DNA of 64,000 bases from Dysgonomonas sp. BGC7 (GTDB taxonomy: Bacteria > Bacteroidota > Bacteroidia > Bacteroidales > Dysgonomonadaceae). The stretch lies in assembly GCF_001261735.1 (NCBI RefSeq), contig NZ_CVRP01000010.1:395562-459561 (forward strand). Reading direction: 5' to 3'. A program made the position numbers and the translations under genes. A model generated the notes under the pieces. The model made no database searches, had not been told where the DNA came from, and saw only the letters and a program-made list of their open reading frames with translations. Positions 1 to 64,000 of this stretch are shown in pieces (the stretch's first letter is position 1; each line of letters opens with the position of its first letter).

Positions 1-201
1 AAAATCAAAGTATTACTGAATCTCAGAATAGGCATGAATCAATGAGGCGACTACACCTCTTTCTTGCTAAATCTTTATCTCATCCTCTAATACAAAAATA
101 GTTATTTTTGACAGATATCAATTCTTTTAGACAAAACTTCGGCAGGAGGAAGAAATAGGCGTTAATTATACAACTAATAACCAATACTATACAACATTTC
201 T

Positions 202-459
202 TTAATATCTCTTTCTCATTAATGTTTCTATCTTATGAGGATTATTCCTCTTTAGTCGCTCATCAAGAGATATTGCTCCCCAGATGAATAGCCAAATAAC
301 AATAGCTGAAATAAGAATATTCCATGTGTTTTTAAAAGTAGGAGCAATAAGATCATCATATTTTTTCTTTTTACCCCTTATTCGATAATAGATATATCGA
401 ACTCCTGCACCTATTCCAAAAACAACATAGACAATAATAATATGAATATAATAATACAT
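202..459 (-). CDS. small hypothetical membrane protein, 85 aa
   Basis: I do not recognise a family. The N-terminal ~18 residues are hydrophobic and a second hydrophobic stretch lies near residues 48-64 (ILISAIVIWLFIWGAISL). Between them is a very basic segment (YRIRGKKKKYD), so by the positive-inside rule two membrane helices with a cytoplasmic loop are likely. It begins with ATG at 457-459 and ends in TAA. It lies downstream of the GH3 gene on the same strand, but a strong hairpin terminator at 510-542 separates them, so it is probably not part of PUL1. It could be a stand-alone small inner-membrane protein. Coding status is supported only by composition and an intact frame. Confidence 0.5.
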   Translation of the reverse strand: MYYYIHIIIVYVVFGIGAGVRYIYYRIRGKKKKYDDLIAPTFKNTWNILISAIVIWLFIWGAISLDERLKRNNPHKIETLMRKRY

Positions 460-509
460 ACAAGGAGCTATTTTTCTATAAGAATAAAGATAGGAATAAT
501 CTATAAAAT

Positions 510-542
510 AAAAGCCGACAGAAATATTCTCTGCCGGCTTTT
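510..542 (-). terminator. rho-independent terminator after the GH3 gene
   Basis: AAAAGCCG (510-517) pairs with CGGCTTTT (535-542), and CAGA (519-522) with TCTG (530-533), with one A/C mismatch between the two stems and a 7-nt loop. It lies 22 bp past the GH3 stop codon and is followed on the minus strand by a T-rich run. It probably marks the 3' end of the PUL1 transcript. Confidence 0.8.
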
Positions 543-564
543 GTCTTATTTTATCTTTATTCTT

Positions 565-2811
565 TTATTTCAATTTGAATTTAACCTTTCCTTTGATATC
601 AGAAGATGACGATCCTATTAATGCCTCAAAATCACCCAGTTCTGCAATCCATTCATGCTTATTGGCATCGAAGAAGCTAAGCGCTGATTTATCAATAGTA
701 AGCTCCACCGTTTTTTCTTCTCCGGCTTTTAGAGAAATTTTCTTAAATGCCTTCAATTCTTTTAAAGGACGAGGTAAGGAAGATTTTAGATCGCTGATAT
801 ACAACTGTACAATCTCAGCACCTTCTCTATCTCCTGTATTTTTCAGATTTACGGAGAAGGTTATATGTCCATCTGCTCTTACTTCTGTTTTGTCCGAAAC
901 AGGCTTGCCATATTGGAAAGTAGTATAGCTCAATCCATGTCCGAAACTGAATAAAGGTTTTATTTTCTCTTTATCTAACCAACGATATCCAACAAATATA
1001 CTTTCGTTATATGTCACATCCACAGTATCCCGTTTATTAGCAAGATCTTCTTTTTTTCCGGGATATTCACCTAGTTTATGAGCACCTACATCAGTCAGTT
1101 TTGCAGGAAAAGAGAATGGCAGCTTTCCCGAAGGGTTAACATCACCAAACAGAACCGAAGCGATAGCATTACCTGCCTCAGAACCAAGATACCATGTTTG
1201 AACAATAGCTGGCACTTCATTTACCCAAGGCATTGCAACAGCATTTCCCGAAATATTTACTACAATAAGTTTATTATTTACTTTTGCCAATTCAGCAATT
1301 ACTTTATCCTGATTATAAGGTAGTTCAAGTCCTGCTCTGTCTGTATTTTCACAATCCTGATAATCGCTTTTATTCAACCCTCCAATGAAAATAACATAAT
1401 CTGCATCTTTTGCTGCATCTACTGCTTCGGCAAGTAATACCTCCGAAGAACGATCATCCTTTAAATCCTGTTTTGTAACTACTCCATTATATTCTCCTGT
1501 AGGATCACCAACATATCCTCGTGTATAAGTAACTTTAGCTTGAGCTCCGACTCTACTTTGTATTCCCTCAAGAGGAAGTATCTCATATCTGGCTTTAAGA
1601 GAGGAACTTCCCCCTCCTACTGTCATCATTTTTATAGCATTTTCACCAACGACAAGTATCTTACTTGCTTTATCTAACTTGATAGGCAATACGTTTGATG
1701 TATTTTTTAATAGTACTGTGCCGTCTTGCGCTATTTTAAGTCCGGCAGAACTATGTTCAGGAGAGTCAAAAGATCCGAAAGGTCTGTTTTTATCCATTGT
1801 AGTACGGAAAGCAAGGCGTAAAATTCTACGTACTTTCTCGTCAAGTTCTTTTGTTCCTACTTTCCCTGAATGAATCATATCAAGGTATGGTTTAGCCAAA
1901 TAATAACTATTATAAGCATTACTTGTTCCAACAGCTAGGCCATCAGTCCATGTACCAAATTCCATATCCAATCCGTTGAAGATCGCTTGCGATGTGCTAT
2001 GAGTTCCACCCCAGTCAGATACTACAACACCATCAAATCCCCATTCGCCACGAAGTATATCATTGAGTAAATATTGGTTTTGACAGGCATGCTGATTCTT
2101 ATATAAGTTATATGCTCCCATTATAGACCACGCTTTTCCTTCTTGAACAGCAGCCTTGAAAGCAGGAAGATATATTTCGTACAAGGCACGATCGTCGAGA
2201 ACAACATTGGTAGTATGTCTGTTTGTCTCTTGATTGTTCAGAGCATAGTGCTTTACACAAACTGCGACACCATTCTGTTGTACACCTTTAATATACGGAA
2301 CTACCATTCGGGACGATAGCAACGGATCTTCTCCCATATATTCGAAATTCCTACCATTTAGTGGAGTACGGTATATATTTACGCCGGGACCCAAAAGAAT
2401 ATCTTTTTTTCTATAACGAGCTTCTTCTCCTAATGAATGGCCATAAAGAAAAGACAAATCTGTATCCCACGTAGCAGCAAGACATGTAAGCGCCGGGAAT
2501 GCAAAGCACGAGTCGTTTGTCCAGCCTGCTTGTTCCCACTTATCCCACAATACTTCGGGGCGTATTCCATGAGGCCCGTCAGTAGTCCAAAATTCAGGAA
2601 TACCCAGTCGGGGTACACCCGCAGAACTAAACTTTGACTGAGCATGAAGCATTGCTACTTTTTCATCAAGCGTCATTCTTGAGAGAGCATCTTCGATGCG
2701 TTCTTCTATTGGTTTAGTCGCATCCAGATATATAGGCGATTTATTTTGAGATAAAACGGATAATAATCCTGTAAGGAAAAATAGAGTAATTAGTTTCAGA
2801 ATCTTGTTCAT
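565..2811 (-). CDS. GH3 beta-glucosidase (BglX type), exported
   Basis: Family 3 glycoside hydrolase, expected to remove terminal beta-linked glucose from oligosaccharides. At 748 aa it has a signal peptide (residues 1-22, ending near VLSQ), the N-terminal TIM-barrel with the KHYALNNQE block near 187, and the catalytic nucleophile D266 in VVVSDWGG. It continues with the alpha/beta sandwich domain containing the general-acid region and a C-terminal fibronectin-III-like domain (about 665-740) with the usual PLFSFGHGLSYTTF linker. There is no lipobox, so it is probably periplasmic. It is the last gene of PUL1; beside a GH30 its likely role is to finish gluco-oligosaccharides, perhaps gentio-oligomers, after import. 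Family assignment is firm; linkage preference is inferred from context. Confidence 0.93.
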   Translation of the reverse strand: MNKILKLITLFFLTGLLSVLSQNKSPIYLDATKPIEERIEDALSRMTLDEKVAMLHAQSKFSSAGVPRLGIPEFWTTDGPHGIRPEVLWDKWEQAGWTNDSCFAFPALTCLAATWDTDLSFLYGHSLGEEARYRKKDILLGPGVNIYRTPLNGRNFEYMGEDPLLSSRMVVPYIKGVQQNGVAVCVKHYALNNQETNRHTTNVVLDDRALYEIYLPAFKAAVQEGKAWSIMGAYNLYKNQHACQNQYLLNDILRGEWGFDGVVVSDWGGTHSTSQAIFNGLDMEFGTWTDGLAVGTSNAYNSYYLAKPYLDMIHSGKVGTKELDEKVRRILRLAFRTTMDKNRPFGSFDSPEHSSAGLKIAQDGTVLLKNTSNVLPIKLDKASKILVVGENAIKMMTVGGGSSSLKARYEILPLEGIQSRVGAQAKVTYTRGYVGDPTGEYNGVVTKQDLKDDRSSEVLLAEAVDAAKDADYVIFIGGLNKSDYQDCENTDRAGLELPYNQDKVIAELAKVNNKLIVVNISGNAVAMPWVNEVPAIVQTWYLGSEAGNAIASVLFGDVNPSGKLPFSFPAKLTDVGAHKLGEYPGKKEDLANKRDTVDVTYNESIFVGYRWLDKEKIKPLFSFGHGLSYTTFQYGKPVSDKTEVRADGHITFSVNLKNTGDREGAEIVQLYISDLKSSLPRPLKELKAFKKISLKAGEEKTVELTIDKSALSFFDANKHEWIAELGDFEALIGSSSSDIKGKVKFKLK

Positions 2812-2871
2812 AATGTATTTATTAAAAGTATATTATATATTAAATATTTTCTATACCGATAGTAACACAAA

Positions 2872-4824
2872 TTATCTATCAGCTTTGTGTACTGACCAAT
2901 CGTCCGTACGAAATGGAGCAGCAGGCAAACCTCTTGTATTAAACAAGTTTACATCCGGATTGTCAGACCATGAATAACGTACCGCTACAGGCTTGGAAAC
3001 ATTAGAAGAAAAAACAATGACTTTGTCGCCATCAAGATATGCTTTTGCCCATTCAAACTTTTTATCAGCACCGGCTATAGCAAATCCTTCTATATATCCG
3101 TATTTATTATTCACCAACAAGCCTTGTCCTACATTGTTATATTCGATATAAGCCTTGCTTCCAATAATATTCATTGACTTGAAGGTAGGCCCTGAACATA
3201 CAATACTATCCATTCCATAAGTCTTTTTCAAAGCTATAAGAGCCAAACGCAAGCCAACATCTTGTTTGTTGCGGGGATGAATATCATTTTCTTCTCCTAT
3301 ATCTGTAATCACAGCTTGTGCAGTTTGTGGCAAAGATAATGTGAGTGCTTGCGCCTCACGTAATTCGGCCCATTCGCTCTCTTGAGGAATTTTATCTTTG
3401 TTCATATAGTTTGCCAACTGTACCCAGTAGAAAGGAAGTTCATATCCCCATTTTTTGCGCCAATCGTTAATCATTGCAGGAAACAAGGTGCGGTAATTGT
3501 ATGCCTGAGAAGAATTGCTTTCACCCTGATACCAGATAATACCTTTAAGAGAAAATTGAATAATAGGGTTTATCATAGCATTGTATAGCAGAGAGAAATG
3601 CATATTGGGCGAAACGTTTACATAGTTGAATGCTGTATTAGTTACAGAAGGATTATATGACCATTCGCCGGACAGAGAATATTTTCCTTTTGCTGTCTTC
3701 AAATATAAGTTGTCCGGATTACCATAGATGCCACCTCCAGCAGAATTATCTGTAACTCTCACAGTAATAACATTTTCTCCAGACCTAAGAACTCCCGATG
3801 GAATATCATACAGTCTATTTACCGCATATCCATGAGTTTCGCCAATTTTCACTCCATTTATCCAAACTATGTCATCATCATCAATAGTTCCTAATTGTAT
3901 AGTTGCGTTCCTTCCTTCATCTCCTTCTGGTAACGTAACATTATATCTAAACCACACTATGCCATCGACATCTCCCAATACATTTTCCCACATCTGAGGA
4001 ATTTGCATTTTGCTCCACAAAGAAATATTGGCTGAGGGTTTAAACCATTCTTCGTTTATGCCGGGATCGTTATTCATGGCCGCAAGGTACAAATTTTTGT
4101 TCGTTTCATTCTCTCTTACAAACTGCTCAAAATCTGTAATTTTTATATTTTTATATTTTTCACTAAACCTATCAGGTAGCTCATTATATGTATCTGTACT
4201 TATCCATGATTCTATTTCTGTTCCTCCCCATGAAGAATTTATTATCCCAATAGGAATATTTAATTCTTTATTCAGTTTTCGAGCAAAAAAATATGCTACT
4301 GCTGAATAGTTAGCAACAGACTGAGACGAGCAAACAGTCCAAAAACCATTAGAATCTTCCTGAGGCTGTACATTCATACCTTTAACTACGTTAAAAACTC
4401 TTATGAGTGGATAGTCTGCATTATCTATTTCTTCCTGATAATTATAAACTGAGCCCCAACCATGAACAGGCATTTCCATGTTTGACTGTCCGGAGCAAAG
4501 CCAAACATCACCTATCAAAATATTTTTAAGTGAAATGCTATTATTTTTTCCTTTTACTATCATTTCATAAGGGCCTCCATAAGCAACCTCTGCAAGAGAT
4601 AAAGTCCATTTTCCATATCTGTCAGCTTTTGTCTTTTTTACTTCTCCGAAAAAAAAGACTTCTATAGTTTCATTTCTATCGGCCCACCCCCATACTTTTA
4701 TCGGTTTATCTCTTTGCAAGACCATATTGTCCGAAAATATATGAGAGAGCTTTACTGTTGCATGCAAATTTGCAAAAAACAGACTAAGGCAACATATAAG
4801 TACAATTTTTATATTCGTATTCAT
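2872..4824 (-). CDS. sialate O-acetylesterase-like SGNH esterase with inserted jelly-roll domain
   Basis: SGNH-type carbohydrate esterase of the sialic-acid-specific 9-O-acetylesterase family, 650 aa with a signal peptide (residues 1-22). Block I carries the nucleophile S114 in GQSNMEMP, the WYQGESN block is near 431, and the Asp/His pair sits in DIGEENDIHP (D514, H516). Between the two halves of the catalytic domain, at about residues 275-385, lies a beta-sandwich segment (WFRYNVTLPE, WINGVKIGETHGY, NVITVRVTDN) that looks like the sugar-binding domain of GH2 enzymes. It is the fifth gene of PUL1, 60 bp ahead of the GH3 gene. The name need not imply sialic acid: in this family the acyl substrate often follows the PUL, so removal of acetyl groups from the PUL1 glycan is the safer reading. 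Confidence 0.88.
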   Translation of the reverse strand: MNTNIKIVLICCLSLFFANLHATVKLSHIFSDNMVLQRDKPIKVWGWADRNETIEVFFFGEVKKTKADRYGKWTLSLAEVAYGGPYEMIVKGKNNSISLKNILIGDVWLCSGQSNMEMPVHGWGSVYNYQEEIDNADYPLIRVFNVVKGMNVQPQEDSNGFWTVCSSQSVANYSAVAYFFARKLNKELNIPIGIINSSWGGTEIESWISTDTYNELPDRFSEKYKNIKITDFEQFVRENETNKNLYLAAMNNDPGINEEWFKPSANISLWSKMQIPQMWENVLGDVDGIVWFRYNVTLPEGDEGRNATIQLGTIDDDDIVWINGVKIGETHGYAVNRLYDIPSGVLRSGENVITVRVTDNSAGGGIYGNPDNLYLKTAKGKYSLSGEWSYNPSVTNTAFNYVNVSPNMHFSLLYNAMINPIIQFSLKGIIWYQGESNSSQAYNYRTLFPAMINDWRKKWGYELPFYWVQLANYMNKDKIPQESEWAELREAQALTLSLPQTAQAVITDIGEENDIHPRNKQDVGLRLALIALKKTYGMDSIVCSGPTFKSMNIIGSKAYIEYNNVGQGLLVNNKYGYIEGFAIAGADKKFEWAKAYLDGDKVIVFSSNVSKPVAVRYSWSDNPDVNLFNTRGLPAAPFRTDDWSVHKADR

Positions 4825-4995
4825 ACTTCCATGTGAATATGTTTTAATTCTAATACACTTAATTGATGGCTAAATAGCTACTTAAAAACAGAGGGCAACA
4901 ATCTGTTATGCCACCCTCCATTCTGTTTACAATACAAAGTAATAATTTGTACTCTTAAGCCCCCTTTGATAACCAATCAACCCACCTATTTTGGT

Positions 4996-6333
4996 TTATT
5001 TTTCTTCAACAGTTAATACAGCTTTATCAATACCGGCAGAAACATCAACAACAAATACATAAGTTTTTCCATCTGTAAGAGTTTTTCCACTTGCAAGGGC
5101 TATATTTCCTTTATCTACACCATTAATATCTTTTCCTTTACCTATTATTACAAGTTCACTATTCACAGTAAGGGTTTCGGGTCCAAACGATGGTGACCAG
5201 TCTTTTACATGGAAGAATACAAAGTTTATTGCTTTTGATGTAATAGTTTTGCCGGCAACAAAACTTGTCTGATATTTTCCATTACCCATCGGAGCCATAC
5301 ATATTGCCTTGTTAGGATCCCAACCCGAATTAGAATAAGCAGGTTTTCCCTGACTATCACCGATAATCCATATAGCTCCCGAACCATCTGACTGAAGCCC
5401 GGCCACATTACTGCCCTGCATAGCTTCTACTTTCAGGTATTTGAGTGAGAAATCAGCTGTTATACGATATTTTCCACTGATAGGTTTAAATTTAAGATTA
5501 GCTCCACTTTTGCTGAAGAAATCTTCATCTATCCACCAGCTTGAAAAATCGCTAATACCTGTTACTTCTACATCTTGCCCTTGTGTTAAACCTATTTCAG
5601 CTTTATAATTATTTTCATCTATCCTTATCATAGTCACGTCATTGATAACATAGTTTACAATGAACGGAGCCGCTTCATAATTTAAGGTATTAAATGAGAT
5701 AGAATATTCTCCTGCCGAAAAATAAGAGAATGGTATAGATGTTTGTGAGCCTTGAATAATCGCATTATCCTCCCATCCAAAAAATATTTCATTTCCGTTG
5801 GAGCCTACTATCGGAGATTTGATATAACCGTTTATTTTCTCAGGAAAATTATCTTTTGCTTCATATTCATACAGCCCTGTACGATTCATTTTATATTCAC
5901 CTTCGCTACTTACGAAAGTAAGATACGGGAAATCCGGACGTTGAACAGGAAGGTCAAACTCCTGTTCGGTAATTGTCAGGTGAATATTTTGAAGTACTAA
6001 TTTTAATGTAGCTGTTCCATTCGGAATATTAGCATAATATGGAATGAATATTTTTCCAGAATAATCTCCATTCGTTTTAGTCCGAATAACTGTTTCCGAC
6101 ACTATTTCTTCGCTATAATAGAGTCGTACTTTCAGGGTAGAAAGAGGTACTTCACTATCAGATACATTTATCTTGAAAGGAAGACTATCTCCAAATAAAA
6201 CGTTATTGGAAGTGTTGAAGGAATTGTTTGCATTTATAACCGGATTACCCGGCGCATTATCATCATCGTCTGAGCAAGAATTGAAGCCTAAAGCAACGAC
6301 TGAGATGAGAAATAAATAGATATATTTTTTCAT
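4996..6333 (-). CDS. SusE/SusF-like surface glycan-binding lipoprotein (PUL1)
   Basis: Outer-membrane lipoprotein of 445 aa, expected to capture glycan at the cell surface next to SusCD. I use ATG at 6331-6333: it gives a clean signal peptide with lipobox ending at C20 (ALGFNSC) followed by SDDDDN, a typical surface-export signature. An in-frame ATG 36 bp upstream would overlap the GH30 gene and put 12 extra residues before the signal. Tandem beta-sandwich domains follow. It is clearly related to the lipoprotein at 20160-21521: both have a PLSTL segment near the N-terminus and an IPFYG/IPYYA block. No catalytic motif is seen. In beta-1,6-glucan PULs a surface glycan-binding protein occupies this position. 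Confidence 0.8.
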   Translation of the reverse strand: MKKYIYLFLISVVALGFNSCSDDDDNAPGNPVINANNSFNTSNNVLFGDSLPFKINVSDSEVPLSTLKVRLYYSEEIVSETVIRTKTNGDYSGKIFIPYYANIPNGTATLKLVLQNIHLTITEQEFDLPVQRPDFPYLTFVSSEGEYKMNRTGLYEYEAKDNFPEKINGYIKSPIVGSNGNEIFFGWEDNAIIQGSQTSIPFSYFSAGEYSISFNTLNYEAAPFIVNYVINDVTMIRIDENNYKAEIGLTQGQDVEVTGISDFSSWWIDEDFFSKSGANLKFKPISGKYRITADFSLKYLKVEAMQGSNVAGLQSDGSGAIWIIGDSQGKPAYSNSGWDPNKAICMAPMGNGKYQTSFVAGKTITSKAINFVFFHVKDWSPSFGPETLTVNSELVIIGKGKDINGVDKGNIALASGKTLTDGKTYVFVVDVSAGIDKAVLTVEEK

Positions 6334-6343
6334 GATTTTTAGT

Positions 6344-7837
6344 TTATTTTTTCCACAAATACGAAACAACTGATTTTACAGGAACATTATATGTAAAGCT
6401 ATTAGTCCCATCACTGATAGTTATTTTCTTAGCTTCATTTGTGTTATTCATTAACACAAGGGCATAAGTACCATCTATGTTTTCGAAGGCCGAATAAGTT
6501 AGTCCCGTTGCTGTATATCCGGAAGTACCTATCCTTGTTGAACCAGGTTTGACAACAGATGAAAGATGTCCTATAATATAATAATGAGAATTACGGGTTA
6601 TAGTTTTATAATCGGATCTTTCGATGTCCACTGCACCATAGCATGTTTGGCATCCACCATCACGATTGGGTCCCAAGTCATTATCCAGCATCAGATTCCA
6701 GACTATAACAGCTCTACACCAATTATTTACAGTACCAAGTGCTACTTCTTCCATATCTTCCATCAACTTTACACTGAGGTTGCGTCCTTCATTCCATGTT
6801 CCTATTGATGTTTCAGTAAATATTAGCTCTTTATCAGGATATTTGTCATGGACATTATTTAGTTCACTACGATTACCCCCATAATTATGAAAAGCTGCTC
6901 CGGCAGCATATGACGCTGCTTGGTGGTCATCATATATCTTGGTAACATAATCTTTCTGATCAGACATATTATCATAATTATAATTATGATCGAAAAGGTA
7001 AATTTTCACATTCAACCCCGATTCTTCTAACTTAGGTCCTAAAGCTGTCTTAACAAAGTCTCGTTGCTCGTCCCATCCCATAAAAAGAGATGCCGAGTTA
7101 CCTCTATTCAATGGCTCATTCTGTGGAGTAACAGCATTTACTGTAATACCGTTATCTTTCATAGCCTTGATCCATTTTACGAAGTATGTTGCATAGTCCT
7201 GATAATAGATAGGATTAAGATGTCCACTTGTCCACGAATTAAAAGGTTGTAAATCGGTAAGATTATTCACCTTCATCCAACGTGGAGGAGTCCATGGAGA
7301 ACCTAATATTTTTATGTTCGGATTAATAGCTAATATCTCTTTTAGAATGGGTATTATATACTTATTTTCCTCATTTTGTAATGCGAAATTCTCTATTCCG
7401 GGAGTATCGCAACATGTATATTCACTCAAAGAAAAGTCTGAGCATCCTATTGAAATTCGGATATAGCTATACCCCATTCCTTCGGACGTAGAAAAGGTAT
7501 CTTTAAGGAACTTCGTCCTATCAGCCTGATTCATTCGTAAAAGGTTAAAACAAGTAGATCCTGTTATCGCGGCACCAAAACCATCCATTTGTTGAAACCT
7601 CTTCGATGGATTCAGAGTTATAGTTGTAGGTGACATATTCGCTTTTTCGTTAAAAGAAATTTGTTGCTTGACGAAATCCAGACTTCTCGTATTTGTTGTA
7701 ACATATAGTGTTACATCCCCTTTTGTGTCTATAGGAGGAGTACCATTGTCTGTAGAATTATCTTCATTCTTATCTTTACCACACGAAGTAAGCGTTACTA
7801 ACAAATACGAGAGCAGTAATATTAATTTCAATTTCAT
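6344..7837 (-). CDS. GH30 endo-glycanase lipoprotein, probably beta-1,6-glucanase
   Basis: Glycoside hydrolase family 30 retaining enzyme, 497 aa. The signal peptide ends in LTSC (C19) followed by GKDKNEDN, so it is probably a surface lipoprotein. The barrel holds the acid/base E241 (VTPQNEP) and nucleophile E342 (FTETSIGTW); DGFGAAITGS near residue 85 and SPWTPPRWMK near 180 are typical family blocks, and a small C-terminal beta-domain closes the protein. The FTETSIGTW form resembles the GH30 branch containing Bacteroides endo-beta-1,6-glucanases, and the SusC-SusD-GH30-lipoprotein-GH3 order matches those loci. It would cleave the polymer outside the cell for SusCD uptake. Subfamily is inferred from motif and context; glucosylceramidase or xylanase activity is less likely. 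Confidence 0.87.
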   Translation of the reverse strand: MKLKLILLLSYLLVTLTSCGKDKNEDNSTDNGTPPIDTKGDVTLYVTTNTRSLDFVKQQISFNEKANMSPTTITLNPSKRFQQMDGFGAAITGSTCFNLLRMNQADRTKFLKDTFSTSEGMGYSYIRISIGCSDFSLSEYTCCDTPGIENFALQNEENKYIIPILKEILAINPNIKILGSPWTPPRWMKVNNLTDLQPFNSWTSGHLNPIYYQDYATYFVKWIKAMKDNGITVNAVTPQNEPLNRGNSASLFMGWDEQRDFVKTALGPKLEESGLNVKIYLFDHNYNYDNMSDQKDYVTKIYDDHQAASYAAGAAFHNYGGNRSELNNVHDKYPDKELIFTETSIGTWNEGRNLSVKLMEDMEEVALGTVNNWCRAVIVWNLMLDNDLGPNRDGGCQTCYGAVDIERSDYKTITRNSHYYIIGHLSSVVKPGSTRIGTSGYTATGLTYSAFENIDGTYALVLMNNTNEAKKITISDGTNSFTYNVPVKSVVSYLWKK

Positions 7838-7871
7838 TCTTTTTTGTCTATAAAATAAATATTAGGTTTTT

Positions 7872-9395
7872 TTAGTAGCCTGGATTTTGTATCAGATTGC
7901 TATTTTCATCAATCTTTGCCTGCGGTACAGGTAGCCTATATGAGTTGTTATCGAACTTATATATTTGAGCTCTTCTACCAGAGTCTTTAGAGTAAACAGC
8001 ATTCATTACTTCTTCTACCTTATCGAGGCGTACTAAGTCGAACCATCTTTGACCTTCAAAAGCTAACTCAAGACGACGTTCTTTCAACAAAGCATTTAGC
8101 ATTGACTCTTTATTGCCTTTGACGGAAGTACTTAATTTAGATATACCGGCTCTTGTACGTATCTTATCTATAATATCAGCTGCACCACTAAGATTGGGGC
8201 TAGCACCCATGATAAGAGCTTCTGCTTTGAGTAGTAATACATCAGCATATCTGAATTTAATGATACTACTATTAGCCGAACGTATTTTATACATGAAGGC
8301 ATAGTTATCTGCCGGATAGCAAATACTCCATGTACATTTATACCATACCACCGACTGTTCGTAGCGTGTTACGTCTCCTTCTGTTTCGAATGCTTTTACT
8401 AAGTCTCGCGATGGAGTAACCCACTTAGACCAAGAAAACTGCTCATCCCAATTAACAAGGTTGCGCCCGAACATCCAAGTGCACCAGTTGCCACTACCCG
8501 GAAAGAACTGTGCTTCGAGAATCGATTCTTTTGTGTTTCTCATTTTAGCATCTGTATTATCAGCATTCATTCCGAAAAGATCGCTGAACTCGTCTGCTAA
8601 ATCGAATCCGGCAGCAGTTACAGCATCACAATATTGTATTACTTTAGTATAGTCTCGCAAGGGTTTTTCGGCATATATTTTTGCTAATAATGTATGTGCA
8701 ACAGATTTACTGAACAGAGTCTTATCTGAAGGATTATTATCCGGCGCATAAGGCAATGCCTCTAAAAGATCTTTTTCTATTTGTTGATAAATCTCCAGTT
8801 CTGTGTTTTGTTTAGGGAAGTACTGAGGATATACTTCTTCGATGGTCTCGGCAGTAATATCTCCGGCTTCGGTAGTGATCAAAGGTATACTACCCCACAG
8901 GCGCACCATATCGAAATAAACCATTGCTCTGAATATTTTCGATTCAGCCTTGTAGCGTTCACGTTCAGCCGAAGTAAGGGTGTTATCCTTCACATCATCA
9001 ATATTTACTAGCAACCTGTTGGCACGTGCTACATCGACCAAATATCTTTCCCAGTCGCGATTCAATACCGAGTTTGAACCATCTATCGCATTATTTTCGA
9101 ACGGAAGTACTTCTGCTCCTGTAGAACCGGCATAAGCGTTGTCGGAATGTGATTCGCTTATTAACAGTAGGTCGCAATACCAGTGCTCTTGACGCTCTTT
9201 GAGCTGGTTATATATAGTTTGCATATGGCCTACGACAGCTGCTTTATCTTTAAAAACAACCTTTTCTCCCGACTCATTGACTCCTTCTGTAGCTTCAGAG
9301 TATGCACCTACCGGATCGAAATCTAAAGAGCAAGATGTTGTTAGAAATAATGAACTACTTGTCAATATTCCCAGAAAAATATATTTTAATTTCAT
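7872..9395 (-). CDS. SusD/RagB-family glycan-binding lipoprotein (PUL1)
   Basis: SusD-like outer-membrane lipoprotein of 507 aa that forms the lid of the SusC transporter. Its lipobox ends at C22 (LTTSC), followed by SLDFDPVG. Helical repeats contain the family blocks RAMVYFDMVRLWGSIPL, FRYADVLLLKAEAL and ERRLELAFEGQRWFDLVRL, and it ends in LPVPQAKIDENSNLIQNPGY. It sits 11 bp downstream of the SusC gene. The last ~100 residues closely resemble the SusD at 21567-23048, consistent with duplication of the transport module. Confidence 0.95.
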   Translation of the reverse strand: MKLKYIFLGILTSSSLFLTTSCSLDFDPVGAYSEATEGVNESGEKVVFKDKAAVVGHMQTIYNQLKERQEHWYCDLLLISESHSDNAYAGSTGAEVLPFENNAIDGSNSVLNRDWERYLVDVARANRLLVNIDDVKDNTLTSAERERYKAESKIFRAMVYFDMVRLWGSIPLITTEAGDITAETIEEVYPQYFPKQNTELEIYQQIEKDLLEALPYAPDNNPSDKTLFSKSVAHTLLAKIYAEKPLRDYTKVIQYCDAVTAAGFDLADEFSDLFGMNADNTDAKMRNTKESILEAQFFPGSGNWCTWMFGRNLVNWDEQFSWSKWVTPSRDLVKAFETEGDVTRYEQSVVWYKCTWSICYPADNYAFMYKIRSANSSIIKFRYADVLLLKAEALIMGASPNLSGAADIIDKIRTRAGISKLSTSVKGNKESMLNALLKERRLELAFEGQRWFDLVRLDKVEEVMNAVYSKDSGRRAQIYKFDNNSYRLPVPQAKIDENSNLIQNPGY

Positions 9396-9406
9396 ATTGT
9401 TAATTT

Positions 9407-12397
9407 TTAGAATTCTACATTTACTCCAAACACAAACGATTTGCTATGAGGATAAGTACCCCAGTCGATACCTTGTATGTACCCCTTATTGCTTTGGTTA
9501 CCCCACTGATTGACTTCCGGATCCATGCCCATATAGCTTGTCCATGTAATAAGATTAGTTGCAGTAAAATAAGGTTGTAACTTATTAACACCTAGTTTCT
9601 TTAAGAAATTATTCCTGAAGTTATAAGACAATGTTATATCTTTTACTCGCAAGTAGCTTCCATCTTCTACGAAGTAGCTGGAATTTTTAATATTGAAATT
9701 TGCTTTTGGCACATCGGTTATCTGTCCCGGAACTCTCCAACGTTTAAGAACACGGGTAGACTGATTTAACCCATCGAACATACCTTCTGTTTCCATTCTG
9801 GAAGCATTGTAAATATCGTTACCATAAGATCCTTGTATAAATACACTCAATGTAAGATCTTTCCACGAGAATGTATTTGTCATACCAAATGTGAAATCAG
9901 GATTAGGATCTCCAATGTATGTTCTATCACCTACATCTTCTCTTCCATTACCATTCACATCTCTATAAATCAAATCTCCGGTTTCAGGATCAACACCATC
10001 ACTTATGTATCCATAGAATCCACCGATAGGTCTGCCCGGCTCATTTCTAACAACATTCTCATTGATCTGATCACTTGTTCTTGCATCTTCATATATTTTC
10101 TTTAAAGCCAATTTCTCCAATCTATTCTTGTTGAATGAAATATTGAAATCGGTATCCCAAGAGAAAGTACCTATTAGGTTTTTAGAACTCACTGCAAATT
10201 CAAAACCTTTATTAGTCATCTCTCCTTCGTTACGTTTGATAGAGGTGGCAAACGTGGCTCCAGCAGGCAATGTTACATCCATAAGCATGTCTGTAGTCCT
10301 CTTATAGTAATAGTCCATTGTCACGGTCAACCTATTCTTAAGTGCAGTAATATCTAACCCTACATTTGTTTGTGTAGTAGTTTCCCATGTTAAGTCGGTT
10401 GTACGAAGACTTTTCATTTCAACACTTGGTACTACATGCTCATCTCCAGCTTTGGTATAATCCTGCCTTACAATCGAATAATTAGAATAGTAAGAGTAAT
10501 CATCTATTCCCGACTGATTTCCTGTCTGACCCCAGCCTCCACGTATTTTAAGGTCATCGAGCCACTCCAAGTCTTGCATAAAACTCTCAGATGACATACG
10601 CCATGCGGCAGAGAATGAAGGGAATGTTCCCCAACGATGATCGGGATGCAGCTTCGAAGATCCGTCAGCACGCACATTAGCAGTGAATAAGTATTTACTG
10701 TCGTAGTTATAAGCTACGCGCCCGAAGTAAGACATAATCCCCCATTGGCTTCCGCTAGATCCTGTATTATTCCATGTAATCTTATTTGCAGCATTCAATG
10801 TCTGTATAGAGCCATTGCGATAGTGAGAGCCATATATCCAACTATTAGTATAATCCGAATCGGTATATGAAGTACCTGCCATTCCTTCTACGTTATGCTT
10901 ATTGAAAGATTTAGTATAAGTCAATACGTTATCAAAAACAAGTATTGTATTCATATTGCGAAGATCAGAACCTTCTCCATACTGATTCCTGCCCCATGCT
11001 GTAGTAATAGGATCTAAGAATGTAGTTTCTATTGCATTGCGACGGTCTAACGTAAATGACGATTTCATTGTCAATTCGGGCATAAATTTAAACAACAAGT
11101 TTCCGGAAGCTATCAGACGATTTTCTTTCTTCTTATTATTCTTACTCCTCTCCATATTTTCGAGCGGAGATGTGATATTAACACCATTGAACTCTGTGTT
11201 GTATTGATTTGGATTGTTCACATCCCAAATAGGGGTATAAGTTGGTGTATTGATAACGGAAAGCACTACTCCCCCTCGATTAGAACCGAAACCTTGTATC
11301 AATCCATTACTTACATTGTCAGAGTAAGACACATTGGCACTCACTGTAAGCCATTTACGAATATCACTTTCAAGATTTGCTCTGAAATTATATCTTTTGA
11401 AGAATGCAGAGTTAAGCGTTCCTTTTTCATCTAAGTATCCTGCCGAAAGGAAATATCTGGTTTTCTCATTTCCATCCGAAACTGATACCTGATAGCTTTG
11501 CATAGTTCCAGTCGAATAAGCTTCATCGAACCAATTAGTCTGGTCTGTAAGTCCATCGGGCAAAGACACTGCACCTATTTCTTTCTGTAGCTCTACATAT
11601 TGGGCAGTATTGATCGGTTTTATTTTTTCCGAAACTTTATTAAGGGTTAGCTGTGCATTGAATGAAATCTTTGCATTTCCTTTTTCTCCTGCCTTTGTTG
11701 TAATAATAATTACTCCGTTAGCTGCACGAGACCCATATATAGCCGCAGACGAGGCATCTTTCAGTATTTGTATACTAGAGATGTCGTTAGGAGAAAGGAA
11801 ATTAATATTATCCACAGGAACTCCGTCTACAACATAAAGAGGGTCATTACTTCCATTAATAGAAGTTGTACCACGAACACGAATAGACATTTCTGCTCCG
11901 GGCGTACCATTCGGAGACATGACAGAAACTCCGGCAGCTTTACCTTGAATAGCCTGTCCGGCCGAAACGATAGGACGCTGTTCGAGATCTTTAGTAGATA
12001 CAGACGATATAGCTGTAGTTACATCTTTGCGTTTAGCTGTACCATACCCGATAACAACAACTTCATCTAAAAGTTCTGATGATTCATTTAGCTTGATATC
12101 TATCTTTTCCGAATTAGCTGTTACTTCAACAGACTGATATCCTACGTAAGAAATAGATAATATAGTTCCACGCTGTACATTCAGGCTGAAAACACCGTCA
12201 TAGTCAGTTACAGTACCACTACCGGGCAAGTTTTTGGGTACAACAGAAACTCCAATAAGGCTTTCGCCTGTTTTTGCATCTGTTATTGTCCCTTTTACAG
12301 ACATAGTTTCCTGACTATAGGCAGGAATAGTTAATAATGCAGTCATTAACAACATCCATAACCTGAAAATTAATTGCTTTTTGAAGAGATGCTTCAT
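9407..12397 (-). CDS. SusC/RagA-family TonB-dependent transporter (PUL1)
   Basis: Outer-membrane TonB-dependent oligosaccharide importer of 996 aa. Signal peptide 1-29 (ending PAYSQ), carboxypeptidase-regulatory-like domain at about 32-105, the TonB-box-like LDEVVVIGYG near 110, a plug domain (RPIVSAGQAIQGKAAGV, YVVDGVPVDN, LKDASSAAIYGSRAANGVI), then the 22-strand barrel ending in FVFGVNVEF. There is no N-terminal STN domain, which agrees with the absence of an adjacent sigma/anti-sigma pair; the neighbouring regulator is a TPR/HTH membrane protein. First gene of PUL1, with a TAnnTTTG-type -7 element about 107 nt upstream. Confidence 0.96.
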   Translation of the reverse strand: MKHLFKKQLIFRLWMLLMTALLTIPAYSQETMSVKGTITDAKTGESLIGVSVVPKNLPGSGTVTDYDGVFSLNVQRGTILSISYVGYQSVEVTANSEKIDIKLNESSELLDEVVVIGYGTAKRKDVTTAISSVSTKDLEQRPIVSAGQAIQGKAAGVSVMSPNGTPGAEMSIRVRGTTSINGSNDPLYVVDGVPVDNINFLSPNDISSIQILKDASSAAIYGSRAANGVIIITTKAGEKGNAKISFNAQLTLNKVSEKIKPINTAQYVELQKEIGAVSLPDGLTDQTNWFDEAYSTGTMQSYQVSVSDGNEKTRYFLSAGYLDEKGTLNSAFFKRYNFRANLESDIRKWLTVSANVSYSDNVSNGLIQGFGSNRGGVVLSVINTPTYTPIWDVNNPNQYNTEFNGVNITSPLENMERSKNNKKKENRLIASGNLLFKFMPELTMKSSFTLDRRNAIETTFLDPITTAWGRNQYGEGSDLRNMNTILVFDNVLTYTKSFNKHNVEGMAGTSYTDSDYTNSWIYGSHYRNGSIQTLNAANKITWNNTGSSGSQWGIMSYFGRVAYNYDSKYLFTANVRADGSSKLHPDHRWGTFPSFSAAWRMSSESFMQDLEWLDDLKIRGGWGQTGNQSGIDDYSYYSNYSIVRQDYTKAGDEHVVPSVEMKSLRTTDLTWETTTQTNVGLDITALKNRLTVTMDYYYKRTTDMLMDVTLPAGATFATSIKRNEGEMTNKGFEFAVSSKNLIGTFSWDTDFNISFNKNRLEKLALKKIYEDARTSDQINENVVRNEPGRPIGGFYGYISDGVDPETGDLIYRDVNGNGREDVGDRTYIGDPNPDFTFGMTNTFSWKDLTLSVFIQGSYGNDIYNASRMETEGMFDGLNQSTRVLKRWRVPGQITDVPKANFNIKNSSYFVEDGSYLRVKDITLSYNFRNNFLKKLGVNKLQPYFTATNLITWTSYMGMDPEVNQWGNQSNKGYIQGIDWGTYPHSKSFVFGVNVEF

Positions 12398-12503
12398 AAA
12401 TACATGATATTAAATTTAAGAAATACTTTATTGAATAATAATATATGCGAGCATGAATGGTTAGTATTTCGAGGCTTGCCAACATATAATATTATCCGCA
12501 ATT

Positions 12504-12511
12504 CAAATGTA
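12504..12511 (-). promoter_or_regulatory. candidate Bacteroidetes -7 promoter element for PUL1
   Basis: On the minus strand the sequence reads TACATTTG, an exact TAnnTTTG match, 107 nt upstream of the SusC ATG. I see no TTTG at the expected -33 spacing, so the call rests on one box and its position. Confidence 0.35.
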
Positions 12512-12554
12512 TCATGTTATTAAGCCTCTTTTCTTTACAGTATGCAAAAAAGTA

Positions 12555-12596
12555 TTAAAAATAAAAATCAACACACAGTCCATCAGTATGTTGATT
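12555..12596 (-). terminator. terminator after the PUL1 regulator gene
   Basis: AATCAACA (12566-12573) and TGTTGATT (12589-12596) form a perfect 8-bp stem. On the minus strand the stem is followed by a long T-rich tract. It lies 45 bp past the regulator stop, isolating that gene from susC. Confidence 0.6.
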
Positions 12597-12640
12597 ATTT
12601 ATTTAACATTAAAAAAGTACTAAAAATGTATTGAATTATT

Positions 12641-14260
12641 TTACTTATTCAGCTTAATAGTACCTATTTTTTTTACAATTTCTTCAAATTCATCGCGCGA
12701 TCCGGCAGCTTTGTTCCTTACTCGGGTGCGATAGTTATACACAGTACGTAAAGAGTATCGTAAGAAATTAGCTATTTTCACACTATCGGTAATTCCTAAG
12801 CGTATTAATGCAAAAATCCTTAACTCGGTATTAAGTAATTCTCCTGGTTTAAGATGTATTTGTTCGCTGGGCATAAGCAAAGTATTGAATTCTTCTATAA
12901 ACGAGGGATAAATATTAAGAAAGACCGAATCGAAATTATGAAACAGTTCTTCGAGCTCAGTGTCAATCAATGTCCTTGACTTTATCATCGTAAAAAGATC
13001 TTCCAATTGATTATTCTTAGCCTTATTATTCAAGCTCTTACGGTAGTTTTCAAGTTTATCGACATACTCTGAGCATTGATCAAAAAAACGAGCTATATAT
13101 TCCTCTTTCACAAGGTTAGCTTCTTCCAGATTGCTATTCGTATCTTGTAGATCTTTATTAAGTTTTACAAGCTCCATATTAGTACTGTGAAGTTGTTTTC
13201 TTATCATAGAAAGCTTCTTCATTTGTTTATAAATGAATATGGTACCCAAAAGTAGAGCCAAGGATAATACACTAATAAAAAAGAGATATGTTTCAAGTTT
13301 TTCTTTCTGAATTTTCTCCTTTTTCAAATATGTAGAATTTATGATCGGATAGAACTCTGAACTCTCAATAGTACGGTATCTCACATTGCAAAAGATAGCA
13401 TCTTCTATCGCCGATTGAATAAAACGATATGCCTTGTCTATGTCGCCCAACTCGTAGTATGTGAGTGCTAAATTCTGGAAAGAGGCATTGTCTTTAATAC
13501 AATTTGTAATATCAGATATAGCGGATATTGAGAAATACTTTTTCTGTAGTTCCATATTACCCTGTTCTTTATATGTATAACCTAAAAAATAGGCTATGAG
13601 GGCACGATTGGGATTGTCGTCGGTAGTTTTATCTAATAAGTCTTTAAATAGTTGAGTTGCCTTTTCCTTTTTCTGATCATATAGCTCTTTAGTAGCATAT
13701 TCTATTTGATATTCTAATGATTGGGGATCTAAAACAAGTAATAATGAATCTCGATAATAACCACTTCGTCTATAGTATTTTTGTTCTTTATTACTCAATG
13801 CATAATGTGAATAGAAAGCATTACAGGTTCTATAATATTCAGGAATCAGTTTTGATGGTATTTTATCTTTCTTTATTTTATCTAAAATCTCTTTAGCCTC
13901 TATATACATGCCTTTGGTAGAATATAACCATGCCAACTGAAGCTCAGTTTCATACTGAAGTTCCATATTCCCTATTTCTTTCACTATATCTCTATTTTTT
14001 AAAATATAGTGTACGGCAGAGTCTGTCTTGAACTTCTTATATTCTAAATAAAGCTTCTGATATGTATCATAGAGTTGTGTTGATGATAGATCATGAAGAG
14101 TCAGAAATTGCTTTAAACCTAAAATACGCTGTTCTTTTTCATTTACATAAAGACCTTTTTTAGACATTACCTCATCTAATCTAATCATTATAGAATCTTT
14201 AGATCCGGCAAATGAAGCAAGATATGAACCTAGAAAACAGATCAATAAAATATTCTTCAT
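12641..14260 (-). CDS. TPR membrane-anchored HTH regulator (DUF6377-like), PUL1
   Basis: Probable one-component transcriptional regulator of PUL1, 539 aa. An N-terminal signal sequence (MKNILLICFLGSYLASFAG) is followed by a periplasmic helical region with TPR-like repeats (about 50-300), one membrane helix at 325-345 (LFFISVLSLALLLGTIFIY), a cytoplasmic coiled coil (about 348-390) and a C-terminal LuxR-like HTH near 475-520. The sequence TELRIFALIRLGITDS followed by TVYNYRTRVRNKA is typical of a family I know next to susC genes (DUF6377). The topology would let a periplasmic sugar signal reach a DNA-binding domain without phosphorylation. It has its own terminator at 12555-12596. Alternative: an orphan envelope regulator unrelated to PUL1. 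Confidence 0.8.
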   Translation of the reverse strand: MKNILLICFLGSYLASFAGSKDSIMIRLDEVMSKKGLYVNEKEQRILGLKQFLTLHDLSSTQLYDTYQKLYLEYKKFKTDSAVHYILKNRDIVKEIGNMELQYETELQLAWLYSTKGMYIEAKEILDKIKKDKIPSKLIPEYYRTCNAFYSHYALSNKEQKYYRRSGYYRDSLLLVLDPQSLEYQIEYATKELYDQKKEKATQLFKDLLDKTTDDNPNRALIAYFLGYTYKEQGNMELQKKYFSISAISDITNCIKDNASFQNLALTYYELGDIDKAYRFIQSAIEDAIFCNVRYRTIESSEFYPIINSTYLKKEKIQKEKLETYLFFISVLSLALLLGTIFIYKQMKKLSMIRKQLHSTNMELVKLNKDLQDTNSNLEEANLVKEEYIARFFDQCSEYVDKLENYRKSLNNKAKNNQLEDLFTMIKSRTLIDTELEELFHNFDSVFLNIYPSFIEEFNTLLMPSEQIHLKPGELLNTELRIFALIRLGITDSVKIANFLRYSLRTVYNYRTRVRNKAAGSRDEFEEIVKKIGTIKLNK

Positions 14261-14457
14261 AGTAATTCTTTTTGGGTCGGGCTAACTAAATATTATATGA
14301 AAACACCAATAGAAATTAGGAGGCACTAAGTTACTATTTTTTTTACCGGAAAGAAAATAAATAAAGTCCCCTTCAGTACAAACAGAGGGACAATTCTATA
14401 ATATTAGAAATTTCTCAATTATGTGAATATATAGGCTGAAATATTTCCAATAATATC

Positions 14458-14496
14458 AAAAGACCTCGTAACAAGTTATTTGTTATGAGGTCTTTT
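14458..14496 (-). terminator. strong rho-independent terminator after the nagX-like gene
   Basis: AAAAGACCTC (14458-14467) pairs with GAGGTCTTTT (14487-14496) and GTAACAA with TTGTTAT (one G-U pair), giving a 17-bp stem with a 5-nt loop. It lies 28 bp past the stop codon at 14524 and probably ends the PUL2-side transcript. Confidence 0.88.
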
Positions 14497-14523
14497 ATGT
14501 CTTGACTCCTTTAAGAGACAGTC

Positions 14524-15678
14524 TTATATTTTTATATAAATTTTCCTTTTATATAGTATATATCCTACAAACCAAGCTATTGTAACAAATAAAAGAGCAT
14601 AGATAAAAGATCCTAAATCGTTGCCAAATACCGGTTGCAGTATAGCTTCGAAAAGATATTCCTTAAAGCTTATAATAGTCTGATCGAAAGAAACATATAT
14701 ATGCTCGATCAATATAGCCATTACTCCTGCCAGTACATATATAAACAATGGATTTACACCAAAAGATTCGAATGGTACACACCATTTTTTATATCCTTTT
14801 ACATCTATTATCCATATCAGTAGTGCCAATAATGTAGCCCCCATACCACAAGTGATAAGCGCATATGTAGGAGACCAGATTTTCTTATTTATAGGGCAGC
14901 CATAACTAAGCAAATATCCAAGAAAAAATAGTGATGCACCAATAATAAATAAATACAACATCCGCTGAGTATTATCTTTCTTTTCCATCAATACTCTCCC
15001 ACAGCAAAACCCAATAAGCACATGGCATATAGATGGAATAGTACTAAGTATTCCTTCAGGATCGAGACCAAACTCTTCAAACATATGATTTGTACCAAGT
15101 ATGCTTTGATCTACAACAGCAAGGATATTGGTTTCACTAATTTCAAACCCATCTCCTAGTATCAGAATCAAAAAATAGATCAACAATGAGGCTCCAATAA
15201 TATATGGTATATACCTATGATTAAGAAGTATAGCCACTAGCGAAGCTATTCCATAAGTAATGGCTAACCTTTGCATAACACCAAGTATTCTGAGGTGCTC
15301 GAAGTTGGTTATAGACCTCAATAAGCGTTCCCCCATACCAAGACCATCATTAGCCAGATGATGAAAAGTTGCAAAAGATACAGATAGCCACGACAAACCC
15401 AGCCCGATAAGGAATATAATACAGGTACGCTTTACAATTTTCTGTAGTAGCGATTGACTAAACTGAAAATCATATTTACGCAACGAAATAAATGTAGATA
15501 TCCCCATAATGAACATAAAAAATGGAAATATGAGGTCGGTTGGAGTTAACCCATGCCAAACAGCATGACGCAATGGCGTATAGATATGTTCCCAGCTACC
15601 GGGATTATTAACCAATATCATCCCGGCAATAGTAATCCCTCTAAGTATATCTAGCGATAATAAACGATCTGATTTCAT
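14524..15678 (-). CDS. NagX-like inner-membrane acyltransferase (HGSNAT/DUF5009 type)
   Basis: Polytopic membrane protein of 384 aa related to heparan-alpha-glucosaminide N-acetyltransferase and bacterial NagX proteins. The N-terminus SLDILRGITIAGMILVNNPGSW, the WHGLTPTDLIFPFFMFIMGI block and the H at the end of helix 2 are characteristic; about ten hydrophobic helices follow. Bacterial members cluster with N-acetylglucosamine genes, and here it lies beside two GH20 hexosaminidases, so transport or modification of amino sugars at the inner membrane is the likely role; the exact reaction is not established for the bacterial family. The 314-bp gap upstream carries a pair of inverted repeats, one ending 16 bp before this ATG, so expression may be switched separately from PUL2. 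Confidence 0.82.
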   Translation of the reverse strand: MKSDRLLSLDILRGITIAGMILVNNPGSWEHIYTPLRHAVWHGLTPTDLIFPFFMFIMGISTFISLRKYDFQFSQSLLQKIVKRTCIIFLIGLGLSWLSVSFATFHHLANDGLGMGERLLRSITNFEHLRILGVMQRLAITYGIASLVAILLNHRYIPYIIGASLLIYFLILILGDGFEISETNILAVVDQSILGTNHMFEEFGLDPEGILSTIPSICHVLIGFCCGRVLMEKKDNTQRMLYLFIIGASLFFLGYLLSYGCPINKKIWSPTYALITCGMGATLLALLIWIIDVKGYKKWCVPFESFGVNPLFIYVLAGVMAILIEHIYVSFDQTIISFKEYLFEAILQPVFGNDLGSFIYALLFVTIAWFVGYILYKRKIYIKI

Positions 15679-15693
15679 TTAAACAATATATTT

Positions 15694-15986
15694 TATCTAT
15701 GGAGCTATTTCAGAGAATAATAAAGCGAATCTGAAATTGACTTTATCTGAAATATCTCGTTAGTCTAGTTTCTGTAAAATGCAATTTTAACTAAAACCTG
15801 ACAAAGTTGTACATTTTTTCTCTTGTTTTTGCATTCGTCATCTGCTCTTTCTCAATTTGTCTGTACACCTGTATATTGATAACTTTTGTCATTTTTTACA
15901 ATAAATTTTTACTCGGCGTAAGCATCATCAAAACAGTTGATTCGTATGACTGTTAAGACCGTTTCTCTAAAAGAGCTCCATAGATA
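15694..15986. repeat. 293-bp segment bounded by 24-bp inverted repeats; possible invertible promoter
   Basis: This segment fills nearly all of the gene-free stretch 15679-15992. The left arm is 15694-15717 (begins TATCTATGGAGCT, ends AGAGAA) and the right arm is 15963-15986 on the opposite strand. They match at 22 of 24 positions, with a 245-bp interior. The left arm ends 16 bp upstream of the nagX-like start codon; the right arm ends 6 bp past the GH20 stop codon. The interior is non-coding and holds a promoter-like sequence directed away from nagX. This layout resembles Bacteroidales invertible promoters flipped by a site-specific recombinase. Other readings are a MITE-like element (no clear target duplication seen) or a long-range RNA stem. 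No recombinase gene is in the window. Confidence 0.6.
15856..15888 (+). promoter_or_regulatory. promoter-like sequence inside the inverted-repeat segment
   Basis: TTTG at 15856-15859, then 21 nt, then AACTTTTG at 15881-15888, which matches the Bacteroidetes TAnnTTTG -7 box at 7 of 8 positions. It faces right, toward the 3' end of the GH20 gene. If the segment inverted, it would face the nagX-like gene. Confidence 0.35.
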
Positions 15987-15992
15987 TATCTT

Positions 15993-17633
15993 TTAATCTA
16001 CAAACTGTGGTGTACGTGTAGTGAATCCACTATTGTTCAACCACGTAAGGTGCCAAGGCAAACGAGTAGTAAAGCTCGACCAATCCCGAGTACTACCCCA
16101 TGCCAATTCAGAAAAAGCTTGAAGAGAAGGGAAGACATGTTCTCCAAATTTTGTTTCATTGGGAATCATTTCTGTCCAAACACAAGCCTGAAAGCCTAGA
16201 ACATTACTTTTTACTATCCCCTTAAAGTCTGGTTCGAATTCAAATTCATACAAAGATTGCAGCAAATCATCGGAAGGAGTTGCACTAAAGTAAAAATGTC
16301 CCCACTCCATAAATATCATTGGATATCCTTGTTGAGTAATTTGTGCTGCCTGATCGGGCAACCAATTTCTCCAATAAGTATATGTAAGATTTTGAGGATC
16401 TGACGGAAGGAAAGAATCATCCCAAACCATTACCTGTTTGCCTTTTACTTCTTTTGTATAATCAGCCATTTTCTTTATAAAATAGTTTTGAAGTCCATCT
16501 TCGTCACCCAATTCTTCATCTTCTATTAGTTGTTGACAACGTTCACATTTTTTCCATATATCTTTTTCTACTTCATCGCCTCCAATATGAAAATGTTTAC
16601 TTGGAAACAAATCAGCGACTTCCGATATTATATCTTGTATGAATGGATAGTTTTCAGTTTTGCCTGCACATATAGGATATGAAAATTCTTCGCCCCATCC
16701 TGCTTCGCCGGTACAAGATAACTGAGGAAAGGCTCTTATAGCTGCAGAGAAGTGTCCTGGCATATCAATTTCCGGAATAACTTCTATTCCACGTTGTGTT
16801 GCAAACTCAATAAGTTCTTTCATCTGTGCTTGTGTATAATACCCTCCATACTCGTTTCCCGAACGTATAAAGCGAGAATCTATTTCATAAGTTGGATCAG
16901 TTTTAGCCAGTTCTATGCATTTTTTATCATATTCGTCGAAAGGACGCCAAGCTCCTATTTCGGTTAGAGCAGGATATTTTTTTATTTCAATACGCCATCC
17001 CTGATCATCTGTCAAATGCAATTGTAGTTTATTTATTTTATACAAAGACAAGCAGTCTACCAATTTTTTAAGATAATCCATAGTAAACATATGACGAGCC
17101 AAATCTATATGAAATCCTCGCCAAGCTTTTTTAGGAGCATCAGATAAAGTTAGAGTAGGTATGCTTTGCTCTCCGGCAGCAGAAGGCTTATTCTGCAACA
17201 AAATTTGTCTCATAGTCTGGATTCCCCATAGCAGACCTGTATTTGTACTATAATAAATACTACATCCCGAATCGTCAACAGAAATTCGATACCCCTCTTC
17301 TGCTAAACTATTTTCTTTAAAAACACGTATAAAAGCACTGCCATTATCAGTTTTACTTGGTTCACCAGATATGCCTTTCAAAGTCTCAGTAAGCAATTCT
17401 GCTCCTATTTTATTTATATCCTTACTTATAGTTGCATTAGCAGGAATAGCGATATTCGTTCTGCCATGAGTCAACGATTGTGGTAAAGGGATCAATGAAA
17501 CCCTACTCACAGTAAGATTACTCTTTATATTGGTCGAATCATCGTCGGAACATGATAGCACAGTAAATGCCTGTAGTCCCAAGAAAATGAACAATAAACT
17601 CCTTTTCAAGATTAAAGTATATTTCTTTTTCAT
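15993..17633 (-). CDS. GH20 beta-N-acetylhexosaminidase lipoprotein
   Basis: Family 20 exo-hexosaminidase of 546 aa releasing terminal beta-GlcNAc or beta-GalNAc by substrate-assisted catalysis. Lipobox ends at C28 (FTVLSC), followed by SDDDST. An N-terminal GH20b domain (about 43-165) precedes the TIM barrel: WRGFHIDLARH at 171, HLTDDQGWRIEI at 206, PEIDMPGH at 287 and HIGGDEVEKD with the catalytic D353-E354 pair. The WMEWGHFYF and ACVWTEM blocks near the C-terminus are also typical. It lies 13 bp downstream of the second GH20 gene. It lacks the CHB_HEX domains of its neighbour, suggesting a division of labour between substrates or locations. Confidence 0.93.
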   Translation of the reverse strand: MKKKYTLILKRSLLFIFLGLQAFTVLSCSDDDSTNIKSNLTVSRVSLIPLPQSLTHGRTNIAIPANATISKDINKIGAELLTETLKGISGEPSKTDNGSAFIRVFKENSLAEEGYRISVDDSGCSIYYSTNTGLLWGIQTMRQILLQNKPSAAGEQSIPTLTLSDAPKKAWRGFHIDLARHMFTMDYLKKLVDCLSLYKINKLQLHLTDDQGWRIEIKKYPALTEIGAWRPFDEYDKKCIELAKTDPTYEIDSRFIRSGNEYGGYYTQAQMKELIEFATQRGIEVIPEIDMPGHFSAAIRAFPQLSCTGEAGWGEEFSYPICAGKTENYPFIQDIISEVADLFPSKHFHIGGDEVEKDIWKKCERCQQLIEDEELGDEDGLQNYFIKKMADYTKEVKGKQVMVWDDSFLPSDPQNLTYTYWRNWLPDQAAQITQQGYPMIFMEWGHFYFSATPSDDLLQSLYEFEFEPDFKGIVKSNVLGFQACVWTEMIPNETKFGEHVFPSLQAFSELAWGSTRDWSSFTTRLPWHLTWLNNSGFTTRTPQFVD

Positions 17634-17646
17634 AAACTATAATGGT

Positions 17647-20133
17647 TTAATGAGTTAATGTTGTTGTCAAACTTTTTTTGTTTAAATAAAATACGCACGC
17701 TTTAACCATCGTTGCATCTATTTTTACAGGACTAGTCCATTCCGACGATGTCTCGCTAGGTTGAGTACCATCAATAGTGTATCGAATGGTTGCTCCACGT
17801 ACAGATGTATTAGCATACAAATAGCCATTTTCTATTTTAAGTCCCGGATTGGCTAACCGAAAATTTATACCTTGTCTGCTAAGATATGGCAGTTCTTTAT
17901 CACTTATTAATGCATAGAAATGAGATAGATCTTCATTAAAGGCTTTTTCCTCATCCCTACCATGCATTTTCTCCCACACAGGATGAGCATTCCATCCTCG
18001 CTCTACCAATCCCCATATTTTAGGAAAGACATAATACTGTACTCGATCGAAGCTTCTGATAGTTTCAGTAAATAACTGAGCTTGTACACCTTTTATCAGA
18101 GATATGCGATCAGCCCTTAGTTGCTCTTTGTCCATCTCCAGACTGTCTAGATTCATCTTTGTTCCTGCTATATTGATACGGGATGAACGGTACAGAGAGA
18201 ATGGTAGCATAGAAAATGACTTAGATTCGTCTACATATCCGGCCCATGAGTGACCAGGCTCCTGATAGTGCGAATTGTATGCTAAATCCATATAAAAATT
18301 ATTGACATTGCATAGTACGACCGGATAACCTTTATTGGCTAGTTTGTAAGGAATCTCATCATCACCCCATTCAGGAACAGTATTCCAACAAAAAATACTG
18401 TTTGCCGTAGCTGATAATTGCTTATCTGTTGCCATACTATTATGCAGAGCTACCTCTTGCCAGCCGTTGAACTGCAATCCATTATTGCGCATATAGGTAG
18501 TAATCTGACGAAAGAAATATTCACCCAATTCGTGAGCAGTATTCAAGCCTTTTTCTTTCATAAAAGTTTTGCATGATGGTGAACCTATCCACGCTCCGGC
18601 AGGAACTTCATCGCCTCCTATGTGAATAGATGGTAATTTGACTCCGGCTTCTTCATACATTTTACCTATTTCGGATATCACTTTTTCCATAAATCGGTAA
18701 GTAGATGGAAGAGATACATTCATTACATTATCAGTGTATGATTGTGCCGATACGTAAAAAGAAGCATCTTCATCTTCACTGAGAAGGTATTCTTTAGCCT
18801 TTACCTCATCCTTCGCAATGTATTTTTTGTAACGAGCCTTCATAGATACAACGGCTGCACGGGCATGTCCCGGTGACTCCAATTCGGGTAATATACGTAC
18901 ATGACGGGCTTCTGCATACTTTAACAGGTCGATAAATTCCTTTCGGGTATAATAACCATTACCGGATGTTTTACCATTAGGATCGAAATAGCCATCATAG
19001 CCCGGATAGAGACTGGCAGACTCATCTGCTGTATGCCCTCTTTTACTACCTACTTCTGTCAACTCTTCTAATCCCGGTATTTCAAGTCGCCAACCCTCAT
19101 CATCGCAAAAATGCAGATGTAATATATTGATCTTATAAGAAGCAAGGACATCTATCAATGACTTTAGATCAGACACATTAGTGAAGTTTCTGGATATATC
19201 GAGCATAAATCCGCGATGCAACAAATCTGGATAATCTGTAATTGTTATACATCCCAATTCATTTGGCTGTCTATCTCCCTTCATTAAAGCCAACAATGTT
19301 TGCACACCATTGAATATACCATGAGATGTAATACCTTTTATCATTATTTGCTCTGTGTCTATATCTACGCTGTACCACTCTTCATTGTTTGCGGTAGGAT
19401 TGTCTACCAATGTTAGTCTAACACTTAAGGGCGCTACTTCCGAAACTCCTATTCCATACAAAGTATGTAGTTTATCTTGTAAGACCTTAGCTTCATTGAT
19501 TAGCTCGTTACTATACAGTAAAGAAATCTCATTCGGTATAGCTATTTTACCCTTCTTAATATCTATCTGCTTTACAGATGGTAAGATATCAACACTTTGG
19601 AGTAATACCGATTGTGGGTTTATAGATTCATTGAAACGAAATAATCTATCTACAGCCTCGACAGTCATATCCTTATTGCTGAGAGATAGTATTTGCAGAT
19701 CAATAGTTACAGGAACACTATTTTTGCTGCTGGAATCTAAGATCCAATAGCAGCCTTCGGGCTGTTGCGAAATATTCGGAACATTATTACTTACACTATA
19801 TTTTACTATAATAGAGTCTCCGGCTTCCAATTCTTCAAATGATGAAGTCGGAGAAATTTTAAAGAAGTTAGCATTTACAACCTCTATATTTATCCCTTCC
19901 GAATGAATACTCTTTATTGTACGTGGTAACTGAGAAAAGTAGATTGCCCAACTTTTCCCAATCGTCTTTCCTGATATATTCTTTATAGTAAAAGTATTGT
20001 CGTAACTTTCAGTCTGAGCATTATAACCATCATTGCTCCACGTTAGGGAAACAGGAGATACCACTCCCGTTCCCGAACATGAATATGTTATAAGCAGCAA
20101 CAATAAGCCCAACGATATAATAATTTGTTTCAT
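17647..20133 (-). CDS. GH20 beta-N-acetylhexosaminidase with chitobiase-type accessory domains
   Basis: Longer GH20 enzyme of 828 aa. The lipobox ends at C19 (TYSC). Residues about 28-150 form an N-terminal CHB_HEX-like beta-domain (SWAIYFSQLPR), followed by a GH20b domain (about 180-300), the TIM barrel with HRGFMLDISRNF at 306, HFCDDEGWRLEI at 341, PELESPGHARA at 416 and the catalytic D508-E509 in HIGGDEVPAGAW, and a C-terminal chitobiase Fn3-like domain (about 755-825) ending IRYTIDGTQPSETS...VKACVFY. This architecture is that of chitobiases, so chitooligosaccharides are plausible; host or plant N-glycans are an alternative. Second enzyme of PUL2, 26 bp downstream of the SusE-like gene. 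Confidence 0.93.
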   Translation of the reverse strand: MKQIIISLGLLLLLITYSCSGTGVVSPVSLTWSNDGYNAQTESYDNTFTIKNISGKTIGKSWAIYFSQLPRTIKSIHSEGINIEVVNANFFKISPTSSFEELEAGDSIIVKYSVSNNVPNISQQPEGCYWILDSSSKNSVPVTIDLQILSLSNKDMTVEAVDRLFRFNESINPQSVLLQSVDILPSVKQIDIKKGKIAIPNEISLLYSNELINEAKVLQDKLHTLYGIGVSEVAPLSVRLTLVDNPTANNEEWYSVDIDTEQIMIKGITSHGIFNGVQTLLALMKGDRQPNELGCITITDYPDLLHRGFMLDISRNFTNVSDLKSLIDVLASYKINILHLHFCDDEGWRLEIPGLEELTEVGSKRGHTADESASLYPGYDGYFDPNGKTSGNGYYTRKEFIDLLKYAEARHVRILPELESPGHARAAVVSMKARYKKYIAKDEVKAKEYLLSEDEDASFYVSAQSYTDNVMNVSLPSTYRFMEKVISEIGKMYEEAGVKLPSIHIGGDEVPAGAWIGSPSCKTFMKEKGLNTAHELGEYFFRQITTYMRNNGLQFNGWQEVALHNSMATDKQLSATANSIFCWNTVPEWGDDEIPYKLANKGYPVVLCNVNNFYMDLAYNSHYQEPGHSWAGYVDESKSFSMLPFSLYRSSRINIAGTKMNLDSLEMDKEQLRADRISLIKGVQAQLFTETIRSFDRVQYYVFPKIWGLVERGWNAHPVWEKMHGRDEEKAFNEDLSHFYALISDKELPYLSRQGINFRLANPGLKIENGYLYANTSVRGATIRYTIDGTQPSETSSEWTSPVKIDATMVKACVFYLNKKSLTTTLTH

Positions 20134-20159
20134 TTATTGTTTCTCTGTGATTTAAATAT

Positions 20160-21521
20160 TCAATCGCCTAGTCGCTCTATATTCATCTTTTCGGCACCTA
20201 CACCAGCCGAAGTATCAAATGTGAGACGATAATATCCCGGTACGAATCCGTTTGTTCCGGCAAATCCATTAGATGCAGAAACAGTAAAACCTGTTACATC
20301 TCCTGAAAAAGAGCCAGCTTTCAGAGACATTCCCTTTTCTTTACCCCACTCTCTGTCGCTGTATATTTCTACTTCGAAGAAACCCCATTCATGGGCATCG
20401 CTCAAATATACAGTAGTCTGATATTTATTTTCAGCTATTTTCAATACATACGCCATTTTCAATATATTATCAGTCACCCATCCTCCACTTGCATAATCAT
20501 TGTTCCACGTTGGTGCACAAGTGAATCCATGACCGACAAGCCAGTAAGCAGCAGGAGCAACATCATTCATACGGGCAACCCATATATAGTTGTAGTTCAT
20601 AGAATAGTATATACCCCACGATCCACTATCTCGAATAAAAGTCAATTTACCTGTCGACTCGTCATAGTCGAAGAAATCGCGGTTGTAAGCACCTGCTATA
20701 TCAGAAAATCCGGACACTGTGACTTCTTGTCCTTTAGTAAAATTAATATCGGCATAATAATAATTACTAACCTGATTGAGAGCAGTACCATTTACTTTGA
20801 ATACAAATTTAGGAGATTCGTAACCAAGCGTAAAACTAAATGTATTAAACTTAATTCTCTCAATAGTTAGCCCTGATCTATCAAAAGAAAATTCGGGACC
20901 TGTAGCTGTACTAAGAGCCGCAGAATTAGTATTCTCGGAATACCCCCATATTAACTCTGAATCTTCAAGAGAAGCGCTTGTCGAGATTCTGCCTGAAAAA
21001 GCATCCGGATAAACGCCTTTCTCTGACGAAAACTCATATAGATTTAATGGGTTTTGTACCAGAGGTATCACTTCATCATTGTAATGTAAATATAAAGTCG
21101 ATGGAATATTAGGACGCTTAATACTAAAGGCTTTTGTTACAGTAGTTTCACTTCCTTCTACATTTACTGAAGTGAGAGTTAGGCTTCCTTCACCCTCTTC
21201 CAATCCGCCATAGAAAGGTATATATATACCCTTTTCTTTTATCTGGGCTGCATTTCCTTTTGTGCGGATAGATTCTTTATACAACTCCTCCTCTCCCAGT
21301 TTAAGAGAGATTTCTAAAGTAGAAAGTGGAGTTTCGGCATCGTTAACATTTATCGAAAAATGAATGGAGTCATTAAAATGTACATTATCTGTTGCAGAAT
21401 ATGAAATATTTGATATCTCCGGCTTCGAATACGGATATACTACTCTTTCCGATTCTTCTTCACAGGCTGTGAGCAAAAATGCGACACAACAGGTTATTAT
21501 ATATATATATTTAAGTTTCAT
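20160..21521 (-). CDS. SusE/SusF-like surface glycan-binding lipoprotein (PUL2)
   Basis: Lipoprotein of 453 aa. The lipobox is LLTAC (C20) followed by EEESER, which favours surface display. It is related to the PUL1 lipoprotein at 4996-6333: both have an early strand pair ending PLSTLEISL / PLSTLKVRL, an IPFYGG / IPYYAN block near 100, and a mid-protein FTKGQEVTVSGFSD / LTQGQDVEVTGISD block. These are beta-sandwich modules with no catalytic motif. Expected to hold N-acetylhexosamine-containing glycan beside the PUL2 SusCD complex. The SusE/F label is by analogy of position and architecture, not by strong sequence identity to starch SusE. Confidence 0.78.
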   Translation of the reverse strand: MKLKYIYIITCCVAFLLTACEEESERVVYPYSKPEISNISYSATDNVHFNDSIHFSINVNDAETPLSTLEISLKLGEEELYKESIRTKGNAAQIKEKGIYIPFYGGLEEGEGSLTLTSVNVEGSETTVTKAFSIKRPNIPSTLYLHYNDEVIPLVQNPLNLYEFSSEKGVYPDAFSGRISTSASLEDSELIWGYSENTNSAALSTATGPEFSFDRSGLTIERIKFNTFSFTLGYESPKFVFKVNGTALNQVSNYYYADINFTKGQEVTVSGFSDIAGAYNRDFFDYDESTGKLTFIRDSGSWGIYYSMNYNYIWVARMNDVAPAAYWLVGHGFTCAPTWNNDYASGGWVTDNILKMAYVLKIAENKYQTTVYLSDAHEWGFFEVEIYSDREWGKEKGMSLKAGSFSGDVTGFTVSASNGFAGTNGFVPGYYRLTFDTSAGVGAEKMNIERLGD

Positions 21522-21566
21522 CTGATCTTCTTTTTAGTTTAGACTTGAAATTTATGTTCATATTTT

Positions 21567-23048
21567 TTAATAACCGGTATTCTGAGTCAAACGAGTATTC
21601 TTATCCAACTCATTTTGAGGAAGAGGCCACTTATATCTAAATTCTGCAAGATTGGTAAACAGTAGTTTTCCATTCTGATCCTTGTGTTTACTCATTATCT
21701 CTATTATACGGTCGTTTCGTTGCAAGTCGAACCAACGCTGCCCCTCCATATATAATTCTAGCTGGCGTTCATTTTCCACAGCTAGACGAGCACTACTTTG
21801 AGACATAGTTTTGTCTAATGAAGAAGTTCCAAGCCCAGCTCTTTCTCGTATTTTATTCACAATATCAATAGCCTCCGACGACCTGTTCAGTTCAACTAAA
21901 GCCTCTGCTTTTATCAACATTATATCAGCCAGGCGCATATAAATAATATCGGAACTTTTTTCTCGTATTTTGTATGAAAAAGGATATTTACTAGCCGGAA
22001 AAAACACATCGTAAGGTGCTTTTTTCCATATAATACTTGAGGCATAGCGTGTATCATTTACTTTGTCGAACTTAGCTATAAGATCGTGTGTAGGTGTACA
22101 ATATCTACGCCAAGTAACAGTGCCATCTGCTTCTTTCAGTAATACCCATTCTGCCCAGTTCGGAGATTCAGCTGTATAATATACTTCGAAGATACTTTCT
22201 TTAGTGTACTTATTATCGGCTTGCCAAAGCTCATCGAAATTATCGACTAACTGGTATCCTTCACCAATCACTTTATCGCAAGCCTCTACCACTTTGGTAT
22301 AATTACGTTCTGCTTTTGCTCCTCTTGAAGCTAAGACCTTAGCTAAAAGGCCATAAGCTAATCCTTTGGTTGACTTAAATGCACCTTTATTGGTACTTTC
22401 CAAATACTTAATCGTATTATTTTCGTCCAGATCACTTAATATCTGGTCGTAAACGTCCGACTCGGGAGTACGTTCTGGATACATTATCGGATACCATGTT
22501 TCTAAGTTTTCGGAAGTAATAGTAGGTATGAGTTGAAGGACCATAGGTATCCCTCCCCATATACGTACCATGTCGAAATATGCCCATGCTCTTATGGTTT
22601 TAGCTTCGGCAATAATACGATTGCGGTCGGCATCGGATATTGCCGATTTCCCCATGAGTTTGGTATTTTCTATAACATTAGTAGCACTTCCGGCTATAGA
22701 AAGGTATTCTCCCCACACGAGCTCTACTTTCGAATTAGTAGAATATAATTTAATCTTATCTACCTCTTCTCCATCTATACCATCACCACCCACATAGCAA
22801 TTGTCGGTCTGAACATCGTTTATCATGTATATCTCAAATTCGAACGTATTGTTCTTGAAGAGTTGGTATACCCCTAACAGTTCAGCTTCTGCATCTTTTA
22901 CATTAGAATATTTAGAAACCAAATTTTCTTCACCTGTTCCCTCCGATGTGAAATCCGACTGAGGTTTTTCATCCAAAAAACTTTCACAGGCACTTAGTCC
23001 CATTACAACAATACATAAACATGCTATTTTCAATATATTATTTTTCAT
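21567..23048 (-). CDS. SusD/RagB-family glycan-binding lipoprotein (PUL2)
   Basis: SusD-like lipoprotein of 493 aa. I use ATG at 23046-23048, which gives a signal peptide ending VMGLSAC (C21) and a 13-bp gap after susC; a longer in-frame start would overlap the susC 3' end and add 36 unlikely residues. Family blocks: IRAWAYFDMVRIWGGIPMV, MRLADIMLIKAEALVEL and ENERQLELYMEGQRWFDLQRN, ending WPLPQNELDKNTRLTQNTGY. It pairs with the STN-bearing SusC upstream and would cap that transporter. Related to the PUL1 SusD. Confidence 0.94.
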   Translation of the reverse strand: MKNNILKIACLCIVVMGLSACESFLDEKPQSDFTSEGTGEENLVSKYSNVKDAEAELLGVYQLFKNNTFEFEIYMINDVQTDNCYVGGDGIDGEEVDKIKLYSTNSKVELVWGEYLSIAGSATNVIENTKLMGKSAISDADRNRIIAEAKTIRAWAYFDMVRIWGGIPMVLQLIPTITSENLETWYPIMYPERTPESDVYDQILSDLDENNTIKYLESTNKGAFKSTKGLAYGLLAKVLASRGAKAERNYTKVVEACDKVIGEGYQLVDNFDELWQADNKYTKESIFEVYYTAESPNWAEWVLLKEADGTVTWRRYCTPTHDLIAKFDKVNDTRYASSIIWKKAPYDVFFPASKYPFSYKIREKSSDIIYMRLADIMLIKAEALVELNRSSEAIDIVNKIRERAGLGTSSLDKTMSQSSARLAVENERQLELYMEGQRWFDLQRNDRIIEIMSKHKDQNGKLLFTNLAEFRYKWPLPQNELDKNTRLTQNTGY

Positions 23049-23061
23049 ATTTATCCTGTTT

Positions 23062-26000
23062 TTAGAATTCAACATTAAGTCCGAATACAAGAGACTTCGA
23101 TTGCGGGTATGTTCCATAATCGACACCCAGAATAACAGCATTGGTACCATAGGCATTCACTTCCGGATCGTATCCTGAATATTTTGTTAGTGTAAACAAG
23201 TTTTGAGCAGTCGCATAAACCTGCAACTTAGATAGATGTATCTTTCTGAGCAGAGCTGATTTGAAATCATAGGAAAGAGTCACTGTTTTCAATCGTAGAT
23301 AAGATCCGTCTTCTACAAATCGAGTAGAATTGTGTATATTCTCTTTATTTCCCACACGAGGTATATCTGTTATCATACCCGGGCGCTTCCATCTGTTGAG
23401 TACAGACTTCGATTGATTGCGGAAATCTAGCATACTTTCCATATCTATCTTAGATGCATTAAATATGTCATTACCCTGACTACCCTGTAAGAACAAAGAC
23501 AGAGAGAAGTTTCGGTACGAGAATGTATTGGTTATACCGTAAATAAAATCGGGTTGGGCACTACCAATTGTAGTTCTGTCTCCCGGGTCTATAATTCCAT
23601 TATTATTGATATCCCGATAAATAATATCACCTGTTTCTGAATCAACCCCTTCTGAAATATAGCCGAAGAATGTGCCTAGAGCAAGACCTTCTTTCAGGAT
23701 AACAGTAGGTTCTTTGGTTTCGTAAGTTTCGCCATAATAATATACTTTGTTCAATCCTAGTTTAGTCAGTTTGTTACGGTTGAACGATATATTGAAATCG
23801 GTATCCCACGAGAACTGCCCCTTGAGATTTTTTGACGATATCATAAGCTCTATACCTTTATTCGTCATTTCACCATCGTTTCGGGTAATACCTCCGGGCA
23901 AATTCACATTGCTAGGCAAGCTCACTGTCAATAGCAGGTCAGTTGTTTTTTTATAATAAGCATCTAATACTATATTAAGACGTGAATTGAAGAGAGTAAG
24001 ATCTAGTCCCGCATTCCACTGTGTTGTCTTTTCCCATGTCAATTGTTTGTTTGCTCCCGTATTCGGAGAAATAGCCATACCGGGATAAAGATTATCAGCC
24101 GTTGGAGATACTCGCCTTTTAGTCATGGAAGCCAAATAGGAATAATACTCTATTCCTTCCTGATTACCATTTATCCCCCATCCTACTCTTAGTTTTGCAT
24201 CATCGAGCACGCTACGCAACGGTTCCATAAACTTTTCGCTGGAAAACCTCCAGCCTGCCGATAATGAAGGAAAATATCCCCAACGATGCCCCGGAGCAAA
24301 TCGGGAAGAACCATCGGTACGGAAGTTTGCCGTAAATAAATATTTACTATCATAATTATAGGCTACACGTCCCAAGAATGATGCTAAAGACCATGCCCAA
24401 GCAGTGGAACCAACAGCACTTTGATCAATCTGATTTGCAGAAGCTAAAGAATGGATATCGGGATAAGATGTAGACAAGTCGAAGCCCGGAACATACAGAC
24501 TATTATGCTGTGCGTGCTGTTGTGTAGCACCTGCCATCGCAGATAAATTGTGTTTGTTGACGGACAAATCGTATGTGAATATATTCTCTAACAACCACTC
24601 ATTCTTCTTTGTATAACTTTCTTCTACCCGTCCCTTAGTTCCGCGTCCATCGTTAGTTGAAAATGGATCGAGATAATAGTTCCAACGTTCATTGTTAACA
24701 TCTATACCAAACGTAGATTTCAGTTTCAACCCTTTATACAGATTGAAAGTAAGGTCAAACGAGCCTTTCAGATAGTCTGTAGATGTGATGTTATCAGCTG
24801 CATTAGCTGCTAATGGATTAAGAATCTGCGAACCGTATGCATTTTCATCATATTGTCCGGGGTTTTCAGGATCCCACTCCTGCATAAAAGGAGGAGTATT
24901 GATTACAGATAGTATAGACCCCGAACGCATCGAGCTACTATTTGTTCTAACCCATTGTCCTTTCGTTTTAGAGTACGAAAAATTCAGAGCCATATTCAAC
25001 CAACTGGTTTGCTGGCTATCTATATTAGCTCTAAAGTTATAACGGTCGAATTTGGCTTTACGTACAATACCGCTTTGCGAAGCATATCCTCCCGAAACCA
25101 TATATTGTATTTTTTCCGAACCTTTTGATACTGATGCCTGATAATTCTGATCTATACCTGTTCTGAAGAACGCATCTGTCCAATCGACATAGTTGTATTC
25201 ATCACTAGGTATATTGGGAACTGTATTAGTTACTTTTTTAAGTTCGCCCATCAGTTCTTTATATTCCTCAGTATTCAGAGCATTAATTTTTCGTCCTAAT
25301 TTTGAAAATCCGGTATAAGTACTTACGTTCACTCTCGTTTCACCGGTTTGAGCCCGTTTGGTGGTAATAAGCACGACTCCGTTAGCGGCACGTGCTCCAT
25401 ATATAGCTGCCGAAGAGGCATCTTTGAGTATTTGCATGCTTGAGATATCATTAGGACTTATATTTGATATATCATTGGTAGGCATTCCGTCCACTACATA
25501 TAGAGGTTCGTTAGATGCCTGTACAGATGTTGCTCCACGCACCCTTATACTCAGCCCTTCTCCCGGAGCGCCGGAAGGCTGCACAACCTGTACTCCAGCG
25601 GCTTTACCTTGTATAGCTTGACCTGCCGACATAATAGGACGTTTGTCTAAATCTTCGGTAGAAACTACAGCTACAGCGGTAGTGATGTCTTTTCGTTTCA
25701 TAGCTCCATAGCCAACTACAACTACTTCTTCCAATTGTTTAGAGTTTTCTTGGAGAACAACATCATAAACATTCGATTTGCCAAGAGCTATATTTTTACT
25801 ATAGAAACCTACATAAGTATATTTAAGTGTGCTTCCCACAGGAGCTTCTATAGTATATTTTCCATCTATATCAGTAATTGTACCTACTTGGCTACCTTCT
25901 ATAATTACAGTAACCCCTATCAATGGATTGTTTTGTTCGTCTGTTACCAGTCCCGACACTCTTTTATTGTCTTGCTGAGAGGTATTTACGGTTTTCGACT

Positions 26001-26307
26001 TTGCACTCAAGACTATTTGATTGTCAGGTTCTAGCCGATAACTGATATCTGTATTTTTAAGTAATTTATTCAATACAGAGGAGATGTTCTCATTATTCGC
26101 TTTTATGCTAACGGTTTCGTTCAGCCCCGATAATTTGTCGGTGTAGAAGAAACTGTAACCGTTTTGTTTCTCTATGGTTTCTATTATACTTTTGATTGTT
26201 TTATTTGAGGCATCGAGAGTAATTTGCGCATGAATATTAATCGCAAACAGACAAAGGAAGCCACATAGCAAGGTTATTCTACCCGCCAGAAACATCTTTT
26301 TATTCAT
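23062..26307 (-). CDS. SusC-family TonB-dependent transducer with N-terminal STN domain (PUL2)
   Basis: Outer-membrane importer and signal transducer of 1081 aa. After the signal peptide (1-28) comes a secretin/TonB short N-terminal (STN) domain at about 29-102 (ITLDASNKTIKSIIETIEKQ), a carboxypeptidase-regulatory-like domain at 116-187, QLEEVVVVGYG at 191-201, plug at about 205-315 (RPIMSAGQAIQGKAAGV, ILKDASSAAIYGARAANGVV) and the barrel ending LVFGLNVEF. The STN domain is the known contact for FecR anti-sigma factors, and a FecR/ECF pair lies immediately upstream, so glycan import should switch on PUL2. The plug is strikingly similar to the PUL1 SusC, which lacks STN. Confidence 0.95.
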   Translation of the reverse strand: MNKKMFLAGRITLLCGFLCLFAINIHAQITLDASNKTIKSIIETIEKQNGYSFFYTDKLSGLNETVSIKANNENISSVLNKLLKNTDISYRLEPDNQIVLSAKSKTVNTSQQDNKRVSGLVTDEQNNPLIGVTVIIEGSQVGTITDIDGKYTIEAPVGSTLKYTYVGFYSKNIALGKSNVYDVVLQENSKQLEEVVVVGYGAMKRKDITTAVAVVSTEDLDKRPIMSAGQAIQGKAAGVQVVQPSGAPGEGLSIRVRGATSVQASNEPLYVVDGMPTNDISNISPNDISSMQILKDASSAAIYGARAANGVVLITTKRAQTGETRVNVSTYTGFSKLGRKINALNTEEYKELMGELKKVTNTVPNIPSDEYNYVDWTDAFFRTGIDQNYQASVSKGSEKIQYMVSGGYASQSGIVRKAKFDRYNFRANIDSQQTSWLNMALNFSYSKTKGQWVRTNSSSMRSGSILSVINTPPFMQEWDPENPGQYDENAYGSQILNPLAANAADNITSTDYLKGSFDLTFNLYKGLKLKSTFGIDVNNERWNYYLDPFSTNDGRGTKGRVEESYTKKNEWLLENIFTYDLSVNKHNLSAMAGATQQHAQHNSLYVPGFDLSTSYPDIHSLASANQIDQSAVGSTAWAWSLASFLGRVAYNYDSKYLFTANFRTDGSSRFAPGHRWGYFPSLSAGWRFSSEKFMEPLRSVLDDAKLRVGWGINGNQEGIEYYSYLASMTKRRVSPTADNLYPGMAISPNTGANKQLTWEKTTQWNAGLDLTLFNSRLNIVLDAYYKKTTDLLLTVSLPSNVNLPGGITRNDGEMTNKGIELMISSKNLKGQFSWDTDFNISFNRNKLTKLGLNKVYYYGETYETKEPTVILKEGLALGTFFGYISEGVDSETGDIIYRDINNNGIIDPGDRTTIGSAQPDFIYGITNTFSYRNFSLSLFLQGSQGNDIFNASKIDMESMLDFRNQSKSVLNRWKRPGMITDIPRVGNKENIHNSTRFVEDGSYLRLKTVTLSYDFKSALLRKIHLSKLQVYATAQNLFTLTKYSGYDPEVNAYGTNAVILGVDYGTYPQSKSLVFGLNVEF

Positions 26308-26447
26308 TATAGACTGTTATTTAAGGTTTAAATAATAGAAGATTATTAATTAAAACAGATGATAAAATGATGATTTATTGACCTCAAACATTTATATTTG
26401 TAGTGAGGCTTTTTGTTTACCGACAAAAAAAGAATCATCTTTACAGG

Positions 26448-26477
26448 GGTAGGATTATGCGTCAACATAATTCTACC
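26448..26477. other. hairpin between fecR and susC of PUL2
   Basis: GGTAG (26448-26452) to ATTATG (26454-26459) pairs with CATAAT (26466-26471) to CTACC (26473-26477), including one G-T wobble: a 12-bp stem with a 6-nt loop. On the plus strand it is followed by a T-rich tract; on the coding minus strand the flank is not T-rich. It may still end or attenuate read-through from the sigma/fecR transcript into susC. Confidence 0.5.
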
Positions 26478-26540
26478 TTTTCTTTTCTTATGTAGAGTTT
26501 TTATTCATATATCTTTTTTTTAGTTTAACTTGGTATTGAA

Positions 26541-27533
26541 TTATTTATATTGATCTTTATAAATAGTTATTACATCATTATTTATCTCATAACTAATTGG
26601 ATATGTAAGGCTAATAATATGGAATACGTTATTGAGACTACTATTGCGAATGCTTCCCGAAAAAGGAACTTTTTTCAGATCTTCATCTTTAAACCTGACT
26701 GTTACTCCATATGTGCGTTCCAGCGTTTTAGCAATATCTGCCAGAGACACAGAGCGGAAAAATAGAATATTTCTTCTCCAAAAATCAATCTCTCTGCTAT
26801 CAGCAATTTCAGAATGCGAGAATGTGTTGCCTATTCTGTTGAATGCAATAAGCTGATTGGGTTCTAATACAGTATTATTCGTTTCATTAAAAACCTTTAC
26901 TTTGCCCTCAAAAAGGGCAACCGTAACTATCTCATCGGCACTATATCCTTTTACATTAAAGGTTGTACCCAATGCTTCAACATTCAGGTCATTACAATTC
27001 ACCACAAAACGCTTTTCTGCATCCTTAGCAACTTCAAAGTATGCTTCTCCATCGAGAGCCACAGACCGCTTATTCTTACTATAATTGTAGCTAAGTTTAG
27101 ATCCTGAATTTACCCACACTTTAGTGCCGTCCGGTAATACGACATTTGCCTTCTGTCCTTTATCGACTAATACTTCAAACTTGTCCTGATCTCTTGTTTT
27201 CTCAGCTTCCTTCTGAAAATAAATGTATGTACCCATCAATAAACATATAGGTAACAATATACAGGCTGCTATACGATATAATGCAGGAATCAGCCGAGAT
27301 ACTTTATTATGTTTCGTTATCTTTTCGGCTATTATATTCCACATCTCCTGTTCGATTTGCTTGTCGGAACGCGTAGAAGCGGATTCCCATAGTTGTTCAC
27401 AATAAGAATCGAACTCCTCAGGAGTCTCTGTATTTTTCATCCAATCGGACAACTGCCTCACTTCGTATTCATTAGCCTCTTTACTAATGAACTTATCCAA
27501 CAATTTTTTATATTCTTCTGCTTTTAGAATCAT
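26541..27533 (-). CDS. FecR-family anti-sigma factor (PUL2)
   Basis: Inner-membrane anti-sigma factor of 330 aa that passes the signal from the SusC STN domain to the ECF sigma factor. The cytoplasmic N-terminal part (1-80) would bind sigma; one membrane helix lies at 84-106 (LYRIAACILLPICLLMGTYIYF); the periplasmic FecR domain covers about 118-215 (VVLPDGTKVWVNSGSKLSYN, ALDGEAYFEVAKD), and a C-terminal DUF4974 module about 257-328 (SLADIAKTLERTYGV). It lies 81 bp downstream of the sigma gene and 233 bp upstream of susC, the standard arrangement for ECF/FecR-controlled PULs. Confidence 0.94.
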   Translation of the reverse strand: MILKAEEYKKLLDKFISKEANEYEVRQLSDWMKNTETPEEFDSYCEQLWESASTRSDKQIEQEMWNIIAEKITKHNKVSRLIPALYRIAACILLPICLLMGTYIYFQKEAEKTRDQDKFEVLVDKGQKANVVLPDGTKVWVNSGSKLSYNYSKNKRSVALDGEAYFEVAKDAEKRFVVNCNDLNVEALGTTFNVKGYSADEIVTVALFEGKVKVFNETNNTVLEPNQLIAFNRIGNTFSHSEIADSREIDFWRRNILFFRSVSLADIAKTLERTYGVTVRFKDEDLKKVPFSGSIRNSSLNNVFHIISLTYPISYEINNDVITIYKDQYK

Positions 27534-27614
27534 CTTTTTCTATGTGCTTCTATAATAATTAGAATTAAGAGTATGTTTTGGACTACAAAACGCACTCAAA
27601 TTAACTTTGTTTAA

Positions 27615-28196
27615 CTATTCAATTAAACCTTGTAGTATAAAGAGAATAAGAACAGGAGCGGCATCTCCTATTCTATCTTTCAGAAAATCAATAGTTCTAC
27701 GAACTTGTGTTGCCACCGTTTTGTCTGAAATAGATAGTAAATCTGCTATTTCACGATAGTTCATATCTGATTTCCAGTATAACAGGAATATTTTTCTTCG
27801 AGCCTCGGGCAATTCTTTAATTAATCGTGTAATCTTTTCTTCAAATAGCTTATTGTCGAGAATCTTATCTACATCAGGTTCTTTATACTCTGGCTCAGGC
27901 TCCATTTTGACAACATAGTTATCAAACAACACCTTACGTCGCAGGTGTAAGTAAACGCTGTTTTTGGCAACTGTAAAAAGATAGCCTTCAAAGTTGTTGG
28001 CAGAATCTATATCCGTCCGCTTGTTCCATATCTGTACAAATACATCCTGAGTGAGGTCTTTAGCAACAGCCGACTCTCTAAGCATGCCATGTATAAAATT
28101 GAATACATGTCCATTATATAGATAATATATTTTTTCAAAGGCCTTAACATCTCCTTTTTGCAAAGCCTTTAGTGTTTTTTCATCAGTGTAGAACAT
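27615..28196 (-). CDS. ECF RNA polymerase sigma factor (PUL2)
   Basis: ECF-type sigma factor of 193 aa, Bacteroides-expansion type. Region 2 lies at about 20-90 (AFEKIYYLYNGHVFNFI, AKDLTQDVFVQIWNKR, GYLFTVAKNSVYLHLRR) and region 4 at about 125-178 (KELPEARRKIFLLYWKSDMNYREIADLL, HTH DKTVATQVRRTIDFLK). The last ~15 residues are hydrophobic (PVLILFILQGLIE). It would be held by the FecR protein encoded downstream and released when the PUL2 SusC imports its glycan. A TAAATTTG -7 element lies about 82 nt upstream. Confidence 0.94.
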   Translation of the reverse strand: MFYTDEKTLKALQKGDVKAFEKIYYLYNGHVFNFIHGMLRESAVAKDLTQDVFVQIWNKRTDIDSANNFEGYLFTVAKNSVYLHLRRKVLFDNYVVKMEPEPEYKEPDVDKILDNKLFEEKITRLIKELPEARRKIFLLYWKSDMNYREIADLLSISDKTVATQVRRTIDFLKDRIGDAAPVLILFILQGLIE

Positions 28197-28277
28197 ACAT
28201 AAAAAGACCGTACTTTTTTTTGAACTAAATAAGAATGTTTATCCAATGATGCATTGTGTATCTTGACGGATATGTGG

Positions 28278-28285
28278 CAAATTTA
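28278..28285 (-). promoter_or_regulatory. candidate -7 promoter element for the PUL2 sigma/fecR operon
   Basis: The minus strand reads TAAATTTG, an exact TAnnTTTG match, 82 nt upstream of the sigma ATG. No -33 TTTG at the expected distance is seen. Confidence 0.4.
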
Positions 28286-28493
28286 ATATAAATAAAACAG
28301 GAAAAGGTAGTTTCATTCAGTTAAAAATGTTATTGTCGAGGATAATAAAGAGTAAATAGTACCAAAATCTACTATTATCGGTAAAGTTACATCTATGTTA
28401 TTGTCTTTTATTGAAGATAAAACCTCACAAACAAGACCTAAAATATCTACAAAAAACAAAAAAGAGAGTTTCGTCTCCGAAAAAGGCCGTTTG

Positions 28494-28511
28494 GTCTCAA
28501 TTCTCTGAGAC
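28494..28511. repeat. short inverted repeat upstream of receptor-like gene
   Basis: GTCTCA (28494-28499), 6-nt spacer, TGAGAC (28506-28511). It could be an operator or a leader hairpin for the gene at 28596; it has no T-tract, so it is not a typical terminator. Confidence 0.35.
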
Positions 28512-28595
28512 GCTTCCTATAGAGGTATACTTTTACATCAAAGAATTATTCCTAGAATAAATTATAATAAATGATTAACATATATAAAGAACAAT

Positions 28596-30947
28596 ATGAA
28601 ATTTAAACTTCAGATCAGTATTTTATACTCTTTATTAGTAGTCTTAGGCATTAACGCCCAAAATAATTATCCGACACAAACTATCAGAGGTACAGTAACA
28701 GACAGGGATTCGGGAACGCCAATACCCTATGTCTCTGTCGGATTACTCGGAACAGAGAAAGGAACAACAACCGACGAAAAAGGAGAGTTCTGCTTGGAAT
28801 ATATCCCTGTAGGCCGTTACAATATACAGGCTACGTCTGTGGGATACGCACCAATAATCCTTCGTGAAGTAATGGTGGCCTCATCTAAAGAAATATATTT
28901 GGAAATTCAGCTTAAAGAAAATACTCACAAACTAGGAGAAGTAATAGTATCGGGTCAAACAAATAAAAGTCGTCCTCTGAATAATATGGCATTGTCAGGT
29001 GCCCGAATGTTAAGTGTAGAAGAAGCACGGCGTTATGCAGGAGGAATGGATGATCCGGCGCGTCTGGCAGCCTCTTTTGCAGGAGTATCTCCAAACGTAG
29101 GTAATAATGGGATCTCTATACATGGCAATGCTCCGCACCTATTGCAATGGAGACTAGAAGATATAGAAATACCCAACCCTAATCACTTTGCCGATATATC
29201 AGTGTTAGGAGGAGGAGTATTATCTTCTCTGAGTAGTAATATACTTGGTAATTCCGATTTTTACACAGGAGCTTTTCCTGCCGAATTCGGAAATGCAGTA
29301 TCAGGAGTATTCGATATGAAAATGCGAAACGGGAATAATATGAAACATGAACATACTTTTCAGGCCGGAATCTTAGGACTAGACTTTGCCTCAGAAGGCC
29401 CTTTGAGCAAGAAACATAATTCATCTTATATTTTCAACTACAGATACTCAACTACAGCCTTGCTGGACAAACTAGGAGGGAAAGTAGAAGAAGGCTCCAC
29501 AATTAAATATCAGGATCTAAATTTCAAACTTAATTTTCCAACAGCAAAGGCCGGAATTTTCTCAATATGGGGAACTGCACTAATTGACAACTATAAGCAA
29601 AAGCCTGAAAAAGAGATGGAAAAGTGGGAAAATATAGATGACAGACAAACTTCTAAATCGAACCAAAAGATGGCCGCAGGAGGCGTCAACCACCGATATT
29701 TCTTCAATAATGATACACAGTGGAAAAACACTATAGCTATCACATATTCGAAAGCTAACTCTGATATGGATGTAATAGATTACTCACAAAATACAACACC
29801 TTATCTGGTATCGGCAAACAGATACACGAACTTCATATTCAAAAGCTCATTTAACAAGAAATTCAGTTCTCGCTTTACAAACCTGACAGGAATCACTTAC
29901 ACCAAGATGCTTTATAATATGAATTTTGATATGGCTCCACATGAAGCTGCAACAATGAACAACATCTCTCAGGGCGATGGTAATACTAACCTCATAACAG
30001 CTTATAATTCGTCGCTGATAGGCTTGAGCGATAAAGTAGATATGACTATAGGAGTAAACAGTCAGGTAATGACTCTCAACAATGAATGGACTATAGAGCC
30101 TCGTACATCTATACGTTGGCAGGCCTCAGGAAGAAGCTCGTTTGCTTTGGCCTACGGGCTTTATAGCAGAATGGAGAAAATGGATGTTTTTTTTGTAAAA
30201 ACAAAAGGAACAGCTAAAACAGAAAATAAAAATTTGGGATTTACCAAGTCGCATCACCTCATGTTTACCTACGATTTTAAGTTATCGGACGATATGCGCC
30301 TCAGAATAGAACCATATATCCAATTCTTATATGATGTGCCGGTGATGGCAGACAGTTCATATTCTGTACTTAATAGAAGAGACTTCTGGGTAGAAGACCC
30401 ATTGATAAACAAAGGAAAAGGACGTAATATGGGAATAGATGTTACTTTTGAAAAATATCTGACAAGAGGATTCTATTATATGATAACCGGGTCGATATTC
30501 AGTTCTAAATATTGTGGAGGAGATGGAGTTTGGCACAACACAAGATATAATAGAAATTATATTGTAAACGGACTAATAGGCAAAGAATGGATGCTAGGCA
30601 GAAACAAACAAAATGTACTGAGTGCAAATCTAAAGTTGACACTGCAAGATGGGGAACGCTACTCTCCAATAGATGAAAATGCTACCATGAATGATCCTGA
30701 TAAGACTGTTCGATATGACGAAACTAAAGCATTTTCTAAACAACTGTCTCCAATGTTCCTGACTAATTATTCGGTCAGCTACAAAATCAACAGAAAAAAG
30801 ATATCACACGAATTTGCCATACAGGGCTTAAATGCAACAGGATATAAAGAGTTTCACGGACATGTATATAACTCTAAGAAAAATATTATCGAGCCTTACA
30901 AGATAGCGACAAGCCTGACTAATGTAAGCTATAAAATCCAATTCTGA
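28596..30947 (+). CDS. TonB-dependent receptor-like outer-membrane protein
   Basis: Outer-membrane beta-barrel protein of 783 aa. Signal peptide 1-21 (GINAQ), carboxypeptidase-regulatory-like domain at about 28-110 (IRGTVTDRDSGTPIPYVSV), then a plug-like domain at about 115-235 (LGEVIVSGQ, DDPARLAASFAGV, NGISIHGNAPHLLQWRLEDIEIPNP, GAFPAEFGNAVSGVFDM) and a barrel ending LTNVSYKIQF. It lacks the SusC signature motifs and has no SusD partner, so it belongs to the non-SusC receptor group. Downstream on the same strand are a LytS-like pair and a LytTR regulator, separated by a hairpin, suggesting a receptor whose production or activity is tied to that signalling system. Substrate unknown. Confidence 0.85.
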   Translation: MKFKLQISILYSLLVVLGINAQNNYPTQTIRGTVTDRDSGTPIPYVSVGLLGTEKGTTTDEKGEFCLEYIPVGRYNIQATSVGYAPIILREVMVASSKEIYLEIQLKENTHKLGEVIVSGQTNKSRPLNNMALSGARMLSVEEARRYAGGMDDPARLAASFAGVSPNVGNNGISIHGNAPHLLQWRLEDIEIPNPNHFADISVLGGGVLSSLSSNILGNSDFYTGAFPAEFGNAVSGVFDMKMRNGNNMKHEHTFQAGILGLDFASEGPLSKKHNSSYIFNYRYSTTALLDKLGGKVEEGSTIKYQDLNFKLNFPTAKAGIFSIWGTALIDNYKQKPEKEMEKWENIDDRQTSKSNQKMAAGGVNHRYFFNNDTQWKNTIAITYSKANSDMDVIDYSQNTTPYLVSANRYTNFIFKSSFNKKFSSRFTNLTGITYTKMLYNMNFDMAPHEAATMNNISQGDGNTNLITAYNSSLIGLSDKVDMTIGVNSQVMTLNNEWTIEPRTSIRWQASGRSSFALAYGLYSRMEKMDVFFVKTKGTAKTENKNLGFTKSHHLMFTYDFKLSDDMRLRIEPYIQFLYDVPVMADSSYSVLNRRDFWVEDPLINKGKGRNMGIDVTFEKYLTRGFYYMITGSIFSSKYCGGDGVWHNTRYNRNYIVNGLIGKEWMLGRNKQNVLSANLKLTLQDGERYSPIDENATMNDPDKTVRYDETKAFSKQLSPMFLTNYSVSYKINRKKISHEFAIQGLNATGYKEFHGHVYNSKKNIIEPYKIATSLTNVSYKIQF

Positions 30948-30960
30948 CAATATAGATTAT

Positions 30961-30996
30961 GCACAGAGAACTGAGATGAATATCAATTCTCTGTGC
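30961..30996 (+). terminator. hairpin after the receptor-like gene
   Basis: GCACAGAGAA (30961-30970) pairs perfectly with TTCTCTGTGC (30987-30996) around a 16-nt loop, 14 bp after the stop codon. The downstream T content is moderate (TTCTCTTACG), so it may be a terminator or an attenuator ahead of the LytS gene at 31046. Confidence 0.65.
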
Positions 30997-31045
30997 TTCT
31001 CTTACGGAAATATGTATCTTAGACCTCTCTATTATTAATATTTAT

Positions 31046-32080
31046 ATGAATCAGCAGTCTTTTATATATAAGTTTTTATTAATGCCTCAATTCCGTGTTT
31101 GGAGATATTTGGCTCTTATCATATTTTTCACTATCGTATCACTCAATCAGGCTCTTACAGGCTACAAAGACATCATGCCATTGATGGGGAGAAATATATA
31201 CTGGATAGTGTCAGGTACAATTCTTTTTTATATAATGACTGTCTTTCTGGTTTTGAGAACCATCCTAAAATATCTGTTATCAGGTAAATACATCTTGTTT
31301 ATCATTTCCATTATCTTATGTGCTGCATCCTTCACAGCCATACCTAATATAATATCTGCTGTATACATAGATGGTTACGATCTATTTTGCGAAACTACGA
31401 TAATAGATAATTTATCAGCTTATGTCATTTATATTTTATGTATTTCGGGCGTTATTATTCCTGTTTTCTTAAGAAATTGGATGATTTCAAACCAACATCT
31501 CAGTCTGCTAAAAATAAAACAAGAATCGTCGCAAGTAGAACAGTTGAAAGAACAAATAAATCCGGCTTCTTTCTTCAAAATACTAAATAAGAGTGGAGCC
31601 CTTGTAAAAACAGAGCCTGATAAAGCTTCTACAATGTTGATGAAACTAGGACAACTGTTACGTTATCAATTATACGATTGTAACAGAGCTCAAGTATTGG
31701 TTAGTGCTGAAATCTCATTTCTTCGTAACTTTCTCGATTTGGAAAAATTATATTCGCCTAAGTTTAACTATACAATAAATCCTGTTGGGAATATAAATGG
31801 GATATTCATATCCCCATCTATCCTTCTACCTTATGTTCAGAACATTATGAACACAATCAACTATGATAGAGAAATGCAGACAATGAATATCCAGATAAAC
31901 AACCTCGACAAATCTATACGAATAATTATCAGTATAACAGTTACAAGCAACAGCTCTTTGCAAAGAGAATTACTAAAAGTAGAAGAGCGACTGAACACAC
32001 TGTATAGAGATCATTATAAGTTGATTGTTTCAGATAAAAATGAAAATACTAAAGTATCACTGGAATTAGATAAGATATAA
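31046..32080 (+). CDS. LytS-type sensor protein lacking the phospho-acceptor histidine (pseudokinase)
   Basis: Membrane protein of 344 aa with the layout of a LytS/YpdA histidine kinase: about four membrane helices in residues 18-143, then a cytoplasmic region starting near 150. The kinase motif normally reads NPHFLFN; here it reads INPASFFKILN, so A174 replaces the phosphorylated His. The ATP-binding half is also worn down: the N-box position reads LLPYVQNIMNTIN instead of FVENAVKH, and the glycine-rich G-box is absent. The frame is intact and it is followed after 2 bp by a complete LytS kinase, so it is probably a maintained partner, for example a heterodimer subunit or a sensor arm, and not a decaying gene. 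Confidence 0.82.
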   Translation: MNQQSFIYKFLLMPQFRVWRYLALIIFFTIVSLNQALTGYKDIMPLMGRNIYWIVSGTILFYIMTVFLVLRTILKYLLSGKYILFIISIILCAASFTAIPNIISAVYIDGYDLFCETTIIDNLSAYVIYILCISGVIIPVFLRNWMISNQHLSLLKIKQESSQVEQLKEQINPASFFKILNKSGALVKTEPDKASTMLMKLGQLLRYQLYDCNRAQVLVSAEISFLRNFLDLEKLYSPKFNYTINPVGNINGIFISPSILLPYVQNIMNTINYDREMQTMNIQINNLDKSIRIIISITVTSNSSLQRELLKVEERLNTLYRDHYKLIVSDKNENTKVSLELDKI

Positions 32081-32082
32081 AT

Positions 32083-33162
32083 ATGCAAATTACAGAAAAC
32101 AATAACAATCTCATCATAAAGCTATTGACGCATCCTTATCTAAAAATATTCAGACATCTGATCTTACTCATATTCATAGCTTCTATCTCCGGAGGATTTA
32201 TTTGGTATATGCAAGAAGAAGTTGAAATGACAACTTTCCAACGATATGGAGGATTACTTTTCTTTATATTTATATTCTTGGGAAGTATATATCTGAATAT
32301 TTACATTCTAGTGCCCAAACTATTAGAAAAAAATAAGTGGGCAATGTATTTTAGTTCTCTGCTTAGTGTTGTTCTACTAATAATATTACTCATCTTTCTC
32401 ATTCAGGCTATATATATTCCCAAAGCACCTTCTACAGCAAATGAGACTAATATTTTTAGTATTATTATAAATGTGTTATCATCTACCATGTCTATTTTTC
32501 TTTTGCTTGTGGGCACCACAACTCTTGTTTTATTCAAACATTGGATTTCAGACATGAAGCAATCTGAAGAATTGGAATCAAATACCTTATCATTAGAATT
32601 GAAACTACTGGAAAACCAAATAAATCCGCATTTCCTTTTCAACATGCTCAACAATGCGAACATTATGATAAAAAAAGATCCTGAAGCAGCCTCTAATATC
32701 ATATACAAGTTGGAGGAAATGCTCCGATACCAAATGAACGACAACACTCGTAAAAAAGTGCTACTGAAAGAAGAAATATTATTCCTTGACGATTATCTGG
32801 AACTTGAGAGAACACGAAGAGATTATTTTGATTATATTATTTCCACTGATGGAAATATAGACCAGATAGAGCTTCCTCCCCTACTGTTTATTACCTTTGT
32901 AGAAAATGCAGTGAAACATAATTCAGCCAACAGTACCAATTCTTATGTACATATCATGTTTACTCTAAATAAAGAGCAATTGATTTTTATTTGCGAAAAC
33001 TCAATATCTCAACGACCTATACCTATCGACAAACAAAATAATGGCGGAATAGGACTTATAAATATAAGACGGCGCCTTGATCTTCTTTTCGAAAACAATT
33101 ATTCTTTAGAGCAAACTAAAACGAAAGTAAGTTATACAACAAGATTAATACTAAACTTATGA
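32083..33162 (+). CDS. LytS-type sensor histidine kinase
   Basis: Sensor kinase of 359 aa with four membrane helices (about 23-45, 56-78, 88-112, 125-150) and a cytoplasmic His-kinase domain: LLENQINPHFLFNMLNN with phospho-acceptor H183, LRYQ at 215, N-box FVENAVKHNS (N275), G-box NNGGIGLINIRRRLDLLF near 320. All motifs are intact, in contrast to its upstream paralogue. It ends 4 bp into the response regulator gene (ATGA-type overlap at 33159-33162), so the two are translationally coupled and almost certainly a cognate pair. Signal unknown; the neighbouring receptor-like protein is a candidate output or input. Confidence 0.93.
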   Translation: MQITENNNNLIIKLLTHPYLKIFRHLILLIFIASISGGFIWYMQEEVEMTTFQRYGGLLFFIFIFLGSIYLNIYILVPKLLEKNKWAMYFSSLLSVVLLIILLIFLIQAIYIPKAPSTANETNIFSIIINVLSSTMSIFLLLVGTTTLVLFKHWISDMKQSEELESNTLSLELKLLENQINPHFLFNMLNNANIMIKKDPEAASNIIYKLEEMLRYQMNDNTRKKVLLKEEILFLDDYLELERTRRDYFDYIISTDGNIDQIELPPLLFITFVENAVKHNSANSTNSYVHIMFTLNKEQLIFICENSISQRPIPIDKQNNGGIGLINIRRRLDLLFENNYSLEQTKTKVSYTTRLILNL

Positions 33163-33872
33163 AATGTATCATTGTAGATGATGAACCTATAGCTCGTGAA
33201 GGCATTAGATTACTGGTAGATGAAATTCCACAACTAGAATTACTAAAGAGTTTCAACAATGCAGAATCAGCTGCCGAGTTCATCAAAGATATAACTGTCG
33301 ACCTTATTTTTTTAGACATCAATATGCCGGGTATCAACGGTATAGAGTTTGCTCATAGCATACCTAAACATACACTTATTATTTTCACCACAGCTTATTC
33401 ACAATATGCTCTCGATAGTTACGAGGTGGATGCAATAGACTATTTAGTAAAACCTATCGATTCTATAAAATTTCGCAAAGCAGTAAATAAAGCGATTGTT
33501 TACCACTCTCTATTGATAAATGAAGAAAAGAAGAGAGTAGATAGTATAGAAGATGAATACATTTTTGTAAAATCGGACAGGAAATATTTTAAAGTAAATC
33601 TGGACGATATTCTATTTATAGAAGGGCTTAAAGATTATGTCATCATTCAGATGAATAATCAACGTATCATTACAAGAATGAGCCTTAAAGCGATAAATGA
33701 ACTTCTACCTACAAGCATATTTTTCAGAATAAACAAATCATATATAGTAAACAAAAATCACATCGAATCTTTTGACAATAATGATGTTTTTATCAAAAAT
33801 TACGAAATTGCTATAGGATATACTTTTAGAGAAGATTTCTTTAAAGACTTTACCAATAATAAATCATTGTGA
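33159..33872 (+). CDS. LytTR-family response regulator
   Basis: Response regulator of 237 aa: receiver domain at 1-115 with the acidic pair at D7-D8, phospho-acceptor D53 (FLDINMPGING) and the conserved Lys in DYLVKPIDS; then a LytTR DNA-binding domain at about 138-235 (YIFVKSDRKYFKVNLDDILFI, RINKSYIVNKNHIESFD). Overlaps the kinase gene by 4 bp. LytTR proteins bind direct repeats upstream of targets; I could not identify such repeats with confidence near 28596 or 31046. The downstream ECF operon starts 197 bp later and has its own -7 element. Confidence 0.94.
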   Translation: MKCIIVDDEPIAREGIRLLVDEIPQLELLKSFNNAESAAEFIKDITVDLIFLDINMPGINGIEFAHSIPKHTLIIFTTAYSQYALDSYEVDAIDYLVKPIDSIKFRKAVNKAIVYHSLLINEEKKRVDSIEDEYIFVKSDRKYFKVNLDDILFIEGLKDYVIIQMNNQRIITRMSLKAINELLPTSIFFRINKSYIVNKNHIESFDNNDVFIKNYEIAIGYTFREDFFKDFTNNKSL

Positions 33873-34005
33873 CCAAATACGGCCTAATCATAGTAAGCTA
33901 TTCAATCTAATCATGAAATATTATTAATTCGCTGATCTTTTCAAATCTAAATTGAAATACTCACATTCTTCATGTTCTAAATCTCATCTTTTTGAATAAT
34001 TTATG

Positions 34006-34013
34006 TACTTTTG
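34006..34013 (+). promoter_or_regulatory. -7 promoter element of the VIT/vWA operon
   Basis: TACTTTTG is an exact TAnnTTTG match, 56 nt upstream of the sigma factor start codon. The nearest upstream TTTG is only 11 nt away, closer than the usual -33 spacing. Confidence 0.5.
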
Positions 34014-34068
34014 ACTATATTTATTAAAATTAACAAAAAAAGATTGAACTAAACAACACAACTTTGTT

Positions 34069-34692
34069 TTGGACGAATTCGAACTATTTGAAAGAATAAA
34101 GCAGCGAGACACAACTGCCTTCGACATACTATTCAGAAAATACTACACACCCCTGTGTCGTTTTTCGTATACTATATGTCTTTCACAGACAGATGCGGAA
34201 GAAAGTGTTCAAGATATGTTTGTCAATTTGTGGGAAAAAGCACCTACAGTTAATATAGACACCTCTCTCAAAGCATATCTATACAGATCGGCTCGCAACT
34301 ACACACTCAATATATTAAAAAAACAACAGACAGAAGAACATCATCTTAGTCGGTATGCTGAAATAGAAGAGGCTGATGAGATTAGTGAGAAAACACCCGA
34401 TGCTGAAATAGGACGGCTTATACAAGCTGGAGTAAATACTCTACCCGACAGATGTCGTGAGATATTTGTACTCTGCAAACAAGAAGGGCTCACATACGAG
34501 GAAATAGCGGAATATCTCAATATCTCGAAAAAAACAATTGATAATCAAATGGGTATTGCATTACGCAAACTACGGGAATATCTCTACCCTATGTTGAAAA
34601 AAATTTCTATTCTTTTATTTTTTTCAACGCATCTTTTAGGGATAATTGTTTTTTGTATTGTCGTATATAATATAATGAGAAATGAAATATAA
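34069..34692 (+). CDS. ECF sigma factor with C-terminal membrane segment; TTG start
   Basis: ECF-type sigma factor of 207 aa. Region 2 is at about 18-85 (AFDILFRKYYTPLCRFSY, DAEESVQDMFVNLWEK), region 4 at about 122-172 (LPDRCREIFVLCKQEGLTYEEIAEYL, HTH KKTIDNQMGIALRKLR). The start is TTG at 34069; no ATG precedes the conserved region 2 residues in this frame. Residues 178-203 form a long uncharged hydrophobic stretch (ILLFFSTHLLGIIVFCIVVY), long enough to span a membrane, which is unusual for a sigma factor. The gene overlaps fecR by 11 bp, implying coupled translation. Proposed role: transcription of the downstream STN/GldM-like/VIT-vWA genes. Confidence 0.9.
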   Translation: MDEFELFERIKQRDTTAFDILFRKYYTPLCRFSYTICLSQTDAEESVQDMFVNLWEKAPTVNIDTSLKAYLYRSARNYTLNILKKQQTEEHHLSRYAEIEEADEISEKTPDAEIGRLIQAGVNTLPDRCREIFVLCKQEGLTYEEIAEYLNISKKTIDNQMGIALRKLREYLYPMLKKISILLFFSTHLLGIIVFCIVVYNIMRNEI

Positions 34693-35665
34693 TATGGAAA
34701 ATATTCCCTACGAACTGATCGCACGTTATCTTGCCGGAGAATGCAACGATAATGAGAAACAGCAAGTCTTGGAGTGGAAGCTACAAAATCCGGAAATGAT
34801 GGACGAATTCACAAAGATGTGGGCGGAGATACCATCTAACGAATTTACACCCGATCAAGAACTAGCTTTGCAAAAGGTAAAGTACCGAATTAGCACACAA
34901 AAAGAGAAAAAAGCAAAACGTTTACCACTCTTTGTAGGAGGTATAGCTGCTGCCGTTGCTATTGTTTTCATTTTGATAAACGTAATAATAAAAGAAACAC
35001 AGGACAATACTCTGCAATCTAATGATACATCATGGCTAACTCTGAGCACGGATACTGACGAAATAGAAGAATATCTCCTACCCGATGGAAGCAAAGTGTG
35101 GCTCAATCAGTCCTCATCTATACAATATCCTCAAGTATTTGAAGGAAATACGCGCGAAATACATCTCGAAGGGGAAGCTTTCTTTGAAATTGCACCTAAT
35201 GCTGACAAGCCATTTATCATACATGCCAATAATACACAAACAAGAGTAGTAGGAACATCTTTCGGTGTGAAGGCAAGAAAAGACAACGGTGAAGTTATAG
35301 TAACTGTATCTACAGGTATAATCAATTTTTCAGCCGAAGGAGAAACAGATCACATACAACTTGTAAAAGGAGAACAAGGGATATGTAACCCTAAAGAAAG
35401 AATATTGGAGAAAAACACAAGCCCTGACCCCAATCTTTTGGCATGGAAAACAAAAATATTAATATTCGAACAATCTTCGCTGACTCAAGTGAGTAAACTT
35501 CTGGAAGAAGTATATCATACTCCCGTAACAGTAGACAGCTCGGTAGCTGACCTGCGAATTACCAGCACATTCGATCAGATGAGCCTATCCGAAATTTTAC
35601 AAATTATAGAACTCACCCTAAACATACATGCTGAAGAAACTCCAGATGGCATAATGTTGAAATAA
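34682..35665 (+). CDS. FecR-family anti-sigma factor
   Basis: Anti-sigma factor of 327 aa: cytoplasmic N-terminal part with YELIARYLAGECNDNE, one membrane helix at 81-103 (PLFVGGIAAAVAIVFILINVI), periplasmic FecR domain at about 120-215 (YLLPDGSKVWLNQSSSIQYP, LEGEAFFEIAPNADKPFII) and a C-terminal DUF4974 module (SQVSKLLEEVYHTPVTV). It starts at ATG 34682 inside the sigma gene; a second ATG at 34694 would avoid the overlap. It is expected to receive its signal from an STN domain, and here that domain is found in the separate gene at 35783. Confidence 0.93.
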   Translation: MKYNMENIPYELIARYLAGECNDNEKQQVLEWKLQNPEMMDEFTKMWAEIPSNEFTPDQELALQKVKYRISTQKEKKAKRLPLFVGGIAAAVAIVFILINVIIKETQDNTLQSNDTSWLTLSTDTDEIEEYLLPDGSKVWLNQSSSIQYPQVFEGNTREIHLEGEAFFEIAPNADKPFIIHANNTQTRVVGTSFGVKARKDNGEVIVTVSTGIINFSAEGETDHIQLVKGEQGICNPKERILEKNTSPDPNLLAWKTKILIFEQSSLTQVSKLLEEVYHTPVTVDSSVADLRITSTFDQMSLSEILQIIELTLNIHAEETPDGIMLK

Positions 35666-35708
35666 GTAAAAAACAACACTCAGAGATTAAATATAAATCA
35701 AAAAATAC

Positions 35709-35742
35709 GGAAATTCAAGAATTAAAAATTTCTGTTTTTTTT
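35709..35742 (+). terminator. weak terminator or attenuator between fecR and the STN gene
   Basis: GAAATT (35710-35715) pairs with AATTTC (35727-35732) around an AT-rich loop, followed by TG and a run of eight T. The stem is short and AT-only, so partial read-through into the next gene is likely. Confidence 0.35.
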
Positions 35743-35782
35743 ATTTTCTTCAAAATTCATTTAGGGGTATAACTTCTGAGCA

Positions 35783-37012
35783 TTGTCTAACAAGAAAACA
35801 ACTTTAGTTTTGAAAATATTAATCATCATAATCTCTCTTTGTATAGGCACGATTTCTATTGTTGCTCAAAATACCGTTTTAGAGAAACGAATTACTGTTG
35901 TAATAAAGAATATGCCAATGGATAAAGCTGTAGAAAAAATTGCAGCTGAAGCCGGAATCCATGTATCGTACTCCAGCGATTTGTTTAGCGATTGTGATGT
36001 TGCAAACATAGAGGCAAAAGATCATATGTTGCTTACCGTTCTCAACAAACTGTTCGAGCCCTACAAAATAGCTTATACTGTTCATGCCGGACAATTAATC
36101 ATCTATCCGAAAAAAACAATAATAGTAAAAGAATATACCATACGAGGTTCTTTTTGTAACAGCGACACACACGAACCAATATCTTACGCTACATTACAAA
36201 TAAAAGGAAAACCCAAAGGAGTAATAGCAGACCACGAAGGCTATTTCGAATTTACTATTTCAGAACTGGAACTTACCGATAGTCTGACAGCTTCTTGTCT
36301 GGGATATGAGAGACGCACATTCAGCTCCGATTCTCTATTAGTAAAACCAGAAATTATAATAAGCCTGAAAGGTAAATCACTAGAAATAGATCCCGTTACA
36401 GTAGAAGCCGTAAACAGCCAAATAAAGAAATATAAAAAAGCAGGCAACCGCAGTTGGTTTACCACCGGATCTATGTATCTGGATACACACGGACAACAGG
36501 TTGCATTATACATAGAGAATAAAAAGAAAGAGAATGGATATATACGCACGATAAGCTATCATTTGTCAAAAAACGGAAATGTAGAAGCTCCATTCCGGGT
36601 GCGTATACTCGAACAGGACATTATCTCCAAAGCACCGGGCAAAGACTTACTGCAAGAGATATTAGTGGTACAACCTCCGCAAAATACTGACGGATGGTAC
36701 GATGTAGATCTTACGGAATATAATATATCAATACCTGACAATGGCTTTTTTGTAGCTATACAAGGCGTATTTCCTAACGATTACAGTTATTATGCAAACG
36801 ATTCGGGAGCGATAGAAAGAGGTAAACGCAACACAAAGGGAAACGATGACTTCAGTCCTAAATCTATACATTATGGACAACGTATCAACTACTCGGGTAA
36901 AGGAGGAAGTAACACATGGCATTATTCGCTATCCCATCAATGGTTTCAGATGGAGAAAGATAATTATAGTGTAAAGATTTCTGCAGAAATCGGAATATAT
37001 TCAGATAAGTAA
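35783..37012 (+). CDS. barrel-less STN + carboxypeptidase-regulatory-like exported protein; TTG start
   Basis: Exported protein of 409 aa with the front end of a TonB-dependent transducer but no plug or barrel. Signal peptide 1-29 (ISIVAQ), STN domain at about 35-110 (VVIKNMPMDKAVEKIAAEAG, LLTVLNKLFEPYKIAY), carboxypeptidase-regulatory-like domain at about 118-205 (IRGSFCNSDTHEPISYATL), then a ~200-residue C-terminal beta-rich module (FRVRILEQD, WYDVDLTEYNISIPDNGFFVAIQG) of a type I know from other Bacteroidetes exported proteins but cannot assign a ligand. The start must be TTG at 35783 or a later TTG, because a stop codon lies two codons upstream and the first ATG falls inside the STN domain. 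Its position after fecR suggests it is the periplasmic input to FecR. Confidence 0.8.
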   Translation: MSNKKTTLVLKILIIIISLCIGTISIVAQNTVLEKRITVVIKNMPMDKAVEKIAAEAGIHVSYSSDLFSDCDVANIEAKDHMLLTVLNKLFEPYKIAYTVHAGQLIIYPKKTIIVKEYTIRGSFCNSDTHEPISYATLQIKGKPKGVIADHEGYFEFTISELELTDSLTASCLGYERRTFSSDSLLVKPEIIISLKGKSLEIDPVTVEAVNSQIKKYKKAGNRSWFTTGSMYLDTHGQQVALYIENKKKENGYIRTISYHLSKNGNVEAPFRVRILEQDIISKAPGKDLLQEILVVQPPQNTDGWYDVDLTEYNISIPDNGFFVAIQGVFPNDYSYYANDSGAIERGKRNTKGNDDFSPKSIHYGQRINYSGKGGSNTWHYSLSHQWFQMEKDNYSVKISAEIGIYSDK

Positions 37013-37074
37013 TCGTTCCAACCTTTCAGGTACCAAGATTGGGATGAAGAAAAAAGATTTTAAAAATTAAGATT

Positions 37075-38100
37075 ATGAAACATATCGGTTTACTATGCTT
37101 AATAGCCATTTGCATATGCCTCTGTCGGGGACAAGCATATGCGCAATGCGACAATACATTGGTGGACAAAGCCATTTCGCAAAGCGGAACCAACGCCGTA
37201 TATCTGCGCGAATTTAAAGTAAGATTCGACGGCTTGGAAAAAGGCAAAATACCTTTGGCCAGATACCTAGTCTTGTTAAGTAAAAATACTACATACAGAT
37301 TTAATGTGTGTAATGCTGAAGGTTTCGAAGGTAAAGTTGTATTGCAACTATACCTGAAAGATAAACTAGAGAGAAGTACATTCGATTCTAAAAAGAACAA
37401 AGATCTACAACGCTTCGATTTCACTCCTGACAAAGCAGCAACTTATGAGGTAGTAATGTCTTTCGCCGAAGGCAAAGCAGGATGTGCAGTAGGCATACTA
37501 TCCATGCTATCCGACAAAGATATTACACTCGACAAAGACAATCAAGACGAGTTGGATATATTATATGCTAATGCCGACAACCCGGTAGTTATATATGATG
37601 ATGAAGACGATTTTGCCGATATTGATGTAGAAATAGATAACGGCACTATTACCCGTGCAGAAGGTGTAAATTACATTATCCATCCACAGGAAACAGGAAC
37701 AGCGTTATTAACAATACGTGTTCTCAACCGTAATGGTACTCTCAGAGAGTTTAAACAGAAAAAATATGCTGTATTTGCTATGGATAAGCCTTATGCAGCT
37801 ATACGTGGAGCAGAAAATAATATAGTGATAGACAAACAAGAACTTATTACATCGGGACGTATCGATCTATGGTTTTCAGAAAACATGAAATGTAATTATC
37901 AAATTATATCTTTTATTCTATCCGACAAAAATGACCTTATCAGTGGAATAAGTTCCACCTCTTCTAAATTCTCGAAATCGCAAAAAGAGTGGCTAAAAAA
38001 ACAACCGGAAGGTACACGCCTCTATATAAAAAACATAAAGGCAAGAACTGCTGATCATGTAGTAATGGATATAGCTCCTATAGACTTTGAGATAAAATAA
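37075..38100 (+). CDS. exported protein with GldM C-terminal-like (D3-D4) domains
   Basis: Secreted protein of 341 aa with a signal peptide (1-24, ending QAYAQ) and no membrane helix. Residues about 152-240 (LDILYANADNPVVIY, VEIDNGTITRAEGVNYIIHP) and 242-341 (IDKQELITSGRIDLWF, FSKSQKEWLKKQPEGTRLYIKNIKAR) read like the third and fourth periplasmic domains of GldM/PorM, the type IX secretion/gliding motor subunit, without its cytoplasmic and transmembrane parts. The first ~130 residues, with three Cys, are unassigned. It lies between the STN protein and the VIT/vWA receptor on the same strand, so a periplasmic scaffold for that system is plausible; a direct link to type IX secretion is not shown. 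Confidence 0.7.
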   Translation: MKHIGLLCLIAICICLCRGQAYAQCDNTLVDKAISQSGTNAVYLREFKVRFDGLEKGKIPLARYLVLLSKNTTYRFNVCNAEGFEGKVVLQLYLKDKLERSTFDSKKNKDLQRFDFTPDKAATYEVVMSFAEGKAGCAVGILSMLSDKDITLDKDNQDELDILYANADNPVVIYDDEDDFADIDVEIDNGTITRAEGVNYIIHPQETGTALLTIRVLNRNGTLREFKQKKYAVFAMDKPYAAIRGAENNIVIDKQELITSGRIDLWFSENMKCNYQIISFILSDKNDLISGISSTSSKFSKSQKEWLKKQPEGTRLYIKNIKARTADHVVMDIAPIDFEIK

Positions 38101-38198
38101 CCGATTAACTTAAGCAATAATAAGTAAAAGAGAAAATTAAATGTCGTATTTTCAAGCTATAACAAACAGTGAATATTATACTTGGATAGACAACAAAT

Positions 38199-38211
38199 AG
38201 GTCTGAGACCT
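38199..38211 (+). repeat. short palindrome before the VIT/vWA receptor gene
   Basis: AGGTC, 3-nt centre, GACCT, 16 bp upstream of the start codon at 38228. In the mRNA it could form a small hairpin near the translation start or act as a binding site. No T-tract follows. Confidence 0.3.
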
Positions 38212-38227
38212 TAGAATCTATTTAATT

Positions 38228-41200
38228 ATGAAAAAAATAAAAGATATGAAATTAAGAACTTTATATATACTATTGTTTCTACTGATGGGAACTGTAGCAT
38301 TTGCGCAAGAGATGCGCGTTGTCTCAGGTGTAATAAAAGATAGCAGCGATGAACCTATCATTGGTGTTACTGTAGTACAAAAAGGGACTACAAATGGTAC
38401 TGTTACGAATCTCGATGGATATTATGAGATCAAAGCCCCGTTAGGCAGCACTCTGCTATTTTCGTTCATAGGGATGAAGCCCTCAGAGATGAAAGTGACT
38501 ACCTCGAATTCAAAACCGACAGGCGGCTCTGTGCCTAGTGCAATTCTCCCAATCCAAGTTACAGCACCTATAGCTGTTTCTGAGACTCCTGAGGCAGAAA
38601 CTAAATCTGATGAAGATAAAGTAAAACCCAAAGAAGTACAACCAAGCCGCGAAGACCAGTCTCTATCGCCTTACTTCCTGATAAGGAGCAACTCTCCAAA
38701 AGAATCGGAGATGCCATTAAAAAACACAGAAGTAGAAGTAAGCATAGCCGGAGTTATAGCTGATATTTGTGTAAAGCAGATATATATCAACCAAAGTAAA
38801 AATACACTGGAGGCTGTATATGTATTTCCCGGATCGACAAGAGCAGCTGTATATGGTATGGCTATGACTGTAGGAAACAGACGTATAGATGCAAAAATAA
38901 AAAAGAAGGAACAAGCACGCAAAGAATACGAACAAGCCAAATCGGAAGGAAGATCCACTACCCTGCTCGAACAGCATCGTCCGAACGTTTTTCAGATGAA
39001 TGTTGCTAACATATTACCCGGAGACACAATTGTTGTAGAAATGAAATATACGGAACTTCTTGAACACGAAAAAGGAATATATGAGTTTGTTTACCCCACA
39101 GTAGTAGGTCCTCGATATAGCGAATCGGGAGAACAATGGGTAGATAAGACTATAGATATGTTTTTCAATCAGAATATGCCACAGTTTTCTATTAAGACTA
39201 CCGTTCAGGCAGGTATGCCAATACAAAAAATAAGTAGTCCTTCACATAGTCTGACCATAGAATCGCCTTCTGCCGATCAAGCAATAGTATCGTTATCGAA
39301 TCCCGAAGATAATCAGGGAAACAAAGACTATATTCTGCAATACGAACTGCAAGGAGGAAAAGTAGAATCGGGCTTATTGCGCTACGAGCATGGAGATGAA
39401 AACTTTTTCTTATTAATGATGCAGCCTCCTAAAAAACCTACTTTGGATCAGATACCTCCTCGCGAATATGTTTTTATTGTCGATGTATCGGGCTCCATGC
39501 ACGGTTTTCCGTTAGATGTATCGAAAAGATTGATCCGCAACCTCATCTCTTCGCTTCGTCCTACCGACAAGTTTAATGTAATGCTATTTGAATCGAGTAA
39601 CCAAATGCTATATGATAAATCGGTAGCTGCAACAGAAAACAATATAGATAAGGCTATAAAAGTCATCAATCAGCAAAAAGGTAGCGGCAGCACACAGTTA
39701 TATGCAGCCGTGAAAAATGCAATGAATTTTAACGAAACCGAAGGCTTTTCACGTACTTTCATAATTGTTACCGATGGTTTTGTCACAGTAGAAAAAGAGG
39801 CGTTCAACTATATCCGTGAAAATCTGAATAAAGCAAACTTATTTCCTTTCGGAATAGGGACGAGTGTAAACCGTTATATGATAGAAGGTCTTGCTAATGC
39901 GGGAATGGGCACTCCTTATATTGTTACCAACCACACACAGGCAGAAGCCATAGGAAAGAAAGCGATAAAAGAAATTTCAGAGCCGGTACTGACAAATATT
40001 TCTATAGACTGGGGCTACTTCGATGTGTATGATGTAGAGCCGGTAGCTATCCCCGATGTGTTTTCGGAGCGTCCGATGCTTGTATATGGAAAATATAAAT
40101 TACCAGCAGACGGAACAATAACCGTTAGCGGTATAGCAGGCAATTTGAGATATGAACAAAAATTCGACGTAGACAAAGCCCGTGTAGAAAACAATCAGGC
40201 ATTGCGTTACCTTTGGGCACGTAATCAAATACGCTACATCGACGATTATGCCCAATACTACGAAGGTAGTATAAATGGATGGAGAGACATTTATGGCAAT
40301 CACACCAGAACAACGAGCCAAATAGAACGGGTAACCAATCTGGGACTAAAATATAATCTACTGACTCAGTACACTTCTTTTCTTGCTGTAGACGATGTAG
40401 TGAGAAATGTCCCTGAATATAAGAAATCAACTCCATCTTATAGTAGTAGTTCTACACCACAAACTGTTACATCTCCTAATATACAACTATCGGAAAACCA
40501 AGCAAATCTGGAAGAAGTTGTTGTTGTCGGTTATGGTACAACCCGAAGAGATGGCCTCACAAGTAGTACTTCCAGTATATCCGGCAATGAAATATCTGGT
40601 TCGGTATCACACGTTTTGCAAGGAAGAGTTGCAGGATTGCAAATTACTCAAACATCCGGAGAGCCGGGAAGTCCGGCAAGAGTCCGTATCAGAGGAGCTA
40701 GTTCTATTATAGACAACAACACTCCATTAGTGATACTTGACGGAGCACCTATAGAATACAATGATTTTTCACGTATAAACTCAAATGATATAGAAAGTAT
40801 CACTATACAAAAAGATGCTTCTGCTGCAGCAATATACGGATCTAAAGCTGCTAATGGAGTATTGATAGTGACAACTAAAAATCCTAAACATCAGAAACAT
40901 TCCATCTCATATTCTTCATCTTTTTCTATCGACAACCCTAACAAATTGCCAAAGAAACAGAGCGAATATACCCAAGGACGTCCTGTAAACGGAACTCCAG
41001 TATGGAATAAAGAAAACGAATCGTTTAGTTGGGGGCCTAGTGTAAGCTCTGTAAATGCACCAACATATAATGCATTCGATATTTTAGAAACAGGATATAC
41101 AATTAAAAACCATCTGACATTGACCAGAAGGAATGACGATATTCATTATACTCTAAAATTAGGGAATAATACACAGCAAGGCTTTATCCCTAAATCTAAA

Positions 41201-43135
41201 TTAAATGAGACTTCATTCGGACTTAAAGTAGGAGGGCAATGGAGCAAAAAACTAAAATTCGATATAGACCTCAATTATAAAAATACAAATGGTAAACGTT
41301 TGCAACATGGATATAATATGTCCGGATTTATGCAAGGTATTCTTCTTTCTCCGCCAACATTCGACAATAGAAAAACAACTTTAGCGGATGGAAGCCAAAA
41401 TACAGCAGGCACTGCCAGTGACAATCCTTACTGGACTACAGAAAACAACCCATTCAAAGATGAGACGAATCGTTTTGTAGGAAATGCAAATTTCTCCTAT
41501 AAATTATTCGACTATTTGACTCTCGGATATGCTATAAACGGAGAGTATATGACAGGAGAAGCAAGCACAGCCCTGAATAAGAGCTCAATCTATATTCCTA
41601 CCGGTCATATTATGAACAGAGATGAAAAATTCAAGGCTTTGCAGCCTAAGTTTACTGTACAATTCGACAAAAACTTCGACAACATTGGAGTTAATGCGAT
41701 GGTCGGACATGAATATAATAATACCAAACGTACTATCGACCGTATAGATGGATATGATTTAGTAAAAGCAGGTGATTATAATATTATTAACGCTATCACT
41801 ATTAATCCTTACAATCAATCGTTCAGACGTCATTCGAATGCTGTATTCGGAAAGGCGGCAGCTAACTACCTCAGGAAGTTCATGCTAGAAGCAGCTATGA
41901 GAAGTGAATGGAGTTCTATTAGCGACAAAACATTGTTTTCCCCTTCGCTGGGCATAGCAACTAACTTGCACGAAATGTTCTATAGCGAGCTATTCTCCAA
42001 TATCAAAATATCTGCAAATATTTCGAAAGCAGACAAGGAGATTCCTCTGTATGTAGATCCTGTATATTTCAATTCTGCGATTTATAACCTCAATGACGGT
42101 ACACAACATTTCGAAAGCAGAGAAATAATTGTATCCGATGATCTGAAACCAGAGAATATAGTAAACTACAGCATAGGTGCAGAAATAGGGATGTGGAACA
42201 ACCGCGTGTCACTATCTGGCTCTATATATTGGAAAAAAGCAAAAGATCAATTATTGCCGGTACAGGTATCACCAACTGCTATACGTTTCGATAATTATGG
42301 CTCATTTAAAGCACATGGGCTGGAAATAGAATTATCTGCTTATATTATAAACAATAAAAATTTCAAATGGAACAGTCGCCTTATATTCTCCCGCGAACGT
42401 AATAAAATAACTAATCTTGAAGGTAAAAATCTAATGCTGGCAGGAATAGAAAATGCAGCAGGGTCATATGCGATAGAGGGTCAGCCTCTGGGAGTAATAT
42501 ATGGCACAGCCTACAAACGTGATGCACAAAGGCGTATGATCATAGGAAGTGACGGGTTTCCTGTTGTAAACGAAGAACTTCAGATTCTGGGAGATCCTAA
42601 TCCTGATTGGCAGCTAGGATGGGCACATTCAATCGAATACCGCAGACTTTCATTGTCTTTACTGTTTGATTTCAAAAACGGTGGAAAGATGTGGAATGGT
42701 ACGAAGAACATGATGAACTATTATGGAACGTCACAGTACTCTGCCGACCATCGTAATACGACAAATTACATTTTCCCGGGAGTATTTGCCAACGGACAAG
42801 AAAATAATATTCCTGTTAATTTCTATGGAAACAATCTTGACGAAAATCGTTGGGTACGCTATGGACGTTATGGTGTAGGAGAAGACGCTATAGAAAATGC
42901 AAGTTATATCAAACTGAGAGAAATAACATTAAGTTATCGTATTCCGTTACGTATATCGAACAGACAAACATGGCTAAAAACGTCTGTGTATGCTACTAAT
43001 ATATTACTATACAGTAAATATAAAGGTATAGATCCGGAGACTAATCTTACAGGGTCATCCAATGGCTTCGGATTAGACTACTTCAATGTTCCGGGCACAC
43101 GTAGTATAGGTATGTCGCTCAATTGGGAATTTTAA
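38228..43135 (+). CDS. VIT-vWA-SusC fusion: TonB-dependent receptor with inter-alpha-trypsin-type insert
   Basis: A 1635-aa composite protein. Signal peptide 1-26 (GTVAFAQ), carboxypeptidase-regulatory-like domain about 30-92, Pro/Glu-rich linker 93-145, VIT domain about 147-300 (NTLEAVYVFPGSTRAAVYGM, NVFQMNVANILPGD), vWA domain about 411-590 with a complete MIDAS (D419, S421, S423 in DVSGS; T489; D516 in VTDG), a VIT/vWA-type tail ending NLLTQYTSFLAVDD near 721, Ser/Thr linker, LEEVVVVGYG at 761-770, plug about 775-885 (LQGRVAGLQI, LVILDGAPIEY, IQKDASAAAIYGSKAANGVL) and a SusC-type barrel ending in GMSLNWEF. In an ordinary SusC the regulatory-like domain leads straight into the plug; here ~670 residues sit between them. 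No STN domain and no SusD follow. By SusC topology the VIT/vWA part should be periplasmic. A second ATG at 38246 is an equally possible start. Confidence 0.92.
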   Translation: MKKIKDMKLRTLYILLFLLMGTVAFAQEMRVVSGVIKDSSDEPIIGVTVVQKGTTNGTVTNLDGYYEIKAPLGSTLLFSFIGMKPSEMKVTTSNSKPTGGSVPSAILPIQVTAPIAVSETPEAETKSDEDKVKPKEVQPSREDQSLSPYFLIRSNSPKESEMPLKNTEVEVSIAGVIADICVKQIYINQSKNTLEAVYVFPGSTRAAVYGMAMTVGNRRIDAKIKKKEQARKEYEQAKSEGRSTTLLEQHRPNVFQMNVANILPGDTIVVEMKYTELLEHEKGIYEFVYPTVVGPRYSESGEQWVDKTIDMFFNQNMPQFSIKTTVQAGMPIQKISSPSHSLTIESPSADQAIVSLSNPEDNQGNKDYILQYELQGGKVESGLLRYEHGDENFFLLMMQPPKKPTLDQIPPREYVFIVDVSGSMHGFPLDVSKRLIRNLISSLRPTDKFNVMLFESSNQMLYDKSVAATENNIDKAIKVINQQKGSGSTQLYAAVKNAMNFNETEGFSRTFIIVTDGFVTVEKEAFNYIRENLNKANLFPFGIGTSVNRYMIEGLANAGMGTPYIVTNHTQAEAIGKKAIKEISEPVLTNISIDWGYFDVYDVEPVAIPDVFSERPMLVYGKYKLPADGTITVSGIAGNLRYEQKFDVDKARVENNQALRYLWARNQIRYIDDYAQYYEGSINGWRDIYGNHTRTTSQIERVTNLGLKYNLLTQYTSFLAVDDVVRNVPEYKKSTPSYSSSSTPQTVTSPNIQLSENQANLEEVVVVGYGTTRRDGLTSSTSSISGNEISGSVSHVLQGRVAGLQITQTSGEPGSPARVRIRGASSIIDNNTPLVILDGAPIEYNDFSRINSNDIESITIQKDASAAAIYGSKAANGVLIVTTKNPKHQKHSISYSSSFSIDNPNKLPKKQSEYTQGRPVNGTPVWNKENESFSWGPSVSSVNAPTYNAFDILETGYTIKNHLTLTRRNDDIHYTLKLGNNTQQGFIPKSKLNETSFGLKVGGQWSKKLKFDIDLNYKNTNGKRLQHGYNMSGFMQGILLSPPTFDNRKTTLADGSQNTAGTASDNPYWTTENNPFKDETNRFVGNANFSYKLFDYLTLGYAINGEYMTGEASTALNKSSIYIPTGHIMNRDEKFKALQPKFTVQFDKNFDNIGVNAMVGHEYNNTKRTIDRIDGYDLVKAGDYNIINAITINPYNQSFRRHSNAVFGKAAANYLRKFMLEAAMRSEWSSISDKTLFSPSLGIATNLHEMFYSELFSNIKISANISKADKEIPLYVDPVYFNSAIYNLNDGTQHFESREIIVSDDLKPENIVNYSIGAEIGMWNNRVSLSGSIYWKKAKDQLLPVQVSPTAIRFDNYGSFKAHGLEIELSAYIINNKNFKWNSRLIFSRERNKITNLEGKNLMLAGIENAAGSYAIEGQPLGVIYGTAYKRDAQRRMIIGSDGFPVVNEELQILGDPNPDWQLGWAHSIEYRRLSLSLLFDFKNGGKMWNGTKNMMNYYGTSQYSADHRNTTNYIFPGVFANGQENNIPVNFYGNNLDENRWVRYGRYGVGEDAIENASYIKLREITLSYRIPLRISNRQTWLKTSVYATNILLYSKYKGIDPETNLTGSSNGFGLDYFNVPGTRSIGMSLNWEF

Positions 43136-43148
43136 TTCTCTTTTCTAT

Positions 43149-43187
43149 AAAAAATAAGGCTCGCTTTTTATGCGAGCCTTATTTTTT
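43149..43187 (+). terminator. strong rho-independent terminator ending the VIT/vWA operon
   Basis: AAAAAATAAGGCTCGC (43149-43164) and its exact complement (43172-43187) form a 16-bp stem with a 7-nt loop and T-tract, 13 bp after the stop codon. Confidence 0.93.
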
Positions 43188-43220
43188 ATATGAAGAAATT
43201 CATATTTCCAGCAATTTTAT

Positions 43221-43228
43221 TATTTTTG
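43221..43228 (+). promoter_or_regulatory. candidate -7 promoter element for the Cys-rich lipoprotein gene
   Basis: TATTTTTG matches TAnnTTTG exactly, 22 bp upstream of the ATG at 43251 and just downstream of the operon terminator, so this gene probably has its own promoter. Confidence 0.45.
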
Positions 43229-43250
43229 GTTTATAAAAAGCAATTTACAA

Positions 43251-43502
43251 ATGAGACTTTTCTTAATTAAACTACTGATAATAATATCCGTAATACTACT
43301 ATTTAGCGGCTGTGCTATTATTAATTCTCTACTAGGATTCGATAAATGCAGTTATCCTGGTTGTGAAAACCAATGCACTAACGACTGTAATTATTGTACT
43401 ATCCATTGTAACAGTTATAATATCGCTCCTGATTTGGAGAAGAAAGTAGGCAAGTCGATAGATAAACAATTGGAACGTTATAAAAATGATCAGAAAAAAT
43501 AA
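43251..43502 (+). CDS. small Cys-rich lipoprotein, possible zinc-binding
   Basis: Lipoprotein of 83 aa, family not recognised. The signal peptide ends in LLFSGC. The mature part has six further Cys in about 20 residues, spaced C-x4-C-x3-C-x3-C-x2-C-x3-C (CSYPGCENQC then YCTIHC), with a His next to the last Cys. This resembles small zinc-ribbon-like modules of the form CxxxGC...YCxxH and suggests metal binding or disulphides in the envelope. A basic C-terminal helix follows (KKVGKSIDKQLERYKNDQKK). It has its own -7 element and lies between two transcription units; no functional link to its neighbours is evident. Confidence 0.72.
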   Translation: MRLFLIKLLIIISVILLFSGCAIINSLLGFDKCSYPGCENQCTNDCNYCTIHCNSYNIAPDLEKKVGKSIDKQLERYKNDQKK

Positions 43503-43554
43503 GTTTGGATAGGAACAAATATATATACATATTTACTACCCAAAATAGAAAAAT

Positions 43555-44469
43555 ATGAAGACTCTATATGAACAGATTATTGATGTAGATAAAATAGCAT
43601 CAAGTAACAGCACAGAAAATATTGCAGAAATAATATCTTTTGGCAAGAAAGAAATGATGAGTTCAGCATCACAGGATACAAAACGAACTTTACTTTTAGC
43701 TATTGACATACAAAACGACTTTATGGAAGATATAGGTAGCCTTGCTGTACAAGGGTCGAAAGGTGATGTAGAACGTCTGACACGATGGATATATAAAAAT
43801 ATAGAACACCTCACTCAGATAATATGCAGTTTAGATAGTCATTCTATTGCTCAAATATTTCATGCAGGATGGTGGACTGACGAGAATGGAAATCAACCTC
43901 CTCCATTTACAATTATTACATACGAAGATGTAGCAAAAGGTAAATGGTTGGCTGTTAATGGAGAAAATGCCAGATCGTTGGAATATGTCAAAAACTTGGA
44001 ATCGAAAGGACAAAAACAGCTATGTATATGGCCTTACCATTGTTTAGAAGGAACTAAAGGAGCCAAACTAGAAAGTGAATTTACAAAGATGATATATTAC
44101 CACTCGTCTGCTCGCAACAGCACTCCTCTTCTGATTCCGAAAGGGCAGAATCCGTTTACTGAAATGTATGGAATAATAAAAGCAGAGTATGACAAAGATA
44201 ACTATATAAACCATCCTGTACTAGATGCCATAAAAATGTTTGATGAAATATATATAGCAGGAGAAGCTTCCAGTCATTGTGTATTAGCATCAACGGAACA
44301 AATATTAGAATATCTTTCCAACAACGGGTATTCCACTGCACATATAACTATTTTAGAGGACTGCATGTCTCCAATCACAGGCTTTGAAGATATTACCAGA
44401 TTATCTTTTGACAGATTAAGAGATAAATATGGAATCAAAATACAAAAATCGACAGAAATTAGTCTATAA
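43555..44469 (+). CDS. nicotinamidase/isochorismatase-family cysteine hydrolase
   Basis: Cytoplasmic hydrolase of the isochorismatase superfamily, closest in motif to nicotinamidases, 304 aa. The catalytic triad is D51 (LLLAIDIQNDF), K196 (LIPKGQNPF) and C242 (ASSHCVLAS); the metal-binding Asp/His set is present as D94 and H96 (SLDSHS) and H103. It is longer than typical PncA (~200-215 aa), with a ~40-residue N-terminal extension and an enlarged middle segment. Likely reaction: amide hydrolysis of nicotinamide or a related compound. No signal peptide. It lies on the plus strand 52 bp after the Cys-rich lipoprotein and converges with PUL3; it does not look functionally tied to the PULs. Confidence 0.85.
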   Translation: MKTLYEQIIDVDKIASSNSTENIAEIISFGKKEMMSSASQDTKRTLLLAIDIQNDFMEDIGSLAVQGSKGDVERLTRWIYKNIEHLTQIICSLDSHSIAQIFHAGWWTDENGNQPPPFTIITYEDVAKGKWLAVNGENARSLEYVKNLESKGQKQLCIWPYHCLEGTKGAKLESEFTKMIYYHSSARNSTPLLIPKGQNPFTEMYGIIKAEYDKDNYINHPVLDAIKMFDEIYIAGEASSHCVLASTEQILEYLSNNGYSTAHITILEDCMSPITGFEDITRLSFDRLRDKYGIKIQKSTEISL

Positions 44470-44484
44470 AAACATTCCTTTTTA

Positions 44485-44538
44485 AGGATATAAAAAAGAC
44501 GTGAAATATTAATCTATCCCACGCCTTTCTTATATCCT
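44485..44538. terminator. bidirectional terminator between convergent genes
   Basis: AGGATATAA at the left edge pairs with TTATATCCT at the right edge, and inner AAAG/CTTT and CGTG/CACG continue the stem with one A/C mismatch and a small A-rich bulge. It serves the hydrolase gene (plus) and the end of PUL3 (minus). Confidence 0.85.
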
Positions 44539-44555
44539 ATCACACTATCGTGATC

Positions 44556-45947
44556 TTATTTTCTCTCATTATAAACTCCAAATTCGGCAATAGAAGGAGT
44601 TCCATTAGACTTTATCACCACCATGCGCACAGCATCTCCCCATACCGTATCGAAACGATGTATCTTTACTTTCAACGATGTTGGAGCTTTTCCTTCATAA
44701 AGGGGCTTCCAAGCATCATTTACACGATATTCTAAACGGTACTCCTGCAATCGGTCATTATTTCTATCTGTGATAACAATCATATTGAAAGCCTGTTCTT
44801 TATTCAGAGATACTGAATACCAAGGATTCTTTACTTCCGGATTTGAATTCCAACAAGAACCAAAATCATCATCATTCGCAAAATCCATTATTGCATAATC
44901 GCTACTCCAAGTACCCTCAGATGGTTTGTACTTAGCAATATTGGAAGAAATGATAGGAGCATCAGCCTGTGGAATAACTGCAACTTGTCCATCATTTTTC
45001 CAAAGCTTTCCTATTTCTTTCAGGGCTTTCAGTGCATTTGCATCTATAAGCCCATCTCTGTTAGGTGCCACATTTAGTATAAAGTTACAATATACTTTAC
45101 CCATAGGAATAATATTATCATTTACCATCTTTTCTGGCGATTTCACAACTGTAGCAGGGAAGCTTTCTTTCCAAAACCAGTTTGCCTGCAATGGTAAGCA
45201 AGATAAGGCAGGCAATCGGTTCGAATCTTTCGATATATGCTGCCCGGCTCCTTGCTCATAAGACTTTATATCGGTATAAAATAGAGCTTCAGCAGGATAT
45301 TTGGCTGCATTAAGATCCATTACCAAACAGTTTGGCTGTATAGATTTAATCAAACGGTAAATTTCTTCGAAAGGGACTTCATCGTAAGAAATTCGTGACC
45401 AAGGAGCATCCCATCCATCAATAATCAAAGCAGAGATTTCTCCATAGTTGGTAAGCAGTTCACGAAGCTGTGCTTTGATCATATCTATATGCTTTGGTGT
45501 TATACTATTAGGACGTAGACGAGCATGCGTATCAAGAATTGAGTAATAAAGCATCACTCCTAATCCTTCAGCCCGAAACGCATCGGCATACTCTTTCACT
45601 ACATCTCGTTTAAAAGGACTATTCATCACACTATAATCAGTTGTTTTCGTATCCCATATACAGAATCCACTATGGTGCTTTGTAGTAAGGCAACCATATG
45701 TCATATTTGCAGATTTAGCAGCCTGCGCCCACTGTTTACAATCCATTTTTACAGGATTAAACAATTCAGGAGAAGCATCAGGATCGGGCCAATCTTCGTT
45801 AAAAAACGTTGGCATATTAAAATGAATAAACATACCGAATCGTAAATCTACAAAATCCTGTTGTAACTGATGAAGTGATTTTGTCTGAGCACCTGCACAG
45901 AGAAAGGAAATAATACTAAGGATCAAGAACAAATACAGTTTTTTCAT
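44556..45947 (-). CDS. GH29 alpha-L-fucosidase with C-terminal discoidin-like domain
   Basis: Family 29 retaining alpha-L-fucosidase, 463 aa, with a signal peptide (1-20, ending CAGAQ). The N-terminal barrel has RFGMFIHFNMPTFF near 35, the substrate-pocket LTTKHHSGFCIWDT near 90 and the probable nucleophile Asp in ALIIDGWDAPW. After the barrel, residues about 340-463 form a beta-sandwich of the F5/8 type C kind (WYSVSLNKEQAFNMIVITDR, RLEYRV, VRMVVIKSNGTPSIAEFGVY). Last gene of PUL3. A fucosidase beside GH92 mannosidases points to fucosylated N-glycans of plants or insects, which purely fungal mannan would not require. Confidence 0.9.
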   Translation of the reverse strand: MKKLYLFLILSIISFLCAGAQTKSLHQLQQDFVDLRFGMFIHFNMPTFFNEDWPDPDASPELFNPVKMDCKQWAQAAKSANMTYGCLTTKHHSGFCIWDTKTTDYSVMNSPFKRDVVKEYADAFRAEGLGVMLYYSILDTHARLRPNSITPKHIDMIKAQLRELLTNYGEISALIIDGWDAPWSRISYDEVPFEEIYRLIKSIQPNCLVMDLNAAKYPAEALFYTDIKSYEQGAGQHISKDSNRLPALSCLPLQANWFWKESFPATVVKSPEKMVNDNIIPMGKVYCNFILNVAPNRDGLIDANALKALKEIGKLWKNDGQVAVIPQADAPIISSNIAKYKPSEGTWSSDYAIMDFANDDDFGSCWNSNPEVKNPWYSVSLNKEQAFNMIVITDRNNDRLQEYRLEYRVNDAWKPLYEGKAPTSLKVKIHRFDTVWGDAVRMVVIKSNGTPSIAEFGVYNERK

Positions 45948-46014
45948 TATCAGAAAATTAGTTATTAGTAAATTAATTTAGTTTGTCGTTTATTATGTGG
46001 TTATTTAAATTCAT

Positions 46015-47334
46015 TTAGCCTTTTTGTAATTTTACCCACATGCCAGAAGTAGGACTTAGTAAATAAATATAGTCTTTTAATTTAGCTACATAAAGTCCAT
46101 CCTTATCGTACCAGAAGCCTAAGAATATAGTGAATTTAGTATTGATGCCGGCAATTTCTTCTTGAGTGAAGCCACCCCACCCTACTATTCCGGTTGAAGA
46201 CATCTTTGTAAAGAATACTCTATCACGTTCTCCATCCCTTGTTATACTTGCACCCGGAGCACTACTTGGGAAAGCCAAAGTGGAATAACCACTGGCATTC
46301 ATTGCCCAAAATACAAATGGACGAGACATCTTCATATTATCATCTCCATAACTACTAAATAATTCGATAGATACTACTGTAGCTGAGGAGACCCCATCTA
46401 TCTTAGAACCTGTTTCATTCCATATCTCCTGACATGCAGCACCTTTAGTACCATGAACAGATTCTTTTGCACATGCCCATTTTGTTTGGTAATTATCGAA
46501 TGTAACAACAGCAGCATCATTAGAAGTCACAGTTAACTGAGCCGAATTCAATCCATTAATAGTTACCACACCATCTTTAACCTTAATACTTTCTATAGAA
46601 CATTTATCACTCGTAGTCATTGTCTTAAATTCGGGTACAGGTGTTTCTAACAGAAATAATTCGCCTTCTTTTTTTAGAGTCGAAGTATATACTTTCGTAT
46701 GACCATATAAATCGCTATCTCCTGTTTTTTCTATTGTAATTACTTTAATCTTTATTTCAAATTTCTGATAATCCACATATGTCATATAATAGGCTACAAA
46801 TTGCTCACTGCCATATCTTATCACGGCCGGAGTAAGTGATGCATAATCTCTTATTTTTTCCAAAAAATCAGCTTTCTGAGCCGTATTGGCATCCATAGCA
46901 GCTTTTGTGGCCGGAACAAGAATTAATGATGCTCCGGTGTTCTCTCCTTTACAAACTATTTTATCTTTTGAAACTTCTGAAATAACCAATTGATCTTCGG
47001 TCAAATCACTACCTAGATAAGCAAAATGCCCTCCTCCCTCGATAGTTAACAAAGTCTCTTTTCTTTTTGTAGTAAAAGTAGCAGCAGATTCAGTAGGGTC
47101 TTTCATCTGCTCAGAATCCATCGTTACTGTTCCTGATTCTTTAAATTGAAAATAAAATTTATATCCGGCATACTCTGTTGCCCAACAGCCATCAGGAGCT
47201 GCATATACTATCGGTTTCACGTCCGAAGGTTTTAAACGGTCTCCATCGCCATATCCCACATCGCTCAAGTCGAGTGAGTCGCAGCTATAGAAAACTGCAC
47301 ACAACACTACTAATGCAAATAATACTTTTTTCAT
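46015..47334 (-). CDS. DUF4302-like lipoprotein of PUL3
   Basis: Lipoprotein of 439 aa; signal peptide ends VFYSC (C18) followed by DSLDLSD, favouring surface export. The N-terminal segment GCWATEYAGYKFYFQFKESGTVTM resembles DUF4302 proteins, lipoproteins often seen in PULs with peptidase-like and GH92 genes. The rest is beta-rich with alternating short strands and no catalytic motif. It lies between GH29 and a GH92 in PUL3, so a surface glycan- or glycoprotein-binding role is likely. The family label is from memory of motif shape and is the weakest part of this call. Confidence 0.6.
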   Translation of the reverse strand: MKKVLFALVVLCAVFYSCDSLDLSDVGYGDGDRLKPSDVKPIVYAAPDGCWATEYAGYKFYFQFKESGTVTMDSEQMKDPTESAATFTTKRKETLLTIEGGGHFAYLGSDLTEDQLVISEVSKDKIVCKGENTGASLILVPATKAAMDANTAQKADFLEKIRDYASLTPAVIRYGSEQFVAYYMTYVDYQKFEIKIKVITIEKTGDSDLYGHTKVYTSTLKKEGELFLLETPVPEFKTMTTSDKCSIESIKVKDGVVTINGLNSAQLTVTSNDAAVVTFDNYQTKWACAKESVHGTKGAACQEIWNETGSKIDGVSSATVVSIELFSSYGDDNMKMSRPFVFWAMNASGYSTLAFPSSAPGASITRDGERDRVFFTKMSSTGIVGWGGFTQEEIAGINTKFTIFLGFWYDKDGLYVAKLKDYIYLLSPTSGMWVKLQKG

Positions 47335-47365
47335 AATAGTCTATTTTTAATTAACATTAGGTATA

Positions 47366-49684
47366 TTATTTATTTTGATATTTCATTGTCTTTCCCGGTA
47401 AAGAAAGAGAAGGTGCTACAGCATCGTCCGATACCGCACGCCTATAGTTTGGTTTATCACTCATCACAAAGCGTAATTTCACCCCGTCACTAATATTTTC
47501 GTACCTCAGGTACGACTTGTCATATTTTTTCTCGTTTACGTATAATTCTTTCACATAGATATTCTCCTTTGACCAGTTATCAGCAATCATATCTATTATT
47601 TTCCCATTACTCATTTTTACAGTAATAGCCTCTACACAAGGAGAACCAATGTTATAAATATTGCTTGATGGTGCAATAGGATAAAAGCCTATACAATTGA
47701 ACATGTACCAAGCCGACATCTGCCCGCAATCGTCATTTCCACTCAATGCATCGGGCGTATTACCATAGAAACGGTCAGCAATAGTACGAATCCACTTTTG
47801 GCATTTCCAAGGTTCTTTTACATAATTGTAGAGATAAGCTATATAATGACACGGTTCATTACCATGCCAGTATGCTCCTATGCGCCCTTGTATATCATGT
47901 GCTCCGGGAATATCCTCAGGCAAATCAGTTGTAAACAAATCGTCGAGTCTCTTGCGAAACAAATCTTTACCCATCTCGTTGATATAGCCTTGTACATCAT
48001 GTGGAACATACCATGTATATTGCAGAGTAAAGCCTTCGGTTATGTCTCCCCAACCATGTACTGACCCAGGTCCCTGATAGGCTATAGGAGTAAACGGCGT
48101 ACGCCAATTTCCTCGACTATCTCTTCCTCGCATATATTTAGTTTCGGGGTCTATAAGAGTCTGATAAGAGAGTGCCCGATTGAGGAAATAATGATAGTCA
48201 TCTTCTTTTCCAAGACATTTGGCCGCCTGAGCTATACAATAATCGTCGTAGGCATATTCCAGTGTTTTGGAAACAGATTCTGCTTCTTTGTCGAACGGAA
48301 CATAACCTAGAGTACTATACAGAGGTAAGCAATCGTAGTTAGGATTCATTGCTGTGGCTTTCATAGCCTGATAAGCTCGCTCGTAATCGAATCCTTTGAC
48401 TCCTTTGACAATCATATCAGACAATACCGAAACTGCGTGGTAGCCAATCATACACCATGTCTCATTACCGTAAAACGACCAGATAGGCAACATTTTTTCT
48501 ACACTCTTATCGTAATGAGCAAGCATAGAATTTGCTACATCTGCATTTACGTCCTGCTGAACTAGGTTAAACCATGGATGCAATGCCCGATAAGTATCCC
48601 AAAGAGAAAACACTGTATAGTTAGTGAACCCCTCTGCTTTTTCGATATTCTTATCCAAACCTCGGAAACTTCCGTCAGAGTCTTGAAAGATAAATGGGTG
48701 TAATGCTGAATGATAAGCAGAAGTATAAAAAGTTTCTTTGGTTTTCTTATCAGCAACTAACGTATATTTACCAAGTTCTTTTTCCCAAAGACGCTCTCCA
48801 CGATTCTTCAAACTATCGAACGAGATATTATCCAATTCCTTTATATTACGCATAGCTCCATCTGTACTGACTGCTGAAATAGCTGTTTTCACAATTACTT
48901 CTTCTCCTTCTTCGGTATCGAAAGATATACAAGCCATCAGATTTTTACCCCAAGCCTCATAGCTGCTTCGAAAACGGGAAGTGTTATAAATCACAGGCTT
49001 TTTGTCCTGCATAAAACGTAGCCCTGTTAGTTTTTTAGAAAAAACAGCAGTAAAATAAACATATCGCTCGGGTCCCCATCCTTTTACCAACTTATATCCG
49101 GTGATAGTAGAATCATTTACCATACGAAGGTTGGCCCATTCGCATGACTGCCACAATGTATGATCCATATCTATAAGTATAAATGCTTTATCCGATTTAG
49201 GATAAGTAAAGCGAAATATGCCGCTACGTACTCCGGAGGTCATCTCTGCTTTTATGCCATAATCAGACAATTCGACTGCATAATAGTTGGGCGACGCCCA
49301 TTCTTTATTGTGCGAATAACGAGAGCGATAACCGCCTTTGGTATCTTCATGTGTTCCCGGATCGAGATGTATTTCCCCTATGCCGGGCATAAACAGAAAA
49401 TCGCCTAAATCGGGAATACCTGTTCCACTAAGATGAGTCAGACTAAATCCTAAAATGGTAGTGTGTTTATACTTATATCCGGAAGCTGCATCATAATATT
49501 TACGGTCTGTATCGGGACTAATTTGTATTCCTCCAAATGGAATTTGAGCACCCGGATATACATTCCCATAGCCATCAGTACCCACAAAAGGGTTCACATA
49601 GTCGGTCAACTTAACAGTTTGCGCTATATTTGTCAAAGAGACTAAAAGCAGTAAAACGAAAAGAAAATGCCTAAGTGTTTTCAT
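47366..49684 (-). CDS. GH92 alpha-mannosidase A
   Basis: Family 92 calcium-dependent exo-alpha-mannosidase, 772 aa from ATG at 49682-49684, which gives a clean signal peptide (MKTLRHFLFVLLLLVSLTNIAQ); an in-frame ATG 60 bp upstream would overlap the BSP-like gene. Blocks: YVNPFVGTDGYGNVYPGAQ, FSLTHLSGTGIPDLGDF, TNYTVFSLWDTYRALHP, GFTLQYTWYVPHD (general-acid region), WHGNEPCHYIAYLY and GNDDCGQMSAWYMF (general-base region). No lipobox, so probably periplasmic. It shares the HGNEP and NDDCG blocks with enzyme B, unlike enzyme C. Confidence 0.94.
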   Translation of the reverse strand: MKTLRHFLFVLLLLVSLTNIAQTVKLTDYVNPFVGTDGYGNVYPGAQIPFGGIQISPDTDRKYYDAASGYKYKHTTILGFSLTHLSGTGIPDLGDFLFMPGIGEIHLDPGTHEDTKGGYRSRYSHNKEWASPNYYAVELSDYGIKAEMTSGVRSGIFRFTYPKSDKAFILIDMDHTLWQSCEWANLRMVNDSTITGYKLVKGWGPERYVYFTAVFSKKLTGLRFMQDKKPVIYNTSRFRSSYEAWGKNLMACISFDTEEGEEVIVKTAISAVSTDGAMRNIKELDNISFDSLKNRGERLWEKELGKYTLVADKKTKETFYTSAYHSALHPFIFQDSDGSFRGLDKNIEKAEGFTNYTVFSLWDTYRALHPWFNLVQQDVNADVANSMLAHYDKSVEKMLPIWSFYGNETWCMIGYHAVSVLSDMIVKGVKGFDYERAYQAMKATAMNPNYDCLPLYSTLGYVPFDKEAESVSKTLEYAYDDYCIAQAAKCLGKEDDYHYFLNRALSYQTLIDPETKYMRGRDSRGNWRTPFTPIAYQGPGSVHGWGDITEGFTLQYTWYVPHDVQGYINEMGKDLFRKRLDDLFTTDLPEDIPGAHDIQGRIGAYWHGNEPCHYIAYLYNYVKEPWKCQKWIRTIADRFYGNTPDALSGNDDCGQMSAWYMFNCIGFYPIAPSSNIYNIGSPCVEAITVKMSNGKIIDMIADNWSKENIYVKELYVNEKKYDKSYLRYENISDGVKLRFVMSDKPNYRRAVSDDAVAPSLSLPGKTMKYQNK

Positions 49685-49694
49685 ACAGATTTGT

Positions 49695-50486
49695 TTATAC
49701 TTGAATATCCCCGACAGCAATTTGATATTCGCGCCACAGTTCATCTATATTGTATTGATCTCCTAAAATATGCTTGATAGCACCATCGAATGACCAGGGA
49801 ACAACCTCTAATGTACTACGGTTGAATTTGCGCAAAAATTCAGGATCTTTATTATCGCACAACCAAACAAAAAAGTATCCGGCAGTACGATAGCCATCCA
49901 TATAGTTCCCACCCTTGGGACGTGCATCGGGACCAAAGCCTCCGTTTGCTATACGTACAGCATCAGCCATACCTTCTATAAATGCCCAAAACACACGGTT
50001 GGTACCATAAGAACCAATCCCCTGAGGTTCGAGTTGATAAGCATGGGTTAGTTCGTGCAATAGAACTCCTCTGGTTTCGAAGAAAAGCTTGATCGTATCA
50101 TTATTGGCAAATGAGGTTTCTATATGACGAGTACTATAAAAGATAGTAATATCACCATGGTCGCCTCCTTTTGCCGAAATACCGTCAATGTCTTCCAACG
50201 TATAATGAATTTTACTGACAGGAGGAATACTGTCTTCCGGCGAACTATAAAGCGTAGCTAATACAGCTCTAGCCTGCTCTTTTATATACGATTCGGCATC
50301 AGGTATAATACGGTGATAGATATCAGACCCTTTAGTTTGTGGTGCTTTATCCTCAAAAATGACTATTCCCACATCGTAACGTTTCCATAAATCGGATATA
50401 CTTTCCCCCTGTCCTTTCTTACTTGCAGAACAAGCACTAATACCTGCCAATACACAAATGGCATACAATAAATATTTTCTCTTCAT
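49695..50486 (-). CDS. BSP-family (plant basic secretory protein type) metallopeptidase-like lipoprotein 1
   Basis: Lipoprotein of 263 aa, lipobox ISAC (C19). The core has a zinc-protease motif HELTH (H144, E145, H148) followed by FIEGMADAVR (E171) in place of the third-ligand region, the pattern of the plant basic secretory protein family (PF04450). Predicted zinc-dependent peptidase at the cell surface or outer membrane. It sits between two GH92 genes (10 bp and 20 bp gaps), so peptide cleavage of mannosylated glycoproteins is a reasonable role. Proteolysis has not been shown for most family members. Confidence 0.82.
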   Translation of the reverse strand: MKRKYLLYAICVLAGISACSASKKGQGESISDLWKRYDVGIVIFEDKAPQTKGSDIYHRIIPDAESYIKEQARAVLATLYSSPEDSIPPVSKIHYTLEDIDGISAKGGDHGDITIFYSTRHIETSFANNDTIKLFFETRGVLLHELTHAYQLEPQGIGSYGTNRVFWAFIEGMADAVRIANGGFGPDARPKGGNYMDGYRTAGYFFVWLCDNKDPEFLRKFNRSTLEVVPWSFDGAIKHILGDQYNIDELWREYQIAVGDIQV

Positions 50487-50506
50487 CTTTTCTTATATTG
50501 TTATTA

Positions 50507-52837
50507 TTATATTCCGTTAGTCAACGAATAAGGTTTATCATCGGGAGTTAGTCCTCGATGTTTGTTAGGATACGAAGACATTTTGAATTCAAGTGTTCCT
50601 CCTTTCAAAATATCATCATGGGTAATGTATGTCTTACTATAGTCGCGTCCATTTAGTTTCAAAGACTGCACATATCGGTTTTTATCACTAACTGCCGGAG
50701 CTTTAATCTCTAATATATTTCCATTCGGCAACTTCAATTTCAGATAAGGCAAATAAGGTGCACCAAATATATATTGATCAGAACCAGGACATACAGGATA
50801 AAATCCAATTACAGAAAAAATATACCAAGCTGACATCTGTCCACAATCGTCATTTCCTCCCAACCCTTTAATATCATTTTTATACATCTTATTCAAGATC
50901 TCTCTTAGCCAATACTGTGTTTTCCAAGGCTGTGACGTCCATGCGTAGAGATACGGAATATGATGGCTGGGTTCATTTCCATGCACATATCCGCCAACAA
51001 GACATTCTTCTGTAATATCTTCATTGTGTTCATAATATTTTTCGGGCAGATGCATCGAAAACAATTTATCAAGCTTCTCTACAAAAGACTTATCACCACC
51101 CATCAAAGACATTACTCCAAACACATCGTGAGGTACATGAAAAGAGAAATTCCATGAATTGCCCTCTATGAAGCCCTCTCCATAAGTTTGCAATACATCA
51201 AAATCTTTCTTAAAAGAACCATCACTATAACGCGGGCGGGCAAAGCCAATAGAAGAATCATAAATATTACGATAATTCAATGCTCGTTTCTTGTAGATCT
51301 CTGCAACATCAGTATTTCCCGTAGCCAAAGCCGTTTTATAAATAGCCCAGTCGTCGTATGCATATTCTAAAGTGGAAGATGCTGCCGTACCGCTTTTATC
51401 TAAAGGTATATATCCTAACTTTATATAGTCGGTAACACCTTCATAATAAGGAACATTTGATGTACTGACCATTGCGTTCAGAGTTTCTCCTGTATTTTTA
51501 TATACATTCTTAGTTATAGCGTCAGCCAATACCGAAACAGCATGATAGCCACTCATACACCAGTTTTCATTACCCATATGACTCCAAACAGGTAACATCT
51601 TGTGTACGCTCTGTTGCTGATGTTTTATCATAGACTCTGCCATATCGGCATTGCGTTCGGGTTTTATCAAGTTAAGAAAAGGATGTTCGGCCCGATATGT
51701 ATCCCAAAGCGAGAATATCGTATAATTAGTAAAATTTTCAGCCCGATGAATATTATTATCGACCCCTCTGTAAAGGCCATCAACATCCATATATATCGAT
51801 GGATTAATCATAGTGTGGTAAAGCGAAGTATAAAACATAGTCTTCTGATCAGATGTACCTTCTATTTCGAAATGATCCAGTTCATTATTCCATACTTCTG
51901 TCGCAATCTTTGCCAACTGTTCAAAACTTCGTCCGGAAGCCTCAGCGTGCAAATTTTTAACTGCGCCCTCTGTGCTAACAGCAGACAAAGCTACTTTAAC
52001 GACTAATTCAGGGTTATGCTTAGTATCGAAATTGAAATAAGTGACTATATTACGACCTGCAATCTCTGGAAAGTTTTGCTCTTGATTGAATCTACGCCAA
52101 AATCCTTTATACAGCGTTTTTGCTTTATCCTTATATCCATAAGAAAGAACAGGCTGAGAAAAAGAAATCGCAAAATAAGTATAGTTGGTACGTGCCCAGC
52201 CATTGGTAATACGGTAGCCTGTCAGCAAAGTATCATTTTCTACCCTTAAGCTTGACCAAAGAACTTTACCATCGTAATTGTAGATACCATGTACGAGGTC
52301 TAGTATAAGGTGTCCGTCCTCTTCTTTTGGAAAAGTATATTTATGCACTCCTACACGTGGCGTTGCTGTAAGCTGGGCTTTAATAGAATAATCATCAAGC
52401 ACTACTTCATAATAACCGGGTGTAGCCTTCTCTGTAGCATGACTAAAACGGGAACGATATCCTTCGCCGGAAAAGTCAGCATGTCCGGGGTTCAATTTCA
52501 GATCTCCGGTAGCCGGCATTAATAGAATATCTCCCAAATCGGAATGCCCTGTACCACTAAGATGGGTATGACTAAAGCCAACTATTGTTTTATCCTTATA
52601 CTGATAGCCTGCACAATATTCATATACATTCTTCTGATACGTGCCATTAATATTATGAGGAATAGTATCCGTATCAGGACTTAACTGCACAAGCCCAAAA
52701 GGAGTACAAGCTCCGGGGAAAGTATGTCCCATTCCATCGGTACCAATTATAGGATTGACATAATCGACAGGCCGCTGTGCTATAACAGGCAAAGAGAACA
52801 CCCCGATAACTATTGCTAAAAACTGTTTTCTGAACAT
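50507..52837 (-). CDS. GH92 alpha-mannosidase B
   Basis: Family 92 alpha-mannosidase, 776 aa, signal peptide 1-21 (LPVIAQ). Blocks: YVNPIIGTDGMGHTFPGAC, FSHTHLSGTGHSDLGDI, TNYTIFSLWDTYRAEHP, FIEGNSWNFSFHVPHD, VHGNEPSHHIPYLY, GNDDCGQMSAWYIFSVIGFYPVCPG. Intact along its length. Same sub-type as enzyme A by the HTHLSGTG, HGNEP and NDDCG blocks, hence probably similar linkage preference. Only 2 bp separate it from the second BSP-like gene upstream, indicating tight co-transcription. Confidence 0.95.
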   Translation of the reverse strand: MFRKQFLAIVIGVFSLPVIAQRPVDYVNPIIGTDGMGHTFPGACTPFGLVQLSPDTDTIPHNINGTYQKNVYEYCAGYQYKDKTIVGFSHTHLSGTGHSDLGDILLMPATGDLKLNPGHADFSGEGYRSRFSHATEKATPGYYEVVLDDYSIKAQLTATPRVGVHKYTFPKEEDGHLILDLVHGIYNYDGKVLWSSLRVENDTLLTGYRITNGWARTNYTYFAISFSQPVLSYGYKDKAKTLYKGFWRRFNQEQNFPEIAGRNIVTYFNFDTKHNPELVVKVALSAVSTEGAVKNLHAEASGRSFEQLAKIATEVWNNELDHFEIEGTSDQKTMFYTSLYHTMINPSIYMDVDGLYRGVDNNIHRAENFTNYTIFSLWDTYRAEHPFLNLIKPERNADMAESMIKHQQQSVHKMLPVWSHMGNENWCMSGYHAVSVLADAITKNVYKNTGETLNAMVSTSNVPYYEGVTDYIKLGYIPLDKSGTAASSTLEYAYDDWAIYKTALATGNTDVAEIYKKRALNYRNIYDSSIGFARPRYSDGSFKKDFDVLQTYGEGFIEGNSWNFSFHVPHDVFGVMSLMGGDKSFVEKLDKLFSMHLPEKYYEHNEDITEECLVGGYVHGNEPSHHIPYLYAWTSQPWKTQYWLREILNKMYKNDIKGLGGNDDCGQMSAWYIFSVIGFYPVCPGSDQYIFGAPYLPYLKLKLPNGNILEIKAPAVSDKNRYVQSLKLNGRDYSKTYITHDDILKGGTLEFKMSSYPNKHRGLTPDDKPYSLTNGI

Positions 52838-52839
52838 CT

Positions 52840-54177
52840 CTAATTATTTTGTAAAAACGCTTCAACTTCGGTTTTGTATTCGTCCCAAAGTTCCTTTATT
52901 GTTATATTAGGGTAGCTTTCTCTGAGCGTATATTTAACTGCATCTTCGAGGCTCCACTTGTCTGTCAGATCGTCCATGAGCACTGTCCAAGGCATCATAC
53001 GCACAAAGTCTCCGTTATAGATACGCAACCAACTCATAAATGCTCCGGATGTGTTATAATCTATCTGCCACACATAATATTTATCGCTCTGAGGATTTTG
53101 ATACGGTTTTTCTATTGCCGACCTATATTCAGCTTTTTGAGTAGCCAGAATATATCCTTTGCTCGCTATCTTCACGGCATCAGGCCATCCTTCCTGATAT
53201 CCTTGGCGATCGCAGTCCTGTATTCCTTCTTTAATATATTTTCCAGCCTTGGGCATCCATTCTACACAGTGACCCATTTCGTGCATCATCACATGTTGCA
53301 TATCGGGTAGTTTCCATAAGTCTGAATTAGGATTTCCGACACTAGCCTCGTAATTGATTCTTCTGCCGGTAGTATGGTTAGGCCAGTCTATAGCATTAGC
53401 TACTCCTACATTATCAGCAATATGTATATCCAAATTCTTGTAAGGGTCGAAAGCCATATTGTAAGGATCGAATGACATAGCTGCACAATCCATATAATAC
53501 CATTTTTGAAATTCTTCTTTGGCTTTAGCTTCATTACCTTGTCCTACCAGATCAACAATAGCAGCGGTAGACTTTGTAGAAGACGTAGAAAAAGAAATTT
53601 GAACAGGGCTGACTACATTATTTTTGAAAAATTGCCAAGCTAGATAGTTTTTGTCTACCTCTATATTTTGATCACTTAACTTTACCCAATCGCTCATTTT
53701 TTGAACACCATCAGCATCTTTATAAATGGAACGAAAACGAAGTTCGTCTACTCCATAGCGATCTGTAACTACTACTGTACGATATTTACTCAGATGTAGG
53801 GTACTCGGTTCGTTATTATAATCACGTTTCTTGACTGTCAAATTACCAAAATCGCCAATATTAGGGATCATAACCCGTTTCACTTTTTTCCCTGACAGAA
53901 GAGAGTAAAACTCCACCTCTGCTCCGACATATTCATCTCTCTTTTCCCACGAAGAATTACTTCCGTCCCAACTAATATACAATTCGTTGAGAACATCATC
54001 ATATTTAGCGTCTTTTACAGGAGCGACCGCATATCCGGTTAAGCTTTCGCCTCCTTCAGGATTTTGTTGATAGTCTTTATAGATAGAAGGGACTGCAAAA
54101 CTATCTTCTTCGCCATAGCAAGAGAACAAAGTCAACATAGAAAATATCCCTAAAATCAGATTTCTACAATATTTCAT
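52840..54177 (-). CDS. two-domain lipoprotein with BSP-type metallopeptidase domain 2
   Basis: Lipoprotein of 445 aa, lipobox TLFSC (C20). Residues about 47-165 form a beta-sandwich module of DUF4998 type (YISWDGSNSSWEKRDEYVGAEVEFYS, TVVVTDRYGVDELRFR), which probably binds surface or ligand. Residues about 180-440 are a BSP-like peptidase domain with HEMGH (H299, E300, H303) and EGWPDAVKIA (E329). Compared with the 263-aa BSP protein in the same PUL, the zinc motif differs (HEMGH versus HELTH) and the extra domain is present, so the two are not recent duplicates and may have distinct substrates. Zinc-peptidase activity is inferred from motif. Confidence 0.8.
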   Translation of the reverse strand: MKYCRNLILGIFSMLTLFSCYGEEDSFAVPSIYKDYQQNPEGGESLTGYAVAPVKDAKYDDVLNELYISWDGSNSSWEKRDEYVGAEVEFYSLLSGKKVKRVMIPNIGDFGNLTVKKRDYNNEPSTLHLSKYRTVVVTDRYGVDELRFRSIYKDADGVQKMSDWVKLSDQNIEVDKNYLAWQFFKNNVVSPVQISFSTSSTKSTAAIVDLVGQGNEAKAKEEFQKWYYMDCAAMSFDPYNMAFDPYKNLDIHIADNVGVANAIDWPNHTTGRRINYEASVGNPNSDLWKLPDMQHVMMHEMGHCVEWMPKAGKYIKEGIQDCDRQGYQEGWPDAVKIASKGYILATQKAEYRSAIEKPYQNPQSDKYYVWQIDYNTSGAFMSWLRIYNGDFVRMMPWTVLMDDLTDKWSLEDAVKYTLRESYPNITIKELWDEYKTEVEAFLQNN

Positions 54178-54204
54178 AATATTAATTTTTAGTCTTTTTT
54201 ACAA

Positions 54205-56496
54205 TCATTTTTCATTAGAAAAAGAATATGGAAAATCCGTATCGTTTATCCCTCTTTTTGGGGAAGGACGACCATCCATATCGAATATCATGCGTCCGCC
54301 TTTCAGTAAATCGAAGTGATTTACATAGTTCTTCGTATAGTTTTTCCCATTATAATTAAGGAGGCGTATATAGCGATTTTCAGCACTATTTTTAGGTGCA
54401 GATATCTCGAGTTTCTTACCATTCTCGAAAGAAATAGTCGCTTTCTTGAAATAAGGAGCTCCCAGTACATATTCGTTGCTTCCGGGACATACCGGATAAA
54501 ATCCGAGTGCAGTAAATACATACCATGCAGATGTTTGCCCGTTATCCTCATCACCACAATAACCATCGGGAGTAGCCATATAGAGACGATCCATTACCTC
54601 TCGCAACCAATACTGTGTTTTCCAAGGTTCACCAGCGTAGCCATATAGATAAATCATGTGCTGTATAGGTTGGTTGCCATGAGCATAATTACCCATATTC
54701 ATTATCTCCATTTCCCTGATTTCGTGTATCACACCGCCATAATAGCTATCATCGAAAATAGGCGGAAGATTGAATACAGAATCGAGCATGTTTACAAACA
54801 TTTTCTTACCTCCCATTAGATTTATTAATCCCTGTACATCGTGGAATACCGACCATGTATAATGCCAGCTATTACCTTCGGTAAAAGCATCGCCCCACTT
54901 GAAAGGATTGAATGGCTTCTGGAATGTTCCATCTTCATTCTTACCACGTATTAGTTTTGTTTCTTCGTCAAACAGATTGCGATAGTTCTGGCTTCTTTCC
55001 TTATATATCGCCAATTCATCTGCCGGACGTCCTAGCTTTTTACCCATTTGATAGATACACCAGTCGTCATAAGCATATTCGAGCGTACGTGCTGCATTTT
55101 CATTGATACCTACATTGTAAGGAACATAGCCTAGTCTATTGTAGTAGTCATACCCCAAACGTCCTGTAGAAGACACGTGAGGGTGTACATTATTTGCACC
55201 TTTCAGTAGGCCTTGATACATTTTATCTGCATCTGCTCTTGTTACATTTTTGAGATAGGCATCAGCCACCACTGAAGCCGAATTATTACCAACCATACAT
55301 CCACGATGTCCCGGACTAGCCCATTCAGGAAAAAATCCGCTCTCAAGATAAGTATTTAACAATCCTTCCTGCATTTTTTCTCCCATCGAGGGATACAGCA
55401 GATTTACAAATGGGAGTAAACAACGAAATGTATCCCAAAAACCCGTGTCGGTAAACATATATCCTGGCCGTACTTCGCCATTGTATGGGCTATAGTGAAT
55501 AGTCTCTCCTTTAGCATTTATTTCGTAAAACATGCGAGGGAAAAGAACAGAACGATATAGACAGGAATAGAATGTTCGTACATGATCCATATCATTATCT
55601 TCTATATCTATACGTCCAAGTATGTCATTCCACGCTTTTCGTCCGGCAGCTTTAGTTTGTTCGAAGTTCTTTTCTCCAATTTCCTTCAAATTTAATTCAG
55701 CCTGTTCGAGGCTGATAAATGAAGAAGCTACCTTAGCATGTACTTGCTCACCTTTTTGGGTAGCAAATCCTATAGCTGCTCCCACATGATCCGAAGCCAA
55801 TTCCAAGTGCTGATCTACTAACTTATAGTTAGCCCACACCTTATTAAAAGTAAAGGACTTATCAAACTCTATAACAAAATAATTTTTAAAATTCTGAGGC
55901 ACGCCTCCGCTATTACGTGTAGTGTAACCAACAATTTTATTCTGTTCCGGAATTACTTTTATATACGAACCTCTGTCAAAAGCATCTATAACTACAAATG
56001 CGTCGTCTGTTTCAGGAAAAGTAAATCTGAAATAGGCACAACGTTCTGTTGGTGCTATCTCTGTAGTCATATTATACTCGGATAAATAGACACTATAATA
56101 GTAAGGTTTCGCTATTTCCGACTTGTGCGAAAACCACGAAGCACGACTATCCTGATCTATTTTCAGCTTTCCGGTCACAGGCATGAGAGAAAACTGTCCG
56201 TAATCGTTTATCCAAGGGCTAGGCTGATGAGTCTGCTTAAACCCTCTTATCTTATCAGAAGCATATGTATATGCCCAACCATCACCCATCTTACCTGTCT
56301 GCGGCATCCAGAAATTCATCCCCCATGGCATGGCAATAGCCGGATATGTATTTCCATTGGAAAGAGAAATCTTTGAGTCGGTTCCCATCAACGGATTAAC
56401 ATAGTCTACCACATCTTTTGTTGAAGTTTGAGCGATCGTTAAGCCAAACCGAAATAAACAGCAGAATAAAAGCAACAGAATCTTTAATTTATTCAT
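54205..56496 (-). CDS. GH92 alpha-mannosidase C (divergent sub-type)
   Basis: Family 92 alpha-mannosidase, 763 aa, signal peptide 1-23 (GLTIAQ). It keeps the family blocks VDYVNPLMGTDSK, DTGFWDTFRCLLP, FTEGNSWHYTWSVFHD and SAWYVFTALGFYPVCPG but differs from enzymes A and B at the substrate loops: KQTHQPSPWINDYGQF in place of HTHLSGTG, HGNQPIQH in place of HGNEPxH, and GDEDNGQTSAWY in place of GNDDCGQMSAWY. This suggests a different linkage preference, so the trio may trim several alpha-mannosyl bonds. It is the first enzyme after susD, separated from it by a stable 11-bp hairpin. Confidence 0.94.
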   Translation of the reverse strand: MNKLKILLLLFCCLFRFGLTIAQTSTKDVVDYVNPLMGTDSKISLSNGNTYPAIAMPWGMNFWMPQTGKMGDGWAYTYASDKIRGFKQTHQPSPWINDYGQFSLMPVTGKLKIDQDSRASWFSHKSEIAKPYYYSVYLSEYNMTTEIAPTERCAYFRFTFPETDDAFVVIDAFDRGSYIKVIPEQNKIVGYTTRNSGGVPQNFKNYFVIEFDKSFTFNKVWANYKLVDQHLELASDHVGAAIGFATQKGEQVHAKVASSFISLEQAELNLKEIGEKNFEQTKAAGRKAWNDILGRIDIEDNDMDHVRTFYSCLYRSVLFPRMFYEINAKGETIHYSPYNGEVRPGYMFTDTGFWDTFRCLLPFVNLLYPSMGEKMQEGLLNTYLESGFFPEWASPGHRGCMVGNNSASVVADAYLKNVTRADADKMYQGLLKGANNVHPHVSSTGRLGYDYYNRLGYVPYNVGINENAARTLEYAYDDWCIYQMGKKLGRPADELAIYKERSQNYRNLFDEETKLIRGKNEDGTFQKPFNPFKWGDAFTEGNSWHYTWSVFHDVQGLINLMGGKKMFVNMLDSVFNLPPIFDDSYYGGVIHEIREMEIMNMGNYAHGNQPIQHMIYLYGYAGEPWKTQYWLREVMDRLYMATPDGYCGDEDNGQTSAWYVFTALGFYPVCPGSNEYVLGAPYFKKATISFENGKKLEISAPKNSAENRYIRLLNYNGKNYTKNYVNHFDLLKGGRMIFDMDGRPSPKRGINDTDFPYSFSNEK

Positions 56497-56514
56497 TATA
56501 AAACTTAGTTTTAT

Positions 56515-56544
56515 GAGTCCGAAGATTCTCTCTTCTTCGGACTC
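56515..56544 (-). other. intercistronic hairpin between susD and the GH92 genes
   Basis: GAGTCCGAAGA (56515-56525) pairs perfectly with TCTTCGGACTC (56534-56544) around an 8-nt loop. On the minus strand no T-tract follows, so it is more likely a processing or stability element than a full terminator. Confidence 0.65.
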
Positions 56545-56581
56545 TTGTTATAGTTGAATATTTTTTAATTTTTATCCGTTT

Positions 56582-58519
56582 TTACCATCCATAATTTTGT
56601 ACCAGCTTAGGGATACGGCGAATATCATCGTAAGGTATAGGCATGAAATAATACTTTTTGGTGAAAGCCTGACGATTTTCAAAAACTGTTCTTTCAAAGA
56701 ACTTCGGATAGTCTTCGTCCGAATTCATACCATATACTTTGCCACCTTCTCCTCCCTGATGATATTCGGGATAAATCCAATTATCCGGATCATTTTTATC
56801 TTCTGCCACTTTCCATCTGCGAACATCGAAGTAGCGATTCCATTCAAATACTAATTCAACTAAACGCTCGCGACGAATACGGCTCTGTAATTGTGCCTGA
56901 GTTTTAGGACAAGCTATTTTCCCTGCCTCTGTATCGAAAGTATATTCAGGGACACCGGCACGCACACGAATTTTATTCAGATAAATTAGTGACTCATCCA
57001 AATCGTTAGTCATACACAACACTTCAGCATAACCCAGATATATATCGGCAAGACGAAGCACGGGTGAGAAATGTTTCCAGCCATCGTTACTGGCTGCTTT
57101 AGCTCCCTTACGAATCAGGTAACCTGAAACAGGATAATCGCCTTGAGCAACTGATTTTCCGCAGTTTCCACTGGCTCCGTTTGTAAAGTCAGATGTCATT
57201 TTTTCATTATATTTTCCTTCGTTCACCCATGTAGAACCACTATATGTGATATTAACATAGAAGCGAGGCTCACGGTCTTTCCATTGTTTCAGGACTTTCG
57301 ATCTTTGTCCATTGAAAAACTGACGATCAGGATTGTTTGGATCCATATATATTTCGGAAGTGAAATGCTGACTACCAGGCACACCTTCGAAAGTATCGTA
57401 GGAAGGGTCTTTGTCGATGGTCAGTCCATTCTTGGTAAAAAACATATCCACTGTTTCCTGAGAGGTGTAAAAACCACCGCCGCCACGTACTTCGGTATCT
57501 ACATTATCCGAGAATTTAGGAGTAGTCCAGTAGGTATAATCATACGCATTATTTAGTCTGGCAAATATGAGTTCATCGACTCCTTCCCATGTGGTAGTGT
57601 AAAACTCAGTGGCAGCACGACACGAAGCATAAGGATCTAAAGTTCCGTCAGCTTTATAAACCGTTGCCAGTTTATAACCTTGACCTGTTGCAAAAGAGAT
57701 AAACTCGCTATACGCATCTTTTGCCTTAGTCCATTTAGTAGGGTCTTCCGTTTGAGGAAATAATTGTGTACCGTCCAGATTCTTGACAGTAGCAAAATCC
57801 GTATTGCCATTAAATAGCGGACTAGCCCAATATAGATATAACCTTGCTTTTAAAGCTAAACAGGTGGCAATATCCATACGTCCCAAATTAGCCTTACCTG
57901 CTCTTTGAGGTAAGTCGCCTGAATCTACTGCTTTTTGCAATTCAATTGCAATAAAATCGACACACTGATCTACTGTATTCCGTTCTTTTATCATCTGATC
58001 GAGGGAGGCATCGGTAGGTATTGGTTCTTCTCCGATCAATGGAACCGGACCGTAAGTGCGCAACAGTTCAAAATAATAGTATGCCCTTAGTGCCCGAGCT
58101 TCGGCTTTCCATCTGCCACGTACCGAAGGTGCAGCTTCCTTGCACATATCTACATTCTGAATGAATGTGCTTGCTTTAGCTATACCTTGATAATAAGATG
58201 CAAAATGCCACTTTACTAAATCTGAAGCTGAATTGGCAGATCCCAGAGTCCACTGTTCATATGTTTTATTCCATTTATTTCCTCCTTCGAGAGATGCTTC
58301 GGTAAATATTGCCCCGTTTTTGTCGGGATGAATAGCATCCGTAACCTCTTTTATGTATGTATATACATTATTAAGATATTCTTCGGTTCTGCCTTTCGAG
58401 GAAAATGTTTCTTCCAAGCCGAATTGTACGCCGGGAATCGGTTCAAAAAAGTCGCTGCACGCAACCAGACCAACACATAGAGAAGCAGTTAATATACATT
58501 TTCTTACTATACTTTTCAT
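56582..58519 (-). CDS. SusD/RagB-family glycan-binding lipoprotein (PUL3)
   Basis: SusD-like lipoprotein of 645 aa, at the long end for the family. Lipobox GLVAC (C21) followed by SDFFEPIPG. Blocks: AEARALRAYYYFELLRTYGPVPLI, LRLADIYLGYAEVL, RIRRERLVELVFEWNRYFDVRRWK, and YYFMPIPYDDIRRIPKLVQNYGW at the end. It follows the PUL3 SusC by 19 bp and would cap that importer. It belongs to a different SusD branch from the PUL1 and PUL2 proteins (ERLVELVFEWNRYFDVRRW versus ERRLELAFEGQRWFDLVRL). Confidence 0.95.
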   Translation of the reverse strand: MKSIVRKCILTASLCVGLVACSDFFEPIPGVQFGLEETFSSKGRTEEYLNNVYTYIKEVTDAIHPDKNGAIFTEASLEGGNKWNKTYEQWTLGSANSASDLVKWHFASYYQGIAKASTFIQNVDMCKEAAPSVRGRWKAEARALRAYYYFELLRTYGPVPLIGEEPIPTDASLDQMIKERNTVDQCVDFIAIELQKAVDSGDLPQRAGKANLGRMDIATCLALKARLYLYWASPLFNGNTDFATVKNLDGTQLFPQTEDPTKWTKAKDAYSEFISFATGQGYKLATVYKADGTLDPYASCRAATEFYTTTWEGVDELIFARLNNAYDYTYWTTPKFSDNVDTEVRGGGGFYTSQETVDMFFTKNGLTIDKDPSYDTFEGVPGSQHFTSEIYMDPNNPDRQFFNGQRSKVLKQWKDREPRFYVNITYSGSTWVNEGKYNEKMTSDFTNGASGNCGKSVAQGDYPVSGYLIRKGAKAASNDGWKHFSPVLRLADIYLGYAEVLCMTNDLDESLIYLNKIRVRAGVPEYTFDTEAGKIACPKTQAQLQSRIRRERLVELVFEWNRYFDVRRWKVAEDKNDPDNWIYPEYHQGGEGGKVYGMNSDEDYPKFFERTVFENRQAFTKKYYFMPIPYDDIRRIPKLVQNYGW

Positions 58520-58538
58520 ACAATTATTTCATCATTGG

Positions 58539-61500
58539 TTAAAAACTAAACTTAACACCGATTGAATAGCTGGATACATTCGGGTACATAGTACCATTGT
58601 TTGTATTCAACTCCGGATCCCATAATTTGAATTTAGATAGAGTAAATAAATTAGTTCCCATCATATAGATACTAGCATTCTTCAAAAAGAGCTTATCTGT
58701 AATCGTTTTTGGAATATTGTATGCAATATTTAATTGCTTTAAACGGAGAAAGCTCACATCTTTTTGCCACCATGTGCTTTGTTGAAAATTATTAGTATTC
58801 ATACTGCTACCCACATATAAGCGAGGGTAGAATACATTTTGATTAGTTGGGTCATCCGGACTCCAACGATCGGTAATATTGGCAAATGTATTGTCACGAC
58901 CTTCGTCGTCAACAAAAGGATTGATAGAACTACCCAACAGACAGCGGTCCGCCTTTGCCGTTCCCTGAAATAAAGCACTTATGGAAAAGTCTCCAATCTG
59001 TAGATCAGCTCCAAATCCATAATAAACTTTAGGTACGTCACCTTGCCCTATTACAGTCTTATCATAATTATCGATAACCCCATCTCCATTAAGATCCCGA
59101 TATTTAACATCACCTATATGTAATGTTCCAAACTGGGTTGCATGATTGTCTATTTCGTCTTGACTGGTGAACAAACCATCAGCAATGAATCCCCAACGAG
59201 CATTTACATTTGTGCCACGGGTTTCCATCCATGGGTAATCTACCGGCGGCTGATCATTTTCTATGATTTTATCTTTATTATATGTAAGGTTTCCACGTAG
59301 AGTCAAAAAGACTTTTTTACTTATTTGCTGAGTATAATCCATAGATACCTCAAATCCTTTGTTTTCTACAATTCCTAGATTTGCATATGGTGATTCTATC
59401 CAACCGGCATAATACGGGATGGTGCTACGCTGCAAGAATATATTGTCGCGACGTTCTTTAAATAGGTCTGTAACAAAAGACAATTTATCATTCAGAAGCT
59501 TGAGGTCGATACCTAGATCCTGTTTTCTCGACTTTGACCATGTAACATTTACTCCATATTTTTCTTCACCATAGCCACTAGCTCCATTATAATTAGTTCC
59601 GAAATATGTACCTGTTAGATTTGTAAATACACCCTGATACATAAAGCGTCTTCCTGTAGCAGTATCACTACCTACCCAGCCGTCGGTATAACGAAACTTA
59701 AGAAAAGATACATAAGGGCGAATTGGCTCCCAGAATGATTCGTTAGATACAGCCCACCCTATACCAAAAGCAGGAAAGACCCCATAACGTTTGTCGGGAG
59801 TAAAATTCTCCGATCCATTAATACCTAAATTAAATTCGGCAAAATAACGATCTTTCCAAGAATAAGTAGCACGTCCGGCAAAGCCTCGCTGCTTATATGG
59901 CATAGCTTCTATAACATCGCTTGCATTTAAGTCCCAATATACTTTCTGATTGTAAAGAAGTAATCCGCCTACACGATGATTTCCATAACTACGATCGTAA
60001 TTCAGAGAAGCCTCGGTATAGACTGTACGATTACTCCACTGCTCTGGCGACTGCAATACTAATCGTCCATCCGCCTCGCGAAGTGGAGTATATAAGTAAT
60101 CTCCAGTTTCTTCATCAAACAGAGTGTCTTCTATATACAATCCATCAGGGCCTTTTTTCCCCGCAAAGGCGTACATAGATTCGTTACGGTTATATCTCAT
60201 TCGTCGGGAATTATAAGTATCGAAAGCAACCATAACAGAGGCAGATAAGCCTTTACTCCAACTCCAGAAATCCAAATCCTGAGTAACACGTATATTAGAA
60301 TTTAACTGATTGGAAAATTCTTCATAATACCCTCCTCGAGCCAATAAGCCATAAGGATTGAATTTTTGTTGCGAATTGATGCCGGAGACTGTACCATTAG
60401 GCAACAGTAAAGGATAAATCACAGGATTTACATCCATACCTGCTGCATACAAAGTGCTAGTACTTGTTTGCGGATAATGTCCCTGTGCCAAATAGCCTGA
60501 AAATCCAAGGTCGATAGTTGTTTTCGAAGTTGGTTTCAGATTTAAGTTAGAAGTGAAATTGTAGCGATCATATTTCATTTGTGTATTATAGTTTTCTAAC
60601 CTAAAATTGCGAGTCATACCTGTTTCGCTATATCCACTCACCGACGCATAATAGTTTGCATTGGGTACTCCTCCACGTACACTTATATTACCTCTGCGAT
60701 TATGCCCCCAATCGTTGAACAACTCGTCAGCCCAATCAATAGCCGGATATAAATAAGGATTATAGAGTCTCATATTATCGTTGGGCAACAAACCATTTGC
60801 TTTTTTTGTAGCTTCTATATAAGCATTGGAATATTTGATAGTACCATTACTATTCATCTGAGCTTCGTTGCGGGCATCCATATATGTATAGGCATCTGCC
60901 ATTTCTACTTTCTTGGTAAGACGTGTAAAGCTCTCGTAATAATCGACACTAAACTGAGGCTTTCCAACTTTACCGGGTTTGGTTTTTACAATAACAACAC
61001 CATTTGCACCACGTACACCATAGACAGCTGTAGCCGAAGCATCTTTCAATACTGTAAAAGACTCTATATCTTCAGGATCTATATTACTAAAACTGCGCTC
61101 TACTCCATCGACCAACACCAAAGGACTAGAACTTTGACCAAGTAATGTAGACAACCCTCTAATCCAGATATCCGATCCATCGTGTCCCGGTTCTCCACTC
61201 CGTTGTACTGCAACAACTCCGGCAATACGTCCCGAAATAACTGAAGATAGATTAGCTACAGGCATTTTCATATCTTTAGCTTCCAATGTCGATTGAGCAC
61301 CAACAACAGAAACCTTTCGCTGATTTCCATAACCAACAACAACAACTTCATCGAAAGAAGATATATTCTCTACTAGAATAATATCTACTACATTCTGTTT
61401 ATTAACTTTGACTTCCTGAGGTTTAAATCCTATATACGAAACTATTAGAATAGAATTTTCGCCCTGTAATTTAAGGTTATATGTACCATTTATATCAGTG

Positions 61501-61682
61501 ACAGTTCCGTTTTGTGTGCCTTTTTCCTGTACACTTACACCAATCAGTAATTCTCCCTTCTCGTCTGAGATACGCCCCGTGACCGAACCATTTTGGGCAT
61601 ATACTCCTAAACTCAATGTAAGCATTGCAGCCAACAACCATAAAGATCCGGCCAGATGTTTTTCCATTTTAAACAAATTCAT
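58539..61682 (-). CDS. SusC/RagA-family TonB-dependent transporter (PUL3)
   Basis: Importer of 1047 aa from ATG at 61680-61682; starts 45 bp further upstream or 15 bp downstream are possible, but this gives a normal signal peptide ending LGVYAQ. Carboxypeptidase-regulatory-like domain (VTGRISDEKGELLIGVSV), FDEVVVVGYGNQRK, plug (LSSVISGRIAGVVAV, LVLVDGVERSFSNID, LKDASATAVYGVRGANGVV), barrel ending SYSIGVKFSF. The plug (VYGVRGANGV) places it in a different SusC branch from PUL1 and PUL2. No STN domain, consistent with control by the hybrid two-component regulator upstream. Expected cargo: mannosylated oligosaccharides or glycopeptides. Confidence 0.95.
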   Translation of the reverse strand: MNLFKMEKHLAGSLWLLAAMLTLSLGVYAQNGSVTGRISDEKGELLIGVSVQEKGTQNGTVTDINGTYNLKLQGENSILIVSYIGFKPQEVKVNKQNVVDIILVENISSFDEVVVVGYGNQRKVSVVGAQSTLEAKDMKMPVANLSSVISGRIAGVVAVQRSGEPGHDGSDIWIRGLSTLLGQSSSPLVLVDGVERSFSNIDPEDIESFTVLKDASATAVYGVRGANGVVIVKTKPGKVGKPQFSVDYYESFTRLTKKVEMADAYTYMDARNEAQMNSNGTIKYSNAYIEATKKANGLLPNDNMRLYNPYLYPAIDWADELFNDWGHNRRGNISVRGGVPNANYYASVSGYSETGMTRNFRLENYNTQMKYDRYNFTSNLNLKPTSKTTIDLGFSGYLAQGHYPQTSTSTLYAAGMDVNPVIYPLLLPNGTVSGINSQQKFNPYGLLARGGYYEEFSNQLNSNIRVTQDLDFWSWSKGLSASVMVAFDTYNSRRMRYNRNESMYAFAGKKGPDGLYIEDTLFDEETGDYLYTPLREADGRLVLQSPEQWSNRTVYTEASLNYDRSYGNHRVGGLLLYNQKVYWDLNASDVIEAMPYKQRGFAGRATYSWKDRYFAEFNLGINGSENFTPDKRYGVFPAFGIGWAVSNESFWEPIRPYVSFLKFRYTDGWVGSDTATGRRFMYQGVFTNLTGTYFGTNYNGASGYGEEKYGVNVTWSKSRKQDLGIDLKLLNDKLSFVTDLFKERRDNIFLQRSTIPYYAGWIESPYANLGIVENKGFEVSMDYTQQISKKVFLTLRGNLTYNKDKIIENDQPPVDYPWMETRGTNVNARWGFIADGLFTSQDEIDNHATQFGTLHIGDVKYRDLNGDGVIDNYDKTVIGQGDVPKVYYGFGADLQIGDFSISALFQGTAKADRCLLGSSINPFVDDEGRDNTFANITDRWSPDDPTNQNVFYPRLYVGSSMNTNNFQQSTWWQKDVSFLRLKQLNIAYNIPKTITDKLFLKNASIYMMGTNLFTLSKFKLWDPELNTNNGTMYPNVSSYSIGVKFSF

Positions 61683-62168
61683 CTTACTTGTTTTTTTATT
61701 AATTACTAAGGTTACAAACATGTTCAACTTCTGCTAGCGAATTCAAATTAAGACAATATAAAATAGCATTCATTCCTCCACTGTGCCAAAATCAGAATGT
61801 CTTAAAAATGTCCATTCGAAGCACACAGATGTAATTCAGAGCACAACATAGCCACATGATAACCAGCAAAATACACGAAATAAGTAAAAATAAAGTGTAA
61901 ATAAGAGCACAATGTATACAATACAAAAAACGATAATTAGGTTTCAAATAACTATAGAATAAATGCAAGCTGATAAAATAGCTCATATATCTATCAATAC
62001 CTAAAATACTCAGACCTAGATTAGATGAAGGACTCAGTGATTTAACACATAGTAACTCATTTTATCACTTTCTCCAAACAGATACCTTTTCTTCTATAAT
62101 CGACATGCTACTACTTTAGAGTAAATAATATATCTACAGCTAAACTTGAAGTTGTGTAAACAATGAAG
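61683..62168. other. 486-bp gene-free region upstream of PUL3 susC
   Basis: This region lies between the 3' end of the hybrid regulator gene and susC, and should hold the PUL3 promoter. I see no exact TAnnTTTG box on the minus strand. It contains two copies of AGAGCACAA in the same direction, at 61838-61846 and 61904-61912 (66 bp apart), plus a partial copy (AAGCACACA) near 61819. These are candidate regulator-binding repeats. No coding sequence is supported. Confidence 0.45.
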
Positions 62169-64000
62169 TTATTCTGAAATATTGTCTGACTTATGCTGTT
62201 CGCGATAATCTTTCGGAGTCATACCAAATCTACGAGTAAATTCTTTATAAAAGTAAGAACGGCTGGAAATACCTACATCTGAGATAACATCCTGAATAGA
62301 CAGTTCTTCGTCCATCAAAAGTCTGGCAGCCTTCTCTATCCTATATTTCTTAATAAGATCACTAGGTGGCATACCTGATATTTCTTTAAACTTCCTGTAA
62401 AACTGGCGGGAACTCATAGCCATTTGTTCTGCAACAAAAGTAGAGCCAAGATCTTCACGATCGAGATTATGTTCTACTATCTGAATAAATTTCTTAATAA
62501 AGTCAGCTTGTTCGGTAGTTGTGCACACTACAGAATCGAGCCAGCCAGATAAACCTTCTATATAAATTTGTTTGGCTTCCTGTTTTCCGTATATTGCTTT
62601 GTATACAAGCTCTTTTAAGAAAAGAATATCATATGGAAATACAACACACGAATCTGCCCACAGAATTAATTGCCGCTGAACATGTGTATCAACTTTCCAT
62701 GTTAATATTGGTATAAATGCCGTTTTAGACAACAAGTGACGATATTTGTTAACGTATTGCATAAATGTATTCTCGGCTTCTGCATACATCAACATATCTA
62801 CCAAAAATAAGACCGGAGTATATTTATTCATTTCTTCAAATGCAAGTTGTATACTTTTTACCGGATGAACTACATAGTCGTCGGATAATAATTCACTTAT
62901 CAACCACACAATTTCATCTCTATCTTCAAGCAATAGTACAATCTTTTTCCCCTCTTCTCTATCTGCATCTACTACCGGATCAAAAGCTATAACTAATTTT
63001 TGTTCTTGTTCCAAATGAGTATATAGAAGATTACATTGCTGCTGATCCAATGCAGAATGGATAAATCTCATCATTGTCTGATTCAGAAAATTAGCATCTG
63101 CTGTAGCTTGCTCTTCATTTGTAGCCTTTTCTCCAGAAAGAGACCTATACAACTCCTGTATAACATCAGAAGAAGAAACAAAAGAGAATAACATCTTTCC
63201 ATTTTCTTCGGTAGCATTCACTATTGTATCTGACGCATTTCTTCTGCCAAGAAAGAGATAACTATAATAAAGAATGCAACGCATTACATTTTTATAAACC
63301 TGAAAACTAAAATTACCAGAAATCTCTAAACGTATTGAAGATATATTTACACCTTGCCCATCCAGTGTCCGAAGAACTTCTTTTGATAATTCTAAAAGAC
63401 TCATACGCCCAGACACAGAAAACCGTATTGGAGACAACTGATTAAGATGTCCATTATTTTGTCCGAAACTAAATAACAGAGACATAATAGCTTCTCTAAT
63501 CTGCTCTACTTTCAGACAACGCTCTTCGTAAGAAGTATTTTCGGCACGTAGCAGATCACAAGCTCCATATATTAGTGTAATATTATTTAAAAGCTCTCTA
63601 ATTTTATAATTGCCTGTAGTTAATGAAGCATTTCGTCTTTCCGTTTCCAGCAACTTTCTCATAGCTTTTTCGTGACGAAAATATTTCCGAATCATATATG
63701 CCACATAAACAACAAGAGCTAAGCCTAATAAAAAGTAAATAATATATGCTAATGTAGTTCTATACCAAGGTGGATATATATGTACCAGAATAGAGAAGGT
63801 CTTATATTCTGTATCAAAAACATCCTTTTTGTAACGAACTTTAAAAACATAATCGCCCGCCGGAACGTCCGAATATGAGGCCTCATCGACACTACTAAAT
63901 ATACTCCAGTTTTTATCATATCCTTCGAGGATATAAGAATACTCGACATAGTCGCCACTAACATAGTCGGGAACAATAAAAGATAGAGAGAAAGATACTT
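62169..64000 (-). CDS. hybrid two-component regulator (HTCS) with degenerate kinase, 5' part outside the window
   Basis: The frame runs open through the right edge, so only the C-terminal part is seen. From the edge inward: end of the Y_Y_Y sensor domain (PAGDYVFKVRY, then IYPPWYRTTLAY), one membrane helix (near 63690-63765), a His-kinase-like region, a receiver-like domain (about 62600-62960) and a C-terminal AraC-type HTH (about 62180-62450, FVAEQMAMSSRQFYRKF, IQDVISDVGISSRSYFYKEF). The kinase region lacks a His where the H-box should be (NYKIRELLNNITLIYG), and no N- or G-box is recognisable. The receiver keeps an Asp (FLVDMLM) but reads FPYD instead of KPF at the conserved Lys. It lies upstream of PUL3 and is its likely activator. 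Confidence 0.88.
   Translation of the reverse strand, partial: VSFSLSFIVPDYVSGDYVEYSYILEGYDKNWSIFSSVDEASYSDVPAGDYVFKVRYKKDVFDTEYKTFSILVHIYPPWYRTTLAYIIYFLLGLALVVYVAYMIRKYFRHEKAMRKLLETERRNASLTTGNYKIRELLNNITLIYGACDLLRAENTSYEERCLKVEQIREAIMSLLFSFGQNNGHLNQLSPIRFSVSGRMSLLELSKEVLRTLDGQGVNISSIRLEISGNFSFQVYKNVMRCILYYSYLFLGRRNASDTIVNATEENGKMLFSFVSSSDVIQELYRSLSGEKATNEEQATADANFLNQTMMRFIHSALDQQQCNLLYTHLEQEQKLVIAFDPVVDADREEGKKIVLLLEDRDEIVWLISELLSDDYVVHPVKSIQLAFEEMNKYTPVLFLVDMLMYAEAENTFMQYVNKYRHLLSKTAFIPILTWKVDTHVQRQLILWADSCVVFPYDILFLKELVYKAIYGKQEAKQIYIEGLSGWLDSVVCTTTEQADFIKKFIQIVEHNLDREDLGSTFVAEQMAMSSRQFYRKFKEISGMPPSDLIKKYRIEKAARLLMDEELSIQDVISDVGISSRSYFYKEFTRRFGMTPKDYREQHKSDNISE

Follow-up and report, generated by a model that had tools for sequence, protein, structure and literature searches.

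TonB-dependent transducers are understood as a relay of ligand, plug, STN domain, FecR-type regulator and sigma factor that is organised on one receptor. The VIT-vWA module is familiar chiefly from a protein of mammalian blood, and the MIDAS of its vWA domain is integrin-like. According to the accessible sections of one report, the SusC receptors of ECF-sigma-controlled loci carry an STN domain together with an NTE, and the STN domain contacts FecR-type regulators (PMC7782687). VreA of the Pseudomonas aeruginosa VreA/VreI/VreR (PUMA3) system is described in an excerpted account as a barrel-less STN protein within a sigma/anti-sigma system, which also carries a TolA/TonB-like C-terminal domain (PMC2729926). 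In open-licence full texts, we found nothing that describes a TonB-dependent receptor with a VIT-vWA or that links VIT proteins to ECF sigma factors, and in their accessible parts the papers naming both inter-alpha-trypsin and TonB-dependent proteins have VIT proteins merely in expression lists. The same literature agrees with an earlier note on this DNA, which knew of no functional description of the architecture presented below, and it gives no support to the alternative raised there, that the protein belongs to an already characterised receptor class.

The window, a 64,000-nucleotide stretch of the Dysgonomonas sp. BGC7 genome (assembly G000), contains a single ATG-to-stop frame on the forward strand (38228..43135) that encodes a CarbopepD-VIT-vWA-plug-SusC fusion of 1635 aa. 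From the N-terminus, the protein contains a carboxypeptidase-like NTE (CarbopepD_reg_2, PF13715; 38321..38515, aa 32-96; Pfam 2.6e-17), a VIT domain (PF08487; 38717..39049, aa 164-274; 2.1e-34), a vWA domain (VWA_3, PF13768; 39470..39913, aa 415-562; 3.8e-19), a linker (40394..40507, aa 723-760), the TonB box LEEVVVVGYG (40508..40537, aa 761-770), a plug (PF07715; 40559..40861, aa 778-878; 1.3e-15) and a SusC-type barrel (40883..43132, aa 886-1635), all on the forward strand. The four Pfam matches each exceed their own curated cut-off. The plug is complete (model positions 6-107 of 107), and the barrel is full length in that the SusC/RagA model TIGR04056 of NCBIfam matches residues 748-1635 through its last position (981/981) with 521.8 bits against a cut-off of 368.25. 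Pfam and NCBIfam agree with the domain order that the earlier note had read from the frame. The NTE lies upstream of the TonB box, but the VIT-vWA intervenes. No STN domain was found in the Pfam scan of the protein, nor at the locus in a genome search at E<=1. The nearest SusC paralogue within the same genome is only 30% identical.

The vWA domain retains all five MIDAS residues (D419, S421, S423, T489 and D516), at the positions given before, and each of them is invariant in the 53 rows of an alignment of the family (A3, 53/53). In the structure model, the VIT-vWA module matches the ITIH1 fold across 514 residues, a comparison that covered mainly model residues 381-591 and barely reached the plug and the NTE. 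The linker preceding the TonB box is fast-evolving (dN 0.43-0.73 at aa 723-757) and largely disordered in the model, with pLDDT <50 at model residues 705-753, corresponding to aa 730-778 of the fusion. Because the N-terminal extensions of such receptors are periplasmic, the VIT-vWA would be located on the periplasmic side, and here SusC topology leads us to the same placement of the MIDAS domain as was proposed earlier, when it was also suggested that the domain could gate the receptor or report on it.

The same domain order is repeated in seven further proteins on other contigs: L031 (=L052), L032 (=L051), L033, whose 3' end is cut by the contig, L053, deposited as 'Bacteroides sp. 51', L057 (=L181) from a Bacteroidales MAG, L180 from genome G752, and L003 from a plasmid of Pontibacter sp. 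G13, which is without the NTE. Eight distinct VIT-vWA-SusC proteins were thus found including that of the window, and five of them form a Dysgonomonas-type group. Named members of the genus of assembly G000 that were found are Dysgonomonas sp. 511 and PF1-14. Since the domain order recurs in other genomes, the fusion is no assembly artefact, and the possibility that a frameshift or an assembly junction had joined two genes, which the earlier note had named as a refuting finding, is excluded. The fusion is rare. Frames of 1599-1653 aa were found in 4/25 genomes of the genus, and frames >1500 aa in 5/393 genomes of the order. The idea that VIT-vWA is unique to the receptor of the window was rejected by a profile survey at E<=1e-60, which matched 15/395 phylum, 53/393 order and 15/395 class genomes in overlapping samples; VIT-vWA frames >1200 aa occurred in 2, 5 and 5 genomes of these samples, respectively. 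Two more proteins resembling TonB-receptor fusions by eye, L192 and L193, were left uncounted because neither Pfam nor NCBIfam confirms a plug or barrel.

The fusion is the last gene of a forward-strand operon of five. The first gene encodes an ECF-type sigma factor of 207 aa (34069..34692; Pfam Sigma70_r2 3.1e-11, Sigma70_r4_2 1.1e-13, Sigma70_ECF 2.5e-6), and the second, overlapping it by 11 bases, a FecR-type anti-sigma regulator of 327 aa (34682..35665; FecR 1.3e-17, FecR_C 2.7e-10). An ECF sigma gene and a FecR-type gene lie beside the receptor, as they do for TonB-dependent transducers of the FecA/FpvA type. The third gene (35783..37012) encodes a periplasmic-type protein of 409 aa with an STN-like domain, an NTE (CarbopepD_reg_2 at 120-207, 6.7e-10) and then ~200 aa without a Pfam match, and it has neither plug nor barrel. 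Pfam STN (PF07660) did not match this protein even at E<=1. A profile-profile comparison with five STN domains of SusCs from the same genome gave 94.7% and P 1.3e-8, while a FecR_C control gave 1.7%; because Pfam gave no match, the STN assignment is based solely on this comparison. The structure model of the 409-aa protein is unusable (pLDDT 37), and a PDB search with the protein returned no usable match. The order of ECF sigma, FecR, STN protein, GldM-like protein and fusion is identical in L031, L032 and L053, where the sigma orthologues in the same place are 60.7-75.9% identical and the FecR orthologues, two of them re-checked by Pfam, 52.2-63.8% identical. The L033 contig stops within the 409-aa gene. 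None of the operon's neighbours was found beside L057, L180 and L003; a fusion can thus occur without these signalling partners.

The fourth gene encodes the GldM-like protein of 341 aa (37075..38100), which matches TIGR03517 at 7.4e-14 and 51.4 bits, under the cut-off of 180. Its residues 159-340 resemble the C-terminal part of PorM/GldM, and residues 1-148 a small standalone protein; the homologous frames measure 505-571 aa for the C-terminal part and 149-179 aa for the N-terminal part. In other Bacteroidales (L208-L219) the N-terminal 148 aa occur as a standalone protein, and in L211-L213, L215, L216 and L219 this gene is preceded by one of ~300 aa and by an 'MSEEILKAL' gene of ~1030 aa in a conserved cluster. 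Beyond the operon the genes vary; L031, for instance, has a DPP-IV-type peptidase as a neighbour and L032 a PNPase. In the window, the stretch immediately upstream of the operon (28596-33872) contains genes for an NTE-bearing 783-aa protein, two His_kinase-family proteins and a LytTR response regulator. The L180 fusion follows genes for a PKD/CHU_C protein, a PorP/SprF and an OmpA-family protein (L180:932-9001), a set that is T9SS-adhesin-like. Promoter and terminator scans gave numbers near expectation (43 vs 42.0 expected and 8 vs 6.3 expected) and are thus uninformative.

The window also contains an ordinary arrangement on the reverse strand (21567-28196) with which the operon can be compared, assigned by Pfam as a sigma factor (27615-28196), a FecR (26541-27533), an STN-NTE-plug-barrel SusC receptor (23062-26307) and a SusD (21567-23156). 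In this locus the STN domain is on the receptor and SusD is present, whereas in the fusion operon the STN domain is on a separate protein, the VIT-vWA is on the receptor and no SusD was found. A profile built from nine SusDs of the same genome found no SusD beside the fusions in 11 fusion loci, of which two are the same contig and some are on short contigs; it was positive in all four independent SusC loci of a control genome (G988; L221, L224, L228, L232). The absence of SusD noted earlier is thus borne out across these loci. On the reverse strand 3' of the fusion, an alpha-L-fucosidase-like gene, three GH92 genes, a BSP peptidase and a DUF4302 gene (44556-56496) form a glycan-use cluster; the fucosidase and GH92 genes at 44556-49744 lie on the strand opposite to the fusion and are absent beside the other fusion copies in the layouts seen.

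Outside the fusions, the VIT-vWA part has its closest relatives in free-standing proteins of about 740-890 aa, which share its core at some 47-54% identity. To count tails we used 76 of the 93 collected family proteins, omitting 7 that are fused to SusC, 4 with an OM barrel or plug, 4 whose tails are shorter than 60 aa and 2 truncated at contig ends. A TonB_C tail was found in 42/76, a LysM and a T9SS sorting domain in 1/76 each, and 34/76 have no TonB_C match at E<=0.01, though many of these tails are similar by eye. The forms with a membrane domain include L182, which ends in a plug and a small OM barrel, L138 and L184, which end in a small OM barrel, and L185, whose small barrel was judged by eye only. 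In this family the tail follows a linker of the pattern QPLPLPxGVSxxAV, whose 'QPLPLPxGV' part L057, L180 and L003 retain directly before their TonB box but the Dysgonomonas type does not. Genomes G744 and G752 each contain a SusC fusion plus a separate VIT-vWA-TonB_C protein (L188 and L186). Two VIT-vWA proteins (L194:7159-9093, L195:7730-9709) end in 'VPEPHEW' and a hydrophobic stretch, sorting-signal-like by eye. In nine loci, VIT-vWA genes of the ~740-aa subfamily have directly 3' of them a gene of ~380 aa that belongs to no Pfam family (cluster 4; for example L077:10176-11312 and L099:10119-11261).

Because many separate relatives end in a TonB_C domain that is missing from the fusions, and because the family linker is kept in L057, L180 and L003, the SusC fusions look, from their sequences, like VIT-vWA proteins whose TonB_C tail was swapped for a TonB box, plug and barrel. 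The part gained would be the other half of the TonB contact. The earlier note described an insertion into a SusC receptor in which both parents keep their ends; this fits the Bacteroidales forms, but it does not explain the missing TonB_C, the retained linker or the lack of an NTE in L003. The VIT-vWA tree groups the seven Bacteroidales fusions together (99) with L003 apart, and the AU test does not reject monophyly of all eight (p 0.156). For the SusC part, monophyly of the eight is rejected (AU p 0.00045) on a quick tree in which L003 and L057 have long branches, and the SusC parts of these two fall in the other main half of the SusCs. A single origin of the fusion was therefore discarded for the SusC part, although the VIT-vWA part accommodates it. 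Since the SusC moieties reject one clade, at least two different barrels are used as judged from the trees, with separate fusions and barrel exchange being indistinguishable.

The genome of the window encodes a second VIT protein, L004 (1011 aa; L004:8339-11374, C1). Pfam identifies a VIT and a DUF2135 domain in it, and the stretch separating the two has a TonB box and the beginning of a SusC plug, which matches TIGR04056 at positions 65-131 (E 3.5e-12). Such a plug stump was found in 3/17 VIT proteins searched with the SusC profile (L004, L043 and L039), and none of the three shows a barrel. The barrel-less L004 with its TonB box could compete for TonB.

We also surveyed sigma genes near VIT-vWA genes across phyla, using the best 80 of 558 confirmed loci and omitting the three Dysgonomonas-type ones, which left 77. 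A sigma-cluster gene is present in 30/77 loci and lies within four ORFs in 29/77; the other 48/77, some on short contigs, have no sigma gene at this distance. A zf-HC2 anti-sigma cluster is present in 22/77. Sigma genes account for 29/463 ORFs within four ORFs against 2/279 farther out (p 9e-5, uncorrected for the relatedness of loci), and the strict same-strand order of sigma, anti-sigma and VIT-vWA was seen in 11/80 of the best 80 loci. Pfam confirmed 4/4 sigmas and 4/4 cluster-2 anti-sigmas that were checked. In three Bacteroidota loci (L094, L106, L118), the sigma-adjacent gene ends in TonB_C (3/3 examined). From its place this gene probably encodes the anti-sigma factor, and a weak zf-HC2 match is seen in L118 alone. 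L094 has several TonB_C domains in one sigma locus, where a VIT-vWA-TonB_C protein and a short TonB-like one are encoded next to this gene. An ECF sigma gene beside a gene may, however, mark it as a target and not as a sensor.

The gene set of the fusion suggests sensing or signalling rather than simple food import. The earlier note had missed this operon, the sigma neighbourhood of the family and the recurrence of the fusion. We tentatively favour, at somewhat less than even chances, a reading in which the fusion is the receptor of a rearranged, split-STN cell-surface-signalling (CSS) system whose periplasmic VIT-vWA docks a partner in a metal-dependent manner. As to metal binding, protein contacts, which way the signal runs and which genes it controls, we infer the following. 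A ligand at the barrel, or a TonB pull on the TonB box past the flexible linker, would alter the presentation of the VIT-vWA. The MIDAS motif is intact and, loaded with Mg/Mn, would bind in a metal-dependent way an acidic residue on a periplasmic partner, for which the STN protein, the GldM-like protein and a second copy of the receptor are candidates. The STN protein would then contact FecR, the ECF sigma would be released and the operon would be transcribed.

The variety of tails raises the main rival view, in which the barrel is mainly an anchor and the VIT-vWA is the working part for periplasmic binding or bridging, joined to whatever envelope module was available. The family ends in TonB_C, LysM, T9SS-type, small-barrel and, by eye, sorting-like tails, and the eight fusions use different barrels according to the AU test, a test made on a quick tree with the long branches of L003 and L057. 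An anchor needs less than the TonB box, complete plug and full barrel that the Dysgonomonas-type receptors keep, and the sigma/FecR/STN operon points to signalling; we regard this view as rather unlikely for the receptor of the window. The complete anatomy of a TonB-dependent transporter would also suit an ordinary importer, on which the VIT-vWA, sitting where imported material would probably emerge, holds a processing enzyme or a chaperone at the periplasmic exit of the barrel. All four control loci of G988 have a SusD that no fusion locus was found to have, and the five conserved genes include no degradative enzyme, which makes an importer unlikely. That the gene is a functionless chimera, or an artefact of assembly or read-through, is hardly credible given eight distinct proteins in different genomes, a low dN and an invariant MIDAS; the artefact form is refuted because the fusion recurs.

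Returning to the split-STN reading, the parts and the logic of the system are known and the combination is new. The operon shifts the STN domain off the receptor and has an integrin-like MIDAS module in its periplasmic place, which raises the testable question of how else an outer-membrane receptor can signal through the periplasm. An undescribed sensor class could also be represented by the VIT-vWA-TonB_C relatives that neighbour ECF sigma genes in several phyla, and these relatives offer an initial hint at what bacterial VIT-vWA proteins do. More speculatively, and with considerable doubt, VIT-vWA proteins may together be an undescribed class of envelope sensors, spread across phyla, that serve ECF sigma/anti-sigma pairs by way of the TonB/TonB-box interface. 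Most would carry the TonB_C side and the SusC fusions the receptor side, and in some Dysgonomonas paralogues without a barrel only the TonB box and the first 50 plug residues would remain; the protein of the window would then be sensor and receptor in one molecule, with the STN domain on a separate protein.

Compared with described systems, the fusion shares the NTE, TonB box, plug, full barrel and neighbouring ECF sigma and FecR genes with the SusC/RagA TonB-linked receptors, and differs from them in the 575-aa VIT-vWA between NTE and TonB box, the lack of a receptor STN and the absence of a detected SusD. It shares the adjacent ECF sigma and FecR genes with FecA/FpvA-type TonB-dependent transducers but has the STN domain off the receptor. 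An STN domain on a barrel-less protein is the feature in common with VreA, whose TonB-like C-terminus also resembles many of the VIT-vWA relatives; in its excerpted description the VreA system has no VIT-vWA and no fused receptor, and the 409-aa STN protein has an NTE in place of the TonB-like domain. The VIT-vWA part of PARP4, an intracellular protein that has no barrel, matches the whole module of the fusion in sequence (3.4e-33). VIT and vWA with a MIDAS are shared with ITIH1/HC1 (6fpy, 6fpz), to which the modelled fold corresponds over the 514 residues; ITIH1 is a secreted animal protein without a barrel, whereas the fusion has one. In the accessible part of one study, ITIH1 binds several ligands independently of its MIDAS (PMC7170535). 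The marine proteobacterial sortase targets of TIGR03788 have the same VIT-vWA core (fusion aa 166-768; 401.8 bits, under the cut-off of 551.65), and the fusion ends in a barrel, not in a sorting signal. Finally, the VIT-vWA-TonB_C proteins of Bacteroidota, Thermodesulfobacteriota, Nitrospirota and others (such as L034, L065 and L188), whose VIT-vWA is ~50% identical to that of the fusion and which are often near an ECF sigma gene, have TonB_C where the fusion has the TonB box, plug and barrel.
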